Of a stretch of DNA of 62,200 nucleotides, positions 1 to 62,200 are shown one piece after another (within the stretch, counting starts at the first letter, position 1; the number at the start of each line of letters is the position of its first letter). Origin of the DNA: a virus; IMG/VR virus record IMGVR_UViG_3300042341_000289, positions 1 through 62,200 of that record; one strand, 5' to 3'. The notes under the pieces were generated by a model. The model saw only the letters and a list, made by a program, of their open reading frames with translations, was not told the origin of the DNA and ran no database searches. The position numbers and the translations under genes were made by a program.

Positions 1-7
1 GTGCCAA

Positions 8-214
8 GTGAACCACTTCAACACCATCGCCGAGGCCATCTCGGCAGTGAAGAACGGCATGCGCGTCTGCTGGAAGACTGGTGCCTACCAGTTGAAGCAG
101 GACAAGAACGGCAAGTGGTTCGTCCACTGCATCATCAACGACGACTGGGCCTTGCTCTTCTGGGCTGACGGCGTCACGTCGAGCTACAAGGCGGAGGAGT
201 TCTTCGTCTTCTGA
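8..214 (+). CDS. Small hypothetical protein (68 aa, GTG start)
   Basis: Sixty-eight residues, rich in Trp and aromatics (CWKTG, WFVHC, WALLFWADG) and ending in FFVF; I do not recognise the family. The start is a GTG. No ribosome site lies inside the window, but joining the window end (CGGAG) to its start (GTGCCAA) gives GGAGGTG about 6 bases before the GTG, which supports both this start and a circular arrangement. The structured gene-free DNA at 61804-62200 would be its leader. The frame is also open upstream across the junction, so a longer N-terminus is possible. Confidence 0.6.
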   Translation: MNHFNTIAEAISAVKNGMRVCWKTGAYQLKQDKNGKWFVHCIINDDWALLFWADGVTSSYKAEEFFVF

Positions 215-275
215 CCCTGCCACACAGCCTCCAGCCCTCACGGGTTGGTGGTTGTAGGCAAGGCCAACAACGGGC

Positions 276-304
276 TTGCGTAACCTCAACTGGTGTATTA
301 CACC
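276..304 (+). promoter_or_regulatory. Promoter of the GGTGTA-N-TACACC family
   Basis: TTGCGT (276-281), a 17-base spacer, then TACACC (299-304). The 13-base palindrome GGTGTATTACACC occupies 292-304. It belongs to a recurrent family also seen at 4413, 47491, 50595, 51037, 56422 and, on the minus strand, 20222. It precedes the gene starting at 323. Confidence 0.65.
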
Positions 305-322
305 TACTCACAAGGAGTCACT

Positions 323-1039
323 ATGTACCAACTGCTGGGCGTCAACACTGACGCCAAGACACCCAAGGGAACAGCCCTCGGCTACCTCACAGGAATCCTG
401 TACCTCGCCCCGGGCAATCTGTCCGGGTTCGAGGTCTGCCCGTGGCGCAACGCTGGTTGCACCGAGGCGTGCCTCAACACGTCCGGTCGCGGCAAGCTCG
501 CCAACGTCCAGCTGGCTCGCATCCGCAAGACCCGCTGGTTCTTCTCTCAGCGCGACGACTTCATGAACGCACTGAACTACGACATCAAACAACTGAAGCT
601 CGATGCTGAGCGCGACGGCCTCAAGCCATGCGTCCGCCTCAATGGGACGAGCGACATCGCTTGGGAACTTGGTCAGCACAGCATCATCAAGAAGCACCCA
701 CACGTACAGTTCTACGACTACACCAAGTCGGCGTATCGCGTTGGCAAGATGCTCAAGGGCGACCTCCCTCCCAACTACAAGCTCACGTTCTCCTACAGCG
801 GGAGCAACAACGAAGACTGCCTCGACATCCTTGCCCGTGGCGGGAACGTGGCCGTCATCTTTGAGGGTGAGAGGCCCTCTCGCTGGAACAGCTGGCCCGT
901 CATCGACGGCGACTTGCACGACCTGAGGTTCATCGATCCTCGTGGCACGGTCGTTGGACTCAAGCCCAAGGGCGAGGCCAAGAAGGACACCACTGGGTTC
1001 GTGGTCAGACCGCAGATTGAGCAGATGGTTGCAGCATGA
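323..1039 (+). CDS. Conserved phage protein with Cys cluster (DUF7227-like)
   Basis: 238 residues. Start at ATG 323, chosen because AAGGAG lies 7 bases upstream; an upstream GTG at 293 would lie inside the promoter palindrome. Near the N-terminus is a Cys cluster, CPWRNAGCTEACLNTSGRG (C39, C46, C50), followed by RLNGTSDIAWE (about 105-115) and FYDYTKSAYR (about 130-139). I recall this combination from a widespread phage family of unknown function (DUF7227-like). The spaced cysteines could bind a metal or Fe-S cluster, but that is inference. It is followed by a strong hairpin. Confidence 0.75.
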   Translation: MYQLLGVNTDAKTPKGTALGYLTGILYLAPGNLSGFEVCPWRNAGCTEACLNTSGRGKLANVQLARIRKTRWFFSQRDDFMNALNYDIKQLKLDAERDGLKPCVRLNGTSDIAWELGQHSIIKKHPHVQFYDYTKSAYRVGKMLKGDLPPNYKLTFSYSGSNNEDCLDILARGGNVAVIFEGERPSRWNSWPVIDGDLHDLRFIDPRGTVVGLKPKGEAKKDTTGFVVRPQIEQMVAA

Positions 1040-1040
1040 T

Positions 1041-1079
1041 CGACATAGACCCATCAGTCGCAGCTGATGGGTTCTGTCG
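1041..1079 (+). terminator. Strong hairpin after the 323-1039 gene, possible terminator
   Basis: ACCCATCAG (1049-1057) pairs with CTGATGGGT (1064-1072) over a 6-base loop, with outer CGACA/TGTCG pairing as well (1041-1045 with 1075-1079). There is no T-run, so it may be a factor-dependent terminator or an RNA-end stabiliser rather than a classical intrinsic terminator. Confidence 0.45.
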
Positions 1080-1119
1080 GCAATGATGCCGAGTAGAAAC
1101 AACTAAACACATAATACAC

Positions 1120-1701
1120 ATGAACAGCATCGACTTGAAGTCTATCAACTGGGATCTAACAAACAAAGAGATCGCTCAGTCACTAGGTGTCACACCGACT
1201 CTGATATCGTACTACAGAAAGCAGACGCATCTCCGCAAGTTCAAGCGCGAGAAGTACCGCATCGACTGGAGCAAGGTTGACTGGACCAAGCCGGACTACC
1301 AGATCGCCAAAGAGAACAGCGTGACCTGCCCTCCCGTTTGCACGGCTCGCCGCCGCTTTGCTCCTGAACACCTCAGGCATGCGAGCCCCAGCCCTCAAGG
1401 ACTCAAGCGTTACCAGCGCAAGCTGGACCTCGAGCGTGCTGCCAAAGAGGCGGCTGCAATGCGAAACGCTGCGGTGATCTACACTGCCGACCTGATCTCA
1501 CAGTCGATGATGCAAGATCAAGAGCTCGCGAGACAGAAGGCTTACACGGCATCGTCACTGATCAGCCCTAGCATCACAACTGTCCGAAAGCCTGACGCCC
1601 CGAAGACAGCCCAGCCCTCATGGGTGAAGCGCAAGCTGATCGCGATCCGCGACTGGCTGTTCAACCTGTGCGTGTCGGTCGAGAAGGAAGCTAACAAGTA
1701 A
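1120..1701 (+). CDS. Double helix-turn-helix protein
   Basis: 193 residues. Two similar helix-turn-helix units can be read: one around residues 10-35 (NWDLTNKEIAQSLGVTPTLI) and one around 50-80 (DWSKVDWTKPDYQIAKENSV), each introduced by I-(N/D)-W. This layout resembles homeodomain-like or transposase-type DNA-binding units. The rest is a basic and Ala-rich helical region (100-130) and a C-terminal hydrophobic segment near 168-180 (AIRDWLFNLCVSV). Likely a DNA-binding regulator. A second two-HTH protein is encoded at 51956-52324. The target is unknown. Confidence 0.6.
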   Translation: MNSIDLKSINWDLTNKEIAQSLGVTPTLISYYRKQTHLRKFKREKYRIDWSKVDWTKPDYQIAKENSVTCPPVCTARRRFAPEHLRHASPSPQGLKRYQRKLDLERAAKEAAAMRNAAVIYTADLISQSMMQDQELARQKAYTASSLISPSITTVRKPDAPKTAQPSWVKRKLIAIRDWLFNLCVSVEKEANK

Positions 1702-1713
1702 CACGACACCGCA

Positions 1714-1992
1714 ATGATTTCAGACGACGACTTGTTCAAGCTCACTAAAGGTAAGCTCGACTACAACGCACAGATCATCATGTCCACCATCGATAAGATG
1801 GAATCGGAGATCAAGGAGTTGAAGGCAGCCACAACGATCCAGTCCATGGACAAGATGAACCTGCATCTCAAGGCAATCGTTGACTCCTCAGTTGGATGTC
1901 GATCACGCCTCCAGTTCATGCGTGGAGTCTGGTCCTACTACAAGGATCTCAAGCCAAGGGTTTCAAGGACATTCGATGAAGGGCTTGCTTAA
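1714..1992 (+). CDS. Small helical hypothetical protein (92 aa)
   Basis: 92 residues, mostly helical and charged; residues 25-40 (IDKMESEIKELKAATT) have coiled-coil character. No family recognised. It starts 12 bases after the upstream gene and its 3' end overlaps the tiny membrane-protein gene at 1976, forming a compact early operon that leads into the recombinase. Confidence 0.55.
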   Translation: MISDDDLFKLTKGKLDYNAQIIMSTIDKMESEIKELKAATTIQSMDKMNLHLKAIVDSSVGCRSRLQFMRGVWSYYKDLKPRVSRTFDEGLA

Positions 1993-2068
1993 GCTCTTCG
2001 GGATACTGGTGATGTGGATAGCTGAGATCTACATCGTTATCACAATACTGAGAATCATAATACAATGA
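1976..2068 (+). CDS. Tiny membrane peptide (30 aa)
   Basis: ATG at 1976 gives 30 residues, MKGLLKLFGILVMWIAEIYI followed by VITILRIIIQ: one long hydrophobic helix with a basic N-terminus. Its stop codon overlaps the recombinase start in an ATGA, the coupling used repeatedly in this genome, and it overlaps the preceding gene by 17 bases. It could be a real single-pass peptide or mainly a coupling device for recombinase translation. Confidence 0.4.
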   Translation: MKGLLKLFGILVMWIAEIYIVITILRIIIQ

Positions 2069-3246
2069 CTTCAGAAACTGCGTATCAGGGTCATGTGATA
2101 GACATGACTCCGTCACAGCTTGAACAGCTTGCTGTGACATATCACAACAACGACTTCCCAGGTCGACGCCCAGCAACAATCCACTTCTCAAAGCTGTGGA
2201 TACACAAGTGGTTGTCATGGATGAAAGGATGCCATCACAACCGAATCACATCGGAGAACCTGCAGACCTACTGCACCCGGCTCTTCGAGAACTACAAGCC
2301 GCGCACCGCTCAGGAGTATTGGAACTCTGTCAGTCGGTTCCTGCGGTGGCTTGAGACTACTGGTCGAGTGGCCACAAGTCCGCACCACGCAGTGCGCAAG
2401 CCGACCGTCCGCGACGAGCGGAGCGTGAACGCCATCACCCACGAGGAGTACCTCAAGCTGCGCCACACGGCAGCCGGGCACTGGATGGACTGGGTTATCC
2501 TGCTTGGGTGGAACACGGGCATGTCCATCGCAGACTGCATGATGCTGCGTTGGGGTGACGTCGACATGGACAAGTGCTTCATCCGCATCAGGCGCGTGAA
2601 GACCGGGACCGAGGCGATCATACCATTCAGTCCAACAGACGAGCTTGGCAGGGCATTGCAGGCCCTGCGTGCTGAGTCCCCCAACGCCAGCCCAACCGAC
2701 TTCGTGTCGGAGCAGGCAGGCAGCAGGGTCAACATGGACCGACACGTCATTGCCAGTAGTGGCAGCGACGCATTCAGGTACATCGCAGACAAGGCTGGCA
2801 TCGATCGCAGCAAGCGGTTCCACAGCCTCCGCCACTCATTCGTCTCGATGCTGGCCAACAGCGGCATGAGCACCATCCTGGCAACCAAGGTCTCGGGTCA
2901 CCTCGATCCGCGGGTCTTCTCCCAGTACGTTCACGTCGACACCAACGCCATCAGACAAGGCGTGTCCGAGGCTCGCGTCAAGGCGGGCGTTATGCAGGAG
3001 ATCACGGTGGTCACCAATGGCCAGCGCGTCTCCCAGTCCAGCGCGTTCACATTCAAGCCTGAACGCATCTACATCGTGAAGAAGGGGCGGATCAACCTGC
3101 CGGATGGAGAGCCGGTGAAGTTCGTGAAGACCCTTGAAAACGCTGAAGGAAAGCGAGCAGTCACCATCCCATGCGACGAACGCGGCGAGCCCACCTGTGG
3201 GTTCAGACTGGTCGTTGACATCAGGGACGTGAGCGTCTTTAGTTAG
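2065..3246 (+). CDS. int: Tyrosine recombinase / phage integrase, Arg-I replaced
   Basis: 393 residues. An N-terminal SAM-like DNA-binding domain (about 15-110) precedes a catalytic domain (about 120-300). Visible catalytic residues: Lys in RRVKTG (K179), HSLRH (H253, R256), GH (H279) and the nucleophile in FSQYVHVD (Y288). The position expected to hold the first catalytic arginine (TGLR in most family members) reads TGMS, so S154 replaces it. A C-terminal extension of about 90 residues follows the tyrosine. The family integrates phage DNA or resolves dimers; the missing arginine makes activity uncertain. No att site was recognised. It is coupled by ATGA to the preceding peptide. Confidence 0.85.
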   Translation: MTSETAYQGHVIDMTPSQLEQLAVTYHNNDFPGRRPATIHFSKLWIHKWLSWMKGCHHNRITSENLQTYCTRLFENYKPRTAQEYWNSVSRFLRWLETTGRVATSPHHAVRKPTVRDERSVNAITHEEYLKLRHTAAGHWMDWVILLGWNTGMSIADCMMLRWGDVDMDKCFIRIRRVKTGTEAIIPFSPTDELGRALQALRAESPNASPTDFVSEQAGSRVNMDRHVIASSGSDAFRYIADKAGIDRSKRFHSLRHSFVSMLANSGMSTILATKVSGHLDPRVFSQYVHVDTNAIRQGVSEARVKAGVMQEITVVTNGQRVSQSSAFTFKPERIYIVKKGRINLPDGEPVKFVKTLENAEGKRAVTIPCDERGEPTCGFRLVVDIRDVSVFS

Positions 3247-3285
3247 CACGCGCTTCGTGCGCTATCACTAACCAAAAGGAATAAC

Positions 3286-3753
3286 ATGGCATCGTACAAC
3301 AAGGTCGTCCTCATGGGCAACGTCACCCGTGATCCCGAAGTCAGGGTCACCCCCAAGGGCACCTCTATCGCAAAGATCGGGCTGGCAGTCTCCCGCAAGT
3401 TCTCCACTGAGAGTGGCGAGAAGAAGGAGGAAACCACGTTCGTCGACGTTGACTTCATCGGAAAGGTTTCCGACGTGGTCAGTAAGTACGTCAAGAAGGG
3501 TGACCCCATCCTGATCGACGGACGCCTCAAGCTCGACCAGTGGGAGGACAAGAAGACCGGTGAGAAGCGGAGCAAGCTCGGCATCTTCGGTGAGAACCTC
3601 CAGCTGTTGTCTCGGCCGTCCACACCTCCGACTGGTGGCGGCTCCAATGTCGAACGCTACAACCAGCGGCAGCTTCCCGTCACTCCTCGACAGGCGGCCG
3701 CTGGCGTTTCCAACGACGGGCCGAGCAGCGACTCGGACGACATTCCGTTCTAA
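3286..3753 (+). CDS. ssb: Single-stranded DNA-binding protein
   Basis: 155 residues with the bacterial SSB OB-fold: N-terminal YNKVVLMGNVTRDPEVR, central TTFVDVDFIGK, and KKGDPILIDGRLKLDQWEDK. It ends in an acidic tip DDIPF that normally docks partner proteins, after a Gly/Gln-rich linker (about 115-148). It would coat single-stranded DNA during replication and the recombination run by the Sak4-like and exonuclease genes at 44993-46813. ATG 3286 is preceded by AAAAGGAATAAC, the same leader sequence found before the capsid gene. TPKGTSIAKIGLAVSRKF is a style I associate with Verrucomicrobiota-like hosts. Confidence 0.95.
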   Translation: MASYNKVVLMGNVTRDPEVRVTPKGTSIAKIGLAVSRKFSTESGEKKEETTFVDVDFIGKVSDVVSKYVKKGDPILIDGRLKLDQWEDKKTGEKRSKLGIFGENLQLLSRPSTPPTGGGSNVERYNQRQLPVTPRQAAAGVSNDGPSSDSDDIPF

Positions 3754-3790
3754 AACATTCTGCTGTACACATCGGTTCTGATCGTGGTCA

Positions 3791-4405
3791 ATGTCCTCGC
3801 CTATGGCACGCATCAAGTGGACTGAAGCCATGATCGCAGACCGCATCATGGAGAACTACCGCAACACCGGAAAGTTCCCGACCAACACCTATCTAAACGA
3901 GACTGGACAGGCTGACCTGCAAAACCAGATCACCAAGAAGGGTGGATTCATCAAGTGGTCTGAGCGTCTCGGGATTCCCCGTGAACACTCGGACTCCGAC
4001 ACCGGTTGGGATGGAGAGATCGAGGTGGCTAAGATCCTGCGCGAGCAGGGCTTCACTGTTGATCGACCGTCCGCCGTCAAGAGCCCATACGACTTGCTGG
4101 TCAAAGATGTCCTCCGGGTGGACGTGAAGACCGCCAAGTTCGCTAAGTACGGACCATGCTCAGGCTGGTTCTATCGCATCGGCAAGATGCCTCAAGCAGA
4201 CGTGATCGCGCTGTATCAACTCGACACCAAGGAGGTCTACTGGATTCCCTGGAACCGGGTTCCCACCAGCAACATCACGATCAGCAAGTCGGGCGGCATG
4301 TACGCGCTGTTCCGAAACAACATCGACATCGTGCGCAGGATGCTCGCGACACGGGAAGCGGAGGACAAGTGGGTCACGGAGAATATTCTTCTGGAGTCCG
4401 CTTGA
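3791..4405 (+). CDS. PD-(D/E)XK nuclease-like protein
   Basis: 204 residues. An N-terminal part of about 70 residues (RIMENYRNTGKFPTNTYLNE) resembles homing-endonuclease-associated repeat units. It is followed by a PD-(D/E)XK-like core: E76 in DGEIEVAKIL, D101 in SPYDLLV and DVK (111-113) in RVDVKTAKF. This order fits small phage endonucleases or Holliday-junction-type nucleases; the substrate cannot be told. ATG at 3791, with an in-frame alternative at 3803. It ends just before the promoter at 4413. Confidence 0.6.
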   Translation: MSSPMARIKWTEAMIADRIMENYRNTGKFPTNTYLNETGQADLQNQITKKGGFIKWSERLGIPREHSDSDTGWDGEIEVAKILREQGFTVDRPSAVKSPYDLLVKDVLRVDVKTAKFAKYGPCSGWFYRIGKMPQADVIALYQLDTKEVYWIPWNRVPTSNITISKSGGMYALFRNNIDIVRRMLATREAEDKWVTENILLESA

Positions 4406-4412
4406 TCACTCG

Positions 4413-4441
4413 TTGACACCGACCACATGGTGTACTACACC
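4413..4441 (+). promoter_or_regulatory. Promoter for the tRNA region
   Basis: TTGACA (4413-4418), 17-base spacer, TACACC (4436-4441), with palindrome GGTGTACTACACC at 4429-4441. No protein gene follows for about 480 bases; the first functional feature downstream is tRNA-Met. Confidence 0.7.
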
Positions 4442-4672
4442 TAGTGCGTAATGGTTGATTGATTCGACTCTGCGATGACAAGCAGTGGCAGTCGGGAAAG
4501 ACCGGCACCCGCAGTGCGCCCGAGGGGGAAGGGTCTTCTAGCCTCCTCACACTGTGACAACAACGGGCTAATTTTGCTGGGGTAAGCGGGGATCGCGGCG
4601 GCGGTGGTTCGCTGGTAACATGGTGTCCCTGCTCCGTAACCGCGTAAAACGGAGCGCCCCAGTGGTTTTCGT
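4442..4672 (+). other. Transcribed gene-free leader upstream of the tRNA
   Basis: 231 bases with no convincing gene. GCTCCGT (4631-4637) pairs perfectly with ACGGAGC (4649-4655) across an 11-base loop, ending 17 bases before the tRNA. An AAGACC/GGTCTT pair also spans about 4497-4538. It could be a tRNA precursor leader or a separate small RNA. Confidence 0.4.
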
Positions 4673-4747
4673 GGCGGGGTGTAGCAGCGGTAGCTAGGCT
4701 GCCTCATAAGCAGACGGTCGGTGGTTCGAGTCCACCCCCCGCTACCA
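4673..4747 (+). tRNA. tRNA-Met (CAT)
   Basis: 75 bases including an encoded CCA end. The acceptor arm GGCGGGG pairs with CCCCGCT (one G-T), the D-stem is TAGC/GCTA, the anticodon loop CTCATAA has CAT at 4705-4707, and the T-arm GGTGG-TTCGAGT-CCACC is perfect. The top pair of the anticodon stem is a G-A mismatch. The initiator hallmark of three consecutive G-C pairs in the anticodon stem is absent, so an elongator Met tRNA is likelier; a CAT anticodon could also be read as Ile if the C is modified to lysidine. It has its own promoter at 4413. Confidence 0.88.
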
Positions 4748-4924
4748 ATTTTGATCCATGGTGTAGAGAAAGCCGACGGGCATAAGACACACTGGGCCTA
4801 GGGTCCAGAGGTTCGGGTACTTTGGCTGATAGACGGTGGGGTGTTTGCAAGACTACTCACTGGAACCAACAGTTGAAATCCAGCCGTTCAATCCGATGGG
4901 TCATCCATTTACAGTCAGTCGCAG
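4748..4924 (+). other. Gene-free stretch after the tRNA
   Basis: 177 bases. A CTGGG/TCCAG hairpin with a 7-base loop lies near 4786-4802, but no full second tRNA can be folded. Nothing else was recognised. Confidence 0.3.
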
Positions 4925-5338
4925 ATGAAAGACTCGATCTCCGAAATGCTTCGCGCATTCCCTCCCCAGATCATCCGGCTCTTAGCGCGGGAGGGCAAGG
5001 GTCGAGGGGCCAAACGCCTCACGCATCACGACATCGCCAAGCGTAGCGGACTCTCCTATGAGAAGGTGCGCGACCTGTCGCTGATGAAGTCGTGGGCCAA
5101 GGTCTCCATCGGAGACGCTGACGCATTCATGCGAGGCTGCGGCGTCACACTCCGCAACCTCTGGCGTCACCGCTACTTCCTCCGCAGGTCTCTCGACCCG
5201 CGAAAGACTGTCAGCCCCCTGTCGTTCACATCGAGGCGGGGCGCAGCGCAAAAGCCCCCGCCGCCCGAGCTTTTGGTCGCAGCAGCCTTGAGCCGGACAC
5301 GCTCTTCGGCTTCGAGATCTTCAGCTTCTTCGGCTTGA
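4925..5338 (+). CDS. Helix-turn-helix protein, Cro/repressor-like
   Basis: 137 residues. Residues about 30-55 (KRLTHHDIAKRSGLSYEKVR) form a clear helix-turn-helix, followed by a helix SIGDADAFMRGCGVTLRNLW (61-80) and a basic segment. The last ~37 residues are low-complexity (AALSRTRSSASRSSASSA) and lie antisense to the 3' end of the giant virion gene that ends at 5226, a convergent overlap of 113 bases. It is a candidate lysis-lysogeny or late-gene regulator, since it sits at the convergence of the early and late operons; this is inference. Confidence 0.6.
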   Translation: MKDSISEMLRAFPPQIIRLLAREGKGRGAKRLTHHDIAKRSGLSYEKVRDLSLMKSWAKVSIGDADAFMRGCGVTLRNLWRHRYFLRRSLDPRKTVSPLSFTSRRGAAQKPPPPELLVAAALSRTRSSASRSSASSA

Positions 5339-8300
5339 GCTTCGACATCTTGGTCTTGATCGTCCGCAGCGCCTTGGGTGTTGCGGAGCGGCGGACCTTC
5401 CTGAACTTGGAGTTCATTCGATCGATTGCAGTCTTCGGCTTTCCGCCAACCCGCTCGTACTCACCGCGGCTTCCCGATTCAGGCACTAGGCTGGCAAGCG
5501 CCTTGTTGGCGTCTTCAGCCTTCTGATAGGCAGCACGCTGGCTATCGCTCATGCGAGAGAGCAACCCCTCACGTTCGTCATCGGTCAGCTTTCGGCCGAA
5601 CGTCTTCCGATCAACAGATCGGCCGGCGATCGCAGACTTCACAGCACCGTACGGATCGGTGCCTCCGGTCTTCTTCTTCTCTTCAGCGGCCTGCTCAAGC
5701 AGGCTTCTGGCCTCCTCGAGATTGCCACTGGAGGCAGCAGCCTCAGCCTTCTTGACGAGGTTGCTGAACTTGGTGGGCGTTCCACCCTGGCCGCCCTTGT
5801 CGGAGAGCTCCAGCGGGCCAGCAGCGACGCGGGCGGCACGTCCCGCATCGGCCGATGCATCTGCAGCACGCACCCCGGGCAGCCGGTTAAGCACAGCATC
5901 GGTTCCGGGAACCGTCTGGCGCAGCGTGTTGACCAGCGTTCCGGTCCAGTCGCCAGTCTTCATGCCGCTCTCGATAGCGGATGAGAACGTCTTGGCCAGC
6001 TGCACGCTCTGCGAGAAGCTGGCGATATCAGTCGGGGAGTTCCGGTAGGTTTGACCACCCACCAGATTGGCGATCGACTCGCCAGCGTAGGGGACCATCA
6101 AGCCAATCGACGCCGCGGCCAGCTTCGCGATGCTTCCGGGGGTGGTGTCTCGAAGCACATCACCAACTCGGGTCACTGCGTACGGACGGCCCTTCACGAA
6201 TTCGTAGAAGAACCCGCGGATCTCGTTGTTCCATGCGCCAGAGATGGCAAGCACAGTCAGAAGAAGCGCCATCGAGACCGCTGAGTAAGCAGCGAAATTG
6301 ATGTAGCCACGCTTCGGATCAACAGCAGTCAGGTTTCCAAGCGTACTGAAGTACCGGTTCACCCAGCTGGAGAACGTGAACAGGAAGTTGTAGATGCGAC
6401 CCAACACGGTGCGACCCTGAATCGCCTCAGGCCGCATGCCCTCCATCGCGGCATTGGTCATGCCGAGAAGCTCGCGTGACACGTCCCGATTGAATCCCTC
6501 ATCAGCAATCGGCGGGACGTCATCGATGCTAGTGCCGGCAGCCTTGGCAGCCTGCACCCGCAGCCAGTAGTCGTGCAGCACGCGCTCCAAGCCACCAAGC
6601 CCAGAGAACGCCTGACGCATGTTGACCAGAGTCTCGCGCTGCCAACCGGCCGCCTCGGCCTCAGCCTCGCTAATCAGGTTCTTCGGGTCGGACCAGTTGT
6701 CCCATCCGGCAGCGCCAGACGCCGCACGCTTCTCCATGATTGAGATGCCGGAGCGCATCACAAGGTTCATGGAGTCCTGAATTGACATGAGGTTGATCAG
6801 GTTTGCCACTCGATCAACCGAGGCCGGGATGTTTTGGATCGCCAGCGCGACGTGAGGCAGGAACCACTTCGAGAACACACTCTCGAGCATTTGCGACGTA
6901 GATCCCTTGGAGTCGGCAAACCCTTCAACAGGAGATCCATACCCTCCGAGTTGGCGGATGATTCGAGCACGCTCAAACACGCCCAATCGCGGAGCGGCGA
7001 ATCCCTCGAAATTGGATCGAGCCTGCATCCTCTGAAACTCCTCGGTGCGCTCAGCGAACTTGCGCATCAGGAACATGGACTTGGACTTGTTGGCCTTGAG
7101 CCATCCAGACACCGCCTTGTTCTCGGAAGACAGCGCGGCAGCGGTATCCCAAGCGCCTCTGACAATCTGCAGCAGGCTCTGTTTGACCAGGCTCTTCGGC
7201 TTGTACCCCTGAAGATAGATGCTCGGAGTGAACTGGCCGGCGGTCACAGCCTGAGTGAAGTTCATGATCGCCGATGTCAGCTGGGCAACCAGCATCACTC
7301 GGCGAACCTGAAGCATGTCCTCGATTACGGTGGTCTGAAGACGCCCAACAGCAGGCTTCTCAAGCGTCTGCTTAAGAACATCGAGGCTGTTGTTGATCAT
7401 CGTAACGAGATCTCTCAGCTGGCCTTGGTTCAGATACGCCTTGCCTGAGAGCACGTTGCGCTTCGGTTCAGTCCATTCGCGATTGAGATACCCAGCTGAA
7501 CCAGTCCGGCTCTTGATCTCATCGTTGATCTTGGCGAGCTCAGCCTCGAACGCCTTCTTGGCATCACCCATCAACGCCAACTGGCGCATACGAATCGGCA
7601 TCATGGCCGAGTGCGCGATCACGCCCTTGGCGCTGTCGCTCGACAGCGTGAAGTTGTAGAAGTTGGACGGAGCAACCATGTCACCACGAGGCTTGGTGAA
7701 GTTGTTTGATCCGCTGATGATCGAGTTAAACGAGTTGGCAGACAGTGCATCGGTCTTCAGAGCGGCAGTCTCTTCATCGCGATCAGAACCCTGAACCTGA
7801 GTCAGGTAAGACTCGACGAACTGACTGATCTCGTCGACCAGGCGCTGCGTTATCGCAGCCTTGCGAATCAACTCGTCGCCGACATCTGGAGCCATTGCGT
7901 CGATGTCGTTGACAAGATCATCCAGAGTTCCAGGCAGCTTGCCAGTGGACGCATAGCGATCTGCGAGTGCTTGGTAGATCTTCGCGTACGGAGAGTTCCT
8001 CTTGTAGAGAGGGCTCATCTCCGTGACGTGCTTGAGTGCAAAGTTGACGAACCACTTGCGATCCTGAAGAAGCGCAAGCCGGTTAGAGTATGCAGTGGAT
8101 GCGCTAGTGCCGTAGTTGTACCACCGCTTCGCCATTTCGAGCACGCTTCCGGGAAGCTCGCTTCGATCCAGAATCATCGGAGTCGTGAACGCGCCACCCG
8201 CATAAGCGTAACGATATCGGGTACGCTTCTCTCCGTTCTGAATGAACGACTCCTGAACCAGAGTCGGATAGTACATGGCGATGCCGCCGTTCTCGGAACC

Positions 8301-11300
8301 GCGAGCCGCCTTGTAGATCGCGTCAGCGAACCGAGCCTGAAGCTCGGCCGCCTTCACATCCTCCTTGGTGATGACGTGGCCGAATGCGGTGGTGTCGCCA
8401 ACCTTGAGGTTGCGACCAGTGCGCTCCTGATTGCTTCCGAGGAACTCGTTCAGAACCTCCTTGTCCCAAGTGCGAGCATCGAGACCGGGGTGGCTCTTGA
8501 TAGCGTTGTCGACGGCAAGGTTGATCGCGTACTCACCGTACCGCGGATTCATGCGAGCCGCCTCAATGCCAGAAGCAACCGACATGGATACCTTGAGCAG
8601 GATTCGGAGCTCCTTGCCGACAGTGCCCGGCATCAAAGACAAGACGTAAGCGCGATCGATCAGCGGCGTAAGGATCGGGATTGCGACACGCAGCCGGTTG
8701 ATGATGTCGAAGCTGTTGATCGCAAGCGCAGCGTCACCCATCGGGTTGGAGAACAACGTCAGCTTGGTGCGCATCCACATCAGCTTGTAGCGATCGATCG
8801 GGCTCAGCGGCTTCTTGAGCTCTGACTCAATCGCGGCAAGCGCACTCATCACAACAGCGTTGTTGTTCGCGTTGACGGCCGGATCGGCGCTGTACTCGAT
8901 GGTGTACAGCTGAGAACCAATCTTGTAGGTGACCTTGCGGTCGCTCTTAGCACCCTCGGCACCACCGTAATCGCCAGCGTTGCTGGACAGGATGTTCAGG
9001 CTGCGGATTGCCTCCTCGTACTGAGACGAGAACTCAGGCGACGCGACAAGGTTGTCGTAAACGTCGAGCTCTTGAACCAACTTGAGGATCTTGCGCTCCA
9101 TCCGGTTGATGGTGTTGTCGAGCAGTCGCGCCTCCTCGATGGCTTTAGACTGCTTCTGAAGCACTCGGCGATAGAGGCGAGCAAATGCGCGAGGGTTCAC
9201 CTTGCGCTGCTTGTTGCCCGTCATTCCAGCGACAGCCTTCTCGAACGCATCCACAGAAGCCTTCACCCCGGCGATGTTGGAGTTGATCTTCTTGATCATC
9301 TTCAACGCGGGGATCAACCGGCGCATGGACTGAAGCGGCGTCTTGCCGGATGAACCAACAGTGAAGAGCGTGTTGATCGTCTCCGGCAGAACCTTTCCAT
9401 CCAACATCTTGCGAGTAGCGATGATGTTGACGATGTCGTCGTTGGACTGAGCGTTGTTGAGCTCAGCATCCGTGACGCCTTCAGCAATCGCCGAGATCGC
9501 CTTGCGCATCTGGTCGGACTCCTTGTGCGTGCGGCGCACAATCTCAGACTCTTTCTCGATGGCTGTTTTTTGAGCAACGCTCAACGCGCCACTGACCGAC
9601 TTCACGTCATCAACGTACTCCTTGTAGTCTTCGACAAGGTTGTCAACGACACCAGTGGTTGCAGCCACTTCAGCGTTTGCTGAGGCGAGGTTAGCTTTCA
9701 GTCCGTTGATCGAAGCGGCGTATTGCTGGCGCTCTTTTTCAAGCTCTTCAAGCACCTTGCTGCGTTCGTTCTCCACGTTTCTAGCCAGCTTATCGACAGC
9801 ATGCGCAGCCTCGTGCTTGGCCTGTTCATCCTGCCATGTGGCAGTCGGCATAGAGGACAGCGGTTTTGGCGATTGCGATGCGCCAGCCTGTTCAACAAGC
9901 CAATTCAAACTGCGACGCACCTTGGAAGGAAGCGTTGCAATCTGAGCAACGATCGAAGCAGGGATCATCTGAGCCTGCGTCGCCGCCAAGTTCTCGATCG
10001 CGGCGATGTTGGCAGCGTTGAGTCCGGGTACAGATGTCAGGTCGTTCAGCTGCTCGGCGCTCTCAATCTGCGGTGCAGACATGAGCTCACCAACACCCTG
10101 ATCACCCTCGCTGATGGCGACGTTAGGCGCGAACTGCTCGGTGCTCAGGTTGACAATCTGATCGAGCAGGGACTTCTGCTCACCCTTGAACCCGAACAGG
10201 CGGCCAATCAGGTTTAGGAACTTGGTCCACAGCGACTGGCCATCCTTGTCGACCACACCGTTCAGCGCATCACGGAACTCCTGACTAGACATCGACTCGC
10301 CAACGAACTCAGCGAGGTTGTTGAAGTTGGAGCCGTGCTCCTGCAGACCGTAGAAGCTGTTCGCTCCAAGAGCGTTGACGGCAGCGTCGCGCAACCGGCG
10401 AACCTCGTTGCGGAAACTCACGTTGGTGCGCAGCGCGTACACCGTGGCCGCGTGGACCGCCTCGTGCATGACCAAGTAGTCGTGCGACGCAGCAGACTGT
10501 CGGATGTAGATCGTGTCGGACTGAGGGTTGGAGTCGTAGAACGCGGCCTGTCCGGGGCGCGGAGCGACGCGATCGAACTCGGCGTCGGACAGCACAACCA
10601 CACGGGCACGGAGCTTGGCCTTGAGCAGCTTCTCAGCGATGCCGCGCATCCAGCTGCTGGCAGCGTTGCCGGAAAGCACGGTGTTGATGGCGTCGGCCAG
10701 GGTTATCTCGCCCCGCTGGAGGGACTGGTTTCCGGTGTCTTGGGTGGCAGCGTTGGCAAGGAGAGCTTCGCCTTCAACGATTGCCGCCTCAACGCCATCG
10801 ATACCCTTCTCATCGTAGATGTCTTGAAGGTTTCCAGATGCAGTGAGACCGACGCTGCCGAGAGTTTCCGCGATTTTTTCAGGTGTTGTACCCTCTCTTC
10901 TGAGTGCTTCAGTGACGCTTGCTGGCGCGTTGTAAATCAGTGACTTGAAGCCGCTGATAACAGCGTTAGTGAACTCAGCTGGAGTCAGCTGCCGACCACG
11001 CACAGCAGCCTCGGCCTTCTGGATTGCAGGAACAACAGCATCAGCAAGCGCCTCGACGTTCCTAAAGATGGACGCCATCGACGCAGCACTCTCCTTCTGG
11101 ACAGGCTGAGCGAACTGCTCGATCGGCGAGCTCTCCTCTCCATCTTCGTCGACGGACGAGCTCATCGAGGTTGTTTTCTTTTCGACGAGTGACTTCTTGC
11201 GTGAGTTGCGAACAGCCCAGAGCAGGTTCTTCTTTGGCGAGAACCCAACAGGCGATTTGCTGTCGATGTTCTTGAGCACCCACTTCTTCAGGCCGCGATC

Positions 11301-14000
11301 GTAGTTTGTTAATACATCGTCTATTTCGACGTTGGCTGCACTTTGCTGGCCATCAATGAAGTCGAATGCGGTCTGCTGGTTGAACGCGGCCTCCATGGCC
11401 ACGGACGCCCGCGTGCCAACCTGTTCACGAAGAGCATCCAACGCCTCCTCGTCAGCCTCGTTCTCGTTGAGAGCGCCCCTCATGAGCTCGGAGAACCTGG
11501 GCCACATGGGATGGTTCACACCATCCTCCAAGATCGCTGCCACATTCTCGTCGTCGGTCTGGGTAATCTTCGACGGGCGGCCGACCTTCTTCTTCTCCTC
11601 CTGCTTCACCGGCTCACGCTTCTCGAGTAGGTTGGAGTTGATCACCGGGTACACACCACTGAGCTCGATGTTGCCGATCTTCTGGGTGTTCGGAGCCTTC
11701 TTGGACAGCTGCGTGACGCGAACCTGCGGCACCCCGTCCTTGATGGAGTCGATGGTGCCAAGCACCTCGTTCTTACCGGCGGCGGTGCGCCAGCGAATGG
11801 TGTCACCAGCCTTGATCTCGGTGCCATCACTGTACTTGGGCGCGGCTACTGGTCCTTGGGGCGCGATTGTTTGCGAACCTGCTGGCCCACTAGGCGTTTG
11901 GGTTTTGGCGGGCTGGACCGGGGCCACAGCCGCCGCTGAAGGCGCTTGGATTTGTGTACCATTTGAAGAGACGACCGGGGCTGCAACTGGGACACCACCC
12001 ACAGGAGCAGCCCCGGTTCCCACCGGTAGCGAGGATTCAGTCGGCAGGGAAGTCGGGGTAGCGGCGGCAGCGGCCTCCGCAGCAGCAGCCTCAGCGGCAG
12101 CCTTCTCGGAAGCAGCCTTCTCGGCGGCAGCACGGGCTTGGGCCGCGGCTTGCTCGCGGGCGGCTTGCTCTTGAGCAGCCTTCTCGGCGGCAGCCTTCTC
12201 AGCGGCAAGACGCTTGGCCTCAGCGCGTGCAGCAATCTCGGCTTCGATCTGGGCGTTGAGCTCCCTATCGCGCCTCTGGGCGTCTTCCAGCAGCGCCCTC
12301 AGGTTGGAGCCGGCATCAGGCCGAATAGGCTGGGGAACCTCGCCGCGAGCGCCCGGCCCGAATTGATTGGCCTGATTCTCTTCAAGCTGTGAGAGCCTTG
12401 ATCCAACCCCAGCGGCAGCGCGGTTAGCGATGGCTTCATCTTTCTGGCGTTCATCAAGGAGGCGCAGCATCACATCGATGCCTGCGTCTTCCATCTTTTG
12501 AGGAACCTCACCACGGACTCCCGGGCCGTAACGGTTTTCCTGATCTTGCTCCAGTCTCGAAAGAGAACCAGCCACACCGGAAGCAGCGCGTTGAACAGCA
12601 AGGCTCTGTTCACGCTCGAGCTTGGCGCTCTCCTCAGCCATGGCTTGATCAGCCTCATCCATCCACGCTGGACGGGTGCGACCACGCTCACGCCCTCGAG
12701 GGGCAGTCTCAGAATCGTACAGCGATGAAGCAGGGTCGACCTGCTGGGAAGTAGCGGCTTCCTGCACTGGGGCTGCAGCAGGGATGATCGCCTCAGCAGC
12801 AGTGACAGCATCGAGAGCCTCCTGAGCCCTATCACGCTGACTCTTGGTGAGCCGACCCTTGGCCAGCGTCGAAGCCAGTCGAGCGGAGTTGAACCCAGCA
12901 TCGATCAAACCGAAGCCGATCGCCTCGGTGGCCAGCTGCTCAAGCGACGGGGCTTGGTAGTCCTGCACACCGATTGCGGCACGGCCGAGCTCACCGGCCC
13001 GCTCCTCCAGCATTTCACCGAACACGCCGTTCCACTTGGTGGTGTTGCGAACAGCATCGAGGAAGTCGTTGCCCTCGAACATGCCAGGGTACTTCTGGGC
13101 AACACGACCCGCCACCGCCTGCTTGAGGCCAGAGGTCCAGTCGATCGTCTTGCCGAGACCAGCCTTTCGGGCACCGGCACCGAGCATGTCGGTGAGGAAC
13201 CCACCAGACCGCTCGCTCAGCACCTCAATGAACTGGTCTCCGAGCGCCTTGTAGGCAGCCGTCATGAACGGGTCGCCCTGCTTGGTCTCGGTGAAGTAGG
13301 TGCCTTCAGGGGACTCCTCCAGGTCAAAGCCCGGGGTCATCCGCTCAGCGGTTCCCGACACGATGCGAGTAGCACCGGAAGGAATGGTCTGAGCAGCAGC
13401 GCCGGCAACACCTCGAACGATCCGACCACTGACCTTGTCGGCAGCCCAGTCTGCAGCTTTGCGGGTTGCCGTGTAGGCGGTCTCCTTGCCAAGCGCCTTG
13501 ACGGCAGTTGCAGCAGCCTTGACTGCGGCCTTCTCGCCAGCGGTAGCAGCGCCGCCGGTCAGGGCCAGTTCACCAGCGAAGCCGGGAGCCTCGCCAAGAA
13601 CTCGACCGACACCGTACGCAATCCGCTCCATCGTTCCGCGGCCCTCGGCCTCAGCGGCAGCCCTGTCTTCCTCGGCCTTGTACTCACGCAGACGCTGCAT
13701 CTGCTCGTCAGAGGCGGTGCCTTCCCGGGCAGCAAGAGCCGCGCTCAGGACGCCGACAGACTTCACCGCCTCTTTTCCACCGCTGTAGAACGGAATACCG
13801 CCAGCCTCGAACCCGCGGCCGAAACCGCTGGTGAACGAGTCCCACACGCCCTGCTTCTCAGCAGCTGATGCGACCTGATCCTGCGCAGCTGATGGCGAAC
13901 TGAAATAGTTCTGGTTAACGTACTGGTCGATTTGCTCATCGGACCAGTCGTCTCCGAACTGAAGGTTTCCGTGGCCTTCAACTGCAATGATCTTGGGCAT
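5226..14000 (-). CDS. Giant internal virion / polyvalent protein (2924 aa)
   Basis: 2924 residues, last gene of the late operon. The N-terminus (MPKIIAVEGHGNLQFGDDWS) is of a type often seen on large ejected phage proteins. Visible parts: Gly/Ala-rich amphipathic segments (50-200), an Ala/Glu/Lys-rich helix (about 577-653), an SH3/KOW-like stretch (about 720-783), a zincin-like HEAVH motif (1179-1183, in VMHEAVHAATVY), long helical and coiled regions (1450-1720), a hydrophobic segment near 2566-2590 (SAVSMALLLTVLAISGAW) and a very basic, Ser/Lys-rich C-terminus. Position after the internal-protein genes suggests ejection with the DNA, as for T7 gp16. It may cleave a host or virion protein. 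No polymerase motifs were seen. Confidence 0.75.
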   Translation of the reverse strand: MPKIIAVEGHGNLQFGDDWSDEQIDQYVNQNYFSSPSAAQDQVASAAEKQGVWDSFTSGFGRGFEAGGIPFYSGGKEAVKSVGVLSAALAAREGTASDEQMQRLREYKAEEDRAAAEAEGRGTMERIAYGVGRVLGEAPGFAGELALTGGAATAGEKAAVKAAATAVKALGKETAYTATRKAADWAADKVSGRIVRGVAGAAAQTIPSGATRIVSGTAERMTPGFDLEESPEGTYFTETKQGDPFMTAAYKALGDQFIEVLSERSGGFLTDMLGAGARKAGLGKTIDWTSGLKQAVAGRVAQKYPGMFEGNDFLDAVRNTTKWNGVFGEMLEERAGELGRAAIGVQDYQAPSLEQLATEAIGFGLIDAGFNSARLASTLAKGRLTKSQRDRAQEALDAVTAAEAIIPAAAPVQEAATSQQVDPASSLYDSETAPRGRERGRTRPAWMDEADQAMAEESAKLEREQSLAVQRAASGVAGSLSRLEQDQENRYGPGVRGEVPQKMEDAGIDVMLRLLDERQKDEAIANRAAAGVGSRLSQLEENQANQFGPGARGEVPQPIRPDAGSNLRALLEDAQRRDRELNAQIEAEIAARAEAKRLAAEKAAAEKAAQEQAAREQAAAQARAAAEKAASEKAAAEAAAAEAAAAATPTSLPTESSLPVGTGAAPVGGVPVAAPVVSSNGTQIQAPSAAAVAPVQPAKTQTPSGPAGSQTIAPQGPVAAPKYSDGTEIKAGDTIRWRTAAGKNEVLGTIDSIKDGVPQVRVTQLSKKAPNTQKIGNIELSGVYPVINSNLLEKREPVKQEEKKKVGRPSKITQTDDENVAAILEDGVNHPMWPRFSELMRGALNENEADEEALDALREQVGTRASVAMEAAFNQQTAFDFIDGQQSAANVEIDDVLTNYDRGLKKWVLKNIDSKSPVGFSPKKNLLWAVRNSRKKSLVEKKTTSMSSSVDEDGEESSPIEQFAQPVQKESAASMASIFRNVEALADAVVPAIQKAEAAVRGRQLTPAEFTNAVISGFKSLIYNAPASVTEALRREGTTPEKIAETLGSVGLTASGNLQDIYDEKGIDGVEAAIVEGEALLANAATQDTGNQSLQRGEITLADAINTVLSGNAASSWMRGIAEKLLKAKLRARVVVLSDAEFDRVAPRPGQAAFYDSNPQSDTIYIRQSAASHDYLVMHEAVHAATVYALRTNVSFRNEVRRLRDAAVNALGANSFYGLQEHGSNFNNLAEFVGESMSSQEFRDALNGVVDKDGQSLWTKFLNLIGRLFGFKGEQKSLLDQIVNLSTEQFAPNVAISEGDQGVGELMSAPQIESAEQLNDLTSVPGLNAANIAAIENLAATQAQMIPASIVAQIATLPSKVRRSLNWLVEQAGASQSPKPLSSMPTATWQDEQAKHEAAHAVDKLARNVENERSKVLEELEKERQQYAASINGLKANLASANAEVAATTGVVDNLVEDYKEYVDDVKSVSGALSVAQKTAIEKESEIVRRTHKESDQMRKAISAIAEGVTDAELNNAQSNDDIVNIIATRKMLDGKVLPETINTLFTVGSSGKTPLQSMRRLIPALKMIKKINSNIAGVKASVDAFEKAVAGMTGNKQRKVNPRAFARLYRRVLQKQSKAIEEARLLDNTINRMERKILKLVQELDVYDNLVASPEFSSQYEEAIRSLNILSSNAGDYGGAEGAKSDRKVTYKIGSQLYTIEYSADPAVNANNNAVVMSALAAIESELKKPLSPIDRYKLMWMRTKLTLFSNPMGDAALAINSFDIINRLRVAIPILTPLIDRAYVLSLMPGTVGKELRILLKVSMSVASGIEAARMNPRYGEYAINLAVDNAIKSHPGLDARTWDKEVLNEFLGSNQERTGRNLKVGDTTAFGHVITKEDVKAAELQARFADAIYKAARGSENGGIAMYYPTLVQESFIQNGEKRTRYRYAYAGGAFTTPMILDRSELPGSVLEMAKRWYNYGTSASTAYSNRLALLQDRKWFVNFALKHVTEMSPLYKRNSPYAKIYQALADRYASTGKLPGTLDDLVNDIDAMAPDVGDELIRKAAITQRLVDEISQFVESYLTQVQGSDRDEETAALKTDALSANSFNSIISGSNNFTKPRGDMVAPSNFYNFTLSSDSAKGVIAHSAMMPIRMRQLALMGDAKKAFEAELAKINDEIKSRTGSAGYLNREWTEPKRNVLSGKAYLNQGQLRDLVTMINNSLDVLKQTLEKPAVGRLQTTVIEDMLQVRRVMLVAQLTSAIMNFTQAVTAGQFTPSIYLQGYKPKSLVKQSLLQIVRGAWDTAAALSSENKAVSGWLKANKSKSMFLMRKFAERTEEFQRMQARSNFEGFAAPRLGVFERARIIRQLGGYGSPVEGFADSKGSTSQMLESVFSKWFLPHVALAIQNIPASVDRVANLINLMSIQDSMNLVMRSGISIMEKRAASGAAGWDNWSDPKNLISEAEAEAAGWQRETLVNMRQAFSGLGGLERVLHDYWLRVQAAKAAGTSIDDVPPIADEGFNRDVSRELLGMTNAAMEGMRPEAIQGRTVLGRIYNFLFTFSSWVNRYFSTLGNLTAVDPKRGYINFAAYSAVSMALLLTVLAISGAWNNEIRGFFYEFVKGRPYAVTRVGDVLRDTTPGSIAKLAAASIGLMVPYAGESIANLVGGQTYRNSPTDIASFSQSVQLAKTFSSAIESGMKTGDWTGTLVNTLRQTVPGTDAVLNRLPGVRAADASADAGRAARVAAGPLELSDKGGQGGTPTKFSNLVKKAEAAASSGNLEEARSLLEQAAEEKKKTGGTDPYGAVKSAIAGRSVDRKTFGRKLTDDEREGLLSRMSDSQRAAYQKAEDANKALASLVPESGSRGEYERVGGKPKTAIDRMNSKFRKVRRSATPKALRTIKTKMSKLKPKKLKISKPKSVSGSRLLRPKARAAGAFALRPASM

Positions 14001-14067
14001 TTGCGTGTAGGTCTTTTGTGCTGAGCGAAGTGATAAACGCCTGCTAGGACGGCTGTCAGCTACCGAC
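14001..14067 (-). promoter_or_regulatory. Possible weak promoter before the giant gene
   Basis: On the minus strand CTGACA and TTATCA are separated by 17 bases, inside the 67-base gap between the 506-aa gene and the giant gene. Neither hexamer is close to consensus and the recurrent palindrome is absent, so this is only suggestive. Confidence 0.2.
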
Positions 14068-15588
14068 TTACTGTTGCGTTCTGGTCATCCAATCCAAAGA
14101 CGGAAGTTCGCGGTTCCGATACCCGCGATAGCCAGGAGAATAAGTGCCGGTCACATCTGCAGCAGAGTTCAGCGAATTGATGTACACGCTGTTTTTAACA
14201 TCCTGAGGAAGACCCTCGAACTGCTGCTCGTAATTGCTCCAGTTGTCAGCCACAACAGAGCGCGGTCGCTTGTAGCGGTTGCTTGCGCCAACCTGCTCAG
14301 GCTCAACACCAAGAGCACTGGCCGCTCCAGTGTAGAACGGAGTTGTCAAAGCACCTGTAGCGCCAGCATTGGAGACAGTGCGCTCCTTCTGTTGCAACTC
14401 CCGACCTCGAGCTCTAAATGCTTCAGCAGGGGAAGGGGGGCCAAACTGTTGAGATTGATCAATCGGCTCACCCTGATCCTGGGGAGGCGCAGACTGAGAG
14501 ACAGGCCGCTGACGACCACCCCGATTGAGCACTCGAGTCGGAGCGGCATTGGTAGGAGCAGCGGTCGGCGATGACATGCCCTGACCCCGAGGCACGTCGT
14601 AGCGGTCATCACGCAGAATCTCGTCAACTCCAGGACGAGAGCCAAAGCGAGCGTCAACAACACGTCGAGCCACGTTGCTGAGTGCTTCGTCATACGCCTG
14701 ATCTTCAGACAAGCCTTGAGCTTTCAGTCGTTTTTGTTCAGCGAGAATCTGCTCAGTGCGATTGCTGTTAGGCATCCACGACGAGAAACCACTGGCCTCT
14801 GATTCAAAGTCCTTGTTCAGCTGATCCATGGTGGAGCCATAAGCACTGCGACGTTGGGCGTCCTGCTCCTGCTGATAGGACATCCGCATGAGACGCGCAT
14901 TCTCGCCGGCAGGGTTGGTAGCAGCACGAAACTGCTGCAGCCCCTCAACACCGCCTTGATCGAACGCAAGCTGTTCGGCACGCGGGAGTCGATCGTACTG
15001 CAGCTGAGCCGCCTTAAGCCGGTTGGCAGAGTCGAACCTGTTGGCTCCGGCCAGGATATCAGTGCTTCGGACGCCAGCCTCAGCGCCGAATTCACCTGCC
15101 TCGGCCATGCGGCGGGTATTTGCTCGAGACGTGCTGAAACCTTCCATTCCAAGGCGCTCGCCAGACTGAATCCGGTCAGCCTCATTACGGGTCAACCCAG
15201 TTCGATACGTACCCATGCTCTCGGTGTCGAGTCGACGGCTTCCGGCATCGGTCTTTCCGATTTCAACCTGACCCTCGCGAAACCGGTTCAATCCGCCGAC
15301 GTTTTCACGACCGGTCTCACCCTCGTACCGGCGAGTCCGGGCGTCTTCCATGCCGATGTCGACTTGGCCACGACGATAGTCGTTCATGCCCGACACGTTC
15401 ATGCGGTTGATGGCCAACTCCTCCATGCCACGACGATCGAGAGCCTCTCCCTCGCGACGGCGGAGATTGGTGTTGGACACCTGATTGAGGAAGTTACGGT
15501 AGGAGTTCGCCTCAGCCTGCTGGCTGGCCTGTTGAGCCGCCTTGTTGGCCATCAGCGAGTCCAACGTCGATCCATAAGCGTCTGCCAT
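14068..15588 (-). CDS. Putative internal virion protein (506 aa)
   Basis: 506 residues, highly charged and rich in Arg, Glu, Gly and Gln. The N-terminal half contains diverged tandem repeats of about 25-30 residues: NDYRRGQVDIGMEDARTRRY, NRFREGQVEIGKTDAGSRRL, then less similar units (GTYRTGLTRNEADR). These predict a long helical repeat. The C-terminal half is Pro/Gln-rich (330-400). Its place between another internal-protein candidate and the giant gene suggests a core or ejection protein comparable in position to T7 gp15. No enzymatic motif seen. Confidence 0.6.
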   Translation of the reverse strand: MADAYGSTLDSLMANKAAQQASQQAEANSYRNFLNQVSNTNLRRREGEALDRRGMEELAINRMNVSGMNDYRRGQVDIGMEDARTRRYEGETGRENVGGLNRFREGQVEIGKTDAGSRRLDTESMGTYRTGLTRNEADRIQSGERLGMEGFSTSRANTRRMAEAGEFGAEAGVRSTDILAGANRFDSANRLKAAQLQYDRLPRAEQLAFDQGGVEGLQQFRAATNPAGENARLMRMSYQQEQDAQRRSAYGSTMDQLNKDFESEASGFSSWMPNSNRTEQILAEQKRLKAQGLSEDQAYDEALSNVARRVVDARFGSRPGVDEILRDDRYDVPRGQGMSSPTAAPTNAAPTRVLNRGGRQRPVSQSAPPQDQGEPIDQSQQFGPPSPAEAFRARGRELQQKERTVSNAGATGALTTPFYTGAASALGVEPEQVGASNRYKRPRSVVADNWSNYEQQFEGLPQDVKNSVYINSLNSAADVTGTYSPGYRGYRNRELPSLDWMTRTQQ

Positions 15589-15622
15589 AAATTTATTAGG
15601 TCTGATTGTTGTTCAGGGTTGA

Positions 15623-16570
15623 TCAGTAGGGGCGGCCGTACATCGGCATTCCGTACATCATCGGATTGCCGTAGCCATAGGCCGGCTGCGGGTAACCGTA
15701 AGCCATCGGAGGAGGGGCCTGCTGCTGTTGCTGACGGCCTCCACCGCTGAGTCCGAGACCTCCCATGAGGCCTCCAAGCATGCCACCACTGCCGAGCATC
15801 CCGCCACTGTACAGGCTCATTCCGGTGTCGATGGCGCTGTTGACACTTGAATCAAGGGCGCTACCCAGCTTGGCCCACTTGTTCTGCTTCTCTTGGAAGC
15901 CTGCGAAGTTCGAGTTGTTCACGTCAGACAGACCACCCAGCTGTCCGATCTCGGACTGACGAGCCTGCTGACGAGCCTGCAGTGGGTTGAGCTCCATCTG
16001 GGCCACGTTCATCGGCAGCTGATTGCGGTACTGCATCAACCCCATCTGCTGGCCGACGTTCGCGCCACGCTCAGCGCCCGCTCCGGCGGCAGCCTGATTG
16101 AGGCCGCCGAAGATCTGCTGCGCAATGGGCGCACCAAACGCTCCAACGTAGCCGGCACGCTGCTTGTCCATGTAGGTGCCAGAAGCCTTGCCAGCGTAGC
16201 CCAAGCGAGAAGCGGCCATCTTGTCGGCCTTGGACATTCCTCCTCCAAGCTGACCAAGAAACCCTTGAAGCGCACCGAGGTCGCCTTCTCGGGCACGCTC
16301 GCGGTCACCCATGAAGCTGGCCTGACGAAGACCGCCAAGCATCTGGTTGGTTTCACCCTCGGTTTGCTTGTTGAGTCGGCCGACCTCACCAATCGCGGTT
16401 CGGTTCGCGGCAGTGTAATTGCCAAGGGCGGTGTCCGCCTCTTGACGATACTTGTCCATGCCGCCAACGGATGTGTCGATCTGGTCCTGAAGACCCTGAT
16501 TCTTGTTCATCCGCTCCATCTTGGAGCCAGCGAATGCCCCGATGATTCCACCGAGATTTGAAATGCCCAT
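15623..16570 (-). CDS. Putative internal virion protein (315 aa)
   Basis: 315 residues. The N-terminus (SNLGGIIGAFAGSKMERM) is small and hydrophobic, followed by helical Gln/Ala-rich sequence, a Gly/Met/Leu-rich part (about 250-275) and a C-terminal tail of YGYPQPAYGYGNPMMYGMP type. Ejected proteins at the same place in T7-like phages (gp14) share this bias: small, helical, Gly-rich and membrane-active. AGGAC precedes the ATG. A UUCG-loop hairpin (ACCGC-TTCG-GCGGT on the minus strand) lies in the 48-base gap upstream. Confidence 0.6.
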   Translation of the reverse strand: MGISNLGGIIGAFAGSKMERMNKNQGLQDQIDTSVGGMDKYRQEADTALGNYTAANRTAIGEVGRLNKQTEGETNQMLGGLRQASFMGDRERAREGDLGALQGFLGQLGGGMSKADKMAASRLGYAGKASGTYMDKQRAGYVGAFGAPIAQQIFGGLNQAAAGAGAERGANVGQQMGLMQYRNQLPMNVAQMELNPLQARQQARQSEIGQLGGLSDVNNSNFAGFQEKQNKWAKLGSALDSSVNSAIDTGMSLYSGGMLGSGGMLGGLMGGLGLSGGGRQQQQQAPPPMAYGYPQPAYGYGNPMMYGMPMYGRPY

Positions 16571-16618
16571 AGCGTGTCCTGTTCTTTGAGTTAGTGAACC
16601 GCCGAAGCGGTGTTGATG

Positions 16619-18415
16619 CTAGAAATAGTCTCCGTGTGAAGATCTCATTGAGACGCTCATCTCGTTTAGAGAAGACGAACCGCCGATCACAGGGTTTCGA
16701 CTGGAGTTTGCGATCATCAACCGGAACCCAATCTGCGATCCAGTCCTGAAGAACTGGTACGTTGCGATGCGGTTCGGCCGAATGTTGTCGGTCGCCATCT
16801 GGCTCTCGGTCTGTGAAGACAGTCGGTCGATCTTGCGAGGGTTTGAGGTCTGCCAGATCAACCGGTGCGGCTGAGAGCCGTACCCAATGTCCACATGCAG
16901 TAACGCGGCGTTGATGTCAGGCACGTCCGGGGCGTCGTACTCAACAGCGATACGAGAGATCGTCTTGTTGTTCGGAGTTCCCATGTCCTGAGAGTCCGTC
17001 TGGATCAGAGTGGTGTAGCCGTAGTCGGCGTAGTTCACCACGGTGGTCGGATGGTTCGTGGTGGTCCACGCCAGGCCTGACCGATTGTTCGGGTCGGTGG
17101 TGCAGTAGGTTCTAGCGTAGACATCAGGCGTGTACTCTTTCAGACACTTGTCCTGAGAGGAGGCCATGATGAACTTGTAGCCGTTGCCACAGGGTGTGCA
17201 GTCCGGCTCCAAGCTGGGATTCGCATCGATCTTGGCGCACAGCGAACCAGTAGGACTTGGAGGCAGCTTGTAGTCCTCGGTGGTGTTGCGAATGCAGGTC
17301 AGGCTGGTGTCCAGAACGAACGTGATCGGAAGCGGGTTGCCCTCACCGGGAGTCGGCTCTGGAAGACATGCGCCGATATCGGCCAGCCACCGCCTCACAT
17401 TGGACTGATAGCTAGGCAGGTGCGAAACGAATGATGTGAAGCCAGACTCAACCAAGCAGGCCTTACCAATGTCCATCTGAAGGACCAGCGACTTGGAAGG
17501 AACCGTCTCAGCGTCAGGAGCCCACGAGAACCACACCATCCGCTCGGCCTCATCGTAGCCACCAACCAGCAAGTGACATGCACCGCGGTTGATCGGGCCG
17601 AAAGCCGGCAATGACGACGTGGTGACACCGCCAAGATAGTCGGCACTGACGCCGTTGTAGATCGCACCGCAAGCACGGTACAGCCAGTCGAGGATTCTCG
17701 GGCTGCGGTCGAACTCACCGATGACGTAGAGCGTGTCCTCTCCGCCGTAGACGTGCAGTTCTCCCAGATTCACGAGGCTGTTCTCGAACCTCAAAACTTG
17801 AGGGCCTCGATAGACCTCGCGGAAGTTGAAAACCTCGTCCCCGCCCACCAAGTCCACGTTGTAGATGGCCTTGTCGGTGTAGACCCGGAACTGTGCTCCA
17901 AGAGGAGCCATCGCAAGCACCCGCTCATCTTCTCCGAGGTCGATGTAGCCGGCCAAAGACTCAGGTCCAGGCACAAAACTCAGCGGATCGTTGAAGTCCG
18001 ACCAGAATACACGGTTCTGGTAGACAGCGCCCTCGCTGATGACGTTTCCAACGAAGACAAACCCGCGCCAAGCACCAATGGACCGCACTGTGGTGATGTC
18101 CATGGCCACGAAGTCGTCCAGAAGCTCAGCTGAGTAGCCAGTGGTGGGGTCCGCAGGCTTCTCCCACGACCACCAGTACGGCTGGTCCATGCCATTGGTG
18201 AAAATCGTGATGCCACCCATCTGGGCGTGCTTCCATCGCGTCTCAGGAACACCAGCGGCAGGCACTTCGCCGCCTAAGCCGCCAATCAGGAGCCGCCAGT
18301 TGCCGTCCAGACCGGTGTTTGAGTAGAGGCGAGAGCGCGTTCCAGCCAAGAGACGGGTGTCTCCGCTTTCGCCACGCATGTGGGCCAGAAAAGTGATGTA
18401 CTCAGGTGCGCTCAT
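16619..18415 (-). CDS. Tail nozzle-like protein, main part (598 aa)
   Basis: 598 residues, beta-rich. It has features of podovirus nozzle or tail-tubular B proteins: repeated blade-like segments such as TRWKHAQMGGITIFTNGMDQ, RGFVFVGNVISEGAVYQNRV and VFWSDFNDPLSF, then DLGEDERVLAMAPLGAQFRV. Cysteines are unusually frequent between 340 and 440 (CLPE, CIRN, CTPCG, CLKE, YCTTD). The start overlaps the preceding gene by an ATGA. The preceding 240-aa gene looks like the N-terminal blade of the same structure, so the nozzle seems split between two genes. Confidence 0.6.
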   Translation of the reverse strand: MSAPEYITFLAHMRGESGDTRLLAGTRSRLYSNTGLDGNWRLLIGGLGGEVPAAGVPETRWKHAQMGGITIFTNGMDQPYWWSWEKPADPTTGYSAELLDDFVAMDITTVRSIGAWRGFVFVGNVISEGAVYQNRVFWSDFNDPLSFVPGPESLAGYIDLGEDERVLAMAPLGAQFRVYTDKAIYNVDLVGGDEVFNFREVYRGPQVLRFENSLVNLGELHVYGGEDTLYVIGEFDRSPRILDWLYRACGAIYNGVSADYLGGVTTSSLPAFGPINRGACHLLVGGYDEAERMVWFSWAPDAETVPSKSLVLQMDIGKACLVESGFTSFVSHLPSYQSNVRRWLADIGACLPEPTPGEGNPLPITFVLDTSLTCIRNTTEDYKLPPSPTGSLCAKIDANPSLEPDCTPCGNGYKFIMASSQDKCLKEYTPDVYARTYCTTDPNNRSGLAWTTTNHPTTVVNYADYGYTTLIQTDSQDMGTPNNKTISRIAVEYDAPDVPDINAALLHVDIGYGSQPHRLIWQTSNPRKIDRLSSQTESQMATDNIRPNRIATYQFFRTGSQIGFRLMIANSSRNPVIGGSSSLNEMSVSMRSSHGDYF

Positions 18416-19134
18416 TCACAAACGATTTGAGTGTTGGTGGGCGGAAGCAGGCTGCTGTCTTGTGCGGTCTGGTTCCAGACCATCAGCTTGTCTGAAACAC
18501 CACTGTCAGTGAAACCAATCGCGTCAGCAGGCGCACACCCGTACGCAAACACGTTCTGGTTCGCTGCAGCGTTGGTGTTTGAGTACATGCGGACGGTCTG
18601 ATTGCCTCCAGCCTGGATAGAGTTGTACTGGAGATCAACGTAGCCTGGAGAACCGGTGGTTACAGCGTCGGTGGTACGTGTAGACACGCGCCACAGGTAG
18701 CCAGTCCACGGAACGAACGAATGAACATCCGGCGGGACGATCGAAATCGTCGGGAAGTTGGAGATGGTTGGGATGTAGGCAAAAACGGTGCCTCCAGTGA
18801 ATGAAACCGTGGCCGTAGGAGCCACTACCGATCCCGGGTTTTGAACCGCAACGGTAGCGCCAACAACCGAGATCACCGCCGTGCCGCTGATCACACTCGG
18901 AGACACCGTGTTGGTCAGCAGTTGGTCGTGCAGATCCTCGTTTCCGGCAGGAAGCTCACCAAGAGCAAGCGGTCTCCAGCCGCCAAGACGCCTCAGACGG
19001 CCTTCCCGATCGCTAATGGCATTGACGACAAGGCGGAAGTACCCCTCGCTGGTCTTTCCAGCAGGGGATCGCAGATCAAGCGATACAGCATTCAGCTGAA
19101 TGCCGGTCTCTCTGACACTTCCGAGTCTCTTCAT
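18412..19134 (-). CDS. Nozzle-associated protein, N-terminal-type (240 aa)
   Basis: 240 residues. The N-terminus (DREGRLRRLGGWRPLAL, near residue 43) is of the kind that opens podovirus nozzle proteins. A beta-rich, Thr/Val-rich middle (70-130) and a C-terminal domain with Asn-rich turns follow. It overlaps the following 598-aa gene by four bases, so the two are probably made together and assemble together. The alternative is an independent tail protein. Confidence 0.5.
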   Translation of the reverse strand: MKRLGSVRETGIQLNAVSLDLRSPAGKTSEGYFRLVVNAISDREGRLRRLGGWRPLALGELPAGNEDLHDQLLTNTVSPSVISGTAVISVVGATVAVQNPGSVVAPTATVSFTGGTVFAYIPTISNFPTISIVPPDVHSFVPWTGYLWRVSTRTTDAVTTGSPGYVDLQYNSIQAGGNQTVRMYSNTNAAANQNVFAYGCAPADAIGFTDSGVSDKLMVWNQTAQDSSLLPPTNTQIVCE

Positions 19135-19853
19135 ACAGTTCGAGTGGTGCGCATGATGAACCAGATGGCCATCGAGGGCTGAAACACGGAAACACCAGCA
19201 GCAGGGGCAGCAGCTTCGCCGTCAGAAATGAGTCCTGTGGTGGCAGCGTTGCCCGTATTCGAGAAATTCCCGTTTCCAGACAGGCTTCCGTCACCCTGAA
19301 GCTCGTTGTAGTGGTAATTTCCCGGGAGCGTCCACTGGCGCATGATGAAATCGAAGTCGTTGTTACCTGCATCGATCGATCCAGCCGCCGCACGGCGTCC
19401 AACACCATGGAAATGAGGCTGAACAGGCACCTGATTCGATGCCAGTGTCACGCTTTCTGAGCCGAAAATGTCCCCGTTGTTGCGCTGAGTGAGCGCGGAC
19501 CCAGCACCAGCACCAGAAATCACGCGGCCACGGAGATCCGGGGTGCCATTGGTTCCGTCGCAAAGTCGCCAGAACGGGAGTCCGGTGTCTCCAGTGGGCT
19601 TGCTGAGCTCAGCAACAGCAGCTTTCACCGCAGCCTCCGTGTCCGACATGTAAAACGGCATGATCACGTTGGGAGGAGGAAGGAACATCGACTTGAAGTC
19701 AGATGTAGCGTTGCCAGCGTCATCAAATGCCCAGTCGAACCACAGCTTCATCTTGGACGACAGCGCCAGAAGATTGGTGATCCGGTTGCAGAAGCTCTCT
19801 CCAAGCGTCGCTACAGTGAAACTACTGCCTGTGATCGGCGAACTCATACTCAC
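19131..19853 (-). CDS. Phage tail-collar domain protein
   Basis: About 240 residues. GTG at 19853 is chosen because GCGGAG lies 7 bases upstream; ATG 19847 and a longer ATG 19883 are alternatives. The middle holds the tail-collar signature, PFWRLCDGTNGTPDLRGRVI followed by SGAGAG (about 90-117), known from short tail fibres and microcystin-dependent-type proteins. His residues in QVPVQPHFHGVGRR are typical of metal-binding collar folds. The C-terminus PSMAIWFIMRTTRTV is also typical. It overlaps the next gene by four bases. Role: short fibre or receptor-contacting tail part. Confidence 0.8.
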   Translation of the reverse strand: MSMSSPITGSSFTVATLGESFCNRITNLLALSSKMKLWFDWAFDDAGNATSDFKSMFLPPPNVIMPFYMSDTEAAVKAAVAELSKPTGDTGLPFWRLCDGTNGTPDLRGRVISGAGAGSALTQRNNGDIFGSESVTLASNQVPVQPHFHGVGRRAAAGSIDAGNNDFDFIMRQWTLPGNYHYNELQGDGSLSGNGNFSNTGNAATTGLISDGEAAAPAAGVSVFQPSMAIWFIMRTTRTV

Positions 19854-19900
19854 GGTGGTACTCCGCACATACTCAAGCAGCAAGCTGGAGTCGCTAAATG

Positions 19901-19930
19901 AAAAGGCCCACCCCCTTTCGAGGATGGGCC
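19901..19930 (-). terminator. Intrinsic terminator (minus strand)
   Basis: On the minus strand GGCCCA (from 19930) pairs with TGGGCC (ending 19905), with extra C-G pairs inside, then TTTT (19904-19901). It follows the 77-aa gene stop by 20 bases and precedes the tail-collar gene, so it closes a short transcript from the promoter at 20222. Confidence 0.75.
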
Positions 19931-19950
19931 ACTGGCTTTGGTGTTACCTG

Positions 19951-20184
19951 TTAGTTGGCAGACTCACTGGTAACCGGCTCAGTCCCAGTGGGGACCGACG
20001 AGACGAGTGTAGCAAGAAGTCGATCGAATCCGATGACAGCGCCCTTGGAGGCAAGCAGGTTCTGCTGCGCCTGATTCAGCTGCTGGGTCAGAATGTTGAT
20101 GTTCTGCTCAAGCTGCTGGATGTTCTGGAGAACAAGCTCCCGCTCAGCGTTGATCTTAGAGGCAAATTCGTTGGTGTCAGCCAT
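19951..20184 (-). CDS. Small coiled-coil protein (77 aa)
   Basis: 77 residues. Residues 8-45 are a heptad-rich helix (INAERELVLQNIQQLEQNIN then ILTQQLNQAQQNLL); the end is flexible (VPTGTEPVTSESAN). No family recognised. It has its own promoter 9 bases upstream of the ATG and an intrinsic terminator just after, so it seems to be expressed as a separate short unit inside the late operon. No Shine-Dalgarno sequence fits in the predicted leader. Confidence 0.7.
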   Translation of the reverse strand: MADTNEFASKINAERELVLQNIQQLEQNINILTQQLNQAQQNLLASKGAVIGFDRLLATLVSSVPTGTEPVTSESAN

Positions 20185-20193
20185 GCGGTTTTA

Positions 20194-20222
20194 GGTGTAC
20201 AACACCGGCCTCTCAGTGTCAA
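20194..20222 (-). promoter_or_regulatory. Minus-strand promoter of the palindrome family
   Basis: On the minus strand TTGACA (20222-20217), a 17-base spacer, then TACACC (20199-20194), with GGTGTTGTACACC over 20206-20194. The only recognised minus-strand member. It overlaps the stop of the 103-aa gene and points at the 77-aa gene. Confidence 0.75.
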
Positions 20223-20530
20223 GCGGTCGGCAGCGGAATCAGAGTCAGGCCCAACTTCTCGGCCACCTTCTCGTAGAGGTAGTTGTCATCAGCGCCCCAA
20301 GCGGTGTAGTCGTCACCGGAGAGGGTGATGTTGCCGCTCATCAGGGCCGGACCCCAGATCGGGGGCAGCACCTGACCATCCGGCAGGGGTGGGATCTCGG
20401 TGACCTGACGAACCTCGTACTGGGCGGTGCAGCTTTGGAACAGCTGGACGTTCGCGTACGGGATCGAGATGGCGTTTGCGGTTTTGTCCAACACGGGGGC
20501 CGGTTGGATCTGGCGGTAGTTCGGTTGCAT
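20219..20530 (-). CDS. Hypothetical tail-region protein (103 aa)
   Basis: 103 residues. A hydrophilic N-terminus (MQPNYRQIQPAPVLDKTANA), a Pro-rich middle (PPLPDGQVLPPIWGPALMSG) and a C-terminus containing DDNYLYEKVAEKLGL. No family recognised. It lies in the tail-fibre operon, 4 bases after the preceding gene, so a tail accessory role is likely by context only. Confidence 0.55.
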   Translation of the reverse strand: MQPNYRQIQPAPVLDKTANAISIPYANVQLFQSCTAQYEVRQVTEIPPLPDGQVLPPIWGPALMSGNITLSGDDYTAWGADDNYLYEKVAEKLGLTLIPLPTA

Positions 20531-20534
20531 ATTG

Positions 20535-21011
20535 TTACAAGTTTCTTAGCACTTCGGGAATGAAGGCGTTCAGCTTCTCCGGTGTATCGTACTCCGAGAG
20601 ATCGATCAACGTCACGTCGCGTAGCGCCTTCTTCTTGGTAGCGATGGCGGTCGTGGTGGCGGTGTCCCCATCCTCAAGAGCCCGCATGAACTGCACGTCG
20701 AGTGCTTCAAGCAGCGGCTTTCGGAGTACACGGAACTGCTTTCGCTTGAGCTCATCGGCTGCAGGCTTGCTCCAGATTACCGCGCCACTGGGGGTCAACC
20801 TCCATGCCTCGAAGAAGAGGTTCATCCCACTGAGACTTGCCGAGTCCACGATGAACGACGGTCGCACCGATCCATCTGGAAGAGTGGGAACGTCCTTCTG
20901 CTGTATCAGCGCAGCGATCTGGGATTCCTGCTCTGTACTGGTGTTCGGTGGATAGCATGGTGTTGCCACGCTGACCCACCCATCGTCGTTGGTGTAGATG
21001 ATGACTTTCAT
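20535..21011 (-). CDS. Tail-fibre accessory protein (158 aa)
   Basis: 158 residues. The N-terminus MKVIIYTNDDGWVSVATPCY and the C-terminal KKKALRDVTLIDLSEYDTPE (about 129-148) are the usual ends of small proteins encoded beside phage tail fibres; the KKALRDVT element is common to them. Such proteins help fibre assembly or decorate the tail. It overlaps the end of the 2169-aa fibre gene by one base. Confidence 0.6.
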   Translation of the reverse strand: MKVIIYTNDDGWVSVATPCYPPNTSTEQESQIAALIQQKDVPTLPDGSVRPSFIVDSASLSGMNLFFEAWRLTPSGAVIWSKPAADELKRKQFRVLRKPLLEALDVQFMRALEDGDTATTTAIATKKKALRDVTLIDLSEYDTPEKLNAFIPEVLRNL

Positions 21012-24000
21012 TATGCGGCTATGAAGGCGACGCCAACTGAGATGGAATCGTAAAGCGCAACGCCAGCAGGATATTCGCAGACAACGCGGCAGCTGCCAGC
21101 CGCTTTTGCGCCGCTTCGGCGAGGAACAGCAACCATTACGTTGTAGTTGCTCGCGCCCGGGCTCGGGGTGTCAAGCTGTGCGGTGCCTGCGACAACGTAG
21201 TTCGCGGTGCCGAGCGAGCTCGAGAAGTTCACGGTGTAGTCGCCAGTCGCGTTCTTGGTGATGCTTGAGACGTTGAAGCTCGCGTTGGGGCTCTGTGAAC
21301 TCGCGAAGTTGCCGTTGAAGTCGCACCATGCCACGACGCGACCGCCGATGGTCGTCGTCAGGTTTCCTGCGCCTCGACCAAGTGTCAGTGTGCCAGCTGA
21401 AATGCCGACCGATGTGGTGTCGCGGTTCTCGTAGTAGCTCGCGGCTTGACCGTTCAGCTGTGTTGAATTTGTGGCCGTGGTTGCCGAGGTGGCAGATGTT
21501 GCAGACGTAGCCGAATCAGCAACCCGCGCAGAATCGACTCGAACGCCGTACGTATTTGAACCATTCCAACCCATCAGGGTTGGGTAGGTTGATGACCAAG
21601 CTATCTGCGCGTTGGTGTTGTTGACCGATCCTCCGGCTGGCGACGTAGAGTTGGAAGCGTCGAAGATCGTGTGGTTGTTGCCGTAGTGCTTCCAAGCCAA
21701 CTGACCGACCACGGCTGAGATCACGCCGTTGGTGGACCAGTTGGTTCTGTTGGTGCTGAGATTGGTTGCCGTAGCCGCGTTGCCACCAATGCTCAAACTC
21801 GGTGCGCTGGTGCTTCCCGCGTGGAGCGCCTGATTGCCGCTGATCAGGACAGAGGACGGCATTCGGACGGTTCCGCCGCTGCTGCCGTCCACCGTGTTGA
21901 TGTAGAGGTCTGCCCATGCGCTTAAGGCGTTGTTGTGGGCGAAGACGCCTGCAACGCTTCCGTATGTCCCAAGGAACGCCGACCTATCGTTGGTCGAGTT
22001 CTTGGAGAGAATGCGTCCGTACCATGCTGAGCCGCTTCCGTTGTGCTGATTGACGATCGCCTGATCCGCCGCTGCCGACACGCTGGTTGAGCTTCCAACG
22101 ATGTTCATCGTCTGGCCGCTCAGCATGCCCGCCAGTGTGGCCATCGAGAGCGCCTGAGGAGCCTGAGCGACAGACGCGCTGCTATTTCCAAGAACCGTAG
22201 ACACCGCGACGTTCTGGATCTTCGCGTACGTCACCACGGAGTTGGCCAGCTTGGCAGTCGTGGAGACCGCGCCGTCAGCGATGGCGTTTGCAGAGCCAGA
22301 AACGTCTGCGTATGCTACCTCGACAGCGTCAGGCGTAGCTGGGCTCACCTTAAAGCGCCATCGATTCACGGGTCCGTTGTACGTCAAAAACCCGAAATAC
22401 GGGTTTGCTGAGTCGTAGTTGTACGAAGCGTCCGTCGAGTACAGACGTTGACTTCCTTGATTTGCGAATCCAGTGATGCGGACACCCCACGTACCGGACG
22501 CCCCTGTGCCAGTCAGTGTTGGGACGTAGGAGTTGTAGTTCCCATCGTGCAGTACAGTTCTCCACGCCGTGAAAGACGAGTCCACGCGCCTTCTGAAGTA
22601 GAACCCGTCCGAGTTCCATGGCATCGCTATTTGAGAAAAGCGAGCACTGCTCCCTATCTCGATGGTGCGGTAGTTCGGAGAGTTGTCAGGTGGCTTGGTT
22701 CCGCCGAACGCACCGTCGTACTGGTAGAGCCCCGGAGTCGATACGGTGTCGAGGCTCTTGGACTGGTAGGCAGCTGTGCCGTAGGCGGGGGTGTAGCCAA
22801 TGACGCTGGAGAAGTTACCCGCGTGAACCACCTTGTATGCGTTCGCAGTCGCGTACAGTTCGCCGTCTTGAGCAATGTAGGCGCGGCGAGTCCCCTGACC
22901 TCCAGCCACGCCGGGAGCCCCGGTGGTGTTCCAAAACTCTGTGTACCCGTCACCCGTGTTGAACCTCATGTACACGCCGTACGCCAGACCACTTCCTTGG
23001 CGTCCGTAGTGTTGGCCATCGATGTGGATGTTGCCGCCGATACCGGTGTACGGGTACGAGATTCCAGGCTCAGAAGCCCAGAGTGTCAGAAATCCAGCGT
23101 TCGCACTGTTGTCGTTGTTGTCGTGGTTGTAGTGCAGCTGGAACCGCGTGGTGCTGTGACCTGCTTTGATCTTCGTTTGGCCGGTGAGCGGGTTGCTAAC
23201 ACCAGCGGTGATCGGCAGTGCGTACTGAGGGTAGTTGCTTGCGTGCAGGACTTGGTTGCCGTTCTGCTGAATGGAAACCAAAGAGTTCAAAGCACCGCTT
23301 GTCAAAGACATCAGCAGTGAAGAGGCGGCAGTCCTCCAATAGAATGAGTTGAAATCACCGTACCAGCCAGCTGCTGATGCGTAGTTCCACATGTACGTGT
23401 TTCCGTACGCATCGTCAGGTCGATACCCAGCATTCCCTGCGGCATTCGTGATTGCCCTGACAGAGTCATTGGCGAACACGATGTCGCCGGTCATTGTTCC
23501 ACCACTCAGCGGAAGGGCGTAGCTGGAGTAGTTGCTGGAGTGCAGGTACGCCGACCCATCGCTACGCATGAGGTTTCCGTTCGCGTCAGGGTAGACGTGA
23601 GAGGTTGTAGAGCCCTCGCCGTAGATGCGTGTGCGGCCACTGCTGGCGTTGCCGTAGCCGATGAACATGCCATCGGCAGGGCTTGCAGCCGAGTTCCGCA
23701 TGACGCGGAAATTGACGTACTGGTCACTCCCACTCGGGATGCCAGTGGTCAGCATCGCGTAGGAGTTGTAGTTCCCCGCGTGTAGGACTTGGTTGCCGTT
23801 CTGGGTAACCGCACCGACCACGTTTAACGACACCGGCATCGACACCGCGCCGGACGCCTCGATGCTGATCGCGTTGGTGCCAGTGCTTGATGTCGTTCCA
23901 CCAACATCTATCTTCAGTCCACCGTTCGCAGCGCGGAGGATGCCATACTGATAATCCGCCTCGGGCGGTGCAAAGAACAGCAGCCTGTCACTTGCGTTAC

Positions 24001-27000
24001 TCTGAATCTGTAGCGCAGATCGCCACGCTCCAGCATACTGACCGAAGTTCAAGGCGCTTTGACCACTGCGCTTGATAATCACCGAACTGGTCGAGCTACT
24101 GGACCCAGTCGTGTCGATGGAGATCGTTCCGGTCAGTGCGCCTCCAGTCAGGGGAAGGTAGCGCCCGTCCAAGCCCACAGTCAGGTTTCCTGCTGCTCGA
24201 GTCAGCGTGAGCGTTCCTCCCGAGAAGCCCACCGCAGTCGTGTCTCGGTTCTCGTAGTAGGAAGCAGCCTGCCCGTTCAACTGGGCCGCACTTCCGCTGA
24301 TGCTGATGCCCCAAGTTCCCGTGTTCGTGACGACCTGCGTGCCGCCGATGTAGTTGTTGTAGCTGCTGTGGAACCCCTGAGGCGTGTTGATCAGGTTGAG
24401 CAACTCCCCGATGTTCGCGGATGTTCCAGAAACATCGGAGCCAGCAGCGTTCTTAATCGCGAACGTGGCGTTACCTTGAGTGGTAGCGGAGGTGAAGCCA
24501 GAGACAGAGCGCGAGGTCGTGCGCACGTAGTATGTCTGGCCGCCTCGGACGTACAAAACGATGCCGAACCAGTTTTGCGTGCCACGCCAGATGCCGAGCA
24601 CTGAACGCTCAGCGTTGTCGTAGCAGTTGTGGAAGACACGGTAGAATCCGGTCTTATCAGACCATCCTTGGCCACGAGCCTCACCGTGCAGGTGGTCCAT
24701 GTTGTACGCAGATCCGCCGCCAAGGTCCGGCATCTCAAGCGAGAATCTGTGGTGCCAATAATCGCTTCCGGGGCTTCCGTTAATAACGATTGGGTAGAAG
24801 TTCGCGGCAGACTGCGCCGTGAGATTGACCGTGTAGACGCGCTCAGGGAACGCGAGGTAGCCACCCTCACTCAGCGTGCCGGTGATCGTGAGGTTGCCGG
24901 TGATGGTGCCACCTGCGATGGGGAGCGCGTAGGAGCCGACGTTGCCGGCGTCGAGAACAATGTACGCGGTCGAGTTTCGCGCCACGTTCAGGCCTGTCGC
25001 GGAAGTCACCCACAGCCCGCCGGTTCCGATTGTTGGGTCAGTGGTTCCGACTCCTCGAGACGTTCCAGTGATGCTCGCGCTGACGGTGTTTCTGAACGTC
25101 GCAGTGCCTGCATCAGTGATGTAGAAGTCGAACGCGCCTGCAGTGTAGTTGTAGAACCCAATACCAGTCGCAACAGTGCCGCTGTTGTCACGCCCGAACC
25201 ACCACTTGTTGGCTCCTGAGTCCTGAAACATGATCGCTCTCTCGGTGTTGGTCGCACCGTTGATAACGAGCATTCCGGTTCCATCGGCAGTGCTAGAGTT
25301 GGTGAGCGTGATTGCACCCGTCATCGATCCACCACTCAGAAGCAGGTAGCGGCCATCGAGGTTCGCGGTTAGGTTTCCGGCGGCGCGTGTGATCGTCAGG
25401 GTTCCGCCAGAGAATCCGAGAGCCGTTGCGTCCCGGTTCTCGTAGTAGCTGCCCAGCTGGCCGTTCAGGTACTGCGCGTTGAGGTTAGATACGAGCGTAG
25501 TGCTCGCGATCACCAGAGGCGCAGTGCCAGTAGCAACCGTACTTGTGATCTGACCTGCAAATGAGCTTGCAGCGGCAACACTGAGATTGGTGAACCGCTG
25601 AGTGTAACCGCCAGTGGTTGGCAGGTAGATGGTTCCAGTGGTCGATCCGTTGGCGGGGGTTCCGGTGACGTAGGTTACAGTGCCAGCACCCTGACTGATA
25701 ATCTCAACGATGAAGATGTGGTTGAGCCAGTCTGCGATCTGTCGGATCTGAAGCTCATAGACTCCAGTGGCCGTCTTTACCGCCCGCACGTAGTCAGCGA
25801 CCGGGCCGAATACAAGAGCGTTGTCAGCGTCGTTCAGCACACCTCCGCTTCGCCTGCACGACACGAAGAACGTCATCGGCTTGCAGTCTGCCATGGAGCC
25901 GAAGTTGGTGTTCGCGTCGATGACCTCGACTTTGAATGTCGCTGCCGAGTAGAGCGCGGTTCCAAACGTGATGTCCGCGATCTTCTTCCATGCAAGATCT
26001 TGAGCTCCACCGTGGAAGAGGCTGTAGACAGGCTGTCTGTTTCCGAACGAGACTCTCGCATTCAGGGCCACGTTGCCGCTGAATGTTGCTGTCGTTCCAG
26101 TGAGTGCGCCCGTCAGCACACCGCCCGTGAGTGGTAAATATCGCCCATCAAGGCTAGTCGTCAGATTACCTGCGGCTCGCGTGAGCGTGAGAGTGCCACC
26201 TGAGAATCCGACAGCGGTAGTGTCCCGGTTCTCGAAGTACGACCCATGCTGACCGTCCAACAGGTCAGAGTTAAGGTTGCCTACGACCGTGGTACTCGTG
26301 ACCGACAGAGGAGCGGTGCCGGTGGCGACGGTTGAGACGAACGATCCCGGCGTCGTGATGTTGCCGTTGAGCTTGTAGATCGTGACGTTTCCGAAATCAG
26401 CCGTGATGTTGAAATAGCTGCCGCTGGCATCGGTTACACCGAGTTTCCAAACGGTTGACCCGGTCGTGTAGAGCCTCAGAATGTCTGAAGCGGTTGATCC
26501 GTTGACGGACAGTTGGCCGGTGATGGTTCCGCCAGTGAGTGGGAGAGCGTAGGAGTTGAAGTTGCCGCTGTGGAGAAGCGACCTCCATGTCTGATTTACG
26601 TTGTTCTGCTTCCGACGGAATTGAATCTCGTCATTGAAGAAGTCTACCGCGATGGTCGCCGAGTAGTACGTGTCGGCGTCTCCGTGAGAGAGCCGGAGAG
26701 CGTACCACCAGTTGGTGTTGGGGTTAAGGGTCGAGTTGCCGCTCAGCTGCCAGTACTGCAAAGCACTAGCCGCACTGCCAGTGTTGGTTGTGAGTGCGGA
26801 CGATGAACCGGCGTTCCCTGTGATATCGATGCTGTAGCTGCCCGACAGGCGTGCGCTCGGCACGGTGCCAGCATTCAGGTTGCTGGCATTCTGGTAGTAG
26901 GCCCCGTGCTGCCCATCGAGCAGGTCGGCGTTGAGGTTCGTGACAGCAGTCGTGCTGGCGATGACAAGCGGTGCGGTTCCGGTAGCAACAGTGCTAGTAA

Positions 27001-27520
27001 CCTGACCGCTGAACGACGCGGTGCTTCCTGACAGCTTGCCGACAACAACCGTGCCGGTTCCGTTGGGGGTGATCTCGATGTTTCCGTTCGCTCCATCGTA
27101 GATTCGGATGAAACCCTCGTTCGCAGAGCCCTCGTGAGTTCTGAGTGTCAGGTCGCCAGTGCCTCGAGTTGCGAGCGTGGCGTTCGTGTTGTTCGAGCCA
27201 ATACGGATGTCCGTCGAGTTGATGTGGACATGTCCGGTGCCGTCAGGAGTGATCGTGATCGGACCATTCGATCCGAGGAGGCTGGTGAGCTCAGTCGCTC
27301 TGAGCGTTGTGAAGATGCCAACCGTTCCAGTCAGCGTTCCAGTGAGCGTTCCGCCAGTCAGTGGAAGGTAGTTTCCAAGCGATGATGCCGCCGCGTAGTA
27401 CGACCCGTGCTGCCCGTCCAACAGGTCGGCGTTGAGGTTGATCACCAGCGCGGTCTGATTGACCGTGAACGGGGGAACCCCCGCTGCCGTGACGATCTGC
27501 AGTTGGCTCTCGAACTTCAT
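21011..27520 (-). CDS. Giant repetitive tail fibre (2169 aa)
   Basis: 2169 residues, Ser/Thr/Gly/Asn-rich, built of repeated modules. The clearest unit reads YYENRDTTAVGFSGGTLTLT, RAAGNLTTSLDGRYLPLTGG and LTG, with four near copies whose DNA lies near 21340-21440, 24140-24262, 25340-25450 and 26110-26240. Shorter units LLDGQHGSYY and PLTGGTITGQL recur more often. The C-terminus (AWCDFNGNFASSQSPNASFN) is a typical fibre head ending in hydrophobic VGVAFIAA. It should form a long trimeric fibre for receptor binding. Repeats make it prone to recombination. No chaperone domain was recognised. Confidence 0.85.
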   Translation of the reverse strand: MKFESQLQIVTAAGVPPFTVNQTALVINLNADLLDGQHGSYYAAASSLGNYLPLTGGTLTGTLTGTVGIFTTLRATELTSLLGSNGPITITPDGTGHVHINSTDIRIGSNNTNATLATRGTGDLTLRTHEGSANEGFIRIYDGANGNIEITPNGTGTVVVGKLSGSTASFSGQVTSTVATGTAPLVIASTTAVTNLNADLLDGQHGAYYQNASNLNAGTVPSARLSGSYSIDITGNAGSSSALTTNTGSAASALQYWQLSGNSTLNPNTNWWYALRLSHGDADTYYSATIAVDFFNDEIQFRRKQNNVNQTWRSLLHSGNFNSYALPLTGGTITGQLSVNGSTASDILRLYTTGSTVWKLGVTDASGSYFNITADFGNVTIYKLNGNITTPGSFVSTVATGTAPLSVTSTTVVGNLNSDLLDGQHGSYFENRDTTAVGFSGGTLTLTRAAGNLTTSLDGRYLPLTGGVLTGALTGTTATFSGNVALNARVSFGNRQPVYSLFHGGAQDLAWKKIADITFGTALYSAATFKVEVIDANTNFGSMADCKPMTFFVSCRRSGGVLNDADNALVFGPVADYVRAVKTATGVYELQIRQIADWLNHIFIVEIISQGAGTVTYVTGTPANGSTTGTIYLPTTGGYTQRFTNLSVAAASSFAGQITSTVATGTAPLVIASTTLVSNLNAQYLNGQLGSYYENRDATALGFSGGTLTITRAAGNLTANLDGRYLLLSGGSMTGAITLTNSSTADGTGMLVINGATNTERAIMFQDSGANKWWFGRDNSGTVATGIGFYNYTAGAFDFYITDAGTATFRNTVSASITGTSRGVGTTDPTIGTGGLWVTSATGLNVARNSTAYIVLDAGNVGSYALPIAGGTITGNLTITGTLSEGGYLAFPERVYTVNLTAQSAANFYPIVINGSPGSDYWHHRFSLEMPDLGGGSAYNMDHLHGEARGQGWSDKTGFYRVFHNCYDNAERSVLGIWRGTQNWFGIVLYVRGGQTYYVRTTSRSVSGFTSATTQGNATFAIKNAAGSDVSGTSANIGELLNLINTPQGFHSSYNNYIGGTQVVTNTGTWGISISGSAAQLNGQAASYYENRDTTAVGFSGGTLTLTRAAGNLTVGLDGRYLPLTGGALTGTISIDTTGSSSSTSSVIIKRSGQSALNFGQYAGAWRSALQIQSNASDRLLFFAPPEADYQYGILRAANGGLKIDVGGTTSSTGTNAISIEASGAVSMPVSLNVVGAVTQNGNQVLHAGNYNSYAMLTTGIPSGSDQYVNFRVMRNSAASPADGMFIGYGNASSGRTRIYGEGSTTSHVYPDANGNLMRSDGSAYLHSSNYSSYALPLSGGTMTGDIVFANDSVRAITNAAGNAGYRPDDAYGNTYMWNYASAAGWYGDFNSFYWRTAASSLLMSLTSGALNSLVSIQQNGNQVLHASNYPQYALPITAGVSNPLTGQTKIKAGHSTTRFQLHYNHDNNDNSANAGFLTLWASEPGISYPYTGIGGNIHIDGQHYGRQGSGLAYGVYMRFNTGDGYTEFWNTTGAPGVAGGQGTRRAYIAQDGELYATANAYKVVHAGNFSSVIGYTPAYGTAAYQSKSLDTVSTPGLYQYDGAFGGTKPPDNSPNYRTIEIGSSARFSQIAMPWNSDGFYFRRRVDSSFTAWRTVLHDGNYNSYVPTLTGTGASGTWGVRITGFANQGSQRLYSTDASYNYDSANPYFGFLTYNGPVNRWRFKVSPATPDAVEVAYADVSGSANAIADGAVSTTAKLANSVVTYAKIQNVAVSTVLGNSSASVAQAPQALSMATLAGMLSGQTMNIVGSSTSVSAAADQAIVNQHNGSGSAWYGRILSKNSTNDRSAFLGTYGSVAGVFAHNNALSAWADLYINTVDGSSGGTVRMPSSVLISGNQALHAGSTSAPSLSIGGNAATATNLSTNRTNWSTNGVISAVVGQLAWKHYGNNHTIFDASNSTSPAGGSVNNTNAQIAWSSTYPTLMGWNGSNTYGVRVDSARVADSATSATSATSATTATNSTQLNGQAASYYENRDTTSVGISAGTLTLGRGAGNLTTTIGGRVVAWCDFNGNFASSQSPNASFNVSSITKNATGDYTVNFSSSLGTANYVVAGTAQLDTPSPGASNYNVMVAVPRRSGAKAAGSCRVVCEYPAGVALYDSISVGVAFIAA

Positions 27521-27532
27521 TCTGGAGATGGA

Positions 27533-29662
27533 TTAGTAGCCGACGACGACCCAGCGATATGTGATTCCCGAAGCGGGAGCGACAGCGAAAGTGAAGCGAA
27601 CGGTGTTCACGTCGAATGTCTTGGTGTCCACATACACTCTGTCGTCACTGGAGTCGAACACTGAGACGACGACGTTCTTGGTGTTCAGATTGTGGGTGGC
27701 GCTGAACACGGTGGTGCTCGCGTTGCCGGTGATCGTGCCAGACACCTGAGCCGCCAACTGGGAGTTCAGGTTCGGCAGCGAATAGGTGCGTAGCGTGGTG
27801 CCGCCAGTCGTGAACTGGGCGTACTGGGTTCCAGTGCCGCCGTTCGCGCCGGGAAGCACTCCGGTGACAGCACTGCCGCTCGCAAGGTTGATCGCACCGA
27901 AACCAAGCGCGGTGCCAGCCGAGTCAACACGGAGCACCTGATTGGCAGTTCCCGAGATCGCTCCGCCGTTAGCAGCAGACGGGCTCGAATTGCCAAACAC
28001 AGACAAGCCGGCGATCTGCTGAAACTTGGCGTATGTGACCGCGTTTGCAGAGATTGTGAGACCACCTGCCGCAGACAGCGTGGCGTCGCCCGACATGCCA
28101 ACGAATGTCGGAACACCGCCAACACTCCCAACAAGCAGTTGTCCAGAAGTGGGCGCAGCGGTTTGGCCCATCGCGCTCGCACCGCCGTAGAACACCCCGT
28201 TAGTGGTCCACGTCGAAAGGCCCGTGCCGCCATTTCCAATCGGCAGGATTCCGCTGACGTGATTGGTCAGCGTGATCTTACCCCAGCTAGGAGCAGTGCC
28301 GACACCGCCAGAAATCAGCGCGTTGCCAACAGCCACGCCAGCCAGCTTGGAAAGCGCGTTGGATGCGCTGGCGTAAAGGATGTCGCCGATGGTGTACGAA
28401 GACTGGCCCGTGCCGCCGTTGGCTGCCGCAAGCGTTCCGACGATAGCCGAAGTCGCACTAACATCGATTGCACCGAATGACGGAGCCCCACCGCCCGCCG
28501 GAACACGGAGAATCTGGTGGGCTGTGCCTGCCCCGATAAACCCGATCGTGGTCGCTCCAGTGGCGTATGGGATCGTGTTCGCCGTGTAGTCTGAGTTCTG
28601 GGCGAAATGGAACTGGGTTCCGTTGAGAACCATGCCGCGCCCGGCCGTGTAAGAACCAGCGCCAGAGAACTGAGTCCAGTTGAGAGCGGTGGTGTCGAGC
28701 GCGACCGGCGCATCGGCCGTCATCACCCAGCCGGTGTCCTTGTTGACCGTGCCCTCTTCGATAAAGGTGAACGATCCGGGGCTGGCATCAGCACTGGTGT
28801 CGAAATCGCTGGCGCGGGTCAAAACCCAGGCCACGCTGTAACTGCCAGCATTGGTGACCGTGTAGATGCCGTTTTCGCTCGCGCCGTTTCCGCTGGTTTC
28901 GTTCTTAACCAGCACCCGGTTCCCAGCGGCAAGCGTAACACCGTCGATGATGAGCGGCGTCAGGCCGCCCGTCATCGTCTTGGTGATGTTGTTGTAGGTG
29001 CCACCGAGATCAGCGGTGGTGGCAACACGACAAGACGCCTTGGGATCAAGGCCTTGAGCGAAACTCTCGACGAACTGGCGGTTGGCTGCGTCAGTTCCAG
29101 AAACAGGGTCGGCGACGTTGGTAATCAGCTGGCCACCGAAAGACACAGGGCCAGTCGGAGCACCCAATTCGGACAGCAGGAAAGTGCTCTTGGCTACCGC
29201 AGCACCAACACCACTTCCGTTTCCAACGATGATCTGGTTGTTCGCGAGTGTGATTTCCCCAGGAACAACTGAAAGTGACGTGACGTTGAGGCTGATCGCC
29301 GCCGTCCCATCGAACCCAACACCAGCGGCCGTAGCCTTTCCGCTGATGGCGATGTTACGAGCATTGGTGAGCTTGTTTGCTTGAGTTGCCGTGCCATCAA
29401 AAAGCGTCGCGGTAATAGTTCCGGCTGAGAACCCGCCAGAGCTATCACGAAGCACCGCGGTGTTAGCGGTCGCTTGGGTGTCCATCGGGTAGATGGCCCG
29501 CCAGTTAACGCCGTCGCTCCAGTTGAGCCGGTTGTTCGACGTGTCCATCCACATCGAGCCTTTCCCAGTGCTCGCTGCATACGGGACCGTCGGGCTGTTG
29601 TGGATCTGCAGATTAACAATCTGCAGGTTCGACATGTCTAGGATTGAGAGAAACTTGGGCAT
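27533..29662 (-). CDS. Tail fibre protein (709 aa)
   Basis: 709 residues. The N-terminal part has VPYAASTGKGSMWMDTSNNR followed by LNWSDGVNW, a usual opening of beta-structured fibres. The middle carries repeats of the type ANGGTGQSSYTIGDILYASA and GNGGTGLSTWTTNGVFYGGA, known from long fibres. The C-terminus (HNLNTKNVVVSVFDSSDDRV, ending WVVVGY) resembles the end domain of the 205-aa protein upstream. ATG 29662 is 8 bases after the preceding stop. Likely a fibre segment joining the adaptor to the 2169-aa fibre. Confidence 0.8.
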   Translation of the reverse strand: MPKFLSILDMSNLQIVNLQIHNSPTVPYAASTGKGSMWMDTSNNRLNWSDGVNWRAIYPMDTQATANTAVLRDSSGGFSAGTITATLFDGTATQANKLTNARNIAISGKATAAGVGFDGTAAISLNVTSLSVVPGEITLANNQIIVGNGSGVGAAVAKSTFLLSELGAPTGPVSFGGQLITNVADPVSGTDAANRQFVESFAQGLDPKASCRVATTADLGGTYNNITKTMTGGLTPLIIDGVTLAAGNRVLVKNETSGNGASENGIYTVTNAGSYSVAWVLTRASDFDTSADASPGSFTFIEEGTVNKDTGWVMTADAPVALDTTALNWTQFSGAGSYTAGRGMVLNGTQFHFAQNSDYTANTIPYATGATTIGFIGAGTAHQILRVPAGGGAPSFGAIDVSATSAIVGTLAAANGGTGQSSYTIGDILYASASNALSKLAGVAVGNALISGGVGTAPSWGKITLTNHVSGILPIGNGGTGLSTWTTNGVFYGGASAMGQTAAPTSGQLLVGSVGGVPTFVGMSGDATLSAAGGLTISANAVTYAKFQQIAGLSVFGNSSPSAANGGAISGTANQVLRVDSAGTALGFGAINLASGSAVTGVLPGANGGTGTQYAQFTTGGTTLRTYSLPNLNSQLAAQVSGTITGNASTTVFSATHNLNTKNVVVSVFDSSDDRVYVDTKTFDVNTVRFTFAVAPASGITYRWVVVGY

Positions 29663-29669
29663 GGCAGTC

Positions 29670-30287
29670 CTAATTTAGATACGCGGTTCCCGACACTTCT
29701 GCGTAAAACGTGACCACGAGAGAGTTTGAGTCAATGTATCGAACGTCCCCATAGAAGACGTTCTTGGACTGATCAACCACGGTGACTGATGGGAACCACC
29801 CCAGCCCGTGATTGATTGTCCATGAAGCCGATGCAACACCCTGAGTATGGATGTACCTCGCCGACTGAATGAGCGACTCAACCTCGTCAACCGTAACACC
29901 GCTGTCGGTGCTGATTGAGTCGATCTGGTTCTGGAGGTTGGTCGTGTTCGACACGATCAACTGGTTCAGCGAATCGATCTGAGAGTTGATGCTGGCGACC
30001 GCAGACTGAATCGCGCTTGAGATTTGATCGGAAACGTCGACCGCCTGAGCCTCGGTGACCGCAGTCGACTGCTGAGTCGGAATCGGAAACTGAGCCTGAA
30101 GGCTGATCCGCCACCGGTTTACGGCATCTGAAAACTCCCTGACGGTGGCATCATTGAGCTTTTGAGGGAGTTGCGGAAAGTCGGGTATGACAACGTCGGC
30201 AGTACCCAAGCCGGTATTGGCACCATTGCCCCTGCCAGGGGTTGATGCCAACCGCTTGATCAGGGTTGCCTTGGCGTTGGATGCCAT
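29670..30287 (-). CDS. Tail fibre / adaptor protein (205 aa)
   Basis: 205 residues. A helical middle (about 85-125: SSAIQSAVASINSQIDSLNQ, repeated LQNQIDS) looks like a trimeric coiled coil. The C-terminal domain (HTQGVASASWTINHGLGWFP ... RYIDSNSLVVTFYAEVSGTA) matches a widespread beta-domain at the tips of phage fibres. Probably a short fibre or fibre connector. It lies between the glycosyltransferase and the two longer fibre genes. Confidence 0.75.
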   Translation of the reverse strand: MASNAKATLIKRLASTPGRGNGANTGLGTADVVIPDFPQLPQKLNDATVREFSDAVNRWRISLQAQFPIPTQQSTAVTEAQAVDVSDQISSAIQSAVASINSQIDSLNQLIVSNTTNLQNQIDSISTDSGVTVDEVESLIQSARYIHTQGVASASWTINHGLGWFPSVTVVDQSKNVFYGDVRYIDSNSLVVTFYAEVSGTAYLN

Positions 30288-30290
30288 GGA

Positions 30291-31277
30291 TCAAACACTA
30301 CTGAGAATGTCTAGTGCGACAACACGGAGTCGTTCCATGAACTTGGACTTGGTGAACTTGAACGACATCTCGTAAGACCTTGTCGCCTTCTCGTTCAGTA
30401 GGGAGCGATTGCTGTACGCCTCGCGCAAGGCGTGAATGACACCGTCTCTGGATGGCTTGCCTCCCTGCCCAAATCCGAAGTACGGCTTGTCGTCCGGTGC
30501 TTGGACCATGGTGTAAGGCAGGTGCCACGATGTCTCTGGAGTTGTGAAATCAGCAGGCCCTCCCCACGGGACGATGATCGACGGCCTTCCGGTCGCCATA
30601 AGTTCGCACGCCGGGAAGTTCCACCCCTCCAAGCCTGACAGGAACACGCCGCAGTGGTGCGCCCCAAGCATCTCTTCGTACTTGGGTCGCGTTAAAGTCT
30701 CTCGAGACACAGTGATTCGATCGTCTTTCGGGTCCAGCTTGTAGCAGTCGTTGCTACTCTTGATTGTCAGTCTGACATCACGCTCTCGAGGGAACGCCAG
30801 CTTGAAGCACTCGATGAGTTCGTCCATGCCCTTGCGTGCTCGAACACCATTGTCTCGGCCGATAGACACGAACTTGAACACGTCATCAGGAGGCATTGGT
30901 GCCCATGGCGATTCACCCCATAGAGGAACCGCGTGGATCATTCCACGATACCCACTGGACCTGAAGACACGGACATTCATCTTGCATGGCACGATCAGAG
31001 CCCTTGCAGACATGAACCCGGTTGCCGTTGGTGGAAGCTGAGTTGGCTCCCACATCGTGAACCGAATCGGTGACACCGAGACGTTGGTGGGGTCTGCCAG
31101 AACTATGTCCGGGTAATCGAGCGGTGATACATGCACCGCATTGACCGCTTGCATGCAGGCCTCAGCAAGTCGGCCGTAGCCGGTGGATGGGTCTGTCGCT
31201 GGCGTGTAGAACCTCAGAGGTCTACCAGAGAGTCGTGCATGGGAAGCTAGAGGGGGCCTAACATTGACCGTCAGCAT
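30291..31277 (-). CDS. Glycosyltransferase, GT-B fold (family 4-like)
   Basis: 328 residues. The C-terminal half has hallmarks of GT-B enzymes that use nucleotide-sugars: VSIGRDNGVRARKGMDELIE (about 137-156), RLTIKSS (169-175) and the donor-binding EGWNFPACELMATG (217-230), matching E-x7-E of GT4 enzymes (E217, E225). The acceptor is unknown. Placement between a tail adaptor and tail fibres suggests it modifies a virion protein or host-surface sugar; a DNA-base modification role is less likely because no base-hydroxylating enzyme is visible. It overlaps its upstream gene by 7 bases. Confidence 0.85.
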   Translation of the reverse strand: MLTVNVRPPLASHARLSGRPLRFYTPATDPSTGYGRLAEACMQAVNAVHVSPLDYPDIVLADPTNVSVSPIRFTMWEPTQLPPTATGFMSARALIVPCKMNVRVFRSSGYRGMIHAVPLWGESPWAPMPPDDVFKFVSIGRDNGVRARKGMDELIECFKLAFPRERDVRLTIKSSNDCYKLDPKDDRITVSRETLTRPKYEEMLGAHHCGVFLSGLEGWNFPACELMATGRPSIIVPWGGPADFTTPETSWHLPYTMVQAPDDKPYFGFGQGGKPSRDGVIHALREAYSNRSLLNEKATRSYEMSFKFTKSKFMERLRVVALDILSSV

Positions 31278-32038
31278 ACATCGGGAGGCATAACCTTGGG
31301 GCTGCGAACCGCTTGCTGAGCTTTGCGGCAGTCGTAGGCCAACTGTGAAATCGCGCTCGTGTACAGCGAGTTTGCGGTTTGGTAGTCGCTCATGTCTTTG
31401 GTCTCTCGGCGGGCCACTTGTGCGTCCAAGTAGACCTCGACCGCCTGCATGACATCGCGGCTCTCAAACGTCACCGGTATCACAGTAGTGTCGATGAACG
31501 TCCGCTGAATGCCGTTCCACTCAACCACGATCTGCTCAGTGCTGTCGATCGATGGAAACACGTAGACGGTGCCGCGATTGATGGACCAGTAGAGGGCTCC
31601 AGGTCCGGTGCGGAACCCCTTGTCCGTGCTCACGCTTCCAGGTGCGTAGATAGGAGCGCCAACAGCATCGTTTGGCGCATGAGGGGTCATGCCGTAAGCG
31701 TCACCCGGAAGACAGCAGCGGTAGCTGTGGATCATGTCGAGCATTCGCTCGTGGTCCACAAACATGGCCTCAACCGGATCGCAACCTCCGTCCAGTGCAG
31801 ACGTGTAGATGCGCTCAATGTTGCCGTCCACGGTGTCGAACGTGCTCGCACCGCAATGGAACAAGGTCGACGACTGCCCAATGTAGTCCGCGTGATTGGT
31901 TCGCAGGCACGGAATTTTGGTCTGAATGTCGATGAGCGCATCCTTCACGGCCAGCTTGTGAACGTGGACAAGGTTCTCAGCCTCGCCCTCGGGGAAGACG
32001 GCAGTGCTGATCTGGGCGTAATATTGAGAGAAGTTCAT
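31271..32038 (-). CDS. Putative head-tail adaptor protein (255 aa)
   Basis: 255 residues. Sequence style and position, after the head genes and before the fibres, fit a podovirus adaptor or tail-tubular A-type protein: N-terminal helices (MNFSQYYAQISTAVFPEGEA), a beta-rich middle (LYWSINRGTVYVFPSIDSTE) and C-terminal helices (VYLDAQVARRETKDMSDYQT). Eight cysteines, including two adjacent, are unusual. Assignment rests on context; no motif is diagnostic. It overlaps both neighbours. Confidence 0.5.
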   Translation of the reverse strand: MNFSQYYAQISTAVFPEGEAENLVHVHKLAVKDALIDIQTKIPCLRTNHADYIGQSSTLFHCGASTFDTVDGNIERIYTSALDGGCDPVEAMFVDHERMLDMIHSYRCCLPGDAYGMTPHAPNDAVGAPIYAPGSVSTDKGFRTGPGALYWSINRGTVYVFPSIDSTEQIVVEWNGIQRTFIDTTVIPVTFESRDVMQAVEVYLDAQVARRETKDMSDYQTANSLYTSAISQLAYDCRKAQQAVRSPKVMPPDVC

Positions 32039-32691
32039 CGTACAAGCCTTCCGCGCTGAGCCTCGATGTCGGCAATCTGGGCGTTCAGCATGCTGATTGT
32101 CTGGTTGTCGGTCGAGAGAATGGCGCGTTCTCTGATGCTTCTGATCTGCCCAGCAAGCACAGAGTCGAACGTCTGGTAGGCGGCGTTCACGGCAAGGCTA
32201 GACTTCCTGGCCCTGTTGATCGCGAACAGCAAGGCAAGCATTCCGATCGCCATCAGAATCAGGTTAACACCCAGCGGAATTGAAACCGATTTTGCAATCG
32301 ACTCGGTGGTCTTTTCCTTGTCTGAGGCATCCACGTTGGACGAATAGTGAATCTCTTCACGATACGGCTGCTGAGCTTGAGTCTGAACTGTTTGAGCAGT
32401 TTCTTTTGGAACCACCGGAACCGCAACCATTGCGACCGGAGGTGCCTGCGGAATCTGTTCCGGCTCTTTCGGAATCGTGACACTCACCTTGTTTCCAAGT
32501 CCGCCAACGTGAAACTCCGTAGCGGTTTTGGGGTCAGGCCTCTGTCCTGTAACGATTTTGGAGAACTGCTCGGAACCCTTGAGCGTGGAAGCGGCGACCT
32601 CTGACGTTGACGATGTGCGCTTCGCGGTGCTTGGCACCAAAGCTCCACACCCGGCAATGAACAGAAGCAGTGTGATCAGAAACGCTTTCAT
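32035..32691 (-). CDS. Lipoprotein with distal membrane segment, u-spanin-like
   Basis: 218 residues. The N-terminus MKAFLITLLLFIAGC is a lipoprotein signal with lipobox FIAGC (Cys15). A periplasmic stretch rich in Pro, Gln and Val (60-135) is followed by a transmembrane helix (139-159, PLGVNLILMAIGMLALLFAI) and about 58 cytoplasmic residues. A lipid anchor in the outer membrane plus an inner-membrane helix is the layout of one-gene spanins, which fuse the two membranes at lysis. The long cytoplasmic tail is longer than I would expect. The neighbouring holin-like gene supports a lysis role; a Gram-negative host is implied. Confidence 0.6.
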   Translation of the reverse strand: MKAFLITLLLFIAGCGALVPSTAKRTSSTSEVAASTLKGSEQFSKIVTGQRPDPKTATEFHVGGLGNKVSVTIPKEPEQIPQAPPVAMVAVPVVPKETAQTVQTQAQQPYREEIHYSSNVDASDKEKTTESIAKSVSIPLGVNLILMAIGMLALLFAINRARKSSLAVNAAYQTFDSVLAGQIRSIRERAILSTDNQTISMLNAQIADIEAQRGRLVR

Positions 32692-32942
32692 CAGTCGTCT
32701 ATTGATACACCAAGTTGGTTCGCCTTGGCTCGCAGTATCTTGAGCTCAGCCTCGATCTTCTTGATGTTCACCCGACTCAATCGGATGGCGTAGAAGCTCG
32801 CACACATTGTGGCCACCGCAGCGGCCATCTGAACCCAGCTTGGTAGGCTGAAAATGTGCGAAACAGCCATGGCGACCATCCCGCCGATGGACATGGCACC
32901 GGACTTGGCTGCAACGATGTGGTTGGCTTGAATGTCGCTCAT
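32691..32942 (-). CDS. Holin-like small membrane protein (83 aa)
   Basis: 83 residues with two predicted membrane helices (about 14-31 and 37-54) joined by a short turn (SLPSW), and a charged, coiled C-terminus (LSRVNIKKIEAELKILRAKA). This is the layout of class II holins, which open the inner membrane at lysis. It overlaps the u-spanin-like gene by one base. No endolysin was recognised nearby, so it may act with an unrecognised murein hydrolase. Confidence 0.65.
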   Translation of the reverse strand: MSDIQANHIVAAKSGAMSIGGMVAMAVSHIFSLPSWVQMAAAVATMCASFYAIRLSRVNIKKIEAELKILRAKANQLGVSIDD

Positions 32943-32956
32943 GGGATGTGGCTGGT

Positions 32957-33373
32957 TTAGCGTTTCAGTTTTCCGACTGTCGGCTTTGAAACCTTGACCT
33001 CATCCGGCGAGGTGGATGGCGTTTGATCAGCCTGCTTCGGCTTGTCAGACGCGGGAACCACGGCCGCAGCAGGATCGCCTGACTGGAGTTGTGCCTGAGC
33101 TTGAACCGCCGCCAGAGTTAGACCCTGTCTGGTTAGCGACGACTGCAGCGATTTCGAGGCGTTCTTTTTTTTTAACTCCTCGTCGTAAACCTCTTGTGTC
33201 ATCTCCCAGATTCCGCCGCGCTTTTCGCGGATTCGGAGCTCGAGTTCTGCGATAAAGACCGCGTCCTCAGTGGCCAGAAGACCGATGCCGGCAGCGCCCT
33301 CGATGAGCGGGACAGTGCGCCCGTCGGCCGATTGGATGGTGTTGTAAACGAGAGATTTTCCAAAGTACCGCAT
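32957..33373 (-). CDS. Small phage protein next to the capsid gene
   Basis: About 138 residues from ATG 33373 (MRYFGKSLVYNTIQSADGRT); a longer ATG at 33418 is possible, but related phage proteins usually begin near MRYF. A middle segment FIAELELRIREKRGGIWEMT then QEVYDEELKKK is typical of small proteins encoded beside major capsid genes. The C-terminus is Pro/Lys/Ala-rich and probably flexible. A run of nine A residues on the coding strand (near 33165-33173, in KKKN) is a potential slippage site. Function unknown. Confidence 0.55.
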   Translation of the reverse strand: MRYFGKSLVYNTIQSADGRTVPLIEGAAGIGLLATEDAVFIAELELRIREKRGGIWEMTQEVYDEELKKKNASKSLQSSLTRQGLTLAAVQAQAQLQSGDPAAAVVPASDKPKQADQTPSTSPDEVKVSKPTVGKLKR

Positions 33374-33423
33374 GGCGAGATTTTGATCAGGGTGTTGAGA
33401 GCCGCAACTGAAAGTCATCCAAC

Positions 33424-33458
33424 AAAAAGGGCGGGTGAGCCGTTAGACCCACCCGCCC
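33424..33458 (-). terminator. Strong intrinsic terminator after the capsid gene
   Basis: On the minus strand GGGCGGGTG (from 33458) pairs perfectly with CACCCGCCC (33437-33429) over a 12-base loop, then TTTTT (33428-33424). It lies 14 bases after the capsid stop, so capsid mRNA can end here with partial read-through into the lysis and tail genes. Confidence 0.9.
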
Positions 33459-33472
33459 AGTGCATTCACTGA

Positions 33473-35242
33473 TTAGACGTAGTACGAACCGTTGTTGGTG
33501 CTGTTGCCGATCGGGGCAGCAGGACCGAGGTTCTCCAGCACGAAGCTGGTGGTCTCGGCTTCCAGAACCGCCGTGTAGGTGGTGCTGGTCAGCTTGGTGG
33601 TCCGGCTCGGCACCTTCATCACGCAGGAGTAGCTGTCATCCACAGCGGCAAGCTGCTTCAGGTCGCCAGTCTTGTTGGTGACGCTGTTCGAGTCGATGAT
33701 GCCCTGGTAGACATTCTGCCAGTCGATGGCCCACATCATGCGGCCAGCGGTCTCGAACCCAGCAGCCTTGTGAGCGGCGAGCATGTCGTCGAACATGCGG
33801 TGGGTAACGATGCGGAGCTCGACCTGCGGGTAGTCGAGGGTGAAGCGGTAGAAGCGGAAGCCGAACGGCCCCTGCTCGCCACCCTGGTTCAGCTGCATGG
33901 TCAGGCGGAACACGTCGGAGCCGTACTTCGCCTTGAAGTAGTTCACCATACCGATGATGAACTGGTTCGCGTAGAACGAGTCGGTGAAGAGCTCGATGAT
34001 GTCCGCCTTGGTGCCGGCAGCCTCGCGCTCCCGCTGGAGGCGGTAGAGCGTGTTGAACAGCTTGTTCAGGTCGAGGGTGTCAGCCTCCATGTCGTACACG
34101 CGACCGCACTCGCCCAGCTGCTCGTAGATGCCGGTGGCGTTGGCCTTGCGACCAATGCAGCGACCGTCCACAGCGAGGTTCAAGGAGCCGGTAGGCACAT
34201 TGATCGCCGGGAGGTTGTTGTAGTTCGCCAGCGTCTGGTTCGCGTTCAGCGGCTTGTTGAAGAAGAAGCTGTTGGCGTGACGGCGCTGGAAATCCTCAAT
34301 GATCTGGCGGTTGAGCTCAACGGTCTCAACATCACCAAACTGCTTGAAGAACGGGTTGGAGTCCCGAAGCGCCGAGAGGTACTTCTGGGTGAGCTCGTCT
34401 TCGCAGATCGAGTACCGGGTGGTCTCGATCCAGAACGGAAGCAGCTGGTTGTTGTTGATGCCCGGGATCTCAGCGCAGTGGCTCTCGTAGTCGGAGACGT
34501 TGGGAGTGCCGCGCACCACAAGACCGAGGAGGGCGTCAGCAGCCAGACCGGCTGGGATCTTCGCCTTGGCCTGAACCGCAGCAGCGTTGCCGGAAGCCGC
34601 AAACACGGAACCAGCGTTCTGAGGGGTGACAGTGATGCGAACGAACGCACCATTGCTGTCAGAACCAGAGCTCACATAAGCCTTCACGACGAACGCGAGG
34701 CGGTACGTGGTGTCGCCGACAGCAGGATCACCCGAGCCAGCGTTCTTGCCGGACACGAAGATCCGAAGACCATTCGGGAACCAGCGAGAGTCGGCCGGGA
34801 TGGAGCCCTGCGAGTAGATCTTCAGGTCGAGATCAGCAGTCTGCGACGGGGTAGTACCAGTGGCAGCGACCACGCGAGCGGTCCAGTACTCACTGTTGAC
34901 CTGACGCTTCCGGCCCATCTTGATGAAGGGCGAGAGCTCCCAGACACCACCAGCCACCTGCTGCACGCTCAGGCGCTTGCCGCCCATCACGCGCTTGTTG
35001 GCCTGGAGGAAGTCATAGAGGCCGTTCTGGCGGACGCCGACAGCCTTTCCCACGAAGTCCGCGGCAATCAAGTTGCCGAGAATGCGGTAGTTGGTGTCGT
35101 TCGATCCGTAGATCGACGCGAGATCACCGGACGTGACGACCTTGGCGTCGCACGCGGTCACAGCGCCACAGGACTCAATGTTGGTCCCGATGGCCGGAAG
35201 ACACCTGCTGAACAGGTTGTCGGTAGGGGTTGCAATAGGCAT
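33473..35242 (-). CDS. Major capsid protein (probable)
   Basis: 589 residues. Assigned by order: portal, scaffold-like protein, then this gene, followed directly by a strong terminator, as usual for capsid genes that need high expression. N-terminal segment (MPIATPTDNLFSRCLPAIGT), a Gly-rich loop region (about 130-215), helices EDELTQKYLSALRDSNPFFK and YRLQREREAAGTKADIIELF, and a C-terminal beta segment (TTSFVLENLGPAAPIG). HK97 fold is expected but not provable by eye; the length is large for that fold, so an inserted domain is possible. ATG is preceded by AAAGGAATAAC. Confidence 0.75.
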   Translation of the reverse strand: MPIATPTDNLFSRCLPAIGTNIESCGAVTACDAKVVTSGDLASIYGSNDTNYRILGNLIAADFVGKAVGVRQNGLYDFLQANKRVMGGKRLSVQQVAGGVWELSPFIKMGRKRQVNSEYWTARVVAATGTTPSQTADLDLKIYSQGSIPADSRWFPNGLRIFVSGKNAGSGDPAVGDTTYRLAFVVKAYVSSGSDSNGAFVRITVTPQNAGSVFAASGNAAAVQAKAKIPAGLAADALLGLVVRGTPNVSDYESHCAEIPGINNNQLLPFWIETTRYSICEDELTQKYLSALRDSNPFFKQFGDVETVELNRQIIEDFQRRHANSFFFNKPLNANQTLANYNNLPAINVPTGSLNLAVDGRCIGRKANATGIYEQLGECGRVYDMEADTLDLNKLFNTLYRLQREREAAGTKADIIELFTDSFYANQFIIGMVNYFKAKYGSDVFRLTMQLNQGGEQGPFGFRFYRFTLDYPQVELRIVTHRMFDDMLAAHKAAGFETAGRMMWAIDWQNVYQGIIDSNSVTNKTGDLKQLAAVDDSYSCVMKVPSRTTKLTSTTYTAVLEAETTSFVLENLGPAAPIGNSTNNGSYYV

Positions 35243-35354
35243 ATTCAGTTATTCCTTTCGCCGCTTATCTTGTCACTAGATTGACCTGTTTGTGAATAGG
35301 TCAGTCGATTTTGTGTTTTACAATCACCGCTGCTCTAATTTGCGCAGAGAGCCG
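35243..35354 (-). promoter_or_regulatory. Intergenic leader of the capsid gene with hairpin
   Basis: 112 AT-rich bases. TGACCT (35282-35287) and AGGTCA (35298-35303) form a 6-bp hairpin. The Shine-Dalgarno AAAGGA stands before ATG 35242. A TTCACA hexamer on the minus strand with GACAAG 16 bases on might be a promoter, but it lacks the family palindrome. Confidence 0.3.
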
Positions 35355-36902
35355 TCACAATCCGATACTCTGCCAAAACGCTTTAGGGAGACCGTTGACG
35401 TTCCCGTTATCATCATTGCCAGCATCAGGCTGAGACACCTGAGCCCTGACACTCGGGGCGCTCGACTCGCGCTGCTGTTTTTGCTCCACCTTTTGTGAGG
35501 TTTTGCTCTCCGTTTTCGTGTAGCCCATGCGCTTGGCGAACGCCTCGGCCTTATTTTCAAGGTCAGCCTTGATTCGGCTGGCCTCGTATTGGGCTGTCTT
35601 GATGATCAGCTGGGGAACCAGCTCCTCATCTCGCACCGTGTAGTACTTGGAACGCTGGGCGGCAGGCATGTTTGCGTAGTCGCGCATCGTTGAAAACTTG
35701 CGCCCGTCTTCCGCCACAGGACGCTCTTCACGCGGAACTGACGACAGCACCTTCTCGACGTGCAGTGCGGTGTTGACCAGTCGCTGAACCTCGGGCGACT
35801 TGTTGCTGTACCCATCCGGGTTGTTGATGACGCGCACAGCGGCATCGAGTGCGGGCAGACTCCACTGTTCGACCGTAGAGACAGCCTCCATGGCAATAGG
35901 GTCGTTCTTGATCTCTTCAACCACCTTGGCTCTGTCAGTGGCGAACGTATCCACGAGGTCAGGCCTCAGAACCTCCAATAGGCTCTGGGATGCCATCTGG
36001 TCAACCTGCTGGCGCATTGGCGCAAGCTGGGCCTCAGCGCGTGATCGGCGGACCTCTTCGATGTCTTGGCCGTACTTCTTGGCGAAACGCTCCTCAGCTT
36101 CCCTGATCGCCTGCTCTTTGATGATGGAACGCTCAGCGTTTTTCAGGTGGCGCTCGTCAACCTCGACGGCGTTTTGATCAACGAAGTCGGAGTGCTCCTC
36201 GTCTTCCCAGTCGAACTCGACACCCGGGTTCTCCTTGCGCCACTTCTTCTCGTAGTCCCGTTCTTTCTTGGAACTCTCGAGGAACTCCTTGGCGAGATCG
36301 CGTCCCTTGTAGTCGTTCGGGTGCAGCTTCTGGACCTCGCGAAGACGGTCAACCTCATCACGGAACTCTTCAGGAACCTCGACCTCTTCCTCTCGGCGGG
36401 CCGCCTCCTGCTTCCGAGCGTACTCAGCCTCGAGCCGGCGCTCTTCCATCTGCCGAATCGTTTCAGCGGTCGCCTCCGCGGCTGCCTTGCTGGCCATCTC
36501 GGTGATCTTCTCGGCCGAGATTTTGCGACGCGGTTTCGGATCTTCAGGAAGATCTTCGGATTCCTCCTCGCTTGCCTTGGGGGCAGGCTTCTCAACAACC
36601 TTCTGCTCCGCTTTCGGTTCAGCCTTCTTTTCAGCCTTCTTTGCGGGTTTTTTCTCCTCGGGCTTCTTCGCGGGAGGCTCCTCATTTCCGGGCTCCTCGG
36701 TAGCCTTTTGACCATCTTCGGACTGCTGCTGGTTCTCCTCACCAAGCAGCTTGTCCAGCAGCATCATGCTCGCCTCTTTGGCGGCTTCGTTCATGGCTGC
36801 GGTTTCGGCCGGAGACTTTTCGGCCGGTGCGCTGCGGGCAGCATTCATCTGCCCGAGTCCTGTCTGGTCTGCGTCTTGCGACTGCTGTTGTTCAGTTGTC
36901 AT
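35355..36902 (-). CDS. Scaffold-like protein (515 aa)
   Basis: 515 residues. The N-terminal 130 residues are Glu/Lys/Pro/Gln-rich and disordered (GEENQQQSEDGQKATEEPGN, KKPEEKKPAKKAEKK). A long charged coiled coil (about 130-310) and a helical C-terminus follow. Highly charged, helical and encoded between portal and capsid genes, it matches a procapsid scaffolding protein that shapes the shell and then leaves. No protease is visible nearby, so release is probably without cleavage. Confidence 0.75.
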   Translation of the reverse strand: MTTEQQQSQDADQTGLGQMNAARSAPAEKSPAETAAMNEAAKEASMMLLDKLLGEENQQQSEDGQKATEEPGNEEPPAKKPEEKKPAKKAEKKAEPKAEQKVVEKPAPKASEEESEDLPEDPKPRRKISAEKITEMASKAAAEATAETIRQMEERRLEAEYARKQEAARREEEVEVPEEFRDEVDRLREVQKLHPNDYKGRDLAKEFLESSKKERDYEKKWRKENPGVEFDWEDEEHSDFVDQNAVEVDERHLKNAERSIIKEQAIREAEERFAKKYGQDIEEVRRSRAEAQLAPMRQQVDQMASQSLLEVLRPDLVDTFATDRAKVVEEIKNDPIAMEAVSTVEQWSLPALDAAVRVINNPDGYSNKSPEVQRLVNTALHVEKVLSSVPREERPVAEDGRKFSTMRDYANMPAAQRSKYYTVRDEELVPQLIIKTAQYEASRIKADLENKAEAFAKRMGYTKTESKTSQKVEQKQQRESSAPSVRAQVSQPDAGNDDNGNVNGLPKAFWQSIGL

Positions 36903-37209
36903 GCTTGTCCGTGATATGCACTTCTGCGGTTTTGAACTGGTATCCCTCTGAGGACACTGTTGCGAGAATGTCTAAGCACGTTTGAATACGCGCTGCTTGG
37001 GTGAGTGACTGAGACGCACGAGTGTCCAATCCCGCTTGGGCGCGGATTGCATCAGCATTTCTCGTGATGACGTTCGATGCAGTTGCCTGCAGAACAGCTA
37101 CCTCAGCCAACAGGGCCTGCCTGAGGAGGTAATACTCCGGGGACAGGAGCCATTTCTGGAGCTTGCCCGACTGGGTAGCCTCCAGCGACCTGACTTGGAC
37201 TTCCAACAT
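36892..37209 (-). CDS. Hypothetical protein between portal and scaffold (105 aa)
   Basis: 105 residues, helical (LLRQALLAEVAVLQATASNV). It starts inside the portal gene and overlaps it by 107 bases in another frame, and overlaps the scaffold start by 11 bases. Short helical proteins here sometimes help portal or packaging assembly, but no family is recognised. Hydrophobic and polar residues alternate sensibly, which favours a real gene. Confidence 0.5.
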   Translation of the reverse strand: MLEVQVRSLEATQSGKLQKWLLSPEYYLLRQALLAEVAVLQATASNVITRNADAIRAQAGLDTRASQSLTQAARIQTCLDILATVSSEGYQFKTAEVHITDKHDN

Positions 37210-39562
37210 TGGGATCTTGCTGTGCCGACTGGATTATCTGAAACAGCCTGACCAGCGCCTGACTCTGTTGATCCTGCTGCTGGGCAAGCTGTTGAATTGC
37301 CTGTGTGGTCTGTTGCGACTGAACCTGCATCGGCTCCACCAGATTGGTCCGAAGACCCTCGCTGAGTTCCATCAGCTTTCCGTCGACAATCTGGCTGGCC
37401 ATCTGAGCCAACTGCTCCTGTATCTGCTGCTGCTGAGCAGCCTGTTGCTGCTCTTGGGCCGCCTGCTGTTGCTGAGCCTCCTCGGGCGATGGTTGTTCCT
37501 GTTGAGGCTGAACACGCAGGCGGAAATCTTTGGGCGCACCGCTGTAGACGAGCACCTGATTGAAGAGGTCGACCAGCTGATCGAGACCAGCCGCTTGAGC
37601 GAGTACCGGGTTCGCGAAGATCGACTGGAACGTCTGGATCATCGTTCCGGCCAACTTGGAATCCACGATACGATCAGCGCCCTCGCGATCACTCGAGAAG
37701 CCGTCGACCCGGAGGGCGTCTTTGCTGCCGCGAATACCAGCAGTCGTGTTGCGACCCTCAGGCTCATCCACCTTGAAGCCCATCTTGTCGAGAGTCTGCT
37801 TCTTCACCTCGTCAACCTCAGCGACATCAGCAAGCACCTCGTCGTCTGAGTAGGCCAAGAAGGCCTCGTAAAGGAGCTTCTTGCGGGCCTTGATGGCTGC
37901 ATCGATGAAGCTGCCGGTAAGCTCCAGCCGGTTGCTCGTGTTGCTGGCGATGATCTGAACCTCTTGTGCCGTCTGCTCGTGAGCGGCAGGAAGTCCAACC
38001 TCCTGAGGCGAGAACCCGAGTACGCGCTCCATCATGGAGAGCAACTGGTTCACGCCGCTTGCGATCTCGCCAGAAGAGCCTTGAGGCAACTGGACAGGCG
38101 TGAACGCGTCACGCTCAGACTGCTGCTGCCAGCTGAGTTCGCGCTTGGAATACGGCACGAACGTGACGCCGCGGTACTTCTTCTCACCGAGGTTGTTGAT
38201 GATGTCGATGTACTTCTGATCAACGACATCCGAGTTCCAGAAAACGATGCGCTCCAGGTTCTGCTTCACCGTCAGAATGTACTGGGTGAGCATGTTGGAC
38301 AGATGGTCCTGAAACGGAAGAATCTCCAGCGCGAGCGAGGAGTTTCGGGCGCTGCCCATGTCCGCGTCGTAGAGGTAGGCAACCAGCGGGTTGTAGGCCA
38401 GCGGTACAGCATGACTGACAGTGTGAGATCCAGTATGGATGAATCGCATCCACACGGGGTTATCGTAGTCGAACAGGTTCCACTCGGACGGAATGAGTTT
38501 CTGGAAGTAGCTGACCACCGTAACACCCTCGTCCTGGTGGTTCGTCGTGTACCGGTAGGCCTCGCGAATGCGATCCGTGTCACCGGCTCCAGGGCTAAAC
38601 GCCGTGGGGTCCGGGAACTTGAGCATGCATGGGTTGATCTCGCGGTAGAAGTTGTACTTCGACTCAACCCAGCTTCCGTATTTGAACTGGATGTTTTCGG
38701 TGTTCCAGAACTGCTTGTTGTTCTTTACGTCCTTGTACCGAAGCACGTTCCAGAAGCCGGCGTACTCGATCCCGGTATCGGTGTTGGCAGTGCTCAAACG
38801 ACTGTTGAGGTCGTAGAACATGCGGCTTGGGTGAGGGATCTCGAAGCGAACACCCTCCTTGATGGTGCGCTCAATCTCCTTCTTGTTTTCGATGTAGATC
38901 TGCTTCTCGCGGTAGAAGTCCTCAGCAGGGAAGTTCAGACAGACGCCGTACTTGAGCATCTGCAAGATCGATTGGCGCTCGTCTTCGCGATAGCCCATTT
39001 CCTGAACCATGCGCTGAATGCGGCTTGTGATGATCTCACAGCGCACACGGTTCTGCATCGTGGTGGACACCGGCTCGTACTTGTAGAGCGGGTAAATGTC
39101 TCGATCGCTGAACAGCTTGGCCCAGCGCATCTTCGTGTACGCCTGAACCAGCGGTACGAAAATGTGGAAGAAAGTCGGCATGTCCAGCTTCATCAGCGGC
39201 TTGCCGTCTGGTCCACACTTCTTGGTGCCATCCGAATTGCACAGCGGGAGCAGCATGTTCGACAGCCTCGACGTGAGGCCCATCGACTTCATGGCGTCCA
39301 TCACCTTCTCCGTAGAGGTGCCCTTGGAAAGCAGGCCCTCAACGAGGGTGTAGGTAATCTGCCGCTGCGAAGCATCAAACGCCTGGTCGATCGCGTACCA
39401 AGTCCTAGCCTCGTTCAAGTTGCGCTGGATGCCCTCGTCGATACGCGACGAGTTCATGTCGATCAACGCCTTGATCTTGTCGTCGAGCTTCTCGGCCGTG
39501 AACTTCTTCTTGAGTTCTTCGACCGTTCCGCCGCGCTTCTTGAGGACTTCGAGATCGACCAT
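37103..39562 (-). CDS. Portal protein
   Basis: 819 residues. The bulk (about 60-690) has portal-like features: aromatic-rich RWAKLFSDRDIYPLYKYEPV, HPSRMFYDLNSRLSTANTDT, VVSYFQKLIPSEWNLF and a long helix near 500-560 (TAQEVQIIASNTSNRLELTG), consistent with podovirus portals. The C-terminal 130 residues are very Gln-rich (QQQQAAQEQQQAAQQQQIQE) and may form a barrel-type helical crown. It forms the dodecameric DNA gate and seeds head assembly. It sits second in the late operon after a small acidic protein. Confidence 0.85.
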   Translation of the reverse strand: MVDLEVLKKRGGTVEELKKKFTAEKLDDKIKALIDMNSSRIDEGIQRNLNEARTWYAIDQAFDASQRQITYTLVEGLLSKGTSTEKVMDAMKSMGLTSRLSNMLLPLCNSDGTKKCGPDGKPLMKLDMPTFFHIFVPLVQAYTKMRWAKLFSDRDIYPLYKYEPVSTTMQNRVRCEIITSRIQRMVQEMGYREDERQSILQMLKYGVCLNFPAEDFYREKQIYIENKKEIERTIKEGVRFEIPHPSRMFYDLNSRLSTANTDTGIEYAGFWNVLRYKDVKNNKQFWNTENIQFKYGSWVESKYNFYREINPCMLKFPDPTAFSPGAGDTDRIREAYRYTTNHQDEGVTVVSYFQKLIPSEWNLFDYDNPVWMRFIHTGSHTVSHAVPLAYNPLVAYLYDADMGSARNSSLALEILPFQDHLSNMLTQYILTVKQNLERIVFWNSDVVDQKYIDIINNLGEKKYRGVTFVPYSKRELSWQQQSERDAFTPVQLPQGSSGEIASGVNQLLSMMERVLGFSPQEVGLPAAHEQTAQEVQIIASNTSNRLELTGSFIDAAIKARKKLLYEAFLAYSDDEVLADVAEVDEVKKQTLDKMGFKVDEPEGRNTTAGIRGSKDALRVDGFSSDREGADRIVDSKLAGTMIQTFQSIFANPVLAQAAGLDQLVDLFNQVLVYSGAPKDFRLRVQPQQEQPSPEEAQQQQAAQEQQQAAQQQQIQEQLAQMASQIVDGKLMELSEGLRTNLVEPMQVQSQQTTQAIQQLAQQQDQQSQALVRLFQIIQSAQQDPNVGSPSQVAGGYPVGQAPEMAPVPGVLPPQAGPVG

Positions 39563-39573
39563 GTGTCAGGAGG

Positions 39574-39882
39574 TTACTTCTTCTTAGGGCCACCGATCAT
39601 AATGAGGATGCCCATGCCCTTGCCCTTCTTGCCGTGCATCATGGGTTTGCCTTTCGGCTCGCCCTCGTACTCACCACCCTCGTCTTCTCCTTCCTCATCG
39701 TCGAGCTCGTATTCGTCCTCACCCATGTGCCCGCACTTCTTCACGTCGGTGAGCTCGCCAACGATTTCAGTGTCAGACTTGGAGACGACGGTAAAAGTAC
39801 CGTGGATCTCCATGGTTTCTCCCTCTTCGAGCGAGTTGATCGATTCGTCGAGGCCGTCCCGCTTGAGTGTGATCGAGTCCAT
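39574..39882 (-). CDS. Small acidic protein, first gene of the late operon
   Basis: About 102 residues from ATG 39882 (MDSITLKRDGLDESINSLEE); a longer frame reaches 39966 but would cross the terminase start. A beta-rich N-terminus, a central very acidic stretch (DEYELDDEEGEDEGGEYEGE) and a basic C-terminus (KGKGMGILIMIGGPKKK). The acidic stretch suggests a binding partner for a basic protein or DNA mimicry, but no family is recognised. It faces the terminase gene across a symmetric element at 39888-39942. Confidence 0.6.
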   Translation of the reverse strand: MDSITLKRDGLDESINSLEEGETMEIHGTFTVVSKSDTEIVGELTDVKKCGHMGEDEYELDDEEGEDEGGEYEGEPKGKPMMHGKKGKGMGILIMIGGPKKK

Positions 39883-39887
39883 AGATG

Positions 39888-39942
39888 GCGACTTTCGATG
39901 GAGGATTTCCCGCGATCCTGCTCTTTTACAACCGAAAGTCGC
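39888..39942. promoter_or_regulatory. Divergent control region with 10-bp inverted repeat
   Basis: GCGACTTTCG (39888-39897) and CGAAAGTCGC (39933-39942) are perfect inverted copies separated by 35 bases, exactly between the divergent late operon and the terminase. Each arm lies 5-9 bases before the ATG it faces, and CGACTTTCG recurs at 43898-43906. Good candidate for a shared operator or a cruciform; TACAAC (39927-39932) could be a rightward -10. Confidence 0.5.
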
Positions 39943-39951
39943 ACCGACCTT

Positions 39952-41427
39952 ATGCAAGACACTCAAGGGCGGTGGTTGCCCGATCTTTCACCACGAGGGT
40001 TCGAGGTATTCAACTCGTATGCCAGATACCTCATGGTGGACGGCCCTCGTAAAGCGGGTAAATCGCTTGCGATTGCGCATCGTGTTGCACGCCACCTTTT
40101 CGAGAACAACAACGCCACCGTTGGCATCATTGCTAAGACCCTGAAAAACGGGAAGGTTGGCGTATGGTCTGACCTCACGAAGACCATTCTGCCTCAGTGG
40201 ATGGACGCCAAAATCGGCATGAAGTGGACCAAAGAGCCCACCATGGACGTGGCGACCAAGATGTCATACGCCCGAGTCAGGAACGCCTATGGCGGCGAAT
40301 CTGAGGTTCAGCTGCACTCTCTTGAAAACGTCTGGGAAGCATCAGCCAAGTTCAAGGGGACGCGCTTCTCGCTGCTGTGGCTATCGGAGGCTGATCAGTT
40401 CGAGGACCGAATCGTGTTCGACGTTCTGACTGACCAGCTGCGTGTCGTTGAGATTCCATACGAGAACCACCAGATCATCGCCGACCTCAACCCGCCTGAG
40501 AACGGAGTGAACCACTGGCTGGCCGGAATCTGGCTCACACGCAAACCGAGCGACAACGAGCAGTTTGAGTCACAGTTCCAGCGCATCCAATTCAGTCTCA
40601 ACGACAACACGTTCCTAGATCCTCGGGAGAAACAAGACCTTATCAACAAGTACGCCTACGACAAGCAGCTGTATGCTCGTTACGTGCTTGGAGAATGGGT
40701 TGAGGACGTTAGCGATGGACATTTTGCAGACGTCTTCGTGCCGAGCACTCATGTCGTTGGGAACGTGACAAGCGCAACTGAGGATGACCACGAGATCATC
40801 GTGCCTCCAAAGAACTGCTTCGAGTTGTTTACTGGCTGGGACTTGGGTGACGTGAACCACGCCTGCTCGATCTCGTGCAAGCGGATTGGAGACGACGGAA
40901 ATTCAATCTTCGACATCCTCGACGAGGCAGTGGTTATCGACCGAAAGGTGTCGATCGCTGACTTCACCGAGTTGGTCATGGAGAAAATGCAGTGGTGGGA
41001 GGATTACCTCAAGGACACCCACGGAACAGCCAACGTGCTGTGGCGTCACTGGTCTGACAACTCTGCTTGGCGATACCGAGCAGCCTCAGACGTGTATGAC
41101 GAGCTTGTTGTGCGGCAGGTATCGCAGGGTAAGATCGTGCTGCACGCCGTCACAAAAGGCTCTGGAAGCGTGAAGCAGCGTATCGGACTTCTGAAGAAGC
41201 TGCTCTTCGATAGGCGCGTATTCATATCGGCCCAGCTGCACAACACGATCAAGATGGTCCGAGAAATGAAGCCAGGTCCAAACCGGGCCGAGCCAATTCG
41301 AGATGGAGACAAGAACAAGCACATCTTCGATGCTCTCACCTACATGCTCATCAGCGAGACACCCATGGATGTAGAACGACGGGCCATTACAGTGTCCAAG
41401 AAGCCGACGGTTGTTTTCACCCAATGA
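39952..41427 (+). CDS. terL: Terminase large subunit
   Basis: 491 residues from ATG 39952. The ATPase domain has Walker A GPRKAGKS (31-38) and Walker B LLWLSEAD (141-148). The nuclease domain has GWDLGD (D297 and D300), an Asp in HWSDNS and IFDALTY near the C-terminus (D460), the usual acidic triad of the RNase H-like fold. It translocates DNA into the capsid and cuts it. No small subunit was recognised beside it. The stop overlaps the next gene by ATGA. Upstream in-frame ATGs (to 39634) lie inside the divergent late gene and were not used. Confidence 0.95.
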   Translation: MQDTQGRWLPDLSPRGFEVFNSYARYLMVDGPRKAGKSLAIAHRVARHLFENNNATVGIIAKTLKNGKVGVWSDLTKTILPQWMDAKIGMKWTKEPTMDVATKMSYARVRNAYGGESEVQLHSLENVWEASAKFKGTRFSLLWLSEADQFEDRIVFDVLTDQLRVVEIPYENHQIIADLNPPENGVNHWLAGIWLTRKPSDNEQFESQFQRIQFSLNDNTFLDPREKQDLINKYAYDKQLYARYVLGEWVEDVSDGHFADVFVPSTHVVGNVTSATEDDHEIIVPPKNCFELFTGWDLGDVNHACSISCKRIGDDGNSIFDILDEAVVIDRKVSIADFTELVMEKMQWWEDYLKDTHGTANVLWRHWSDNSAWRYRAASDVYDELVVRQVSQGKIVLHAVTKGSGSVKQRIGLLKKLLFDRRVFISAQLHNTIKMVREMKPGPNRAEPIRDGDKNKHIFDALTYMLISETPMDVERRAITVSKKPTVVFTQ

Positions 41428-42653
41428 AGCTCACCTACTGCAACGATCGAGACATTGAACTGTGGGTGGTCAGCGACTCCGGCTGGTCCATGCCAGTCAA
41501 GTGTCATCACTGCGTTATGGACGATGTTGGTTACGTCCACGTCATCCCGGCAGTGCCGCTTGGTTTTGCTCAGTCTGGTGAACTGGAGAGGGTTCTGTCG
41601 TGCAGGGGTGCGACCACTCTGAAGTCTGGTTGGCTCTTGGAGGTTAGCTCGTTCATTCAGGTTGCCTCCAAGGCTGGAGGAATCACGCCAGAGTTCTACT
41701 ACATCTGGGACGGGTGTCAGGCAAAGCGGCCTACGATTGAACCTGAGCAGGTTAAGCAACCGAAGCAGCCGAAGAAGACTCATTCATCCGACCCGTTTAT
41801 CGATCACGTTGCGTCAACTTCAGGCATCAGCAAAGATCTGCTGGTCGTCTCATATTTAGCGATTGCCCAAGCGATTCCAGGATGGCTGCTTGCTGGCAAC
41901 ACGTTGAATCTCGGATCGATTCGGTTGGCCGCGGTTCCGTACCGCCGCAACTGGAAGGAGATCGTCCTTGCACGCTACCCAACACTGCGCAAGACGCTCA
42001 TGGTCAGAGAACCCAAACGCTTGATGTCAATGGCATTCACGGCTGCATCAAGGATCGTGAGGTTGTCTGAATTGACGGAGTGCCGCATGCGTCGAGGAAA
42101 CCCGCTTTTCTCCTGGACCGTCGAAGTGCTGCACAACTCAGACTGGGAAAAAACATGCGACGATGTAGAAGGAAAGGCATCCGCACAGCTTGGACCAATA
42201 CCATACGTCAAACGCTGGGCTAACCGTGTTTCACAGATTGAAGATACCGTTTATGAAATCCTCTCTGCTCACATTCAAAAAGAGACTTCGCCGACTTGCA
42301 GAATACTGTGGCGTCGTGGCCAGCGGGGTATGCAGTTTGTTCAAGCATCTCCCACTGTCCTTGGCCCTGCCACGATTCTTGAATGCGACGAGGGCAGCGA
42401 CAGCAGCGTTGATGATTTCCTCGGAATCGAGGACTCCGCGAAGTATCTGGAGGAAAAGGCTGAACGCCTGTTCAAAATGTCCGCTTTACAACAAGCGGAT
42501 GAAGACATGCGGACACCACGGGGAGACGATGAAGCACCGGGATTCGGGTCGTGCAACAGTGGGGTGCTGGTGTTACATACCCCTCGCTGCCAAGTTACTG
42601 GACAAGGAGTGCTGGCTAGTGGAAATGAACCTCAAGACAACCTGGATCAATGA
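41424..42653 (+). CDS. Hypothetical protein following TerL (409 aa)
   Basis: 409 residues, no family recognised. Helical middle (about 125-260: DPFIDHVASTSGISKDLLVV, LMSMAFTAASRIVRLSELTE) and a Cys pair near the N-terminus (CHHC, 27-30). The start overlaps TerL by ATGA and the stop overlaps the next gene at 42650 by ATGA, which supports the whole frame. However, from 42253 another frame holds a convincing Cys-rich protein, and the last ~45 residues here look poorly protein-like. Either both frames are used over about 400 bases or a frameshift is involved. Confidence 0.55.
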   Translation: MKLTYCNDRDIELWVVSDSGWSMPVKCHHCVMDDVGYVHVIPAVPLGFAQSGELERVLSCRGATTLKSGWLLEVSSFIQVASKAGGITPEFYYIWDGCQAKRPTIEPEQVKQPKQPKKTHSSDPFIDHVASTSGISKDLLVVSYLAIAQAIPGWLLAGNTLNLGSIRLAAVPYRRNWKEIVLARYPTLRKTLMVREPKRLMSMAFTAASRIVRLSELTECRMRRGNPLFSWTVEVLHNSDWEKTCDDVEGKASAQLGPIPYVKRWANRVSQIEDTVYEILSAHIQKETSPTCRILWRRGQRGMQFVQASPTVLGPATILECDEGSDSSVDDFLGIEDSAKYLEEKAERLFKMSALQQADEDMRTPRGDDEAPGFGSCNSGVLVLHTPRCQVTGQGVLASGNEPQDNLDQ

Positions 42654-42669
42654 CACCAATCCCAGCTGA
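42253..42669 (+). CDS. Cys-rich putative zinc-binding protein, overlapping frame
   Basis: About 138 residues from ATG 42253. A basic N-terminus (KSSLLTFKKRLRRLAEYCGV) precedes six cysteines in a compact pattern: C73-x2-C76 (ACSKCPLYNKRMKTCG), C86, C105-x-C107 (GCWCY) and C120 (KECWL). Cys-rich phage proteins of this style (CxxCPxx then C...CxC) are common and probably bind zinc. Codons read naturally here. It lies +1 to the 409-aa frame and overlaps it almost fully, which is unusual. A weak ribosome site means the start could be elsewhere. Confidence 0.5.
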   Translation: MKSSLLTFKKRLRRLAEYCGVVASGVCSLFKHLPLSLALPRFLNATRAATAALMISSESRTPRSIWRKRLNACSKCPLYNKRMKTCGHHGETMKHRDSGRATVGCWCYIPLAAKLLDKECWLVEMNLKTTWINDTNPS

Positions 42670-43168
42670 ACAAAACGACTCCCCTGCTCATCCCGCACGG
42701 CCAGTGGGCGGCAAGCCTCCGATCTCCATGGCGGTGGCTGAAAAGGCGGCCCGCGAGGCTGGGTTCAATATCATTGACGCCAAGCAGCTGAAGGCCGCCG
42801 GCATCTTTGGCGAGTTCGTATCTCAGGTTGGAGCCATTCATCTCGGCCGATCGAGACTTGCCATGAATCTGGCACGAACCGACAAGGCCATGGATTTCTG
42901 TGAATCTGCGATCGAGAACCGAGAGTTCCCTGATCCAGAATCAATGATCGGAGTGATGAAAGTACACGCGTCACTGATCAGCGAATCTAACAAGGCGGCC
43001 GAGCTTCTGATCAAGTCGGCCCAGCAGGCGGCTGAGACCGCCAAAGCTGAGGCTATGGTAGTGTTGCCAGGATTCGCTCCGCGTGCTCAGGTTGGCCCAA
43101 CGCAGGTCAACGTGATGGTTAACGCCAGTAACGGCGCGGCCGATACTGTTGAAATCAAGGAGAACTGA
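42650..43168 (+). CDS. Hypothetical helical protein (172 aa)
   Basis: 172 residues. A Pro-rich N-terminus (1-27) is followed by helices typical of DNA-packaging or head proteins: AVAEKAAREAGFNIIDAKQL, LARTDKAMDFCESAIENREF, and a long Ala/Lys-rich helix (AAELLIKSAQQAAETAKAEA). The C-terminus is beta-like (VGPTQVNVMVNASN). By its place after TerL it could be a terminase accessory or small-subunit analogue, but this is not shown by sequence. ATGA-coupled to the upstream gene. Confidence 0.6.
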   Translation: MTPIPAEQNDSPAHPARPVGGKPPISMAVAEKAAREAGFNIIDAKQLKAAGIFGEFVSQVGAIHLGRSRLAMNLARTDKAMDFCESAIENREFPDPESMIGVMKVHASLISESNKAAELLIKSAQQAAETAKAEAMVVLPGFAPRAQVGPTQVNVMVNASNGAADTVEIKEN

Positions 43169-43171
43169 ACC

Positions 43172-43489
43172 ATGCCAGCAATCAAGGGAGTCAAACGTCT
43201 TCCGTCCGGTGGCGTCCTCTATCGGGGCGAGCGGTTTCCCGGTTTCAACAAGCCCAAGGCAGCCCCTGCCGGAGACACCCACAAGAAACGGGTGCTCGCC
43301 AAAAAGGGCAACAAGGTCAAGGTCGTTCCGTTTGGCCACCGCGGGTACAGCGACTTCACTAAACACAAGAACCCCAAGCGCAGAGCCAACTATCTCGCTC
43401 GCTCAGGAGGCATACGCAACAAGAGCGGCGAGTTGACCAAGAACGACAAGTTCTCCGCGAACTACTGGGCGAGAAGGATTCTCTGGTGA
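43172..43489 (+). CDS. Small basic phage protein (105 aa)
   Basis: 105 residues, strongly basic (Lys/Arg about one quarter), with KVKVVPFGHRGYSDFTKHKN, RRANYLARSGGIRNKSG and a C-terminal FSANYWARRILW. Similar small basic proteins with a YWA-x-x-x-LW end recur in phages beside DUF5872-type genes. DNA or capsid-interior binding is plausible but not shown. Ribosome site AAGGAGAAC upstream; the stop overlaps the next gene by ATGA-type coupling. Confidence 0.65.
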   Translation: MPAIKGVKRLPSGGVLYRGERFPGFNKPKAAPAGDTHKKRVLAKKGNKVKVVPFGHRGYSDFTKHKNPKRRANYLARSGGIRNKSGELTKNDKFSANYWARRILW

Positions 43490-43890
43490 AAGTTGCATCC
43501 AAGTCCAACCCGTCTCTCTGGAGCCGGATTGTCCGCGAGGTGAAGGCGTCGTCGAAAGGCGGCAGGCCCGGACAGTGGAGCGCCCGCAAGGCTCAGATTG
43601 CAGTGAGCCGCTACAAGGATCGTGGCGGTTCATACAAGGGTTCCAAGTCTCCGTCGAACAGCCTGTCCAAATGGACTCGTGAAGATTGGGGGACCAAGAG
43701 CGGCAAAAACTCCGTCGTCGGCCGCGGTGCCACAGGAGAGCGATACCTGCCGCGAAAAGCTCGAGAAGCCCTGAGCGACGCTGAGTATTCCGCAACAAGC
43801 GCGAAGAAGCGTGCCGGCATGAGGGCTGGTAAACAGTTCGTTCGCCAGCCTGATTCTATCGCTCGCAAGACCGCCAAGTATCGCGACTGA
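43486..43890 (+). CDS. DUF5872-like phage protein (134 aa)
   Basis: 134 residues with a pattern I associate with DUF5872: EVKASSKGGRPGQWSARKAQ, VSRYKDRGGSYKG, SLSKWTREDWGTKSGKNS and RYLPRKAREALSDAEYSATS followed by a C-terminal GKQFVRQP. Very basic. The family is widespread in phages and giant-virus-like genomes and has no established function. It is probably co-expressed with the preceding basic protein. Confidence 0.75.
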   Translation: MKVASKSNPSLWSRIVREVKASSKGGRPGQWSARKAQIAVSRYKDRGGSYKGSKSPSNSLSKWTREDWGTKSGKNSVVGRGATGERYLPRKAREALSDAEYSATSAKKRAGMRAGKQFVRQPDSIARKTAKYRD

Positions 43891-43910
43891 GCGACTCCGA
43901 CTTTCGCCTC

Positions 43911-43925
43911 ACACGGAAACCGTGT
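43911..43925 (+). terminator. Short perfect hairpin in the 43891-43941 gap
   Basis: ACACGG-AAA-CCGTGT, a 6-bp stem with a 3-base loop, 20 bases after the DUF5872-like stop. No T-run. It follows a third copy of CGACTTTCG (43898-43906). Terminator, RNA stabiliser and operator are all possible. Confidence 0.3.
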
Positions 43926-43941
43926 AGGCACCAAACGATTT

Positions 43942-44409
43942 ATGGCTACGACCACCATCTACAACAAGGCTCTGGAGCAGATCATCTCCGGGACCATGAC
44001 TCTCGCCACAACTCCTGCCGGATCGACGCCCCCTTACAAGGTGCTGCTTCTCGGATCGGGCTCGAGCTACACGCACTCCAAGGCTCACGTCTATCTGAGC
44101 GACGCGCTCGCTGCTGGTGCCGTGGAGGCGTCTGGGTCTGGGTACGACACTGGTGGCAAGACCCTCGGAAACATTTCAACCACGACCAACCAGTCCGGCA
44201 ATTTCGTGCAGGTTGAAATCAACGACGTGCAATGGGGCACTGGTGCTGGCGGTTCCACGATCACCGCGAAAGGCGCGTTGATTTACCTGCCCACTGGGAA
44301 CCCGTCCAACAGCCCGCTGCTGGCGTACATCAACTTCGACGGAACTGTGTCGTCCAACGCATCGGTGTTCACCATCGACTTCCAGACCCCTCTGAAGTTC
44401 CAGAACTGA
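43942..44409 (+). CDS. Putative virion/decoration protein (155 aa)
   Basis: 155 residues, Ser/Thr/Gly-rich and beta-predicted (TPAGSTPPYKVLLLGSGSSY, YLSDALAAGAVEASGSGYDT, KGALIYLPTGNPSNSPLLAY). This composition is common among phage decoration and tail-attached proteins encoded outside the main late operon. It stands on the plus strand away from the late operon. No enzyme motif. The assignment is structural by style only. Confidence 0.6.
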   Translation: MATTTIYNKALEQIISGTMTLATTPAGSTPPYKVLLLGSGSSYTHSKAHVYLSDALAAGAVEASGSGYDTGGKTLGNISTTTNQSGNFVQVEINDVQWGTGAGGSTITAKGALIYLPTGNPSNSPLLAYINFDGTVSSNASVFTIDFQTPLKFQN

Positions 44410-44416
44410 ACATCAC

Positions 44417-44929
44417 ATGGCTAACCTGATTGCGTTCGCGGGTTACGCCCGTGAAGGTAAGGACGCCGCCGCGACGAGGCTCATCAACCTCGGATGGGAG
44501 CGCATTGCGTTCGGTGACATCATCAAGCGCCAGATCGACTCGCTGGTGCAGCAGCATCTTGGGTTCTCGGCATTCACTGAGAACGACACCCAAAAGAAGC
44601 AGATCCGCCCGATCTTGGAACAGTGGGGCGAGGTGAACTACGACGGGGTGATGAAGGAGTTTTTCGGCTCTCTTCCAAACTACGCCGTGAACACCCGGCT
44701 GGTTCGCCTGCGTGAGGCCAAAGAGTGGATCAAGCGAGGCGGCATTATCCTACGAATCCGACGCCCCGGAGTGGAGCCTGCAACCGACTGGGAGAGAACC
44801 CGCCTACAGGAGCTCTACGACGGAGGCGTGATCCACGACACCATCATCAACGACTCGTCGCTCGATGTGCTGTGGGACCGGGTCGGCCGCTTCGCTGCTG
44901 CTGGTGACGCATACCTCCAGACTCGTTAG
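44417..44929 (+). CDS. Deoxynucleoside monophosphate kinase-like protein
   Basis: 170 residues. N-terminal P-loop GYAREGKDAAA (9-19), the GxxxxGKD form of phage dNMP kinases, followed by WERIAFGDIIKRQIDSL and WGEVNYDGVMKEFF helices. The enzyme phosphorylates dNMPs from degraded host DNA to dNDPs to feed replication. Together with ThyX and the MazG-like gene it forms a nucleotide-supply set. The stop codon lies immediately before the next promoter region. Confidence 0.8.
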   Translation: MANLIAFAGYAREGKDAAATRLINLGWERIAFGDIIKRQIDSLVQQHLGFSAFTENDTQKKQIRPILEQWGEVNYDGVMKEFFGSLPNYAVNTRLVRLREAKEWIKRGGIILRIRRPGVEPATDWERTRLQELYDGGVIHDTIINDSSLDVLWDRVGRFAAAGDAYLQTR

Positions 44930-44932
44930 GTG

Positions 44933-44960
44933 TTGACTCACGGTGTTTTACACCTACTCT
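44933..44960 (+). promoter_or_regulatory. Promoter region of the recombination operon
   Basis: The family palindrome reads GGTGTTTTACACC at 44942-44954. Relative to TACACC (44949-44954) only TTAGGT lies at the 17-base distance; TTGACT (44933-44938) with TACTCT (44955-44960) at 16 bases gives a better pair. The palindrome would then sit in the spacer, like an operator. Precedes the Sak4-like gene. Confidence 0.55.
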
Positions 44961-44992
44961 TGGCTTGGCGCTAAGCTAAGTCATTCAAAACC

Positions 44993-45859
44993 ATGTCTAC
45001 ACCACTGTTTCGCAAAGCAACCCGCGAGAAGGTCTTCCTGAAACTCGCGGTCACCGGTCCGTCTGGTTCCGGGAAAACGTACTCGTCTCTTCGACTCGCT
45101 CGAGGACTTGTTGGCCCTGCCGGCAAGATCGCCCTCATCGATACTGAGAATCGCTCTGCGTCCCTGTACGCCGACCGATTCGATTTCGACACGCTCGACA
45201 TCGCTCCTCCGTTCGACAACGAGAAGTTCATCGAGGGAGTCAACGCGGCTGTCGAAGCTGACTACGGAGCCATAGTTATCGATAGTGCGTCGCACTTCTG
45301 GGAGGGAATCCTTGATTACAAGGACAAGCTCGATCAACGCGGCGGCAACTCCTACACCAACTGGAAGATTGCCGGCGACAAGTTCGGCGGAATCGTCAAG
45401 GCCGTGCTGCAGTCTCCTGCCCACGTCATCTGCTGCATGCGCTCCAAGATGGACTACGTTCAGGAGAAGGACGACCGAGGCAAGACCCAGATCAAGAAGG
45501 TCGGCCTGGCTCCGATCATGCGTGACGGAATCGAATACGAGTTCACCACGGTGTTCGATGTGGCGCTGAACCATCAGGCCGCTGTCTCCAAGGACCGCTC
45601 TGGCCTCTTCGTCGACAAGATCTTCCAGATCACCGAGGAGACCGGTGCGCAGCTTGAAGCGTGGCGTCTGTCCGGTGGTGAGCCTGTGTGGAAGACGCAG
45701 TTGACCGCCGTCATCGGAGCTAATGAACCCAAGGCCAACACGTTCCTCGTGACGCTTGGGTGGATCAAGGAAGGCCAAACATTCCGAGATCTGTCCGTAA
45801 CCAACGCGGAGAAGATCCTGTCAAATACGGCCGCCTTCCTCGCCAAGGCCACAGCCTAA
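44993..45859 (+). CDS. Sak4-like recombination ATPase
   Basis: 288 residues. RecA-like AAA core: Walker A GPSGSGKT (22-29), KIALIDTENRSASLYA (45-60) and Walker B GAIVIDS (92-98), with DKFGGIVKAVLQSPAHVICC and MRSKMDYVQEKD further on. Sak4-type phage ATPases work with SSB and an exonuclease for single-strand annealing recombination; both partners are encoded here (3286 and 45872). AAA_24-type family. It heads the operon behind the promoter at 44933. Confidence 0.85.
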   Translation: MSTPLFRKATREKVFLKLAVTGPSGSGKTYSSLRLARGLVGPAGKIALIDTENRSASLYADRFDFDTLDIAPPFDNEKFIEGVNAAVEADYGAIVIDSASHFWEGILDYKDKLDQRGGNSYTNWKIAGDKFGGIVKAVLQSPAHVICCMRSKMDYVQEKDDRGKTQIKKVGLAPIMRDGIEYEFTTVFDVALNHQAAVSKDRSGLFVDKIFQITEETGAQLEAWRLSGGEPVWKTQLTAVIGANEPKANTFLVTLGWIKEGQTFRDLSVTNAEKILSNTAAFLAKATA

Positions 45860-45871
45860 CCGCGATCACCC

Positions 45872-46813
45872 ATGAGAACGATACTCGACGCGAACGGGCT
45901 GGTCCATGACGGCATTCACCATCTGCTGGACGAGCGGGTGTATCGAAACGACCCTGCAATCGCCATCTCAGACCTCAAGGAGATGTCGCTGTCTCCGCTT
46001 CACTTCTGGTCCAAGAAGTTCGGCGGATATCGCGCTGAGCAAACCGAGGCTCAGGAGATCGGAACGCTGACCCACCTTTCAGTTCTTGAGCCTGAGGAGT
46101 ACGCCAGAAAGACGGTCCTCAAGCCGGCTGACGCTCCCCGGAAGCCTACTGATGCTCAGCGTAACGCCAAGAAGCCGAGCGAGGACACCATCGCAGCCAT
46201 CAAGTGGTGGGACGATTGGAGTGCCGCCAATGCTGGGAAGACCGAGCTTTCTCAGGACGAATCGACCCAAATCGCCGGTATTACTCAAGGTGTCATGTCC
46301 AATTCTGACGCAGTTCAGCTGATGGATGACGCTTTGAAGGAGGTGGCCATGTTCAAGACGATCGTCGTCAATGGAACAACCATCCGAATCAAGGGCAAGG
46401 CTGACATCATCTGCTCAAGCGGTGGCAGCGATTCGGAGGCGATTGCGGACCTCAAGACGGTAGACCGCGGATACGCAAACCCAGACGACTTCTCGTACTC
46501 AATCAAGAAGTGGGGGTACGCACAACAGGCAGCGTGGTACATCGACCTGTACAACATGTTGACCGTGACCGACGATCCGTTCACCAGTGATGTAAAGAAG
46601 AGTCGGTGGGTCTTCATTGTGGCGGAGAAGTTGCCGCCATACGTGTGCATCACACTCGAGCTCGATGAGGACTCGATTGAGGTGGGCCGAGCCATCAACA
46701 AGCGGCACCTCGAAACACTCGCAGAGTGCTTCAAGACGAACGTCTGGGAGCGTCCTCTAAATGGAATGCGCGGTCGTGTATCCATTCCTGAATGGGCCAG
46801 AAAGAAGAGTTAA
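45872..46813 (+). CDS. RecE-like 5'-3' exonuclease (PD-(D/E)XK)
   Basis: 313 residues. Resembles the phage exodeoxyribonuclease VIII type: ISDLKEMSLSPLHFW (32-46), GTLTHLSVLEPEEYA (64-78; H68), the catalytic stretch IKGKADIICSSGGSDSEAIA (D178) followed by DLKT (D193 and K195), and YAQQAAWYIDLY (216-227). It would resect double-stranded ends so that the Sak4-like ATPase and SSB can pair strands. The gap from the ATPase gene is 12 bases. A zinc-ribbon gene overlaps its 3' end by 22 bases. Confidence 0.85.
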   Translation: MRTILDANGLVHDGIHHLLDERVYRNDPAIAISDLKEMSLSPLHFWSKKFGGYRAEQTEAQEIGTLTHLSVLEPEEYARKTVLKPADAPRKPTDAQRNAKKPSEDTIAAIKWWDDWSAANAGKTELSQDESTQIAGITQGVMSNSDAVQLMDDALKEVAMFKTIVVNGTTIRIKGKADIICSSGGSDSEAIADLKTVDRGYANPDDFSYSIKKWGYAQQAAWYIDLYNMLTVTDDPFTSDVKKSRWVFIVAEKLPPYVCITLELDEDSIEVGRAINKRHLETLAECFKTNVWERPLNGMRGRVSIPEWARKKS

Positions 46814-47031
46814 CAAAAACCTGCATACGTTGTGGGCGCACTCAGCCGACCAAGAACTTCTGGTCGGGCAGGCCAACCTGCGTTGAGTGCGCCCGCAAAC
46901 TTTGGTACGCGCCCAAGTGTAACGCCGATCCACGTCGCGGACCCAACTGGCCCATGATGGAGCGTATGTGGAAGGCCGGTCTTATCAGTTACCCACCTGA
47001 AGCATTCACCGATGATCCAAACCCCAAGTGA
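46792..47031 (+). CDS. Small zinc-ribbon protein (79 aa)
   Basis: 79 residues. CIRCGRTQPTKNFWSGRPTC and VECARKLWY form a CxxC...CxxC zinc ribbon (C11, C14, C30, C33). The remainder is Pro/Trp-rich. Small ribbons of this type accompany phage recombination genes and HNH-like nucleases, but no HNH residues are visible. It overlaps both neighbours by about 20 bases, linking exonuclease and resolvase translation. Confidence 0.65.
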   Translation: MGQKEELTKTCIRCGRTQPTKNFWSGRPTCVECARKLWYAPKCNADPRRGPNWPMMERMWKAGLISYPPEAFTDDPNPK

Positions 47032-47494
47032 CTACTGGCACATCGCCATCGACCCGGGAGCCTCAGGCGGCATTGCATGGAAGAACGGCGATGGGCCAAT
47101 GACCGCGGTGCCCATGCCTCAGGAGCCGACTGACACGGTCAAGCTCTTGAGCGATCTGGTGCTGAAGGGTTACACCGTTCTTCACATCGAGCAGCTTCCG
47201 CGGTTTGTTCCAATGGGCGGTGGCAAGGGCATACCCGGCTCCATGGCCGCGGTGATGTTCGAGAACTTTGGAATCGTCCTTGGGGCCGCCATGGCCCTCG
47301 GCTACCGCATCGAGCGCGTTCCTCCGCAGACGTGGCAGAAGGAACTCGGCCTCGGAAACTCCAAGGGTCTCTCGAAGACAGAGTGGAAGAACAAGCTCAA
47401 GGGCCGCGCCCAGGAGCTCTTTCCAGGCATTCCGATCACGCTCAAGACATCGGACTCCCTCCTGATCTGGGAGTATGGACGAAGACACTGTTGA
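47012..47494 (+). CDS. RuvC-like Holliday junction resolvase
   Basis: 160 residues with an RNase H-like fold: HIAIDPGASGGIAW (D14), TVLHIEQLP (E60), MFENFGIVLGAAMALGYRIE, VPPQTWQKELG and a C-terminal SDSLLIWEYG (D148). The three acidic positions match RuvC-type resolvases, which cut branched DNA in recombination or before packaging. The stop codon overlaps the next promoter's TTGACA. Confidence 0.85.
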   Translation: MIQTPSDYWHIAIDPGASGGIAWKNGDGPMTAVPMPQEPTDTVKLLSDLVLKGYTVLHIEQLPRFVPMGGGKGIPGSMAAVMFENFGIVLGAAMALGYRIERVPPQTWQKELGLGNSKGLSKTEWKNKLKGRAQELFPGIPITLKTSDSLLIWEYGRRHC

Positions 47495-47519
47495 CAGGCT
47501 GTCTGCGGTGTATTACAAG
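47491..47519 (+). promoter_or_regulatory. Promoter for the structured RNA / replication operon
   Basis: TTGACA (47491-47496), 17-base spacer, TACAAG (47514-47519). The palindrome is degraded on the right (GGTGTATTACAAG, 47507-47519). Predicted start near 47526. It is the only member with a changed right arm. Confidence 0.65.
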
Positions 47520-47525
47520 GTCAGT

Positions 47526-47665
47526 GTCCTCGGCGATCGGTGAGAGGAGAGTCGAGGGTGTTCAATAGGCGCGGTTCAATCACAGTTTTTTGCCCCACGT
47601 TTTCCGAGGTTTCGCTGATCCGCCCCAGCGATCTCTCCCCCTCGGACTACGTGGGGCTCTTTTTT
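47526..47665 (+). ncRNA. Predicted structured small RNA or attenuator
   Basis: The ~200-base gap 47495-47698 has no gene but holds a promoter and a three-tier nested stem: GCCCCACG/CGTGGGGC (47592-47599 with 47650-47657), CCGAGG/CCTCGG (47604-47609 with 47640-47645) and TCGCTG/CAGCGA (47612-47617 with 47626-47631), then TCTTTTTT (47658-47665). A CCTCG/CGAGG hairpin (47528-47557) lies at the predicted 5' end. It is either a ~140-base RNA or an attenuator controlling the replication genes that follow. Confidence 0.6.
47592..47665 (+). terminator. Intrinsic terminator with nested stem
   Basis: The outer 8-bp stem GCCCCACG/CGTGGGGC is followed by TCTTTTTT. Read-through would supply the replication genes from 47699. 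Confidence 0.8.
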
Positions 47666-47698
47666 CCCGTTCACTGAAACGGGCTGTTTCAACGACCG

Positions 47699-48571
47699 AT
47701 GAAAACCATCATCCGAGTAAAGCGACAGCAGGGTGGATTCACCATCATCCCAAACGAACTTCTTCGGAAGAAGATGTCTCTTCGCGCCAAGGGGCTCCTG
47801 TGCATGATCCTGTCCAATATGGACGAGTGGGTGGTCACCAAGTCGTGGGTAACTGAGCATTGCTGCGAGGGGCGTGATGCCATCGCAGCCGTGTTCAATG
47901 AGCTCAAAGAGCTTGGGTACGCATCCCTTGAGGAAACAGAAACGGCCGCTGACGGAAGGTTTTCCAATCGAATTTGGACCTTTACCGACACTCCCACCGT
48001 TGACTGGAAATCCGCGCAAAACACCCCTTTATGCGCGGAAAACCAGTGCGGGTTTCCAGTAACTGGAAAGCCGTCACCTAAGAATACTATAGAAGAAGAC
48101 CATAAGAAAGAGAGCGGCGGTGCCGCGAAAGAGCGCCCGAGGAACGAGCTTGCAGACCATCTGGCCAAGGCTTGCGGATCGGACGTGGCACGCATGACCG
48201 AGGGCGAGTGGAAGCGGGTGGGAGTTGCTCTGGCTGGAATCAAGAAGGTCGAGCCCAGTCTGACCAAGGAGATGATCGATGCCCACGTCGCTGGCTATCG
48301 GCGCATCTTCCGCGACGCCATCCTGACTCCGCTGGCCTTGATGAACAACTGGGGCGCTACAGCCCCAATGGCGCGTCCTGATGCCAAGTCCGCTGTCTCC
48401 ACACCGGACGAGCTTAAAAACCTCGTGGAGCGGCTTTCTGGGCACGTGGCGAACCCTCGGCATGAGGCGATGTTCGGAGATCTGGTGACCGAAGCCCAGA
48501 AGCAGGAGTTTGCGGCCATGAAGGAGCGGTACTTCCAACTCAAGGCCCAGCTTGGGGGAGGCACCAAGTGA
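47699..48571 (+). CDS. Replication initiator / organiser-like protein
   Basis: 290 residues. A winged-helix N-terminal domain (FTIIPNELLRKKMSLRAKGL, then LCMILSNMDEWVV and a recognition helix in GRDAIAAVFNELKELGYASL, 58-77) matches phage DnaD/replisome-organiser-type proteins. A linker (about 100-150) and a helical C-terminal domain follow. It would recruit the DnaB helicase encoded directly downstream (overlap by GTGA). A small ATG with no Shine-Dalgarno sequence and a hairpin (CCCGTT/AACGGG) 10 bases upstream are odd. Iterons or an origin inside the gene were not recognised. Confidence 0.7.
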   Translation: MKTIIRVKRQQGGFTIIPNELLRKKMSLRAKGLLCMILSNMDEWVVTKSWVTEHCCEGRDAIAAVFNELKELGYASLEETETAADGRFSNRIWTFTDTPTVDWKSAQNTPLCAENQCGFPVTGKPSPKNTIEEDHKKESGGAAKERPRNELADHLAKACGSDVARMTEGEWKRVGVALAGIKKVEPSLTKEMIDAHVAGYRRIFRDAILTPLALMNNWGATAPMARPDAKSAVSTPDELKNLVERLSGHVANPRHEAMFGDLVTEAQKQEFAAMKERYFQLKAQLGGGTK

Positions 48572-49890
48572 GAGAGCCTCCGTTCTCGCAAGAGGCCGAA
48601 CTTGGCGTGATAGGGTGCTGTTTGCTGAACAACAACGCCATCGATGACGCGATAAACGGTGGTATCAAGGCGGACTGGTTCTACGATGTTCGATGCCATG
48701 ACTTGTGGGAGATCATCATCAAGATGCGGGACGACCGCATTCCGATCGATATGGTCACGATCGCGAACCGGCTCAAGGGCGACTCATTCAACCGTGTCGG
48801 CGGGATTGCGTTCGTGTCTGAGGCGATGGACGCTGTTCCGAGCGCATCAAACCTCCCCTACTATCTGGACATTGCACGGGACAAACAGCGGGCCAGAAAG
48901 CTCATTGAGATCTCGCAAGAGGCCATAAACACGGCCTATTCCGGGGCTTCCAAGGTGGACATGGTGCTGGACAGTTTTGAAGCCAAGCTGATGGGGATCA
49001 GGAATGAGCACTCCGTTGACAGCGACTTCACCGCCAAACAGATAGCCACTTCAGCCATCGACCTCATTCAGGAGCGGTGTGCTGGAAAGAGCGACGCTAT
49101 CCCAACCGGCTGGACCTTCATGGACAGAATCCTCAGGGGAGGGCTGAGGCCGGGCCAAGTATTCGTGGTTGCTGGTCGCCCGGGTGCCGGCAAGACGGCG
49201 TTCACCTTGAGTCTTTTGACCTCACTCTGCTCAAGCGGCGTGCAGACGGGGTTCGTGAGCCTCGAGATGAGCGCCGAGGAGGTGGGCATGCGAATGCTGG
49301 CAATCGAGTCTCAGGTGGATGTCGGGCGGTACGACGAGCGTAACCAGCCGAACGAGGGCGAGCTCAGGAAGCTGACGACAGCTACAAGTCGGCTTGCCCG
49401 TCACAAGATCATGGTCAACGACAAGCCCAACCAGACCGCTCAGAGCATCGCTGCCAAGGCGCGTCGCTGGGTTCGATCTTCAGGATTGAAGGTACTTGCG
49501 ATCGACTACCTGCAGTTGATCACGGCCTCTGAGGGCAAGGAGAGGCGCGAACAGATCGATGCGATCAGCCGAAACATGAAGCTGCTGGCCAAAGAGCTCA
49601 AGATACCGATCGTGCTTCTGGCCCAGCTGAACCGCGCCATTGAGCGTGATGGAAACCGCAAACCTAGGCTCAGCGATCTGCGCGAGTCAGGTGCCATTGA
49701 GCAAGATGCTGACCTTGTCGGCATGCTCTACCCCGCTGAGCAACAGGACTCAGAGGCCACCCAATCTGGACCGAGGAGAATCAACCTGTTCATCGCCAAG
49801 CAACGGGCGGGGCAGGCAGGGGTGGATATCCCGTTCAGCTTCAGGCCAGAGCTCACACGATTCGACCCAACATCACTATTCGACGAATGA
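48568..49890 (+). CDS. dnaB: Replicative DNA helicase, DnaB family
   Basis: 440 residues. N-terminal DnaB domain (about 1-145, EAELGVIGCCLLNNNAIDDA) and RecA-like C-terminal domain with Walker A GRPGAGKT (203-210), FVSLEMSAEEVGMRM, and Walker B LAIDYLQLI, plus ELKIPIVLLAQLNRAIERDG and LSDLRESGAIEQDADLVGML, the arginine-finger region and sensor of DnaB. It unwinds DNA at the fork. GTG start overlapping the initiator stop. Confidence 0.95.
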   Translation: MREPPFSQEAELGVIGCCLLNNNAIDDAINGGIKADWFYDVRCHDLWEIIIKMRDDRIPIDMVTIANRLKGDSFNRVGGIAFVSEAMDAVPSASNLPYYLDIARDKQRARKLIEISQEAINTAYSGASKVDMVLDSFEAKLMGIRNEHSVDSDFTAKQIATSAIDLIQERCAGKSDAIPTGWTFMDRILRGGLRPGQVFVVAGRPGAGKTAFTLSLLTSLCSSGVQTGFVSLEMSAEEVGMRMLAIESQVDVGRYDERNQPNEGELRKLTTATSRLARHKIMVNDKPNQTAQSIAAKARRWVRSSGLKVLAIDYLQLITASEGKERREQIDAISRNMKLLAKELKIPIVLLAQLNRAIERDGNRKPRLSDLRESGAIEQDADLVGMLYPAEQQDSEATQSGPRRINLFIAKQRAGQAGVDIPFSFRPELTRFDPTSLFDE

Positions 49891-50603
49891 AAATCAGATC
49901 CTACCAAGAGCGCGTCTACAACTGGCAGCGCGATGTCGCAGCCCAGCCCGTTACGAAGACGCCAACGCAACGCGATCCCGAGTTCTGCAAGAAGCAGTTG
50001 GGGTTCGTGAAGTCCGAGTGGTATGACGAGTACATCATCCACGCCGCCACCTACAACGAACTGCTCAGTTCGGTTCCAGCACTGTTCGAGGAGGGTATCA
50101 CCAAGAAGATCGACAACATCCGGGAAAACATCGCCGATGATATCGGAGACGTGGCTTTCACGGTTCTCGGCCTTCTTAACGCCTACGGCGTCATGCTCGA
50201 CAACATCTCGTTCTCGAGATCAACCGACATGAACGTGCTCGCCCTTGAGAGGCGTGTCGACCTGTTCATCAAGGGGGTGGAGGACACGGACAAGCTGCAG
50301 GCCTCTGATGCCAAGGCGGTGCTGCTGGATCTGATCGCGCTGTCCACGTACTACTCGGTGCGATTCTGGGACGCTCTGGGCGCTGTGTGCGCCAGCAACG
50401 ACACCAAGCTCTGGACGCTGCCGGAGGTACATGATAACCAGCTGAAGATCGAGAGCCTGAAGTGGACCGAAACCAAGGTCGCAGGCGTGACAGGTGACCG
50501 GTGCTACCGCATCAAGAATCAGGACGGGAAGCTGATGAAGAGCCCGTCTTTCACCGGGCCGGACCTCCGATCTGCCCTGATGCAATTCGTGTCCTTGACA
50601 TGA
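49887..50603 (+). CDS. MazG-like NTP pyrophosphohydrolase
   Basis: 238 residues. All-alpha MazG-type core: VKSEWYDEY (about 41-49) and IADDIGDVAFTVLGL (82-96) supply the metal-binding acidic residues. A C-terminal segment (KLWTLPEVHDNQLKIESLKW, then YRIKNQDGKLMKSPSFTGPD) is the substrate-side signature seen in phage MazG-like enzymes, where KLMKSPSF is the KVIKSP-type motif. These enzymes hydrolyse NTPs or dNTPs and can lower alarmone or free unusual nucleotides. ATGA-coupled to dnaB. Confidence 0.75.
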   Translation: MKIRSYQERVYNWQRDVAAQPVTKTPTQRDPEFCKKQLGFVKSEWYDEYIIHAATYNELLSSVPALFEEGITKKIDNIRENIADDIGDVAFTVLGLLNAYGVMLDNISFSRSTDMNVLALERRVDLFIKGVEDTDKLQASDAKAVLLDLIALSTYYSVRFWDALGAVCASNDTKLWTLPEVHDNQLKIESLKWTETKVAGVTGDRCYRIKNQDGKLMKSPSFTGPDLRSALMQFVSLT

Positions 50604-50623
50604 ACCATTCGGTGTATTACACC
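50595..50623 (+). promoter_or_regulatory. Promoter of the accessory region
   Basis: TTGACA (50595-50600), 17-base spacer, TACACC (50618-50623), with GGTGTATTACACC at 50611-50623. The ATG at 50631 lies 7 bases after the -10, so the transcript is predicted to begin at or near the start codon. Confidence 0.8.
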
Positions 50624-50630
50624 TTTCCAC

Positions 50631-50837
50631 ATGGCTGAAACACCAGACAAGAAGATCGACGTTTCCAAGATGGAGCAGTTCGATCCGCCGCATTGCCCGA
50701 TTCACGGAGGCTCAATGCCTGTCATCAACACGACGCCGAACAACGGTGTCGACCTTCACGGGATCGCCGGCAAGTGGTGCGGAGTTTGCATCATCAAGGC
50801 GCTCGAGAAACTCGGGGTCCAGAAGTGCATCGTATGA
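50631..50837 (+). CDS. Small Cys/His protein (68 aa), predicted leaderless
   Basis: 68 residues with PPHCPIHGG near residues 19-27 and WCGVCIIKALEKLG with CxxC near 49-62, possibly a zinc site. No family recognised. No Shine-Dalgarno fits between promoter and ATG. ATGA-coupled to the next gene. Confidence 0.6.
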   Translation: MAETPDKKIDVSKMEQFDPPHCPIHGGSMPVINTTPNNGVDLHGIAGKWCGVCIIKALEKLGVQKCIV

Positions 50838-51025
50838 ATCCAGGAGACAAGTACCAGAGTGTCCACAACCCAAACACCGTGGTTGAAGTCGTGTGCCCTG
50901 TTGCCGAGTTCAGGATCGGAGAGGTCCGGCAGCCGTGCATCATCTACACCAAGAGGCAGCGGTTTTACGTGCGAACCGAAGCTGAGTTTCTCGCGAAATT
51001 CAGGCCGATTCAATCGGGCCAATGA
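50834..51025 (+). CDS. Small hypothetical protein (63 aa)
   Basis: 63 residues from ATG 50834 (MNPGDKYQSVHNPNTVVEVV), a beta-rich small domain with CPVAEFRIGEVRQPCIIYTK. SH3-like or OB-like by style. Coupled by ATGA to the previous gene, GGAGACAAG lies just downstream of the start rather than before it. Function unknown. Confidence 0.55.
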   Translation: MNPGDKYQSVHNPNTVVEVVCPVAEFRIGEVRQPCIIYTKRQRFYVRTEAEFLAKFRPIQSGQ

Positions 51026-51036
51026 CCAATTCAGAT

Positions 51037-51065
51037 TTGACAATCACACCTCGGTGTAAGACACC
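51037..51065 (+). promoter_or_regulatory. Promoter for the RHH-protein gene
   Basis: TTGACA (51037-51042), 17-base spacer, GACACC (51060-51065); palindrome GGTGTAAGACACC at 51053-51065. ATG 51079 is 13 bases on. Confidence 0.7.
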
Positions 51066-51078
51066 TTCCGAAACGAAG

Positions 51079-51297
51079 ATGCCTAACCAACGAGGAAAAT
51101 CTCAAGCACTGCTCGCAGTATGGATCTCCAAGCCTCAATTGAAGGAACTGGACAAGTCTTCCGCCTCCAAGCAGATGACTCGGTCCGAGTACGTCAGGCA
51201 TCGCCTATTCCAAGCCGACGAGTCGCAGCAAAGCGCAAAATCGGCACGTTCCAAGCCGGTGGTCTCCGCGTTACGGCGTGGGTCGAAAAAGGCATGA
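51079..51297 (+). CDS. Ribbon-helix-helix-like DNA-binding protein (72 aa)
   Basis: 72 residues from ATG 51079. Residues 8-38 (ALLAVWISKPQLKELDKSSA, then MTRSEYVRHRL) read as a ribbon-helix-helix: a beta-strand, helix A and helix B in the Arc/CopG pattern. The C-terminus is basic. With a promoter 14 bases upstream carrying a palindrome, it may autoregulate by binding it, or bind all members of the promoter family; this is inference. An upstream in-frame ATG at 51022 lies inside the promoter and was not used. Confidence 0.65.
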   Translation: MPNQRGKSQALLAVWISKPQLKELDKSSASKQMTRSEYVRHRLFQADESQQSAKSARSKPVVSALRRGSKKA

Positions 51298-51395
51298 TCT
51301 GTTTCAGGCAGAAGTACAGCCGCAAGGTTGAGCGTATCAGCCTTGATGAGACATGGCATCATGCCATCGGCCAGTTGGAGATGCGCCTGAAATGA
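51294..51395 (+). CDS. Very small protein (33 aa)
   Basis: 33 residues (MICFRQKYSRKVERISLDET...), basic. ATGA with the preceding gene and ATGA with the next, so its frame is fixed by coupling on both sides. No domain recognised. Either a functional peptide or a translational bridge. Confidence 0.45.
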   Translation: MICFRQKYSRKVERISLDETWHHAIGQLEMRLK

Positions 51396-51634
51396 GCAAG
51401 ACAATCTCCAGCGTGACCCGTCTTTCCCTCACTGGTGGTCGCACCGTGACGGTATGGCGGTCGGAGACTGGACTCCTCAAGGAGTACGAATACAACGACG
51501 TGATCGGTCACGCGATCATGTCGACTGGGATGCCAGTCCATAAACTGGCAGACAGCATTTTCACGAACCTCAAGAACATCCGTGCAGTCGAGGTTATCGA
51601 CGGCAACGGACAAGGGGTTCGCATCGAGAAGTAG
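51392..51634 (+). CDS. Small hypothetical protein (80 aa)
   Basis: 80 residues from ATG 51392 (MSKTISSVTRLSLTGGRTVT). Beta-strand-rich N-terminus, GHAIMSTGMPVHKLADSIFT helix, then NLKNIRAVEVIDGNGQGVRI. No family recognised. Last gene before a hairpin cluster at 51640-51753. Confidence 0.55.
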   Translation: MSKTISSVTRLSLTGGRTVTVWRSETGLLKEYEYNDVIGHAIMSTGMPVHKLADSIFTNLKNIRAVEVIDGNGQGVRIEK

Positions 51635-51639
51635 TTTTT

Positions 51640-51657
51640 GGGCGGTTTGCCCCGCCC
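51640..51657 (+). terminator. GC hairpin after the 80-aa gene
   Basis: GGGCGG (51640-51645), TTTGCC loop, CCGCCC (51652-51657). No T-run follows (GAAATT). Weak terminator candidate. Confidence 0.35.
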
Positions 51658-51723
51658 GAAATTCACGAGTTCGGATCGGCTCCCGAGTGGGATGACCGAA
51701 TCAATCCGGCCCGTGTGGTCTAT

Positions 51724-51753
51724 GCCCCCTGGTGCGCGATGGCACTGGGGGGC
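51724..51753 (+). other. Long imperfect hairpin upstream of 51778
   Basis: GCCCCC (51724-51729) pairs with GGGGGC (51748-51753) and GTGC with GCAC inside (51732-51735 with 51742-51745). It ends 24 bases before the ATG at 51778 and could be a leader structure. Confidence 0.4.
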
Positions 51754-51777
51754 TCTCCTCCCAACACCAGCAGAACC

Positions 51778-51969
51778 ATGAAACCAAACCTGTACGCAAT
51801 CATCAGCCGCCTAGTCCTTGACGGAGTTGGTCAAGGCATCCGCAACACCGAGAGTGCTGCGCCGTCAGTCCAGCCGAGAACTGTCGAGAACCTCACTGAG
51901 AACATCCACATGGCAGTCATGCGGGAGCTCACCGAGTACTTCACATTCAAAGACGATGATAAGCAGTAA
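51778..51969 (+). CDS. Small hypothetical protein (63 aa)
   Basis: 63 residues from ATG 51778 (MKPNLYAIISRLVLDGVGQG). A helical N-terminus, then NLTENIHMAVMRELTEYFTF, amphipathic. No family recognised. Overlaps the following two-HTH gene by 14 bases, so the pair may be co-translated. Confidence 0.5.
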   Translation: MKPNLYAIISRLVLDGVGQGIRNTESAAPSVQPRTVENLTENIHMAVMRELTEYFTFKDDDKQ

Positions 51970-52324
51970 GCCGATTCGTCTCCCGTTGGATGACATCAAG
52001 GGTGTTATCAACGATTTGAAGAGGGGCTGCACCGTGGCTGAGATCACGAGCAAGTGGCACATCTCAACGAGAACATTCTACAGGATCAAGTATCTCGAGA
52101 AGCTGCCAACCAAGGACATTTACACACGCGGGGACTCGCATTGGCCCTGTGTCCACAGCGAGGAGAAAATCCGAGCAATCGTCGCAGAGCGCAAGAAGGG
52201 TGTGTTGCTCAAGGATCTGTCAGCCAAGTACGGAGTCGCACAGAGCTACATCAGCAGCATTATGAACGGTCACAAAAGGGAGCAAACAAAATGGACGAGA
52301 AACACCAAGAAGAGTCGGAACTGA
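51956..52324 (+). CDS. Second double helix-turn-helix protein (122 aa)
   Basis: 122 residues from ATG 51956. Two HTH units: CTVAEITSKWHISTRTFYRI and LLKDLSAKYGVAQSYISSIM, resembling homeodomain-like phage regulators. The layout resembles the protein at 1120-1701. Basic C-terminus (HKREQTKWTRNTKKSRN). Likely DNA-binding; the regulated genes are unknown. Confidence 0.65.
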   Translation: MISSKPIRLPLDDIKGVINDLKRGCTVAEITSKWHISTRTFYRIKYLEKLPTKDIYTRGDSHWPCVHSEEKIRAIVAERKKGVLLKDLSAKYGVAQSYISSIMNGHKREQTKWTRNTKKSRN

Positions 52325-52551
52325 TTCAGAGCCTGATCGAGAGCATCTCGGATAGGTTCGACACCATCCAGGTGTTTACCACTTCGCACAATCCAGACAC
52401 TGGAGAGACGACCCACATCGCAATGGGCACAGGGAACTTCTATGCCCGCATTGGCCAGATTGATGAATGGGTGCGAATGCAGAAAGAGATCGTCAGGGAA
52501 AAGGCCAAACAGATTGCCGGATCAGAAAACGCTGAGTTCGGTCAGAACTAA
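52291..52551 (+). CDS. Hypothetical protein (86 aa)
   Basis: 86 residues from ATG 52291 (MDEKHQEESELIQSLIESIS), GGGAG lies 10 bases upstream. Helical N-terminus, beta-strand FDTIQVFTTSHNPDTGETTH and a C-terminal helix (WVRMQKEIVREKAKQIAGSE). Similar small proteins occur in phage accessory regions. Overlaps the HTH gene by 34 bases. Confidence 0.6.
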   Translation: MDEKHQEESELIQSLIESISDRFDTIQVFTTSHNPDTGETTHIAMGTGNFYARIGQIDEWVRMQKEIVREKAKQIAGSENAEFGQN

Positions 52552-52578
52552 CAGCATCGAAACACGCCAAGAAACCAC

Positions 52579-53556
52579 ATGAAACTAGCCAGCATCGAGG
52601 TCATCAAGGAGATCGCACCTCACTCCAACGCAGACTCGCTCGAAATCGCCAAGGTTCTCGGGTGGCAGATCATCGTCCGCAAGGGCGAGTTCAAGGCCGG
52701 TGAGTCCGTCGTTTTCATCCCCATCGACACCATCCTGCCCGATGCCGAGTGGTCGGCGTTCCTGAAGAAGGGCGACAAGCCGATTCGGCTCAACACCATC
52801 CGTCTGCGCGGCGAGTACAGTCAGGGGCTGATCCAGCCGCTCTCGATCCTGCCTGAACACGTCCGTGGGTGGCAGGAAGGCGCTGACGTTGGCGGCGAAC
52901 TGGGCATCAAGAAGCACGAGAAAGAGATTCCGGCGTGCCTGTCCGGTGAGGTGGCTGGAGCTTTCCCAACCTCCTACGCCCCGAAGACGGACGAGGACAA
53001 CGGCCTGAGCCATCCTGATATCGTGAAGCACACGCTGTCGAAGCCGTGTGTTGCCACGCTGAAGCTGGACGGTTCTTCATGCACCATCGTGGTTGTCGAT
53101 GGCAACATCACGCACGTCTGCAGCCGCAACCTGTCGCTCAAGGAATCAGCCTCGAACGGGTTTTGGATCGCTGCGAGGAAGCTGACCATCCCGCCGGGTG
53201 CCAACTGCGTCATCCAAGGCGAGTTGATGGGTCCGGGTGTGCAGGGGAACCAGTTGAAGCTCACTGAGCCGACGCTCTTCGTCTACCAGATCCGTGATCT
53301 CACCAATGGCAAATGGCTTCGATACATCGATATGGCTCAGGTGTGCCGAGACAAGTTCCAGTGCAAGTGCGTCCCTGTCGTTACCGTTACTGTCGATGAA
53401 ACCATTGAACACCTGCAGAGCGTCGCCGACATCGTAACGCTGCCTGACGGCAAACCTGCCGAGGGAATCGTCGTTCGCCCAATCGATGGCGAGGCTATGG
53501 GCATCGGTCGGCCGCTGGGTTTCAAGATCATCAACCGCAACTACAAGGACCAGTAA
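52579..53556 (+). CDS. RNA ligase (DRB0094/Rnl-type)
   Basis: 325 residues. An N-terminal OB-like domain (MKLASIEVIKEIAPHSNADS, about 1-130) precedes the nucleotidyltransferase core: motif I KLDGS (K162), motif Ia CSRNLSL (181-187), motif III QGELMGPG (E215), motif IV EGIVVRP (295-301) and motif V GFKIINRNY (K316). The Lys takes AMP from ATP and seals RNA ends. The OB-first order is that of the Deinococcus-type RNA ligases. In a phage it may repair tRNAs cut by host defence nucleases; no polynucleotide kinase is visible, so partner enzymes are unknown. Confidence 0.9.
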   Translation: MKLASIEVIKEIAPHSNADSLEIAKVLGWQIIVRKGEFKAGESVVFIPIDTILPDAEWSAFLKKGDKPIRLNTIRLRGEYSQGLIQPLSILPEHVRGWQEGADVGGELGIKKHEKEIPACLSGEVAGAFPTSYAPKTDEDNGLSHPDIVKHTLSKPCVATLKLDGSSCTIVVVDGNITHVCSRNLSLKESASNGFWIAARKLTIPPGANCVIQGELMGPGVQGNQLKLTEPTLFVYQIRDLTNGKWLRYIDMAQVCRDKFQCKCVPVVTVTVDETIEHLQSVADIVTLPDGKPAEGIVVRPIDGEAMGIGRPLGFKIINRNYKDQ

Positions 53557-53558
53557 CC

Positions 53559-53795
53559 ATGCCAACCAACACCACCGCACACGAGGACCGCGTCATTAAC
53601 GACGCAGAGAGCGTCATCACCGGGAAGATCCAGTCCCTCATCGAGGTTGTCACCAGACTCGATGATGTCATCGACGAGAAGGACAAGGAGATCGAGACGC
53701 TGAAAGGGAAGGTCACAGACCTTGAAGGCGAAATCGAAGAACTGAAGTCGCAGATCTCCTCGATGAATGATGAGATCAAGAGCCACGGAGGATAA
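53559..53795 (+). CDS. Coiled-coil protein (78 aa)
   Basis: 78 residues. From about residue 22 the sequence is a continuous acidic/basic coiled coil (VVTRLDDVIDEKDKEIETLK, GKVTDLEGEIEELKSQISSM). It starts 2 bases after the ligase stop. No family recognised. Part of a run of short helical genes (53559-55030). Confidence 0.6.
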   Translation: MPTNTTAHEDRVINDAESVITGKIQSLIEVVTRLDDVIDEKDKEIETLKGKVTDLEGEIEELKSQISSMNDEIKSHGG

Positions 53796-53797
53796 CC

Positions 53798-54247
53798 ATG
53801 GATACCCCTACAGAAACCCTGATCCAAGCGTTGCGGCATCTGTCCACTGACATCGAGTCAGAGGACGGTGTGGCCAACGCTGCGATTGCTGAGGCTGCCC
53901 AGCGTCTGGAGGAGCAGAGCGCGAAGATCAAGCGGCTGCGTGACGGCATCGCGAAGCAGAACCTCGAGATCGAGCAGACCTGCGGAAAGGTGCTCGACTA
54001 CCCGTGGTTCAAGGACGACCAGAAGAACTTCCCCGGCGCGACCGAGAAGGACGGCGTGTGCGTTGGTGACCATGTGGCTGAGACCATCGCGGCCGAGTTG
54101 GCGCGGAAGTACACGGAGGCGATGGACCGCATCAAGCGGCTGGAGGACGCTGGAGATGCGATGGATGAATGGATGTCATCCGACTGGACTGAAGATGAGA
54201 AGCAGTTCCAAGAACAATGGCGCAAAGCCAAGGAGGCCAAGCCGTGA
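53798..54247 (+). CDS. Small helical protein with KEAKP end (149 aa)
   Basis: 149 residues: two helical blocks and a conserved end, DRIKRLEDAGDAMDEWMSS ... QWRKAKEAKP. The block from IKRLE to KEAKP is shared with the proteins at 54588 and 54824. The DNA for KEAKP is AAGGAGGCCAAGCCGTGA (54230-54247), which also contains the Shine-Dalgarno and GTG start of the next gene. No enzyme motif. Confidence 0.6.
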   Translation: MDTPTETLIQALRHLSTDIESEDGVANAAIAEAAQRLEEQSAKIKRLRDGIAKQNLEIEQTCGKVLDYPWFKDDQKNFPGATEKDGVCVGDHVAETIAAELARKYTEAMDRIKRLEDAGDAMDEWMSSDWTEDEKQFQEQWRKAKEAKP

Positions 54248-54591
54248 ATACGTTGATATTGGAAGACATCGACGAAACCAGCACCGGAGCGAAACCAAGC
54301 GTTGCTGTTGTCAGCGTAAAAACAAGCTACTACAGCACCAAGCGAGGGTTCGCCACGACGAAGCGAATCGATTTCCTCAAACGCAAGAGCGACCGGGAGT
54401 GCGTCTACTCCATCAAAGAAGATGCATCCTTTTGCGGCACCGATGCAGTCATTGGTCGAATAATCAACCTGAATGATGTCAAGGATGGAATTTACCGAAT
54501 GATCTTCATCAACGAACACCGCGACTGGGATTCTGGACACATTGAGGACTGGGACTACAAGTTGGTTCCACATGAGGAGACCAAGCCGTGA
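54244..54591 (+). CDS. Hypothetical protein (115 aa), GTG start
   Basis: 115 residues from GTG 54244, beta-rich (PSVAVVSVKTSYYSTKRGFA, CVYSIKEDASFCGTDAVIGR) and ending in HEETKP. The last codons, GAGGAGACCAAGCCGTGA (54574-54591), are a diverged copy of the coupling cassette. Function unknown. Confidence 0.55.
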   Translation: MNTLILEDIDETSTGAKPSVAVVSVKTSYYSTKRGFATTKRIDFLKRKSDRECVYSIKEDASFCGTDAVIGRIINLNDVKDGIYRMIFINEHRDWDSGHIEDWDYKLVPHEETKP

Positions 54592-54827
54592 GCATTGAAG
54601 AGCGAATCATAAAAGTAGTTGAAGAGCCGCTTGGTCTATGGGCGGTGCAGCGCAACAAGCGCGAACTCCGCGCAATCGCTCTCGAAGTCAACAAGCTGGA
54701 GGACCGCATCAAGCGGCTGGAGGAGGTGGGGGATGCGATGGCTGCATGGCTGTTAGACCCAAGGAACTTGGGCGGCGGGTCGTCTATGGCTTCGCAATGG
54801 CGCAAATCCAAGGAGGCCAAGCCGTGA
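54588..54827 (+). CDS. KEAKP-family small helical protein (79 aa)
   Basis: 79 residues from GTG 54588. VNKLEDRIKRLEEVGDAMAA then QWRKSKEAKP repeats the second half of the 53798 product. DNA AAGGAGGCCAAGCCGTGA (54810-54827) couples it to the next gene. Confidence 0.55.
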   Translation: MSIEERIIKVVEEPLGLWAVQRNKRELRAIALEVNKLEDRIKRLEEVGDAMAAWLLDPRNLGGGSSMASQWRKSKEAKP

Positions 54828-55030
54828 GTGATACCGATTTCATTGCATACGAGAACCACAGATTGACCATTGCAAACGCGGAACTCCGAAAGGAGCGCGA
54901 TGAACTGGAGCAGCACATCAAGCGGCTGGAGGCAGCGGGGGATGAAATGTACAGATGGATAACTGTCAAACGATTATGTTCAATCGACTGCACCGAAGCA
55001 TGGGACCAAGCCAAGGAGGCCAAGCCGTGA
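54824..55030 (+). CDS. KEAKP-family small helical protein (68 aa)
   Basis: 68 residues from GTG 54824. RDELEQHIKRLEAAGDEMYR then AWDQAKEAKP; third member of the family. DNA AAGGAGGCCAAGCCGTGA (55013-55030) couples it to the membrane-protein gene that follows. Confidence 0.55.
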   Translation: MSDTDFIAYENHRLTIANAELRKERDELEQHIKRLEAAGDEMYRWITVKRLCSIDCTEAWDQAKEAKP

Positions 55031-55227
55031 GACGCCTTCTGAAACGCATCAGGCAATCCTGTCGATTCAACGACGTCCAAGCTGCCGCTGTGCTCCTAAT
55101 GTCTGTTTCGATGGTTATTGGGTACGCCACAGGTTCACGAGAGTTCAACCCGTGGGTCGCGCTTGCACTGCTCTGCTTATGGCCAGCAATGGCTTTCACC
55201 AGCAACTTCCTTGACCCGCTCCCATGA
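55027..55227 (+). CDS. Small membrane protein (66 aa)
   Basis: 66 residues from GTG 55027. A basic N-terminus (MRRLLKRIRQSCRFN) then two hydrophobic helices (about 18-36 AAAVLLMSVSMVIGYATGS and 42-60 WVALALLCLWPAMAFTSNF). Inner-membrane protein of unknown role; the positive-inside rule suggests both ends face inward. Overlaps the next gene by 4 bases. Confidence 0.6.
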   Translation: MRRLLKRIRQSCRFNDVQAAAVLLMSVSMVIGYATGSREFNPWVALALLCLWPAMAFTSNFLDPLP

Positions 55228-55442
55228 CCTACGACGACCTGATCAAGGTGATGGATTTTGCGCCGTCACCACTGACCGCGAAGAAGACGCTTGCGGTCAT
55301 AGATCGAGACCAGTCGCGCATCACCGGTTTCGTCCTGACTGGGAGGAACGGGGAGACCACCATCGTGAACTCCTCTGCGGTCAGGTGGCTGTCAGGGAAG
55401 GAGATGTGGGAGTTGATGCACGGGAATGGAGGTGGGGCGTGA
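55224..55442 (+). CDS. Hypothetical protein (72 aa)
   Basis: 72 residues: TYDDLIKVMDFAPSPLTAKK, then a beta-strand pair (TLAVIDRDQSRITGFVLTGR, TTIVNSSAVRWLSGKEM). No family recognised. ATGA/GTGA coupling with both neighbours. Confidence 0.5.
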   Translation: MTYDDLIKVMDFAPSPLTAKKTLAVIDRDQSRITGFVLTGRNGETTIVNSSAVRWLSGKEMWELMHGNGGGA

Positions 55443-55690
55443 GGCGGTACGCCATCGAGCGGCTTCCGCACATGCCGCCGAGAAACGGACTCCTGATTCA
55501 CACGCCCAAGTTTTCCGTGCTCGCTGACACCGCCCCGCTCACGATTGTGAAGGAGCTTAATAGGCTGCTGGATAGGAACAGGGCGCTGGAGGCCGCGATC
55601 CGCACAACGCTCGACGCCAACCGGCACCTTGCCGACGGCGACGACTGCACACTGATTCAACTCAAGAAGGCGCTACCCGAGTGGGTTTAA
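55439..55690 (+). CDS. Hypothetical protein (83 aa)
   Basis: 83 residues from GTG 55439 (MRRYAIERLPHMPPRNGLLI). A basic N-terminus, then an amphipathic helical C-terminus (TIVKELNRLLDRNRALEAAI and TLDANRHLADGDDCTLIQLK). No family recognised. Strong GGAGGTG lies before the GTG. Confidence 0.5.
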   Translation: MRRYAIERLPHMPPRNGLLIHTPKFSVLADTAPLTIVKELNRLLDRNRALEAAIRTTLDANRHLADGDDCTLIQLKKALPEWV

Positions 55691-55709
55691 CCAAGAAGGA
55701 GGACATCGA

Positions 55710-56252
55710 TTGAGCTACCATCAGTCAGGGCAACTGCCGCACCACCAATACTGCTACGTTGACGCAGCAGCTATCAGCAGCGGTGAAGGGTTCATGCCAT
55801 GCGTCTGGTTCGGACTTGTCTCGATACCGGGCCGAATGTGGGGCTGCACGGTCATGCTGGAATGCGGGGCGGTCTACAGATCGATCCCGCCGCACCTGAT
55901 GGCCTTCAACGAGAAGCCAGATGCGATCTGGACCCCGCAGCAAGCTCAGCGATGGGACTGCTACGGCAGAGAGTTCTCCACCATCGAGTACACCTACCTG
56001 CGCGGGGTCGAGTGCTCAGCGAAATGCGACGACCAGAAGCTGGACGGAGAGTACATCTTCACGGCAGCACCCATCGACGACGGGTTTTCGCGGCACCCAT
56101 CACAGGCCAAGGAGTTCATGTTCATCAAGCTCTACAACGGGAGGTTGACGATCCAGCCGACCGACAAGGTGCTCTTCATGGAGAAGTCGTTTGTGGAGCC
56201 CCAGTGGCCTACGGGGCTCAAACTCTCGAACGAAGTGTGGTCTTGCGAGTGA
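55710..56252 (+). CDS. Hypothetical protein (180 aa), TTG start
   Basis: 180 residues from TTG 55710, supported by AAGGAGG 8 bases upstream. Rich in aromatic residues and Cys (HHQYCYVDAAAISSGEGFMP, WFGLVSIPGRMWGCTVMLEC), beta-like. No family recognised. It precedes a small membrane-protein gene. Confidence 0.6.
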   Translation: MSYHQSGQLPHHQYCYVDAAAISSGEGFMPCVWFGLVSIPGRMWGCTVMLECGAVYRSIPPHLMAFNEKPDAIWTPQQAQRWDCYGREFSTIEYTYLRGVECSAKCDDQKLDGEYIFTAAPIDDGFSRHPSQAKEFMFIKLYNGRLTIQPTDKVLFMEKSFVEPQWPTGLKLSNEVWSCE

Positions 56253-56272
56253 CTCCTTGAGATTCTAGGTCC

Positions 56273-56425
56273 ATGGATTTCATCAAGAAAATCGTCCTTG
56301 AGCTCTGGTGCATGGCCTACGGCGTCGGCCTCTTCATCCTCGCGACGTGGCCGATCGCCCTCTCGCTGGGTGTATGCGTCCTGTTCGTTGCGATTCCCCG
56401 AAAAAAACGCAATCGGGCATCTTGA
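56273..56425 (+). CDS. Small two-helix membrane protein (50 aa)
   Basis: ATG 56273 gives MDFIKKIVLELWCMAYGVGL, FILATWPIALSLGVCVLFVA and IPRKKRNRAS: two hydrophobic helices with a charged tail. An AGG-type ribosome site (TCTAGGT) stands before the ATG. It resembles small holin-like or phage membrane regulators. Its stop codon overlaps the promoter hexamer TTGACT. Confidence 0.5.
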   Translation: MDFIKKIVLELWCMAYGVGLFILATWPIALSLGVCVLFVAIPRKKRNRAS

Positions 56426-56450
56426 CTCGGGATATTAGGTGTATTACACC
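56422..56450 (+). promoter_or_regulatory. Promoter of the thyX operon
   Basis: TTGACT (56422-56427), 17-base spacer, TACACC (56445-56450); palindrome GGTGTATTACACC at 56438-56450. ATG 56463 is 12 bases after the -10. Confidence 0.75.
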
Positions 56451-56462
56451 TGTTCCCGCTAC

Positions 56463-57209
56463 ATGAAAGTTTCCTCCGTATCCGTCACAAAGTCGATCGT
56501 CACCGACAACGGTCGCGAGCTCACCCCAGACGAGCTCATCGTCTACGAGGCTCGGGTCTCGAACCCGAATAACCAGCACAACCACGATACCGGGCCGAAG
56601 CTGCTGCACTTTTGCATGCGCGAGGGCCACTGGTCGGTGTTCGAGCAGGCCGATCTGACCGTCGAGATCGAGACCAGCATCTCCATCTCGATGCAGATCC
56701 TGCGCCACTGGAGCGCACGGTTCCAGCAGTTCAGTCAGCGGTACGCCGACGTGCGTAAGCTGGAGACCATCATCGAGCCGATTCGGCTGCGTATGAAGGC
56801 GGCTGGCGGCAACCGGCAGGGCAGCGGTGAGGAGTTGGCCGAAGACCATCCGATGCAGGTAGTCTACCGGAACGCGGTACACAGAGCGGTCGGCGTCTAC
56901 ACCGCACTCATCGATGGCGGTGTCGCGCCGGAGAGCGCCCGCTTCGTCCTGCCGCTGGCCACCAAGACTCGGATGTTCATGAAGGGTAGCGCGAGGACGT
57001 GGATTCACTACCTCGACCAGCGCACGTCGCCGCACGCCCAGAAGGAGCACCGTGAGGTGGCCGAGGCGATCCGCGCTGAGTTCGCCAAGCATTTCCCGAC
57101 GGTCCACGAGGCGATGGGCCTGCGGGTGAGCGAGGTCCAGTCGCTCAAGAACGAGATCGAACGCCTGAAGCTGGAACTGAACAACATGAAGAAAGAGAAC
57201 GTATGCTGA
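56463..57209 (+). CDS. thyX: Flavin-dependent thymidylate synthase ThyX
   Basis: 248 residues from ATG 56463. Contains KLLHFCMREGHWSVFEQADL, the ThyX signature region RHWSARFQQFSQRY (81-94), ARFVLPLATKTRMFMKGSAR and HYLDQRTSPHAQKEHREVAE. The enzyme makes dTMP from dUMP using FAD and methylene-tetrahydrofolate. In the usual RHRxxSxNxxSxRY motif the third residue is Arg; here it is Trp83, with Arg86 three residues on. It starts 12 bases after a promoter, so a Shine-Dalgarno is lacking. Overlaps the Tad2-like gene by 7 bases. Confidence 0.9.
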   Translation: MKVSSVSVTKSIVTDNGRELTPDELIVYEARVSNPNNQHNHDTGPKLLHFCMREGHWSVFEQADLTVEIETSISISMQILRHWSARFQQFSQRYADVRKLETIIEPIRLRMKAAGGNRQGSGEELAEDHPMQVVYRNAVHRAVGVYTALIDGGVAPESARFVLPLATKTRMFMKGSARTWIHYLDQRTSPHAQKEHREVAEAIRAEFAKHFPTVHEAMGLRVSEVQSLKNEIERLKLELNNMKKENVC

Positions 57210-57445
57210 ACTTCGGACAAGCATTGGAATGGCTCAAGAAGGGCAAGGCCATCTACCGCTCAGGGTGGAACGGCAAGGGCATGTGGCTGCAGCTGCAGAC
57301 GCCCGATGCCAACAGCAAGATGACGCTGCCCTACATCTACATCGAGTACCCCAAGGGCCACCCGGCCTACCCCAACGGATCGCGTGTGCCGTGGCTGGCC
57401 CCGCAGACCGACATCCTCGCCAACGATTGGGCCTATAACGCCTGA
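57203..57445 (+). CDS. DUF2829 / Tad2-like (anti-Thoeris family) protein
   Basis: 80 residues. MLNFGQALEWLKKGKAIYRS, GWNGKGMWLQL, PYIYIE and VPWLAPQTDILANDWAYNA match the DUF2829 family (NFGEAL..L..G...R.GWNGKGM ... VPW..SQ.D.LA.DW). Members of this family (Tad2) bind the cyclic ADP-ribose signal of Thoeris immune systems and block it; the known role is of the family, not proven here. Some members are just phage proteins of unknown role. It overlaps thyX and precedes a strong hairpin. Confidence 0.8.
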   Translation: MLNFGQALEWLKKGKAIYRSGWNGKGMWLQLQTPDANSKMTLPYIYIEYPKGHPAYPNGSRVPWLAPQTDILANDWAYNA

Positions 57446-57449
57446 CACC

Positions 57450-57477
57450 ATGATCCCGAAATTCGTTTCGGGATCAT
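57450..57477 (+). terminator. Perfect 12-bp hairpin with TTCG loop
   Basis: ATGATCCCGAAA (57450-57461), loop TTCG, TTTCGGGATCAT (57466-57477). It is followed by CCCCTTTCG rather than a T-run. Terminator-like hairpin, or a processing/stability element between the thyX-tad2 pair and the DHH gene. Confidence 0.6.
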
Positions 57478-57490
57478 CCCCTTTCGCACC

Positions 57491-58471
57491 ATGAAATTCG
57501 CAATCGTCTATCATTCAGAGGACTTCGATGGAAAGCTCTCCAACGAGGTCTGCCGCTACTGGCTGAACCGCCTGCATCCCAACGCCAACATCCACTCCTA
57601 CGGGTGGGACTATGGACGGCCTGTTCCGACTCCATTGCACAAGTGGTGGGATCCGAATGCGGGTGATCAATTCTCGAACGAATGGTCGCTGTACGACGCC
57701 ATCTACATCGTGGACCTGTCGGTGGACGAGTTGATGGCTCGCACCGATCTCGACGAGAAGATCATCTGGATCGACCACCACAAGAGCGCCATTGAGAAGT
57801 GGGACAATCCGTTGGTGGAGCGGCTAGTGATCATGGGCTACCGCATCGACGGCGTGGCCGCATGCCGACTGTGCTGGCAGTGGTTCGTCAATTCGGCTGG
57901 CTATCTTGGTGTGCTGCCTTCCAAGCAGGACTTCATCGACCGCAATGTGCAGGAGCCCGCCTTGATCCGCCTTGCCGGAGAGTACGACATCTGGGACCAC
58001 CGAAACCCGAATGGGAAGTTTCTACAGTTTGGTCTTCGATCGATTGATGATGCTGAGTTTCGAGAGCTTTTAATGGCTCAGTTTTTGGGCTTAGACGACC
58101 ATCATTTGGCAGCCGTGATCGAAACAGGTGTGTCCATCAAGTCCTACTGCGACAAAATGGCTGACGAGTACAGCGCGGCATACGCGCACACCATCAAGTG
58201 GGAGGGTCTGACCTTCTGCGCCCTGAACATCGGGCAGCGCGGCAACAGCGACCTGCTCAAGGGCGGCATCAAGCCGGAGCACGATGCCTGCTTCGCGTGG
58301 CGCTTCGACGGGAAGCAGGTGCTGGTGAGCCTCTACCACATAGAGGGGAAGACGCACCACGACCTGTCGCTGATCGCCGTGAAGTACGGTGGCGGTGGTC
58401 ACAAGGGGGCGTGCGGGTTCCGTGTTCCGCTGGTTCAGCTGAACAACATCTTGGCAGGAGGTGCCGTGTGA
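57491..58471 (+). CDS. DHH-family phosphoesterase
   Basis: 326 residues. DHH motifs: YHSEDFDGKLS (H8, D11, D13), IYIVDLS (D75), IIWIDHHKS (D95, H96, H97) and the C-terminal DHHA1 GGGGHKGACGF (300-310), which binds substrate. Family members hydrolyse short oligonucleotides (nanoRNases) or cyclic dinucleotides such as c-di-AMP. In a phage it might recycle nucleotides or degrade immune signals (inference). It follows the 57450 hairpin by 13 bases. Confidence 0.85.
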   Translation: MKFAIVYHSEDFDGKLSNEVCRYWLNRLHPNANIHSYGWDYGRPVPTPLHKWWDPNAGDQFSNEWSLYDAIYIVDLSVDELMARTDLDEKIIWIDHHKSAIEKWDNPLVERLVIMGYRIDGVAACRLCWQWFVNSAGYLGVLPSKQDFIDRNVQEPALIRLAGEYDIWDHRNPNGKFLQFGLRSIDDAEFRELLMAQFLGLDDHHLAAVIETGVSIKSYCDKMADEYSAAYAHTIKWEGLTFCALNIGQRGNSDLLKGGIKPEHDACFAWRFDGKQVLVSLYHIEGKTHHDLSLIAVKYGGGGHKGACGFRVPLVQLNNILAGGAV

Positions 58472-58788
58472 GCGAACTGACCACAGACAAGCTGACCGCA
58501 CTCCTTCACCAGAAGGCGGACGCTGAGCTCAACCAGAAGCTGAGCTATCTCGACAAGTGCTGGGAGAAAGACGATGCATTCAAGGTCTACACCAAGTCGG
58601 AGCACACGAACGGTGGGGGCGTCACGATTCGCAATGATACGTGGATTCCGGGTCTGATGATCACCGTTCGCAAGGCGGTCTTCGAGACGATGCGCGACAA
58701 GAACCGGGAGCGGTACGTCGCGGAGTGGCTGTACAAGGTAAACCAGACGCTCGACGCGGTGAACAACCTGCATGGAGGTGAGCAGTGA
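58468..58788 (+). CDS. Hypothetical protein (106 aa), GTG start
   Basis: 106 residues from GTG 58468, with AGGAGGTG just upstream (58456-58463). Helical N-terminus (SELTTDKLTALLHQKADAEL), then VTIRNDTWIPGLMITVRKAV. No family recognised. GTGA coupling with the DHH gene; the next start (58785) also uses a GTG overlapping its stop. Confidence 0.55.
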   Translation: MSELTTDKLTALLHQKADAELNQKLSYLDKCWEKDDAFKVYTKSEHTNGGGVTIRNDTWIPGLMITVRKAVFETMRDKNRERYVAEWLYKVNQTLDAVNNLHGGEQ

Positions 58789-59051
58789 GCGAGACGCCTC
58801 CATCAATCAAGGACATGAGCGACAAGGCCAGCATGCTCCTGACTGGACGGCAGTACGCGGCGATCCACCTCTGCGTGCCGGACAGCGGGGACCAGTGGCT
58901 GGATGACATGATCAAGAAGGCGCTCCGAGATAGGTTTGCGTCCGCTGCACTGCAGGGGTCGCTGTCACATCCGGCATCGCACGGAACCTTATCACAAGAA
59001 GCTGAAAGTGCTTACGCATTTGCCGAAGAGATGATGAGGAGGGGAGCGTGA
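58785..59051 (+). CDS. Hypothetical protein (88 aa)
   Basis: 88 residues from GTG 58785; GGAGGTGAG precedes it. SIKDMSDKASMLLTGRQYAA then a helical QWLDDMIKKALRDRFASAAL; C-terminal helix (EAESAYAFAEEMMRR). No family recognised. Overlaps the next start in GTGA. Confidence 0.5.
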   Translation: MSETPPSIKDMSDKASMLLTGRQYAAIHLCVPDSGDQWLDDMIKKALRDRFASAALQGSLSHPASHGTLSQEAESAYAFAEEMMRRGA

Positions 59052-59215
59052 ACGTCTTCGACAGCAAGCGAGTCAGCAAGGCCGTGCAGAGCGGCATCAA
59101 CAGCAGCCCAATGACCAGACGCGATGCGGGTGAAGCCCACCGAGCCGCCAAGGCCTACAAGCTCAAGAACGACATCACCATCTACAACCGCAGACACAGA
59201 AAGAAGACCGTATGA
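59048..59215 (+). CDS. Small basic protein (55 aa)
   Basis: 55 residues from GTG 59048 (MNVFDSKRVSKAVQSGINSS), strongly basic at the end (YNRRHRKKTV). GTGA at its start and ATGA at its stop fix the frame. Possibly nucleic-acid binding. Confidence 0.5.
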   Translation: MNVFDSKRVSKAVQSGINSSPMTRRDAGEAHRAAKAYKLKNDITIYNRRHRKKTV

Positions 59216-60750
59216 CAAGACGACAAGCCAACCTGATCAGCTACATGATCCGCAGCCAAACCATATCATCGTTCCACGACGCCCGCCGAGAACTACTGGA
59301 AAGCTGCGAGGAGCAGAAGTCCGACGCCGCAGCGCCACAGCCGAGCGTGACTGTGACGGCAACCGCGAGCCAATCCGAGCCGGTGCAGCCCAGCACTCCG
59401 CAGCCAACTGGCTTCGACTACAAGAAGTCACTGCTGGAAGGTGAGAAAAGCACCACGCTCAGTATGTACATGGGTGCAGTTGAGAATGCGAATAAGCTGC
59501 AGGCCGAGGTCAAGTCTCTCAAGGAGGTGATCGGCTCTCAGGACGGGAAGATCGCCTCGCTGAAGGAGTCTGTTGAAAACAGAACCAAGACGATCGAGAT
59601 GCTGAAAAACCAGATCGAGTTGCTGACGAAGCGGATCAAGGACGACAGAGAGCACTGGGATGGATGCCGCGAGCACAACAACGAACTGGTGGCGGCGAAC
59701 GCCGAGATCTACCAGTCGCTGAGGCACTGGGGGCTTGAGCAGTCGGAACCATGCAGCCTCGTCAACAACGTCAAGCATGTCATCCAGCTGTGCGCCGAGC
59801 GCGGGAAGAAGATCGAGGAACTCAACGGCAACGTGAAGGCGCTCCAGTTTAACATCAACGTGATCAATGAGTCGAACATCAGTGATCAGGGGGACCTGAG
59901 GAAGCGCATCGCCGAACTGGAAAAACACGCCGCATCGCGTCAGGTGATCATCGACCAGCTGAATGCGGACCTCGCCTCAGCGAACACCGATATCGGGAAT
60001 CAGGACAGGGAGCTCGCGGACCATGACGCGAAGTACCAGCGCCTGCAGCAGGTGTGCGACGATCTCCGACGCCGACGTGCGGAGGGCAGCGAGGAATCGC
60101 AGAAGCTGCTCAAGAAGATCGCGGATCTGGAGAAGGTCATCGACGTGCTGTCGAAGCAGCAGCCAAGCGGCGATCGTGGCACCCTGCGTGCAATCATCTC
60201 CCAACTGAAGAGCGAGAACGAGCTGCTGTGCGAGCGGATCAAGCACAGGCTCAACGAGAGCAAGACGCTGAGCGCCTCTATCCACAAGAGCCGCGAGCGG
60301 ATCGAGGAACTGATGGAGACGGTCAACGGACACGCCGACGTAGTCGCGGAGAAGAACAGGTCCATCGAGTCTCTGAACGCGGATTGTTCAAGGTTGGCAC
60401 TGGAAATTAAACAGAAGGACAAGGTCATCTCGGCGCTGAACGACCGCATCACGCTGAGCGGCGAGGCGATGACGATGTTGGGTGTGGACAACAAGAAGCT
60501 GAACGAGGCTCTGGAGACTCTGTCATCGGTTAACCAGAAGATAGCCGACAACGTCGCCAAGCTGCGGTACGAGAAGGATTCCGACGAGGCCGGCTACATC
60601 AAGAAGCTCACGGACAAGTCCCTCAGGATCGCTGTGCTGAAGAAGGCTGGAAACGACCTCTGCGCATGCCTCAAGCGTTACCACTACAGCGACACCCAGC
60701 AGCCCCACGTTGTGAGCGCCCTGCGCAACTGGGAGAAGGAGGCCCGGTGA
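59212..60750 (+). CDS. Long coiled-coil protein (512 aa)
   Basis: 512 residues. After a basic start (MTRRQANLISYMIRSQTISS) and a Pro/Thr/Gln-rich linker (about 38-66), residues 90-480 are almost continuous heptad sequence (KSLKEVIGSQDGKIASLKES, KIADLEKVIDVLSKQQ, EEKNRSIESLN), broken by a GxxHxNELVAANAE segment. Unlike the virion proteins it stands on the early strand. SMC/Rad50-like in style but with no Walker motifs. It may be a filament, a host-protein sequestering protein or a defence counter. ATGA-coupled upstream; ends at the GTG of the next gene. Confidence 0.65.
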   Translation: MTRRQANLISYMIRSQTISSFHDARRELLESCEEQKSDAAAPQPSVTVTATASQSEPVQPSTPQPTGFDYKKSLLEGEKSTTLSMYMGAVENANKLQAEVKSLKEVIGSQDGKIASLKESVENRTKTIEMLKNQIELLTKRIKDDREHWDGCREHNNELVAANAEIYQSLRHWGLEQSEPCSLVNNVKHVIQLCAERGKKIEELNGNVKALQFNINVINESNISDQGDLRKRIAELEKHAASRQVIIDQLNADLASANTDIGNQDRELADHDAKYQRLQQVCDDLRRRRAEGSEESQKLLKKIADLEKVIDVLSKQQPSGDRGTLRAIISQLKSENELLCERIKHRLNESKTLSASIHKSRERIEELMETVNGHADVVAEKNRSIESLNADCSRLALEIKQKDKVISALNDRITLSGEAMTMLGVDNKKLNEALETLSSVNQKIADNVAKLRYEKDSDEAGYIKKLTDKSLRIAVLKKAGNDLCACLKRYHYSDTQQPHVVSALRNWEKEAR

Positions 60751-61022
60751 AAGAGACAATCACCATGAGCGACGCCCAGCCAGCCGAGTACAGCATCATG
60801 GACCTGGTCAGGGACTACCGCGCCCACCGGGACAGCCTCAAACGCTACAAGCAGCAGCACTTCAAGAGCGGCACCAAGGTCCAGGTGGACAACACACGCC
60901 ACCGCGGCTACGGCGAATGCCTGCCACCAGATGCCTCGCGCCCAGACCGGGTGGAGGTGCTGATGGAAAGCGGAGCAAGGTGGATGTTCGAGTTCGACCA
61001 CGTTAAGCTCGTCGTGCAATGA
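60747..61022 (+). CDS. Small hypothetical protein (91 aa)
   Basis: 91 residues from GTG 60747 (GGAGGCCC precedes); ATG 60765 is an alternative. SLKRYKQQHFKSGTKVQVDN then VLMESGARWMFEFDHVKLVV, beta-rich, with a KOW/SH3-like look. No family recognised. Overlaps both neighbours by 4 bases. Confidence 0.55.
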   Translation: MKETITMSDAQPAEYSIMDLVRDYRAHRDSLKRYKQQHFKSGTKVQVDNTRHRGYGECLPPDASRPDRVEVLMESGARWMFEFDHVKLVVQ

Positions 61023-61549
61023 ATACCGGAGCGAGAGTCAAACTGTCATGGTACGAGGCTGCCATAGGCTCGTACGTGGGAATGCTACGCCAGCTTGCAT
61101 CGCTCAAACGAGGACTCCAGCAATGCGCCGGCCATGAGGGCGCATCCTGGAACGTCCATCTGGAGGGGGCCAGTGGCGAGATGGCCGTGGCCAAACACCT
61201 GAACGTCTACTGGGGAGGGGGAATCAACACCTTCAAGGACGACGACCTCCCGGGCCTCCAGATCAGGCTCAGAACCAGACACGACCACGACCTGATCCTC
61301 CGAAGACAGGACTCGGAGAAGGCCATCTGGGTTCTCATCACCGGCACCTCCCCGGACTTCTGGATCAGAGGCTGGATCTACGGCCACGAGGCCAAGACAC
61401 CGGAACGCCTCCAGAAGTACGGCAAGGACCGCTCAGAGGGCTACGTGATACCCGCAGAAGCCCTTCACCCTATCGAAACCCTCCCCGGCTACCAGAAGAG
61501 CCAGAAGGCGGCCTCCTGCGATAGCCCTGAGCCCACAGATGCCGGGTAA
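61019..61549 (+). CDS. Putative nuclease-like protein (176 aa)
   Basis: 176 residues. EGASGEMAVAKHLNVYWGGG (E54), TFKDDDLPGLQIRLRT (D74-D76, then QIR) and HDHDLILRRQDSEKAIWVLI follow the E...D...(Q/E)xK-like order of PD-(D/E)XK proteins, though the usual Lys is Arg here (QIR). Related proteins are common in phages. The end overlaps the minus-strand gene 61470-61769. Function not certain. Confidence 0.5.
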   Translation: MNTGARVKLSWYEAAIGSYVGMLRQLASLKRGLQQCAGHEGASWNVHLEGASGEMAVAKHLNVYWGGGINTFKDDDLPGLQIRLRTRHDHDLILRRQDSEKAIWVLITGTSPDFWIRGWIYGHEAKTPERLQKYGKDRSEGYVIPAEALHPIETLPGYQKSQKAASCDSPEPTDAG

Positions 61550-61769
61550 GATAGTTCGCTGCCCGGATCACCTCCTTCTCCCTCCAGGAGGGCCTCATCA
61601 GATGCAGTAGCTCGTGAATCAGCGTATCGAGCCTCTCGCTCTCGCACTGCTTGTCATGGATCTCGATCAGCCTCAGATCATCGTACGAGATCCCCCAGGC
61701 CTTATCCTTGCTGAGATCCTTCTCCACCACCTTCACTCTCACAGGATAGGGCATTCCCAAACAGAGCAT
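61470..61769 (-). CDS. HExxH zinc-protease-like protein (99 aa)
   Basis: 99 residues. LDTLIHELLHLMRPSWREKE carries HELLH (H52, E53, H56) and a conserved W-x-E. The N-terminal VRVKVVEKDLSKDKAWGISY and IEIHDK resemble small SprT/zincin-type phage proteins. It could be a metalloprotease or a zinc-binding scaffold. The C-terminus (GYRRRPPSGSSGSRGG) is basic and flexible. It is the only minus-strand gene at this end and converges on the 176-aa gene. Confidence 0.6.
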   Translation of the reverse strand: MLCLGMPYPVRVKVVEKDLSKDKAWGISYDDLRLIEIHDKQCESERLDTLIHELLHLMRPSWREKEVIRAANYLTRHLWAQGYRRRPPSGSSGSRGGFR

Positions 61770-61798
61770 CCCACAGCCCCGCTCTCAAGTGAAAATGC

Positions 61799-61827
61799 TT
61801 GACAGGTTTGGGGGATCCCCCTTTAAG
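61799..61827 (+). promoter_or_regulatory. Promoter-like element before the terminal gene-free region
   Basis: TTGACA (61799-61804), 17-base spacer, TTTAAG (61822-61827). The spacer carries GGGGGATCCCCC (61810-61821), a different palindrome from the family GGTGTANTACACC. Transcription would run through the hairpin region into the first gene if the ends join. Confidence 0.5.
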
Positions 61828-62200
61828 ATATCCCCCAGAAACCCTCGACCGTTTGAAACAGTGAAGGCCCGCGTCGATCCTCGACGGCCCTAGACGTCGA
61901 GGTAGTACATCCCCTACTGCTGCCCCGCATGCCAGGTGACCGGTTCGCTTAGCCGCTTCCAGCGGCGCGTTGTCTCGGCGGGAGCCCGGGTTCAAACGGG
62001 GTAATCGGCCAGAGAGTTGAGAAGGGGGGTACACCCATACCCTCACGACTTTATGCGCGAACCCCCGGTTACCCCCCCGGGGTGTGCGCATACGCGGGCA
62101 CGCACGCACGCGCGTCACGCACACACGCGGTATTACCTCGCGTCGCACGCGTTCTTTCTACTGTCTTGGGGACTCCGGGATTGGGACCCACAATTCGGAG
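61828..62200 (+). other. Gene-free hairpin-rich region at the window end
   Basis: About 370 bases without a gene. Hairpins: CGTCGA/TCGACG (61872-61886), overlapping an alternative CCTCGACG/CGTCGAGG (61879-61902, perfect 8 bp); GTAG/CTAC (near 61903-61917); GCCGC/GCGGC (61952-61966); a two-tier stem TATGCGC/GCGCATA and CCCCGG/CCGGGG (62052-62092). Then alternating purine-pyrimidine repeats of CACGCA type (62099-62130). Likely a structured RNA leader, packaging site or origin. The two overlapping hairpins are mutually exclusive. Confidence 0.5.

Follow-up and report, generated by a model that had tools for sequence, protein, structure and literature searches.

Two recurrent coding joints as probable sites of exchange in small-gene arrays of uncultured phages

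The window analysed here is a complete IMG/VR virus record of 62,200 nucleotides (IMGVR_UViG_3300042341_000289), in which a chain of short genes lies on the plus strand downstream of a gene for an RNA ligase (Table 1). Five genes are joined by copies of an 18-nt sequence, here called the seam, and a GTGA overlap links gene 6 without a seam. Gene 7 is taken as the right border of the variable array, because it follows directly after a seam in three other contigs. A tyrosine integrase gene (2065-3246) and a tRNA-Met gene at a distance of 1.4 kb (4673-4747) suggest a temperate phage. The minus strand of 5226-14000 carries an ORF of 2924 amino acids, which is very large for a 62-kb phage.

The original prediction of three exact copies of the 18-mer and one diverged copy was confirmed at the same positions, the diverged copy having two mismatches; at up to three mismatches, 0.03 matches per window would be expected by chance, and the 18-mer family was absent from the rest of the 62.2-kb record. 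Each exact copy contains both the KEAKP-stop of one ORF and the GTG that opens the next, and consists of the last five residues and the stop, a full Shine-Dalgarno sequence (AAGGAGG), a 7-nt spacer and a GTG overlapping the stop. Apart from the spacer, this arrangement had been predicted as well; the diverged copy encodes EETKP-stop, and its GTG likewise opens the next ORF. AAGGAGG pairs fully with the anti-Shine-Dalgarno sequence of the 16S rRNA and a spacing of 7 nt is near the ideal. Translational coupling at the seam would follow from this anatomy, and the overlapping stop and start would suit re-initiation. The copies at 54230 and 54810 also have the 15 nt 5' of the seam in common (33 nt in total, 97%). 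A search of the array revealed no inverted repeats, and the seams folded no better than shuffled sequences, with no notable stem-loop. For the region 50600-58500, Rfam returned zero matches and a search directed at sigma-70-like promoters found none.

Table 1. Seam copies, helix joints and genes of the array, and two genes upstream of it (window coordinates; handles beginning with L denote other loci)
Feature	Position	Strand	Observation
Seam copy 1, exact, AAGGAGGCCAAGCCGTGA	54230-54247	+	Matches of relatives break here
Seam copy 2, two mismatches, GAGGAGACCAAGCCGTGA	54574-54591	+	L042 match ends at 54592
Seam copy 3, exact	54810-54827	+	Found in 18-mer scan
Seam copy 4, exact	55013-55030	+	L132 match ends here
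Helix joint, diverged (IKRLR; IKRLRDG), in 149-aa gene	53927-53943	+	L040 and L041 matches end at 53937 and 53938
Helix joint ATCAAGCGGCTGGAGGA (IKRLE), in 149-aa gene	54131-54147	+	L042 and L044 matches restart at 54125 and 54124
Helix joint, in 79-aa gene	54708-54724	+	L043 breaks about 16 nt past the joint, inside the extended joint
Helix joint, in 68-aa gene	54917-54933	+	L132 match begins here
Gene 1, 149 aa; modules 53798-53926, 53944-54130 and 54148-54229	53798-54247	+	Each module known from other contexts
Gene 2, 115 aa, without helix joint	54244-54591	+	Behind other genes in L042, L043, L045 and L113
Gene 3, 79 aa; front half 54588-54707, back half 54725-54809	54588-54827	+	L043 has the front half (99% identical) joined to a different back half
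Gene 4, 68 aa; front half 54824-54916, back half 54934-55012	54824-55030	+	L132 has the back half (97% identical) behind a different front half
Gene 5, 66 aa	55027-55227	+	Starts at seam copy 4, different ending
Gene 6, 72 aa, C-terminus HGNGGGA-stop	55224-55442	+	Linked by GTGA overlap, no seam
Gene 7, 83 aa	55439-55690	+	Directly 3' of a seam in L038, L039 and L040
ATPase resembling Sak4-like ssDNA annealing proteins, possible recombinase	44993-45859	+	PHROG 124, 3.1e-11
Exonuclease VIII-like protein, possible partner	45872-46813	+	PHROG 412, 9.6e-56

A second recurrent element lies inside the genes. The helix IKRLE..GD.M..W, reported in the original prediction for three proteins, was indeed found there in the form of 53-nt copies. 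Relative to the copy at 54124, those at 54701 and 54910 are 87% and 72% identical, respectively, and 53927 is the position of a fourth copy, which is diverged (IKRLRDG). The helix is encoded by conserved DNA, about GANCGCATCAAGCGGCTGGAGGAGGCGGGGGAT (helix joint ATCAAGCGGCTGGAGGA), and is lacking in two of the five array proteins, those of 115 and 66 amino acids. Pair tests at helix joints of different loci yielded 334 pairs with homology on the left only and 175 on the right only (509 one-sided) versus 31 two-sided pairs, and one back half occurs behind several front halves and vice versa. The helix is a second, separate exchange point within genes, at which front and back halves are swapped. 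Since the 149-aa protein contains two helix joints, it is composed of three modules; in its AlphaFold model, which is of modest confidence (mean pLDDT 70.9), the protein is mostly helical and both joints lie in long helices. The middle module (53944-54130, PWFKDDQKNFPGATEKDGVCVGDHVAETIAAELA) is present in many viral contigs of up to 167 kb in varied settings and has no family name. The possibility of an internal translation start at this joint was rejected, as the residues after the joint vary.

The exact 18-mer was detected in at least 119 stretches of IMG/VR viral contigs. A control sequence with the first two codons swapped occurred in 2 stretches, and one in which Shine-Dalgarno sequence, stop and start were kept and the spacer was scrambled in 1, so that neither composition nor a good ribosome site accounts for the recurrence of the seam. 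Nearly all copies are placed between two genes: an open stretch of 50 codons or more precedes 92% of 172 distinct seam sites in the KEAKP frame (median 108 codons, versus 18 and 10 for the two other frames) and follows 97% of them from the GTG onwards. Up to 11 seams per locus were counted at three or fewer mismatches. Looking for the unit between different genes of other phages had been proposed along with the original prediction, and it was found between hundreds of different gene pairs; the flanking genes fell into 114 left and 129 right families, which formed 206 adjacencies among 221 seam contexts. An optimal Shine-Dalgarno sequence in this frame reads KEAKP, and the distance of 7 nt between AAGGAGG and the start is almost ideal, so unrelated junctions might have reached the same sequence by convergence. 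This is extremely improbable given that the control scans contradict it (1 stretch with the same Shine-Dalgarno sequence and scrambled spacer versus at least 119), that synonymous codons are avoided and that the flanks are 95-100% identical on one side.

The codons of the tail were examined in 36 KEAK[PL] tails from loci that had not been selected via the 18-mer. GAG was used in 36 of 36 tails (55% usage in the same genes), GCC in 32 of 36 (22%) and, for proline, CCG in 27 of 29 (36%). Such nearly fixed codons indicate constraint or shared descent at the DNA level. Furthermore, one family of membrane proteins ends in FKWKECK or FKWKEAKP depending on the seam that follows, and the tail therefore belongs to the seam. 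A C-terminal proline slows termination, and the KEAKP tail could accordingly function as a peptide signal, such as a tag for degradation or for slowed termination, maintained by selection at the protein level. We consider this very improbable, as the codons are fixed beyond what the residues alone would require and the tail changes with the seam, in the membrane family and to KEAKL or KEVKP elsewhere. Another seam, TGGAAGGAGTGCAAATGA (WKECK-stop with an ATG start), was observed in at least 120 stretches (e.g. L064:4891-4908 and L066:12832-12849), where it mainly ends one family of small membrane proteins and has many different followers. It was rejected as an equal second system, given that its only 18 left families are similar membrane proteins and that it is thus mainly the end of one family.

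Seam junctions were compared pairwise after identical contexts had been collapsed. In the larger set of loci, 309 pairs showed homology on one side only and 8 on both sides (122 and 3 in the first set of pairs). On the shared side, mean identity stayed at about 0.9 as far as the seam; at the seam edges it fell to 0.28, with values of 0.25-0.31 across the other side, except for a few seam-adjacent bases that are common to many copies. When called genes were used as a control for border types, one-sided versus two-sided pairs numbered 11 versus 1 at exact seams and 10 versus 0 at near-seams, both small samples, in comparison to 101 versus 134 at other overlapping junctions and 83 versus 53 at non-overlapping ones. 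At least 95% identity over 110-120 nt on one side, with unrelated DNA on the other, was found in 41 pairs. In the median case, their loci have about 10% of the shorter one in common (at 80% identity or more); a single exception with 95% of the locus in common represents an exchange between near-identical genomes. These 41 pairs point to recent movement between dissimilar phages, and the seam is a site where genes were exchanged.

All evidence on the seam comes from metagenome contigs. A total of 121 adjacency pairs were found again across different metagenome ids, some of which may come from one site, and many of them at 99-100% identity, which argues against assembly chimeras; one contig (L037) is identical to the window across 4.8 kb. 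We regard chimeric assembly at 18 nt as unlikely.

The original prediction had interpreted the repeats as a duplicated gene-plus-coupling unit. This was mostly wrong, as the flanking genes are generally unrelated and the helix is an exchange point of its own inside the genes. Tandem duplication and divergence of one such unit in each phage would explain why the 149-aa and 79-aa proteins have similar C-termini (87% over 53 nt, 97% over 33 nt), and this particular likeness may result from local duplication. The numerous gene families on both sides of the seam and the modules at least 95% identical in dissimilar contigs, however, already contradict duplication as the main process; we judge it very unlikely, and it accounts for little of the recurrence of the seam. 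The other part of that prediction, spread by recombination with insertion of new short genes, gained strong support, since homology breaks at the seam edges and relatives gain and lose genes there.

This gain and loss became visible when gene contents around the seam were compared, as had also been proposed, in contigs encoding an RNA ligase 73-98% identical to that of the window (most 94-98%). The arrays downstream of the ligase differ among these near relatives and range from one or two genes up to five or six. Each of the ten points at which alignments end within the array is no more than 16 nt away from a joint; zones of this kind make up 25% of the region, which gives a nominal p of about 1e-6. 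With a limit of 5 nt, the count is five of ten (p 0.007). The events in both counts are not fully independent. One contig (L044) is 98% identical to 54124-54247, from joint to joint, and has different DNA on either side, and in another (L043) the common front half of the 79-aa gene is followed by another back half. The otherwise dissimilar contig L132 has 54912-55030 in common with the window at 94%; its other matches are of seam length or about 70% identical. A distant RNA ligase is carried by Limnohabitans phage DC31.

We therefore consider it likely that the window contains a shuffled array of small genes, in which two standard joints recombine between copies and every product has working borders. 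One joint (IKRLEEAGD, about 30 nt) is situated in a predicted helix within many of the genes and divides the front from the back half of a gene, and the other is the 18-nt seam. Copies of the same joint would recombine within a genome or between co-infecting phages and thereby add, remove or replace a gene or half-gene. After a crossover at the seam, the upstream frame would stay closed and the downstream gene translatable; after one at the helix, both frame and helix would be kept. The same sequence would recur between unrelated genes because the joint carries everything needed at a border. The likely mechanism is rare short-homology recombination, the products of which are kept since they have an intact gene end, ribosome site and start. 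We infer that the shared short sequence itself is the site of strand exchange, perhaps with the aid of phage annealing proteins, and selection for functional borders is probably as important as homology.

Candidates for such proteins are encoded about 7-9 kb upstream of the array by the Sak4-like and exonuclease VIII-like genes of the window. Their link to the seam across loci is weak, with the annealing protein found in 6 and the exonuclease in 33 of 119 seam-bearing loci, which are partial; the best PHROG match of the ATPase is PHROG 1366, of unknown function. Rad52-like phage recombinases work on diverged DNA (PMC3945230). Against this mechanism stands the length of the seam, since 18 nt, or about 33 nt with the neighbouring identity, is short for homologous recombination, and a phi80 region with a longest perfect identity of 11 bp yielded no recombinants above 1e-8 (PMC3945230). 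In addition, the breakpoints in close relatives are possibly not independent events.

The short homology is equally an argument for illegitimate recombination at any position, where the survivors are those that keep gene end, ribosome site and start, and the seam is a good border rather than a promoter of exchange. Random exchange followed by selection is the classical view of phage mosaicism, and other borders in the same loci also exchange (one-sided fraction 0.43-0.61). This explanation is possible but less probable than recombination at the joints, because exchange is enriched at seams (0.92-1.0 versus 0.43 at other overlapping borders), the helix joint inside genes also exchanges, and spacer and codons are fixed beyond the needs of a ribosome site. 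The sharp, recurrent breakpoints and the array structure would also be compatible with a dedicated, integron-like site-specific recombinase that recognises the seam. Two unrelated joint sequences are in use, the array is without inverted repeats and the window integrase, 50 kb away, was found in 1 of 119 loci, which makes such an enzyme highly improbable.

The nin region of lambda is similarly a chain of small genes with stop/start overlaps (ATGA) and the Shine-Dalgarno sequence inside the preceding gene, and several of its genes end alike (NinB RAA, NinC EAA, NinG EAA, NinI EGA), as do the seam tails. Recombination at boundaries has reportedly been proposed for the nin and other lambdoid gene borders, and homology breaks at gene borders in the arrays described here, too. 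In lambda 40200-44700 (L185), four nin borders combine similar ends, a Shine-Dalgarno sequence and ATGA in a looser version of this plan. The nin borders are, however, only loosely alike and mostly use ATG, whereas the seam is a single 18-mer that occurs in exact form at far more than a hundred borders; a further difference is the additional joint within genes. A search of the lambda nin borders did not reveal the 18-mer, and there were no protein matches to phage records.

A repeat with a Shine-Dalgarno core adjoining the starts of different genes is also known from cluster K mycobacteriophages, whose SAS is a short asymmetric repeat with an AGGAG core just 5' of the starts of small non-structural genes (PMC3203893). 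SAS comprises 13 bp (GGGATAGGAGCCC), usually precedes ATG and was proposed to act in translation, with no constant encoded tail described (PMC3203893), whereas the seam encodes a tail. Scanning the window for the SAS consensus gave one match with two mismatches, at 37140, which is at chance level (1.01 expected). The PeSL cassettes of T4-type phages, border elements tied to gene shuffling, are non-coding and consist of a promoter and a stem-loop. The seam resembles them as a repeated border element linked to shuffling, but is coding and has no notable fold, and the early promoter and stem-loop typical of PeSL were not found in the searches described above. With integrons the arrays share the reassortment of small genes at a common element; here, in contrast, the joint lies within coding sequence. 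No hairpin-forming attC site was found among inverted repeats or folds, and the only integrase was the distant phage enzyme of the window, the other loci being partial. The arrays differ from lambda nin and SAS in how exact the seam is, in the tail dictated by it, in having a second joint within genes and in how far exchange extends.

How mosaic phages keep working borders as genes move is an old question, and arguments about it usually draw on rare examples. In these arrays, the border sequence is constant, exchange is frequent and recent, and protein halves are shuffled at a second joint. It is in our view evenly balanced whether many uncultured phages draw on a common pool of small genes and half-genes, fitted with two coding joints that can be interchanged, and build new proteins and operons from it by recombination at these joints without a dedicated recombinase. 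If true, such a pool with standard joints would be a phage counterpart to exon shuffling and integrons. The 18-nt seam in any case provides a sequence handle for finding shuffled arrays of small genes.

Searches for isolate relatives by DNA and protein gave nothing useful, short-query matches in isolates were at chance level, and the seam was confidently identified in none of the isolates. An exact 18-nt piece consisting of part of the seam and the next bases is present at the gene 50/51 border of Arthrobacter phage RadFad (OP434442.1, 31259-31276), with an E-value at chance level and the right position. A scan of bacterial genomes with a 24-mer for possible hosts resulted in one chance match inside a Myxococcaceae gene, and our literature search found no paper describing KEAKP in phages.

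The proteins of seam arrays are almost all without known families. Among 100 representative proteins starting at a seam, only six Pfam families were matched, by one member each and mostly coiled coil, and the PADLOC matches of seam proteins were weak, many of them to coiled-coil proteins. From their place near replication genes, we can only guess that the arrays are early, host-directed or accessory. PHROG matches of the 100 proteins include exonuclease VIII and a transcriptional regulator. A 259-aa gene located right after a seam (L125:4099-4875) is likely the exonuclease VIII match, so that the arrays may themselves include a gene for recombination.
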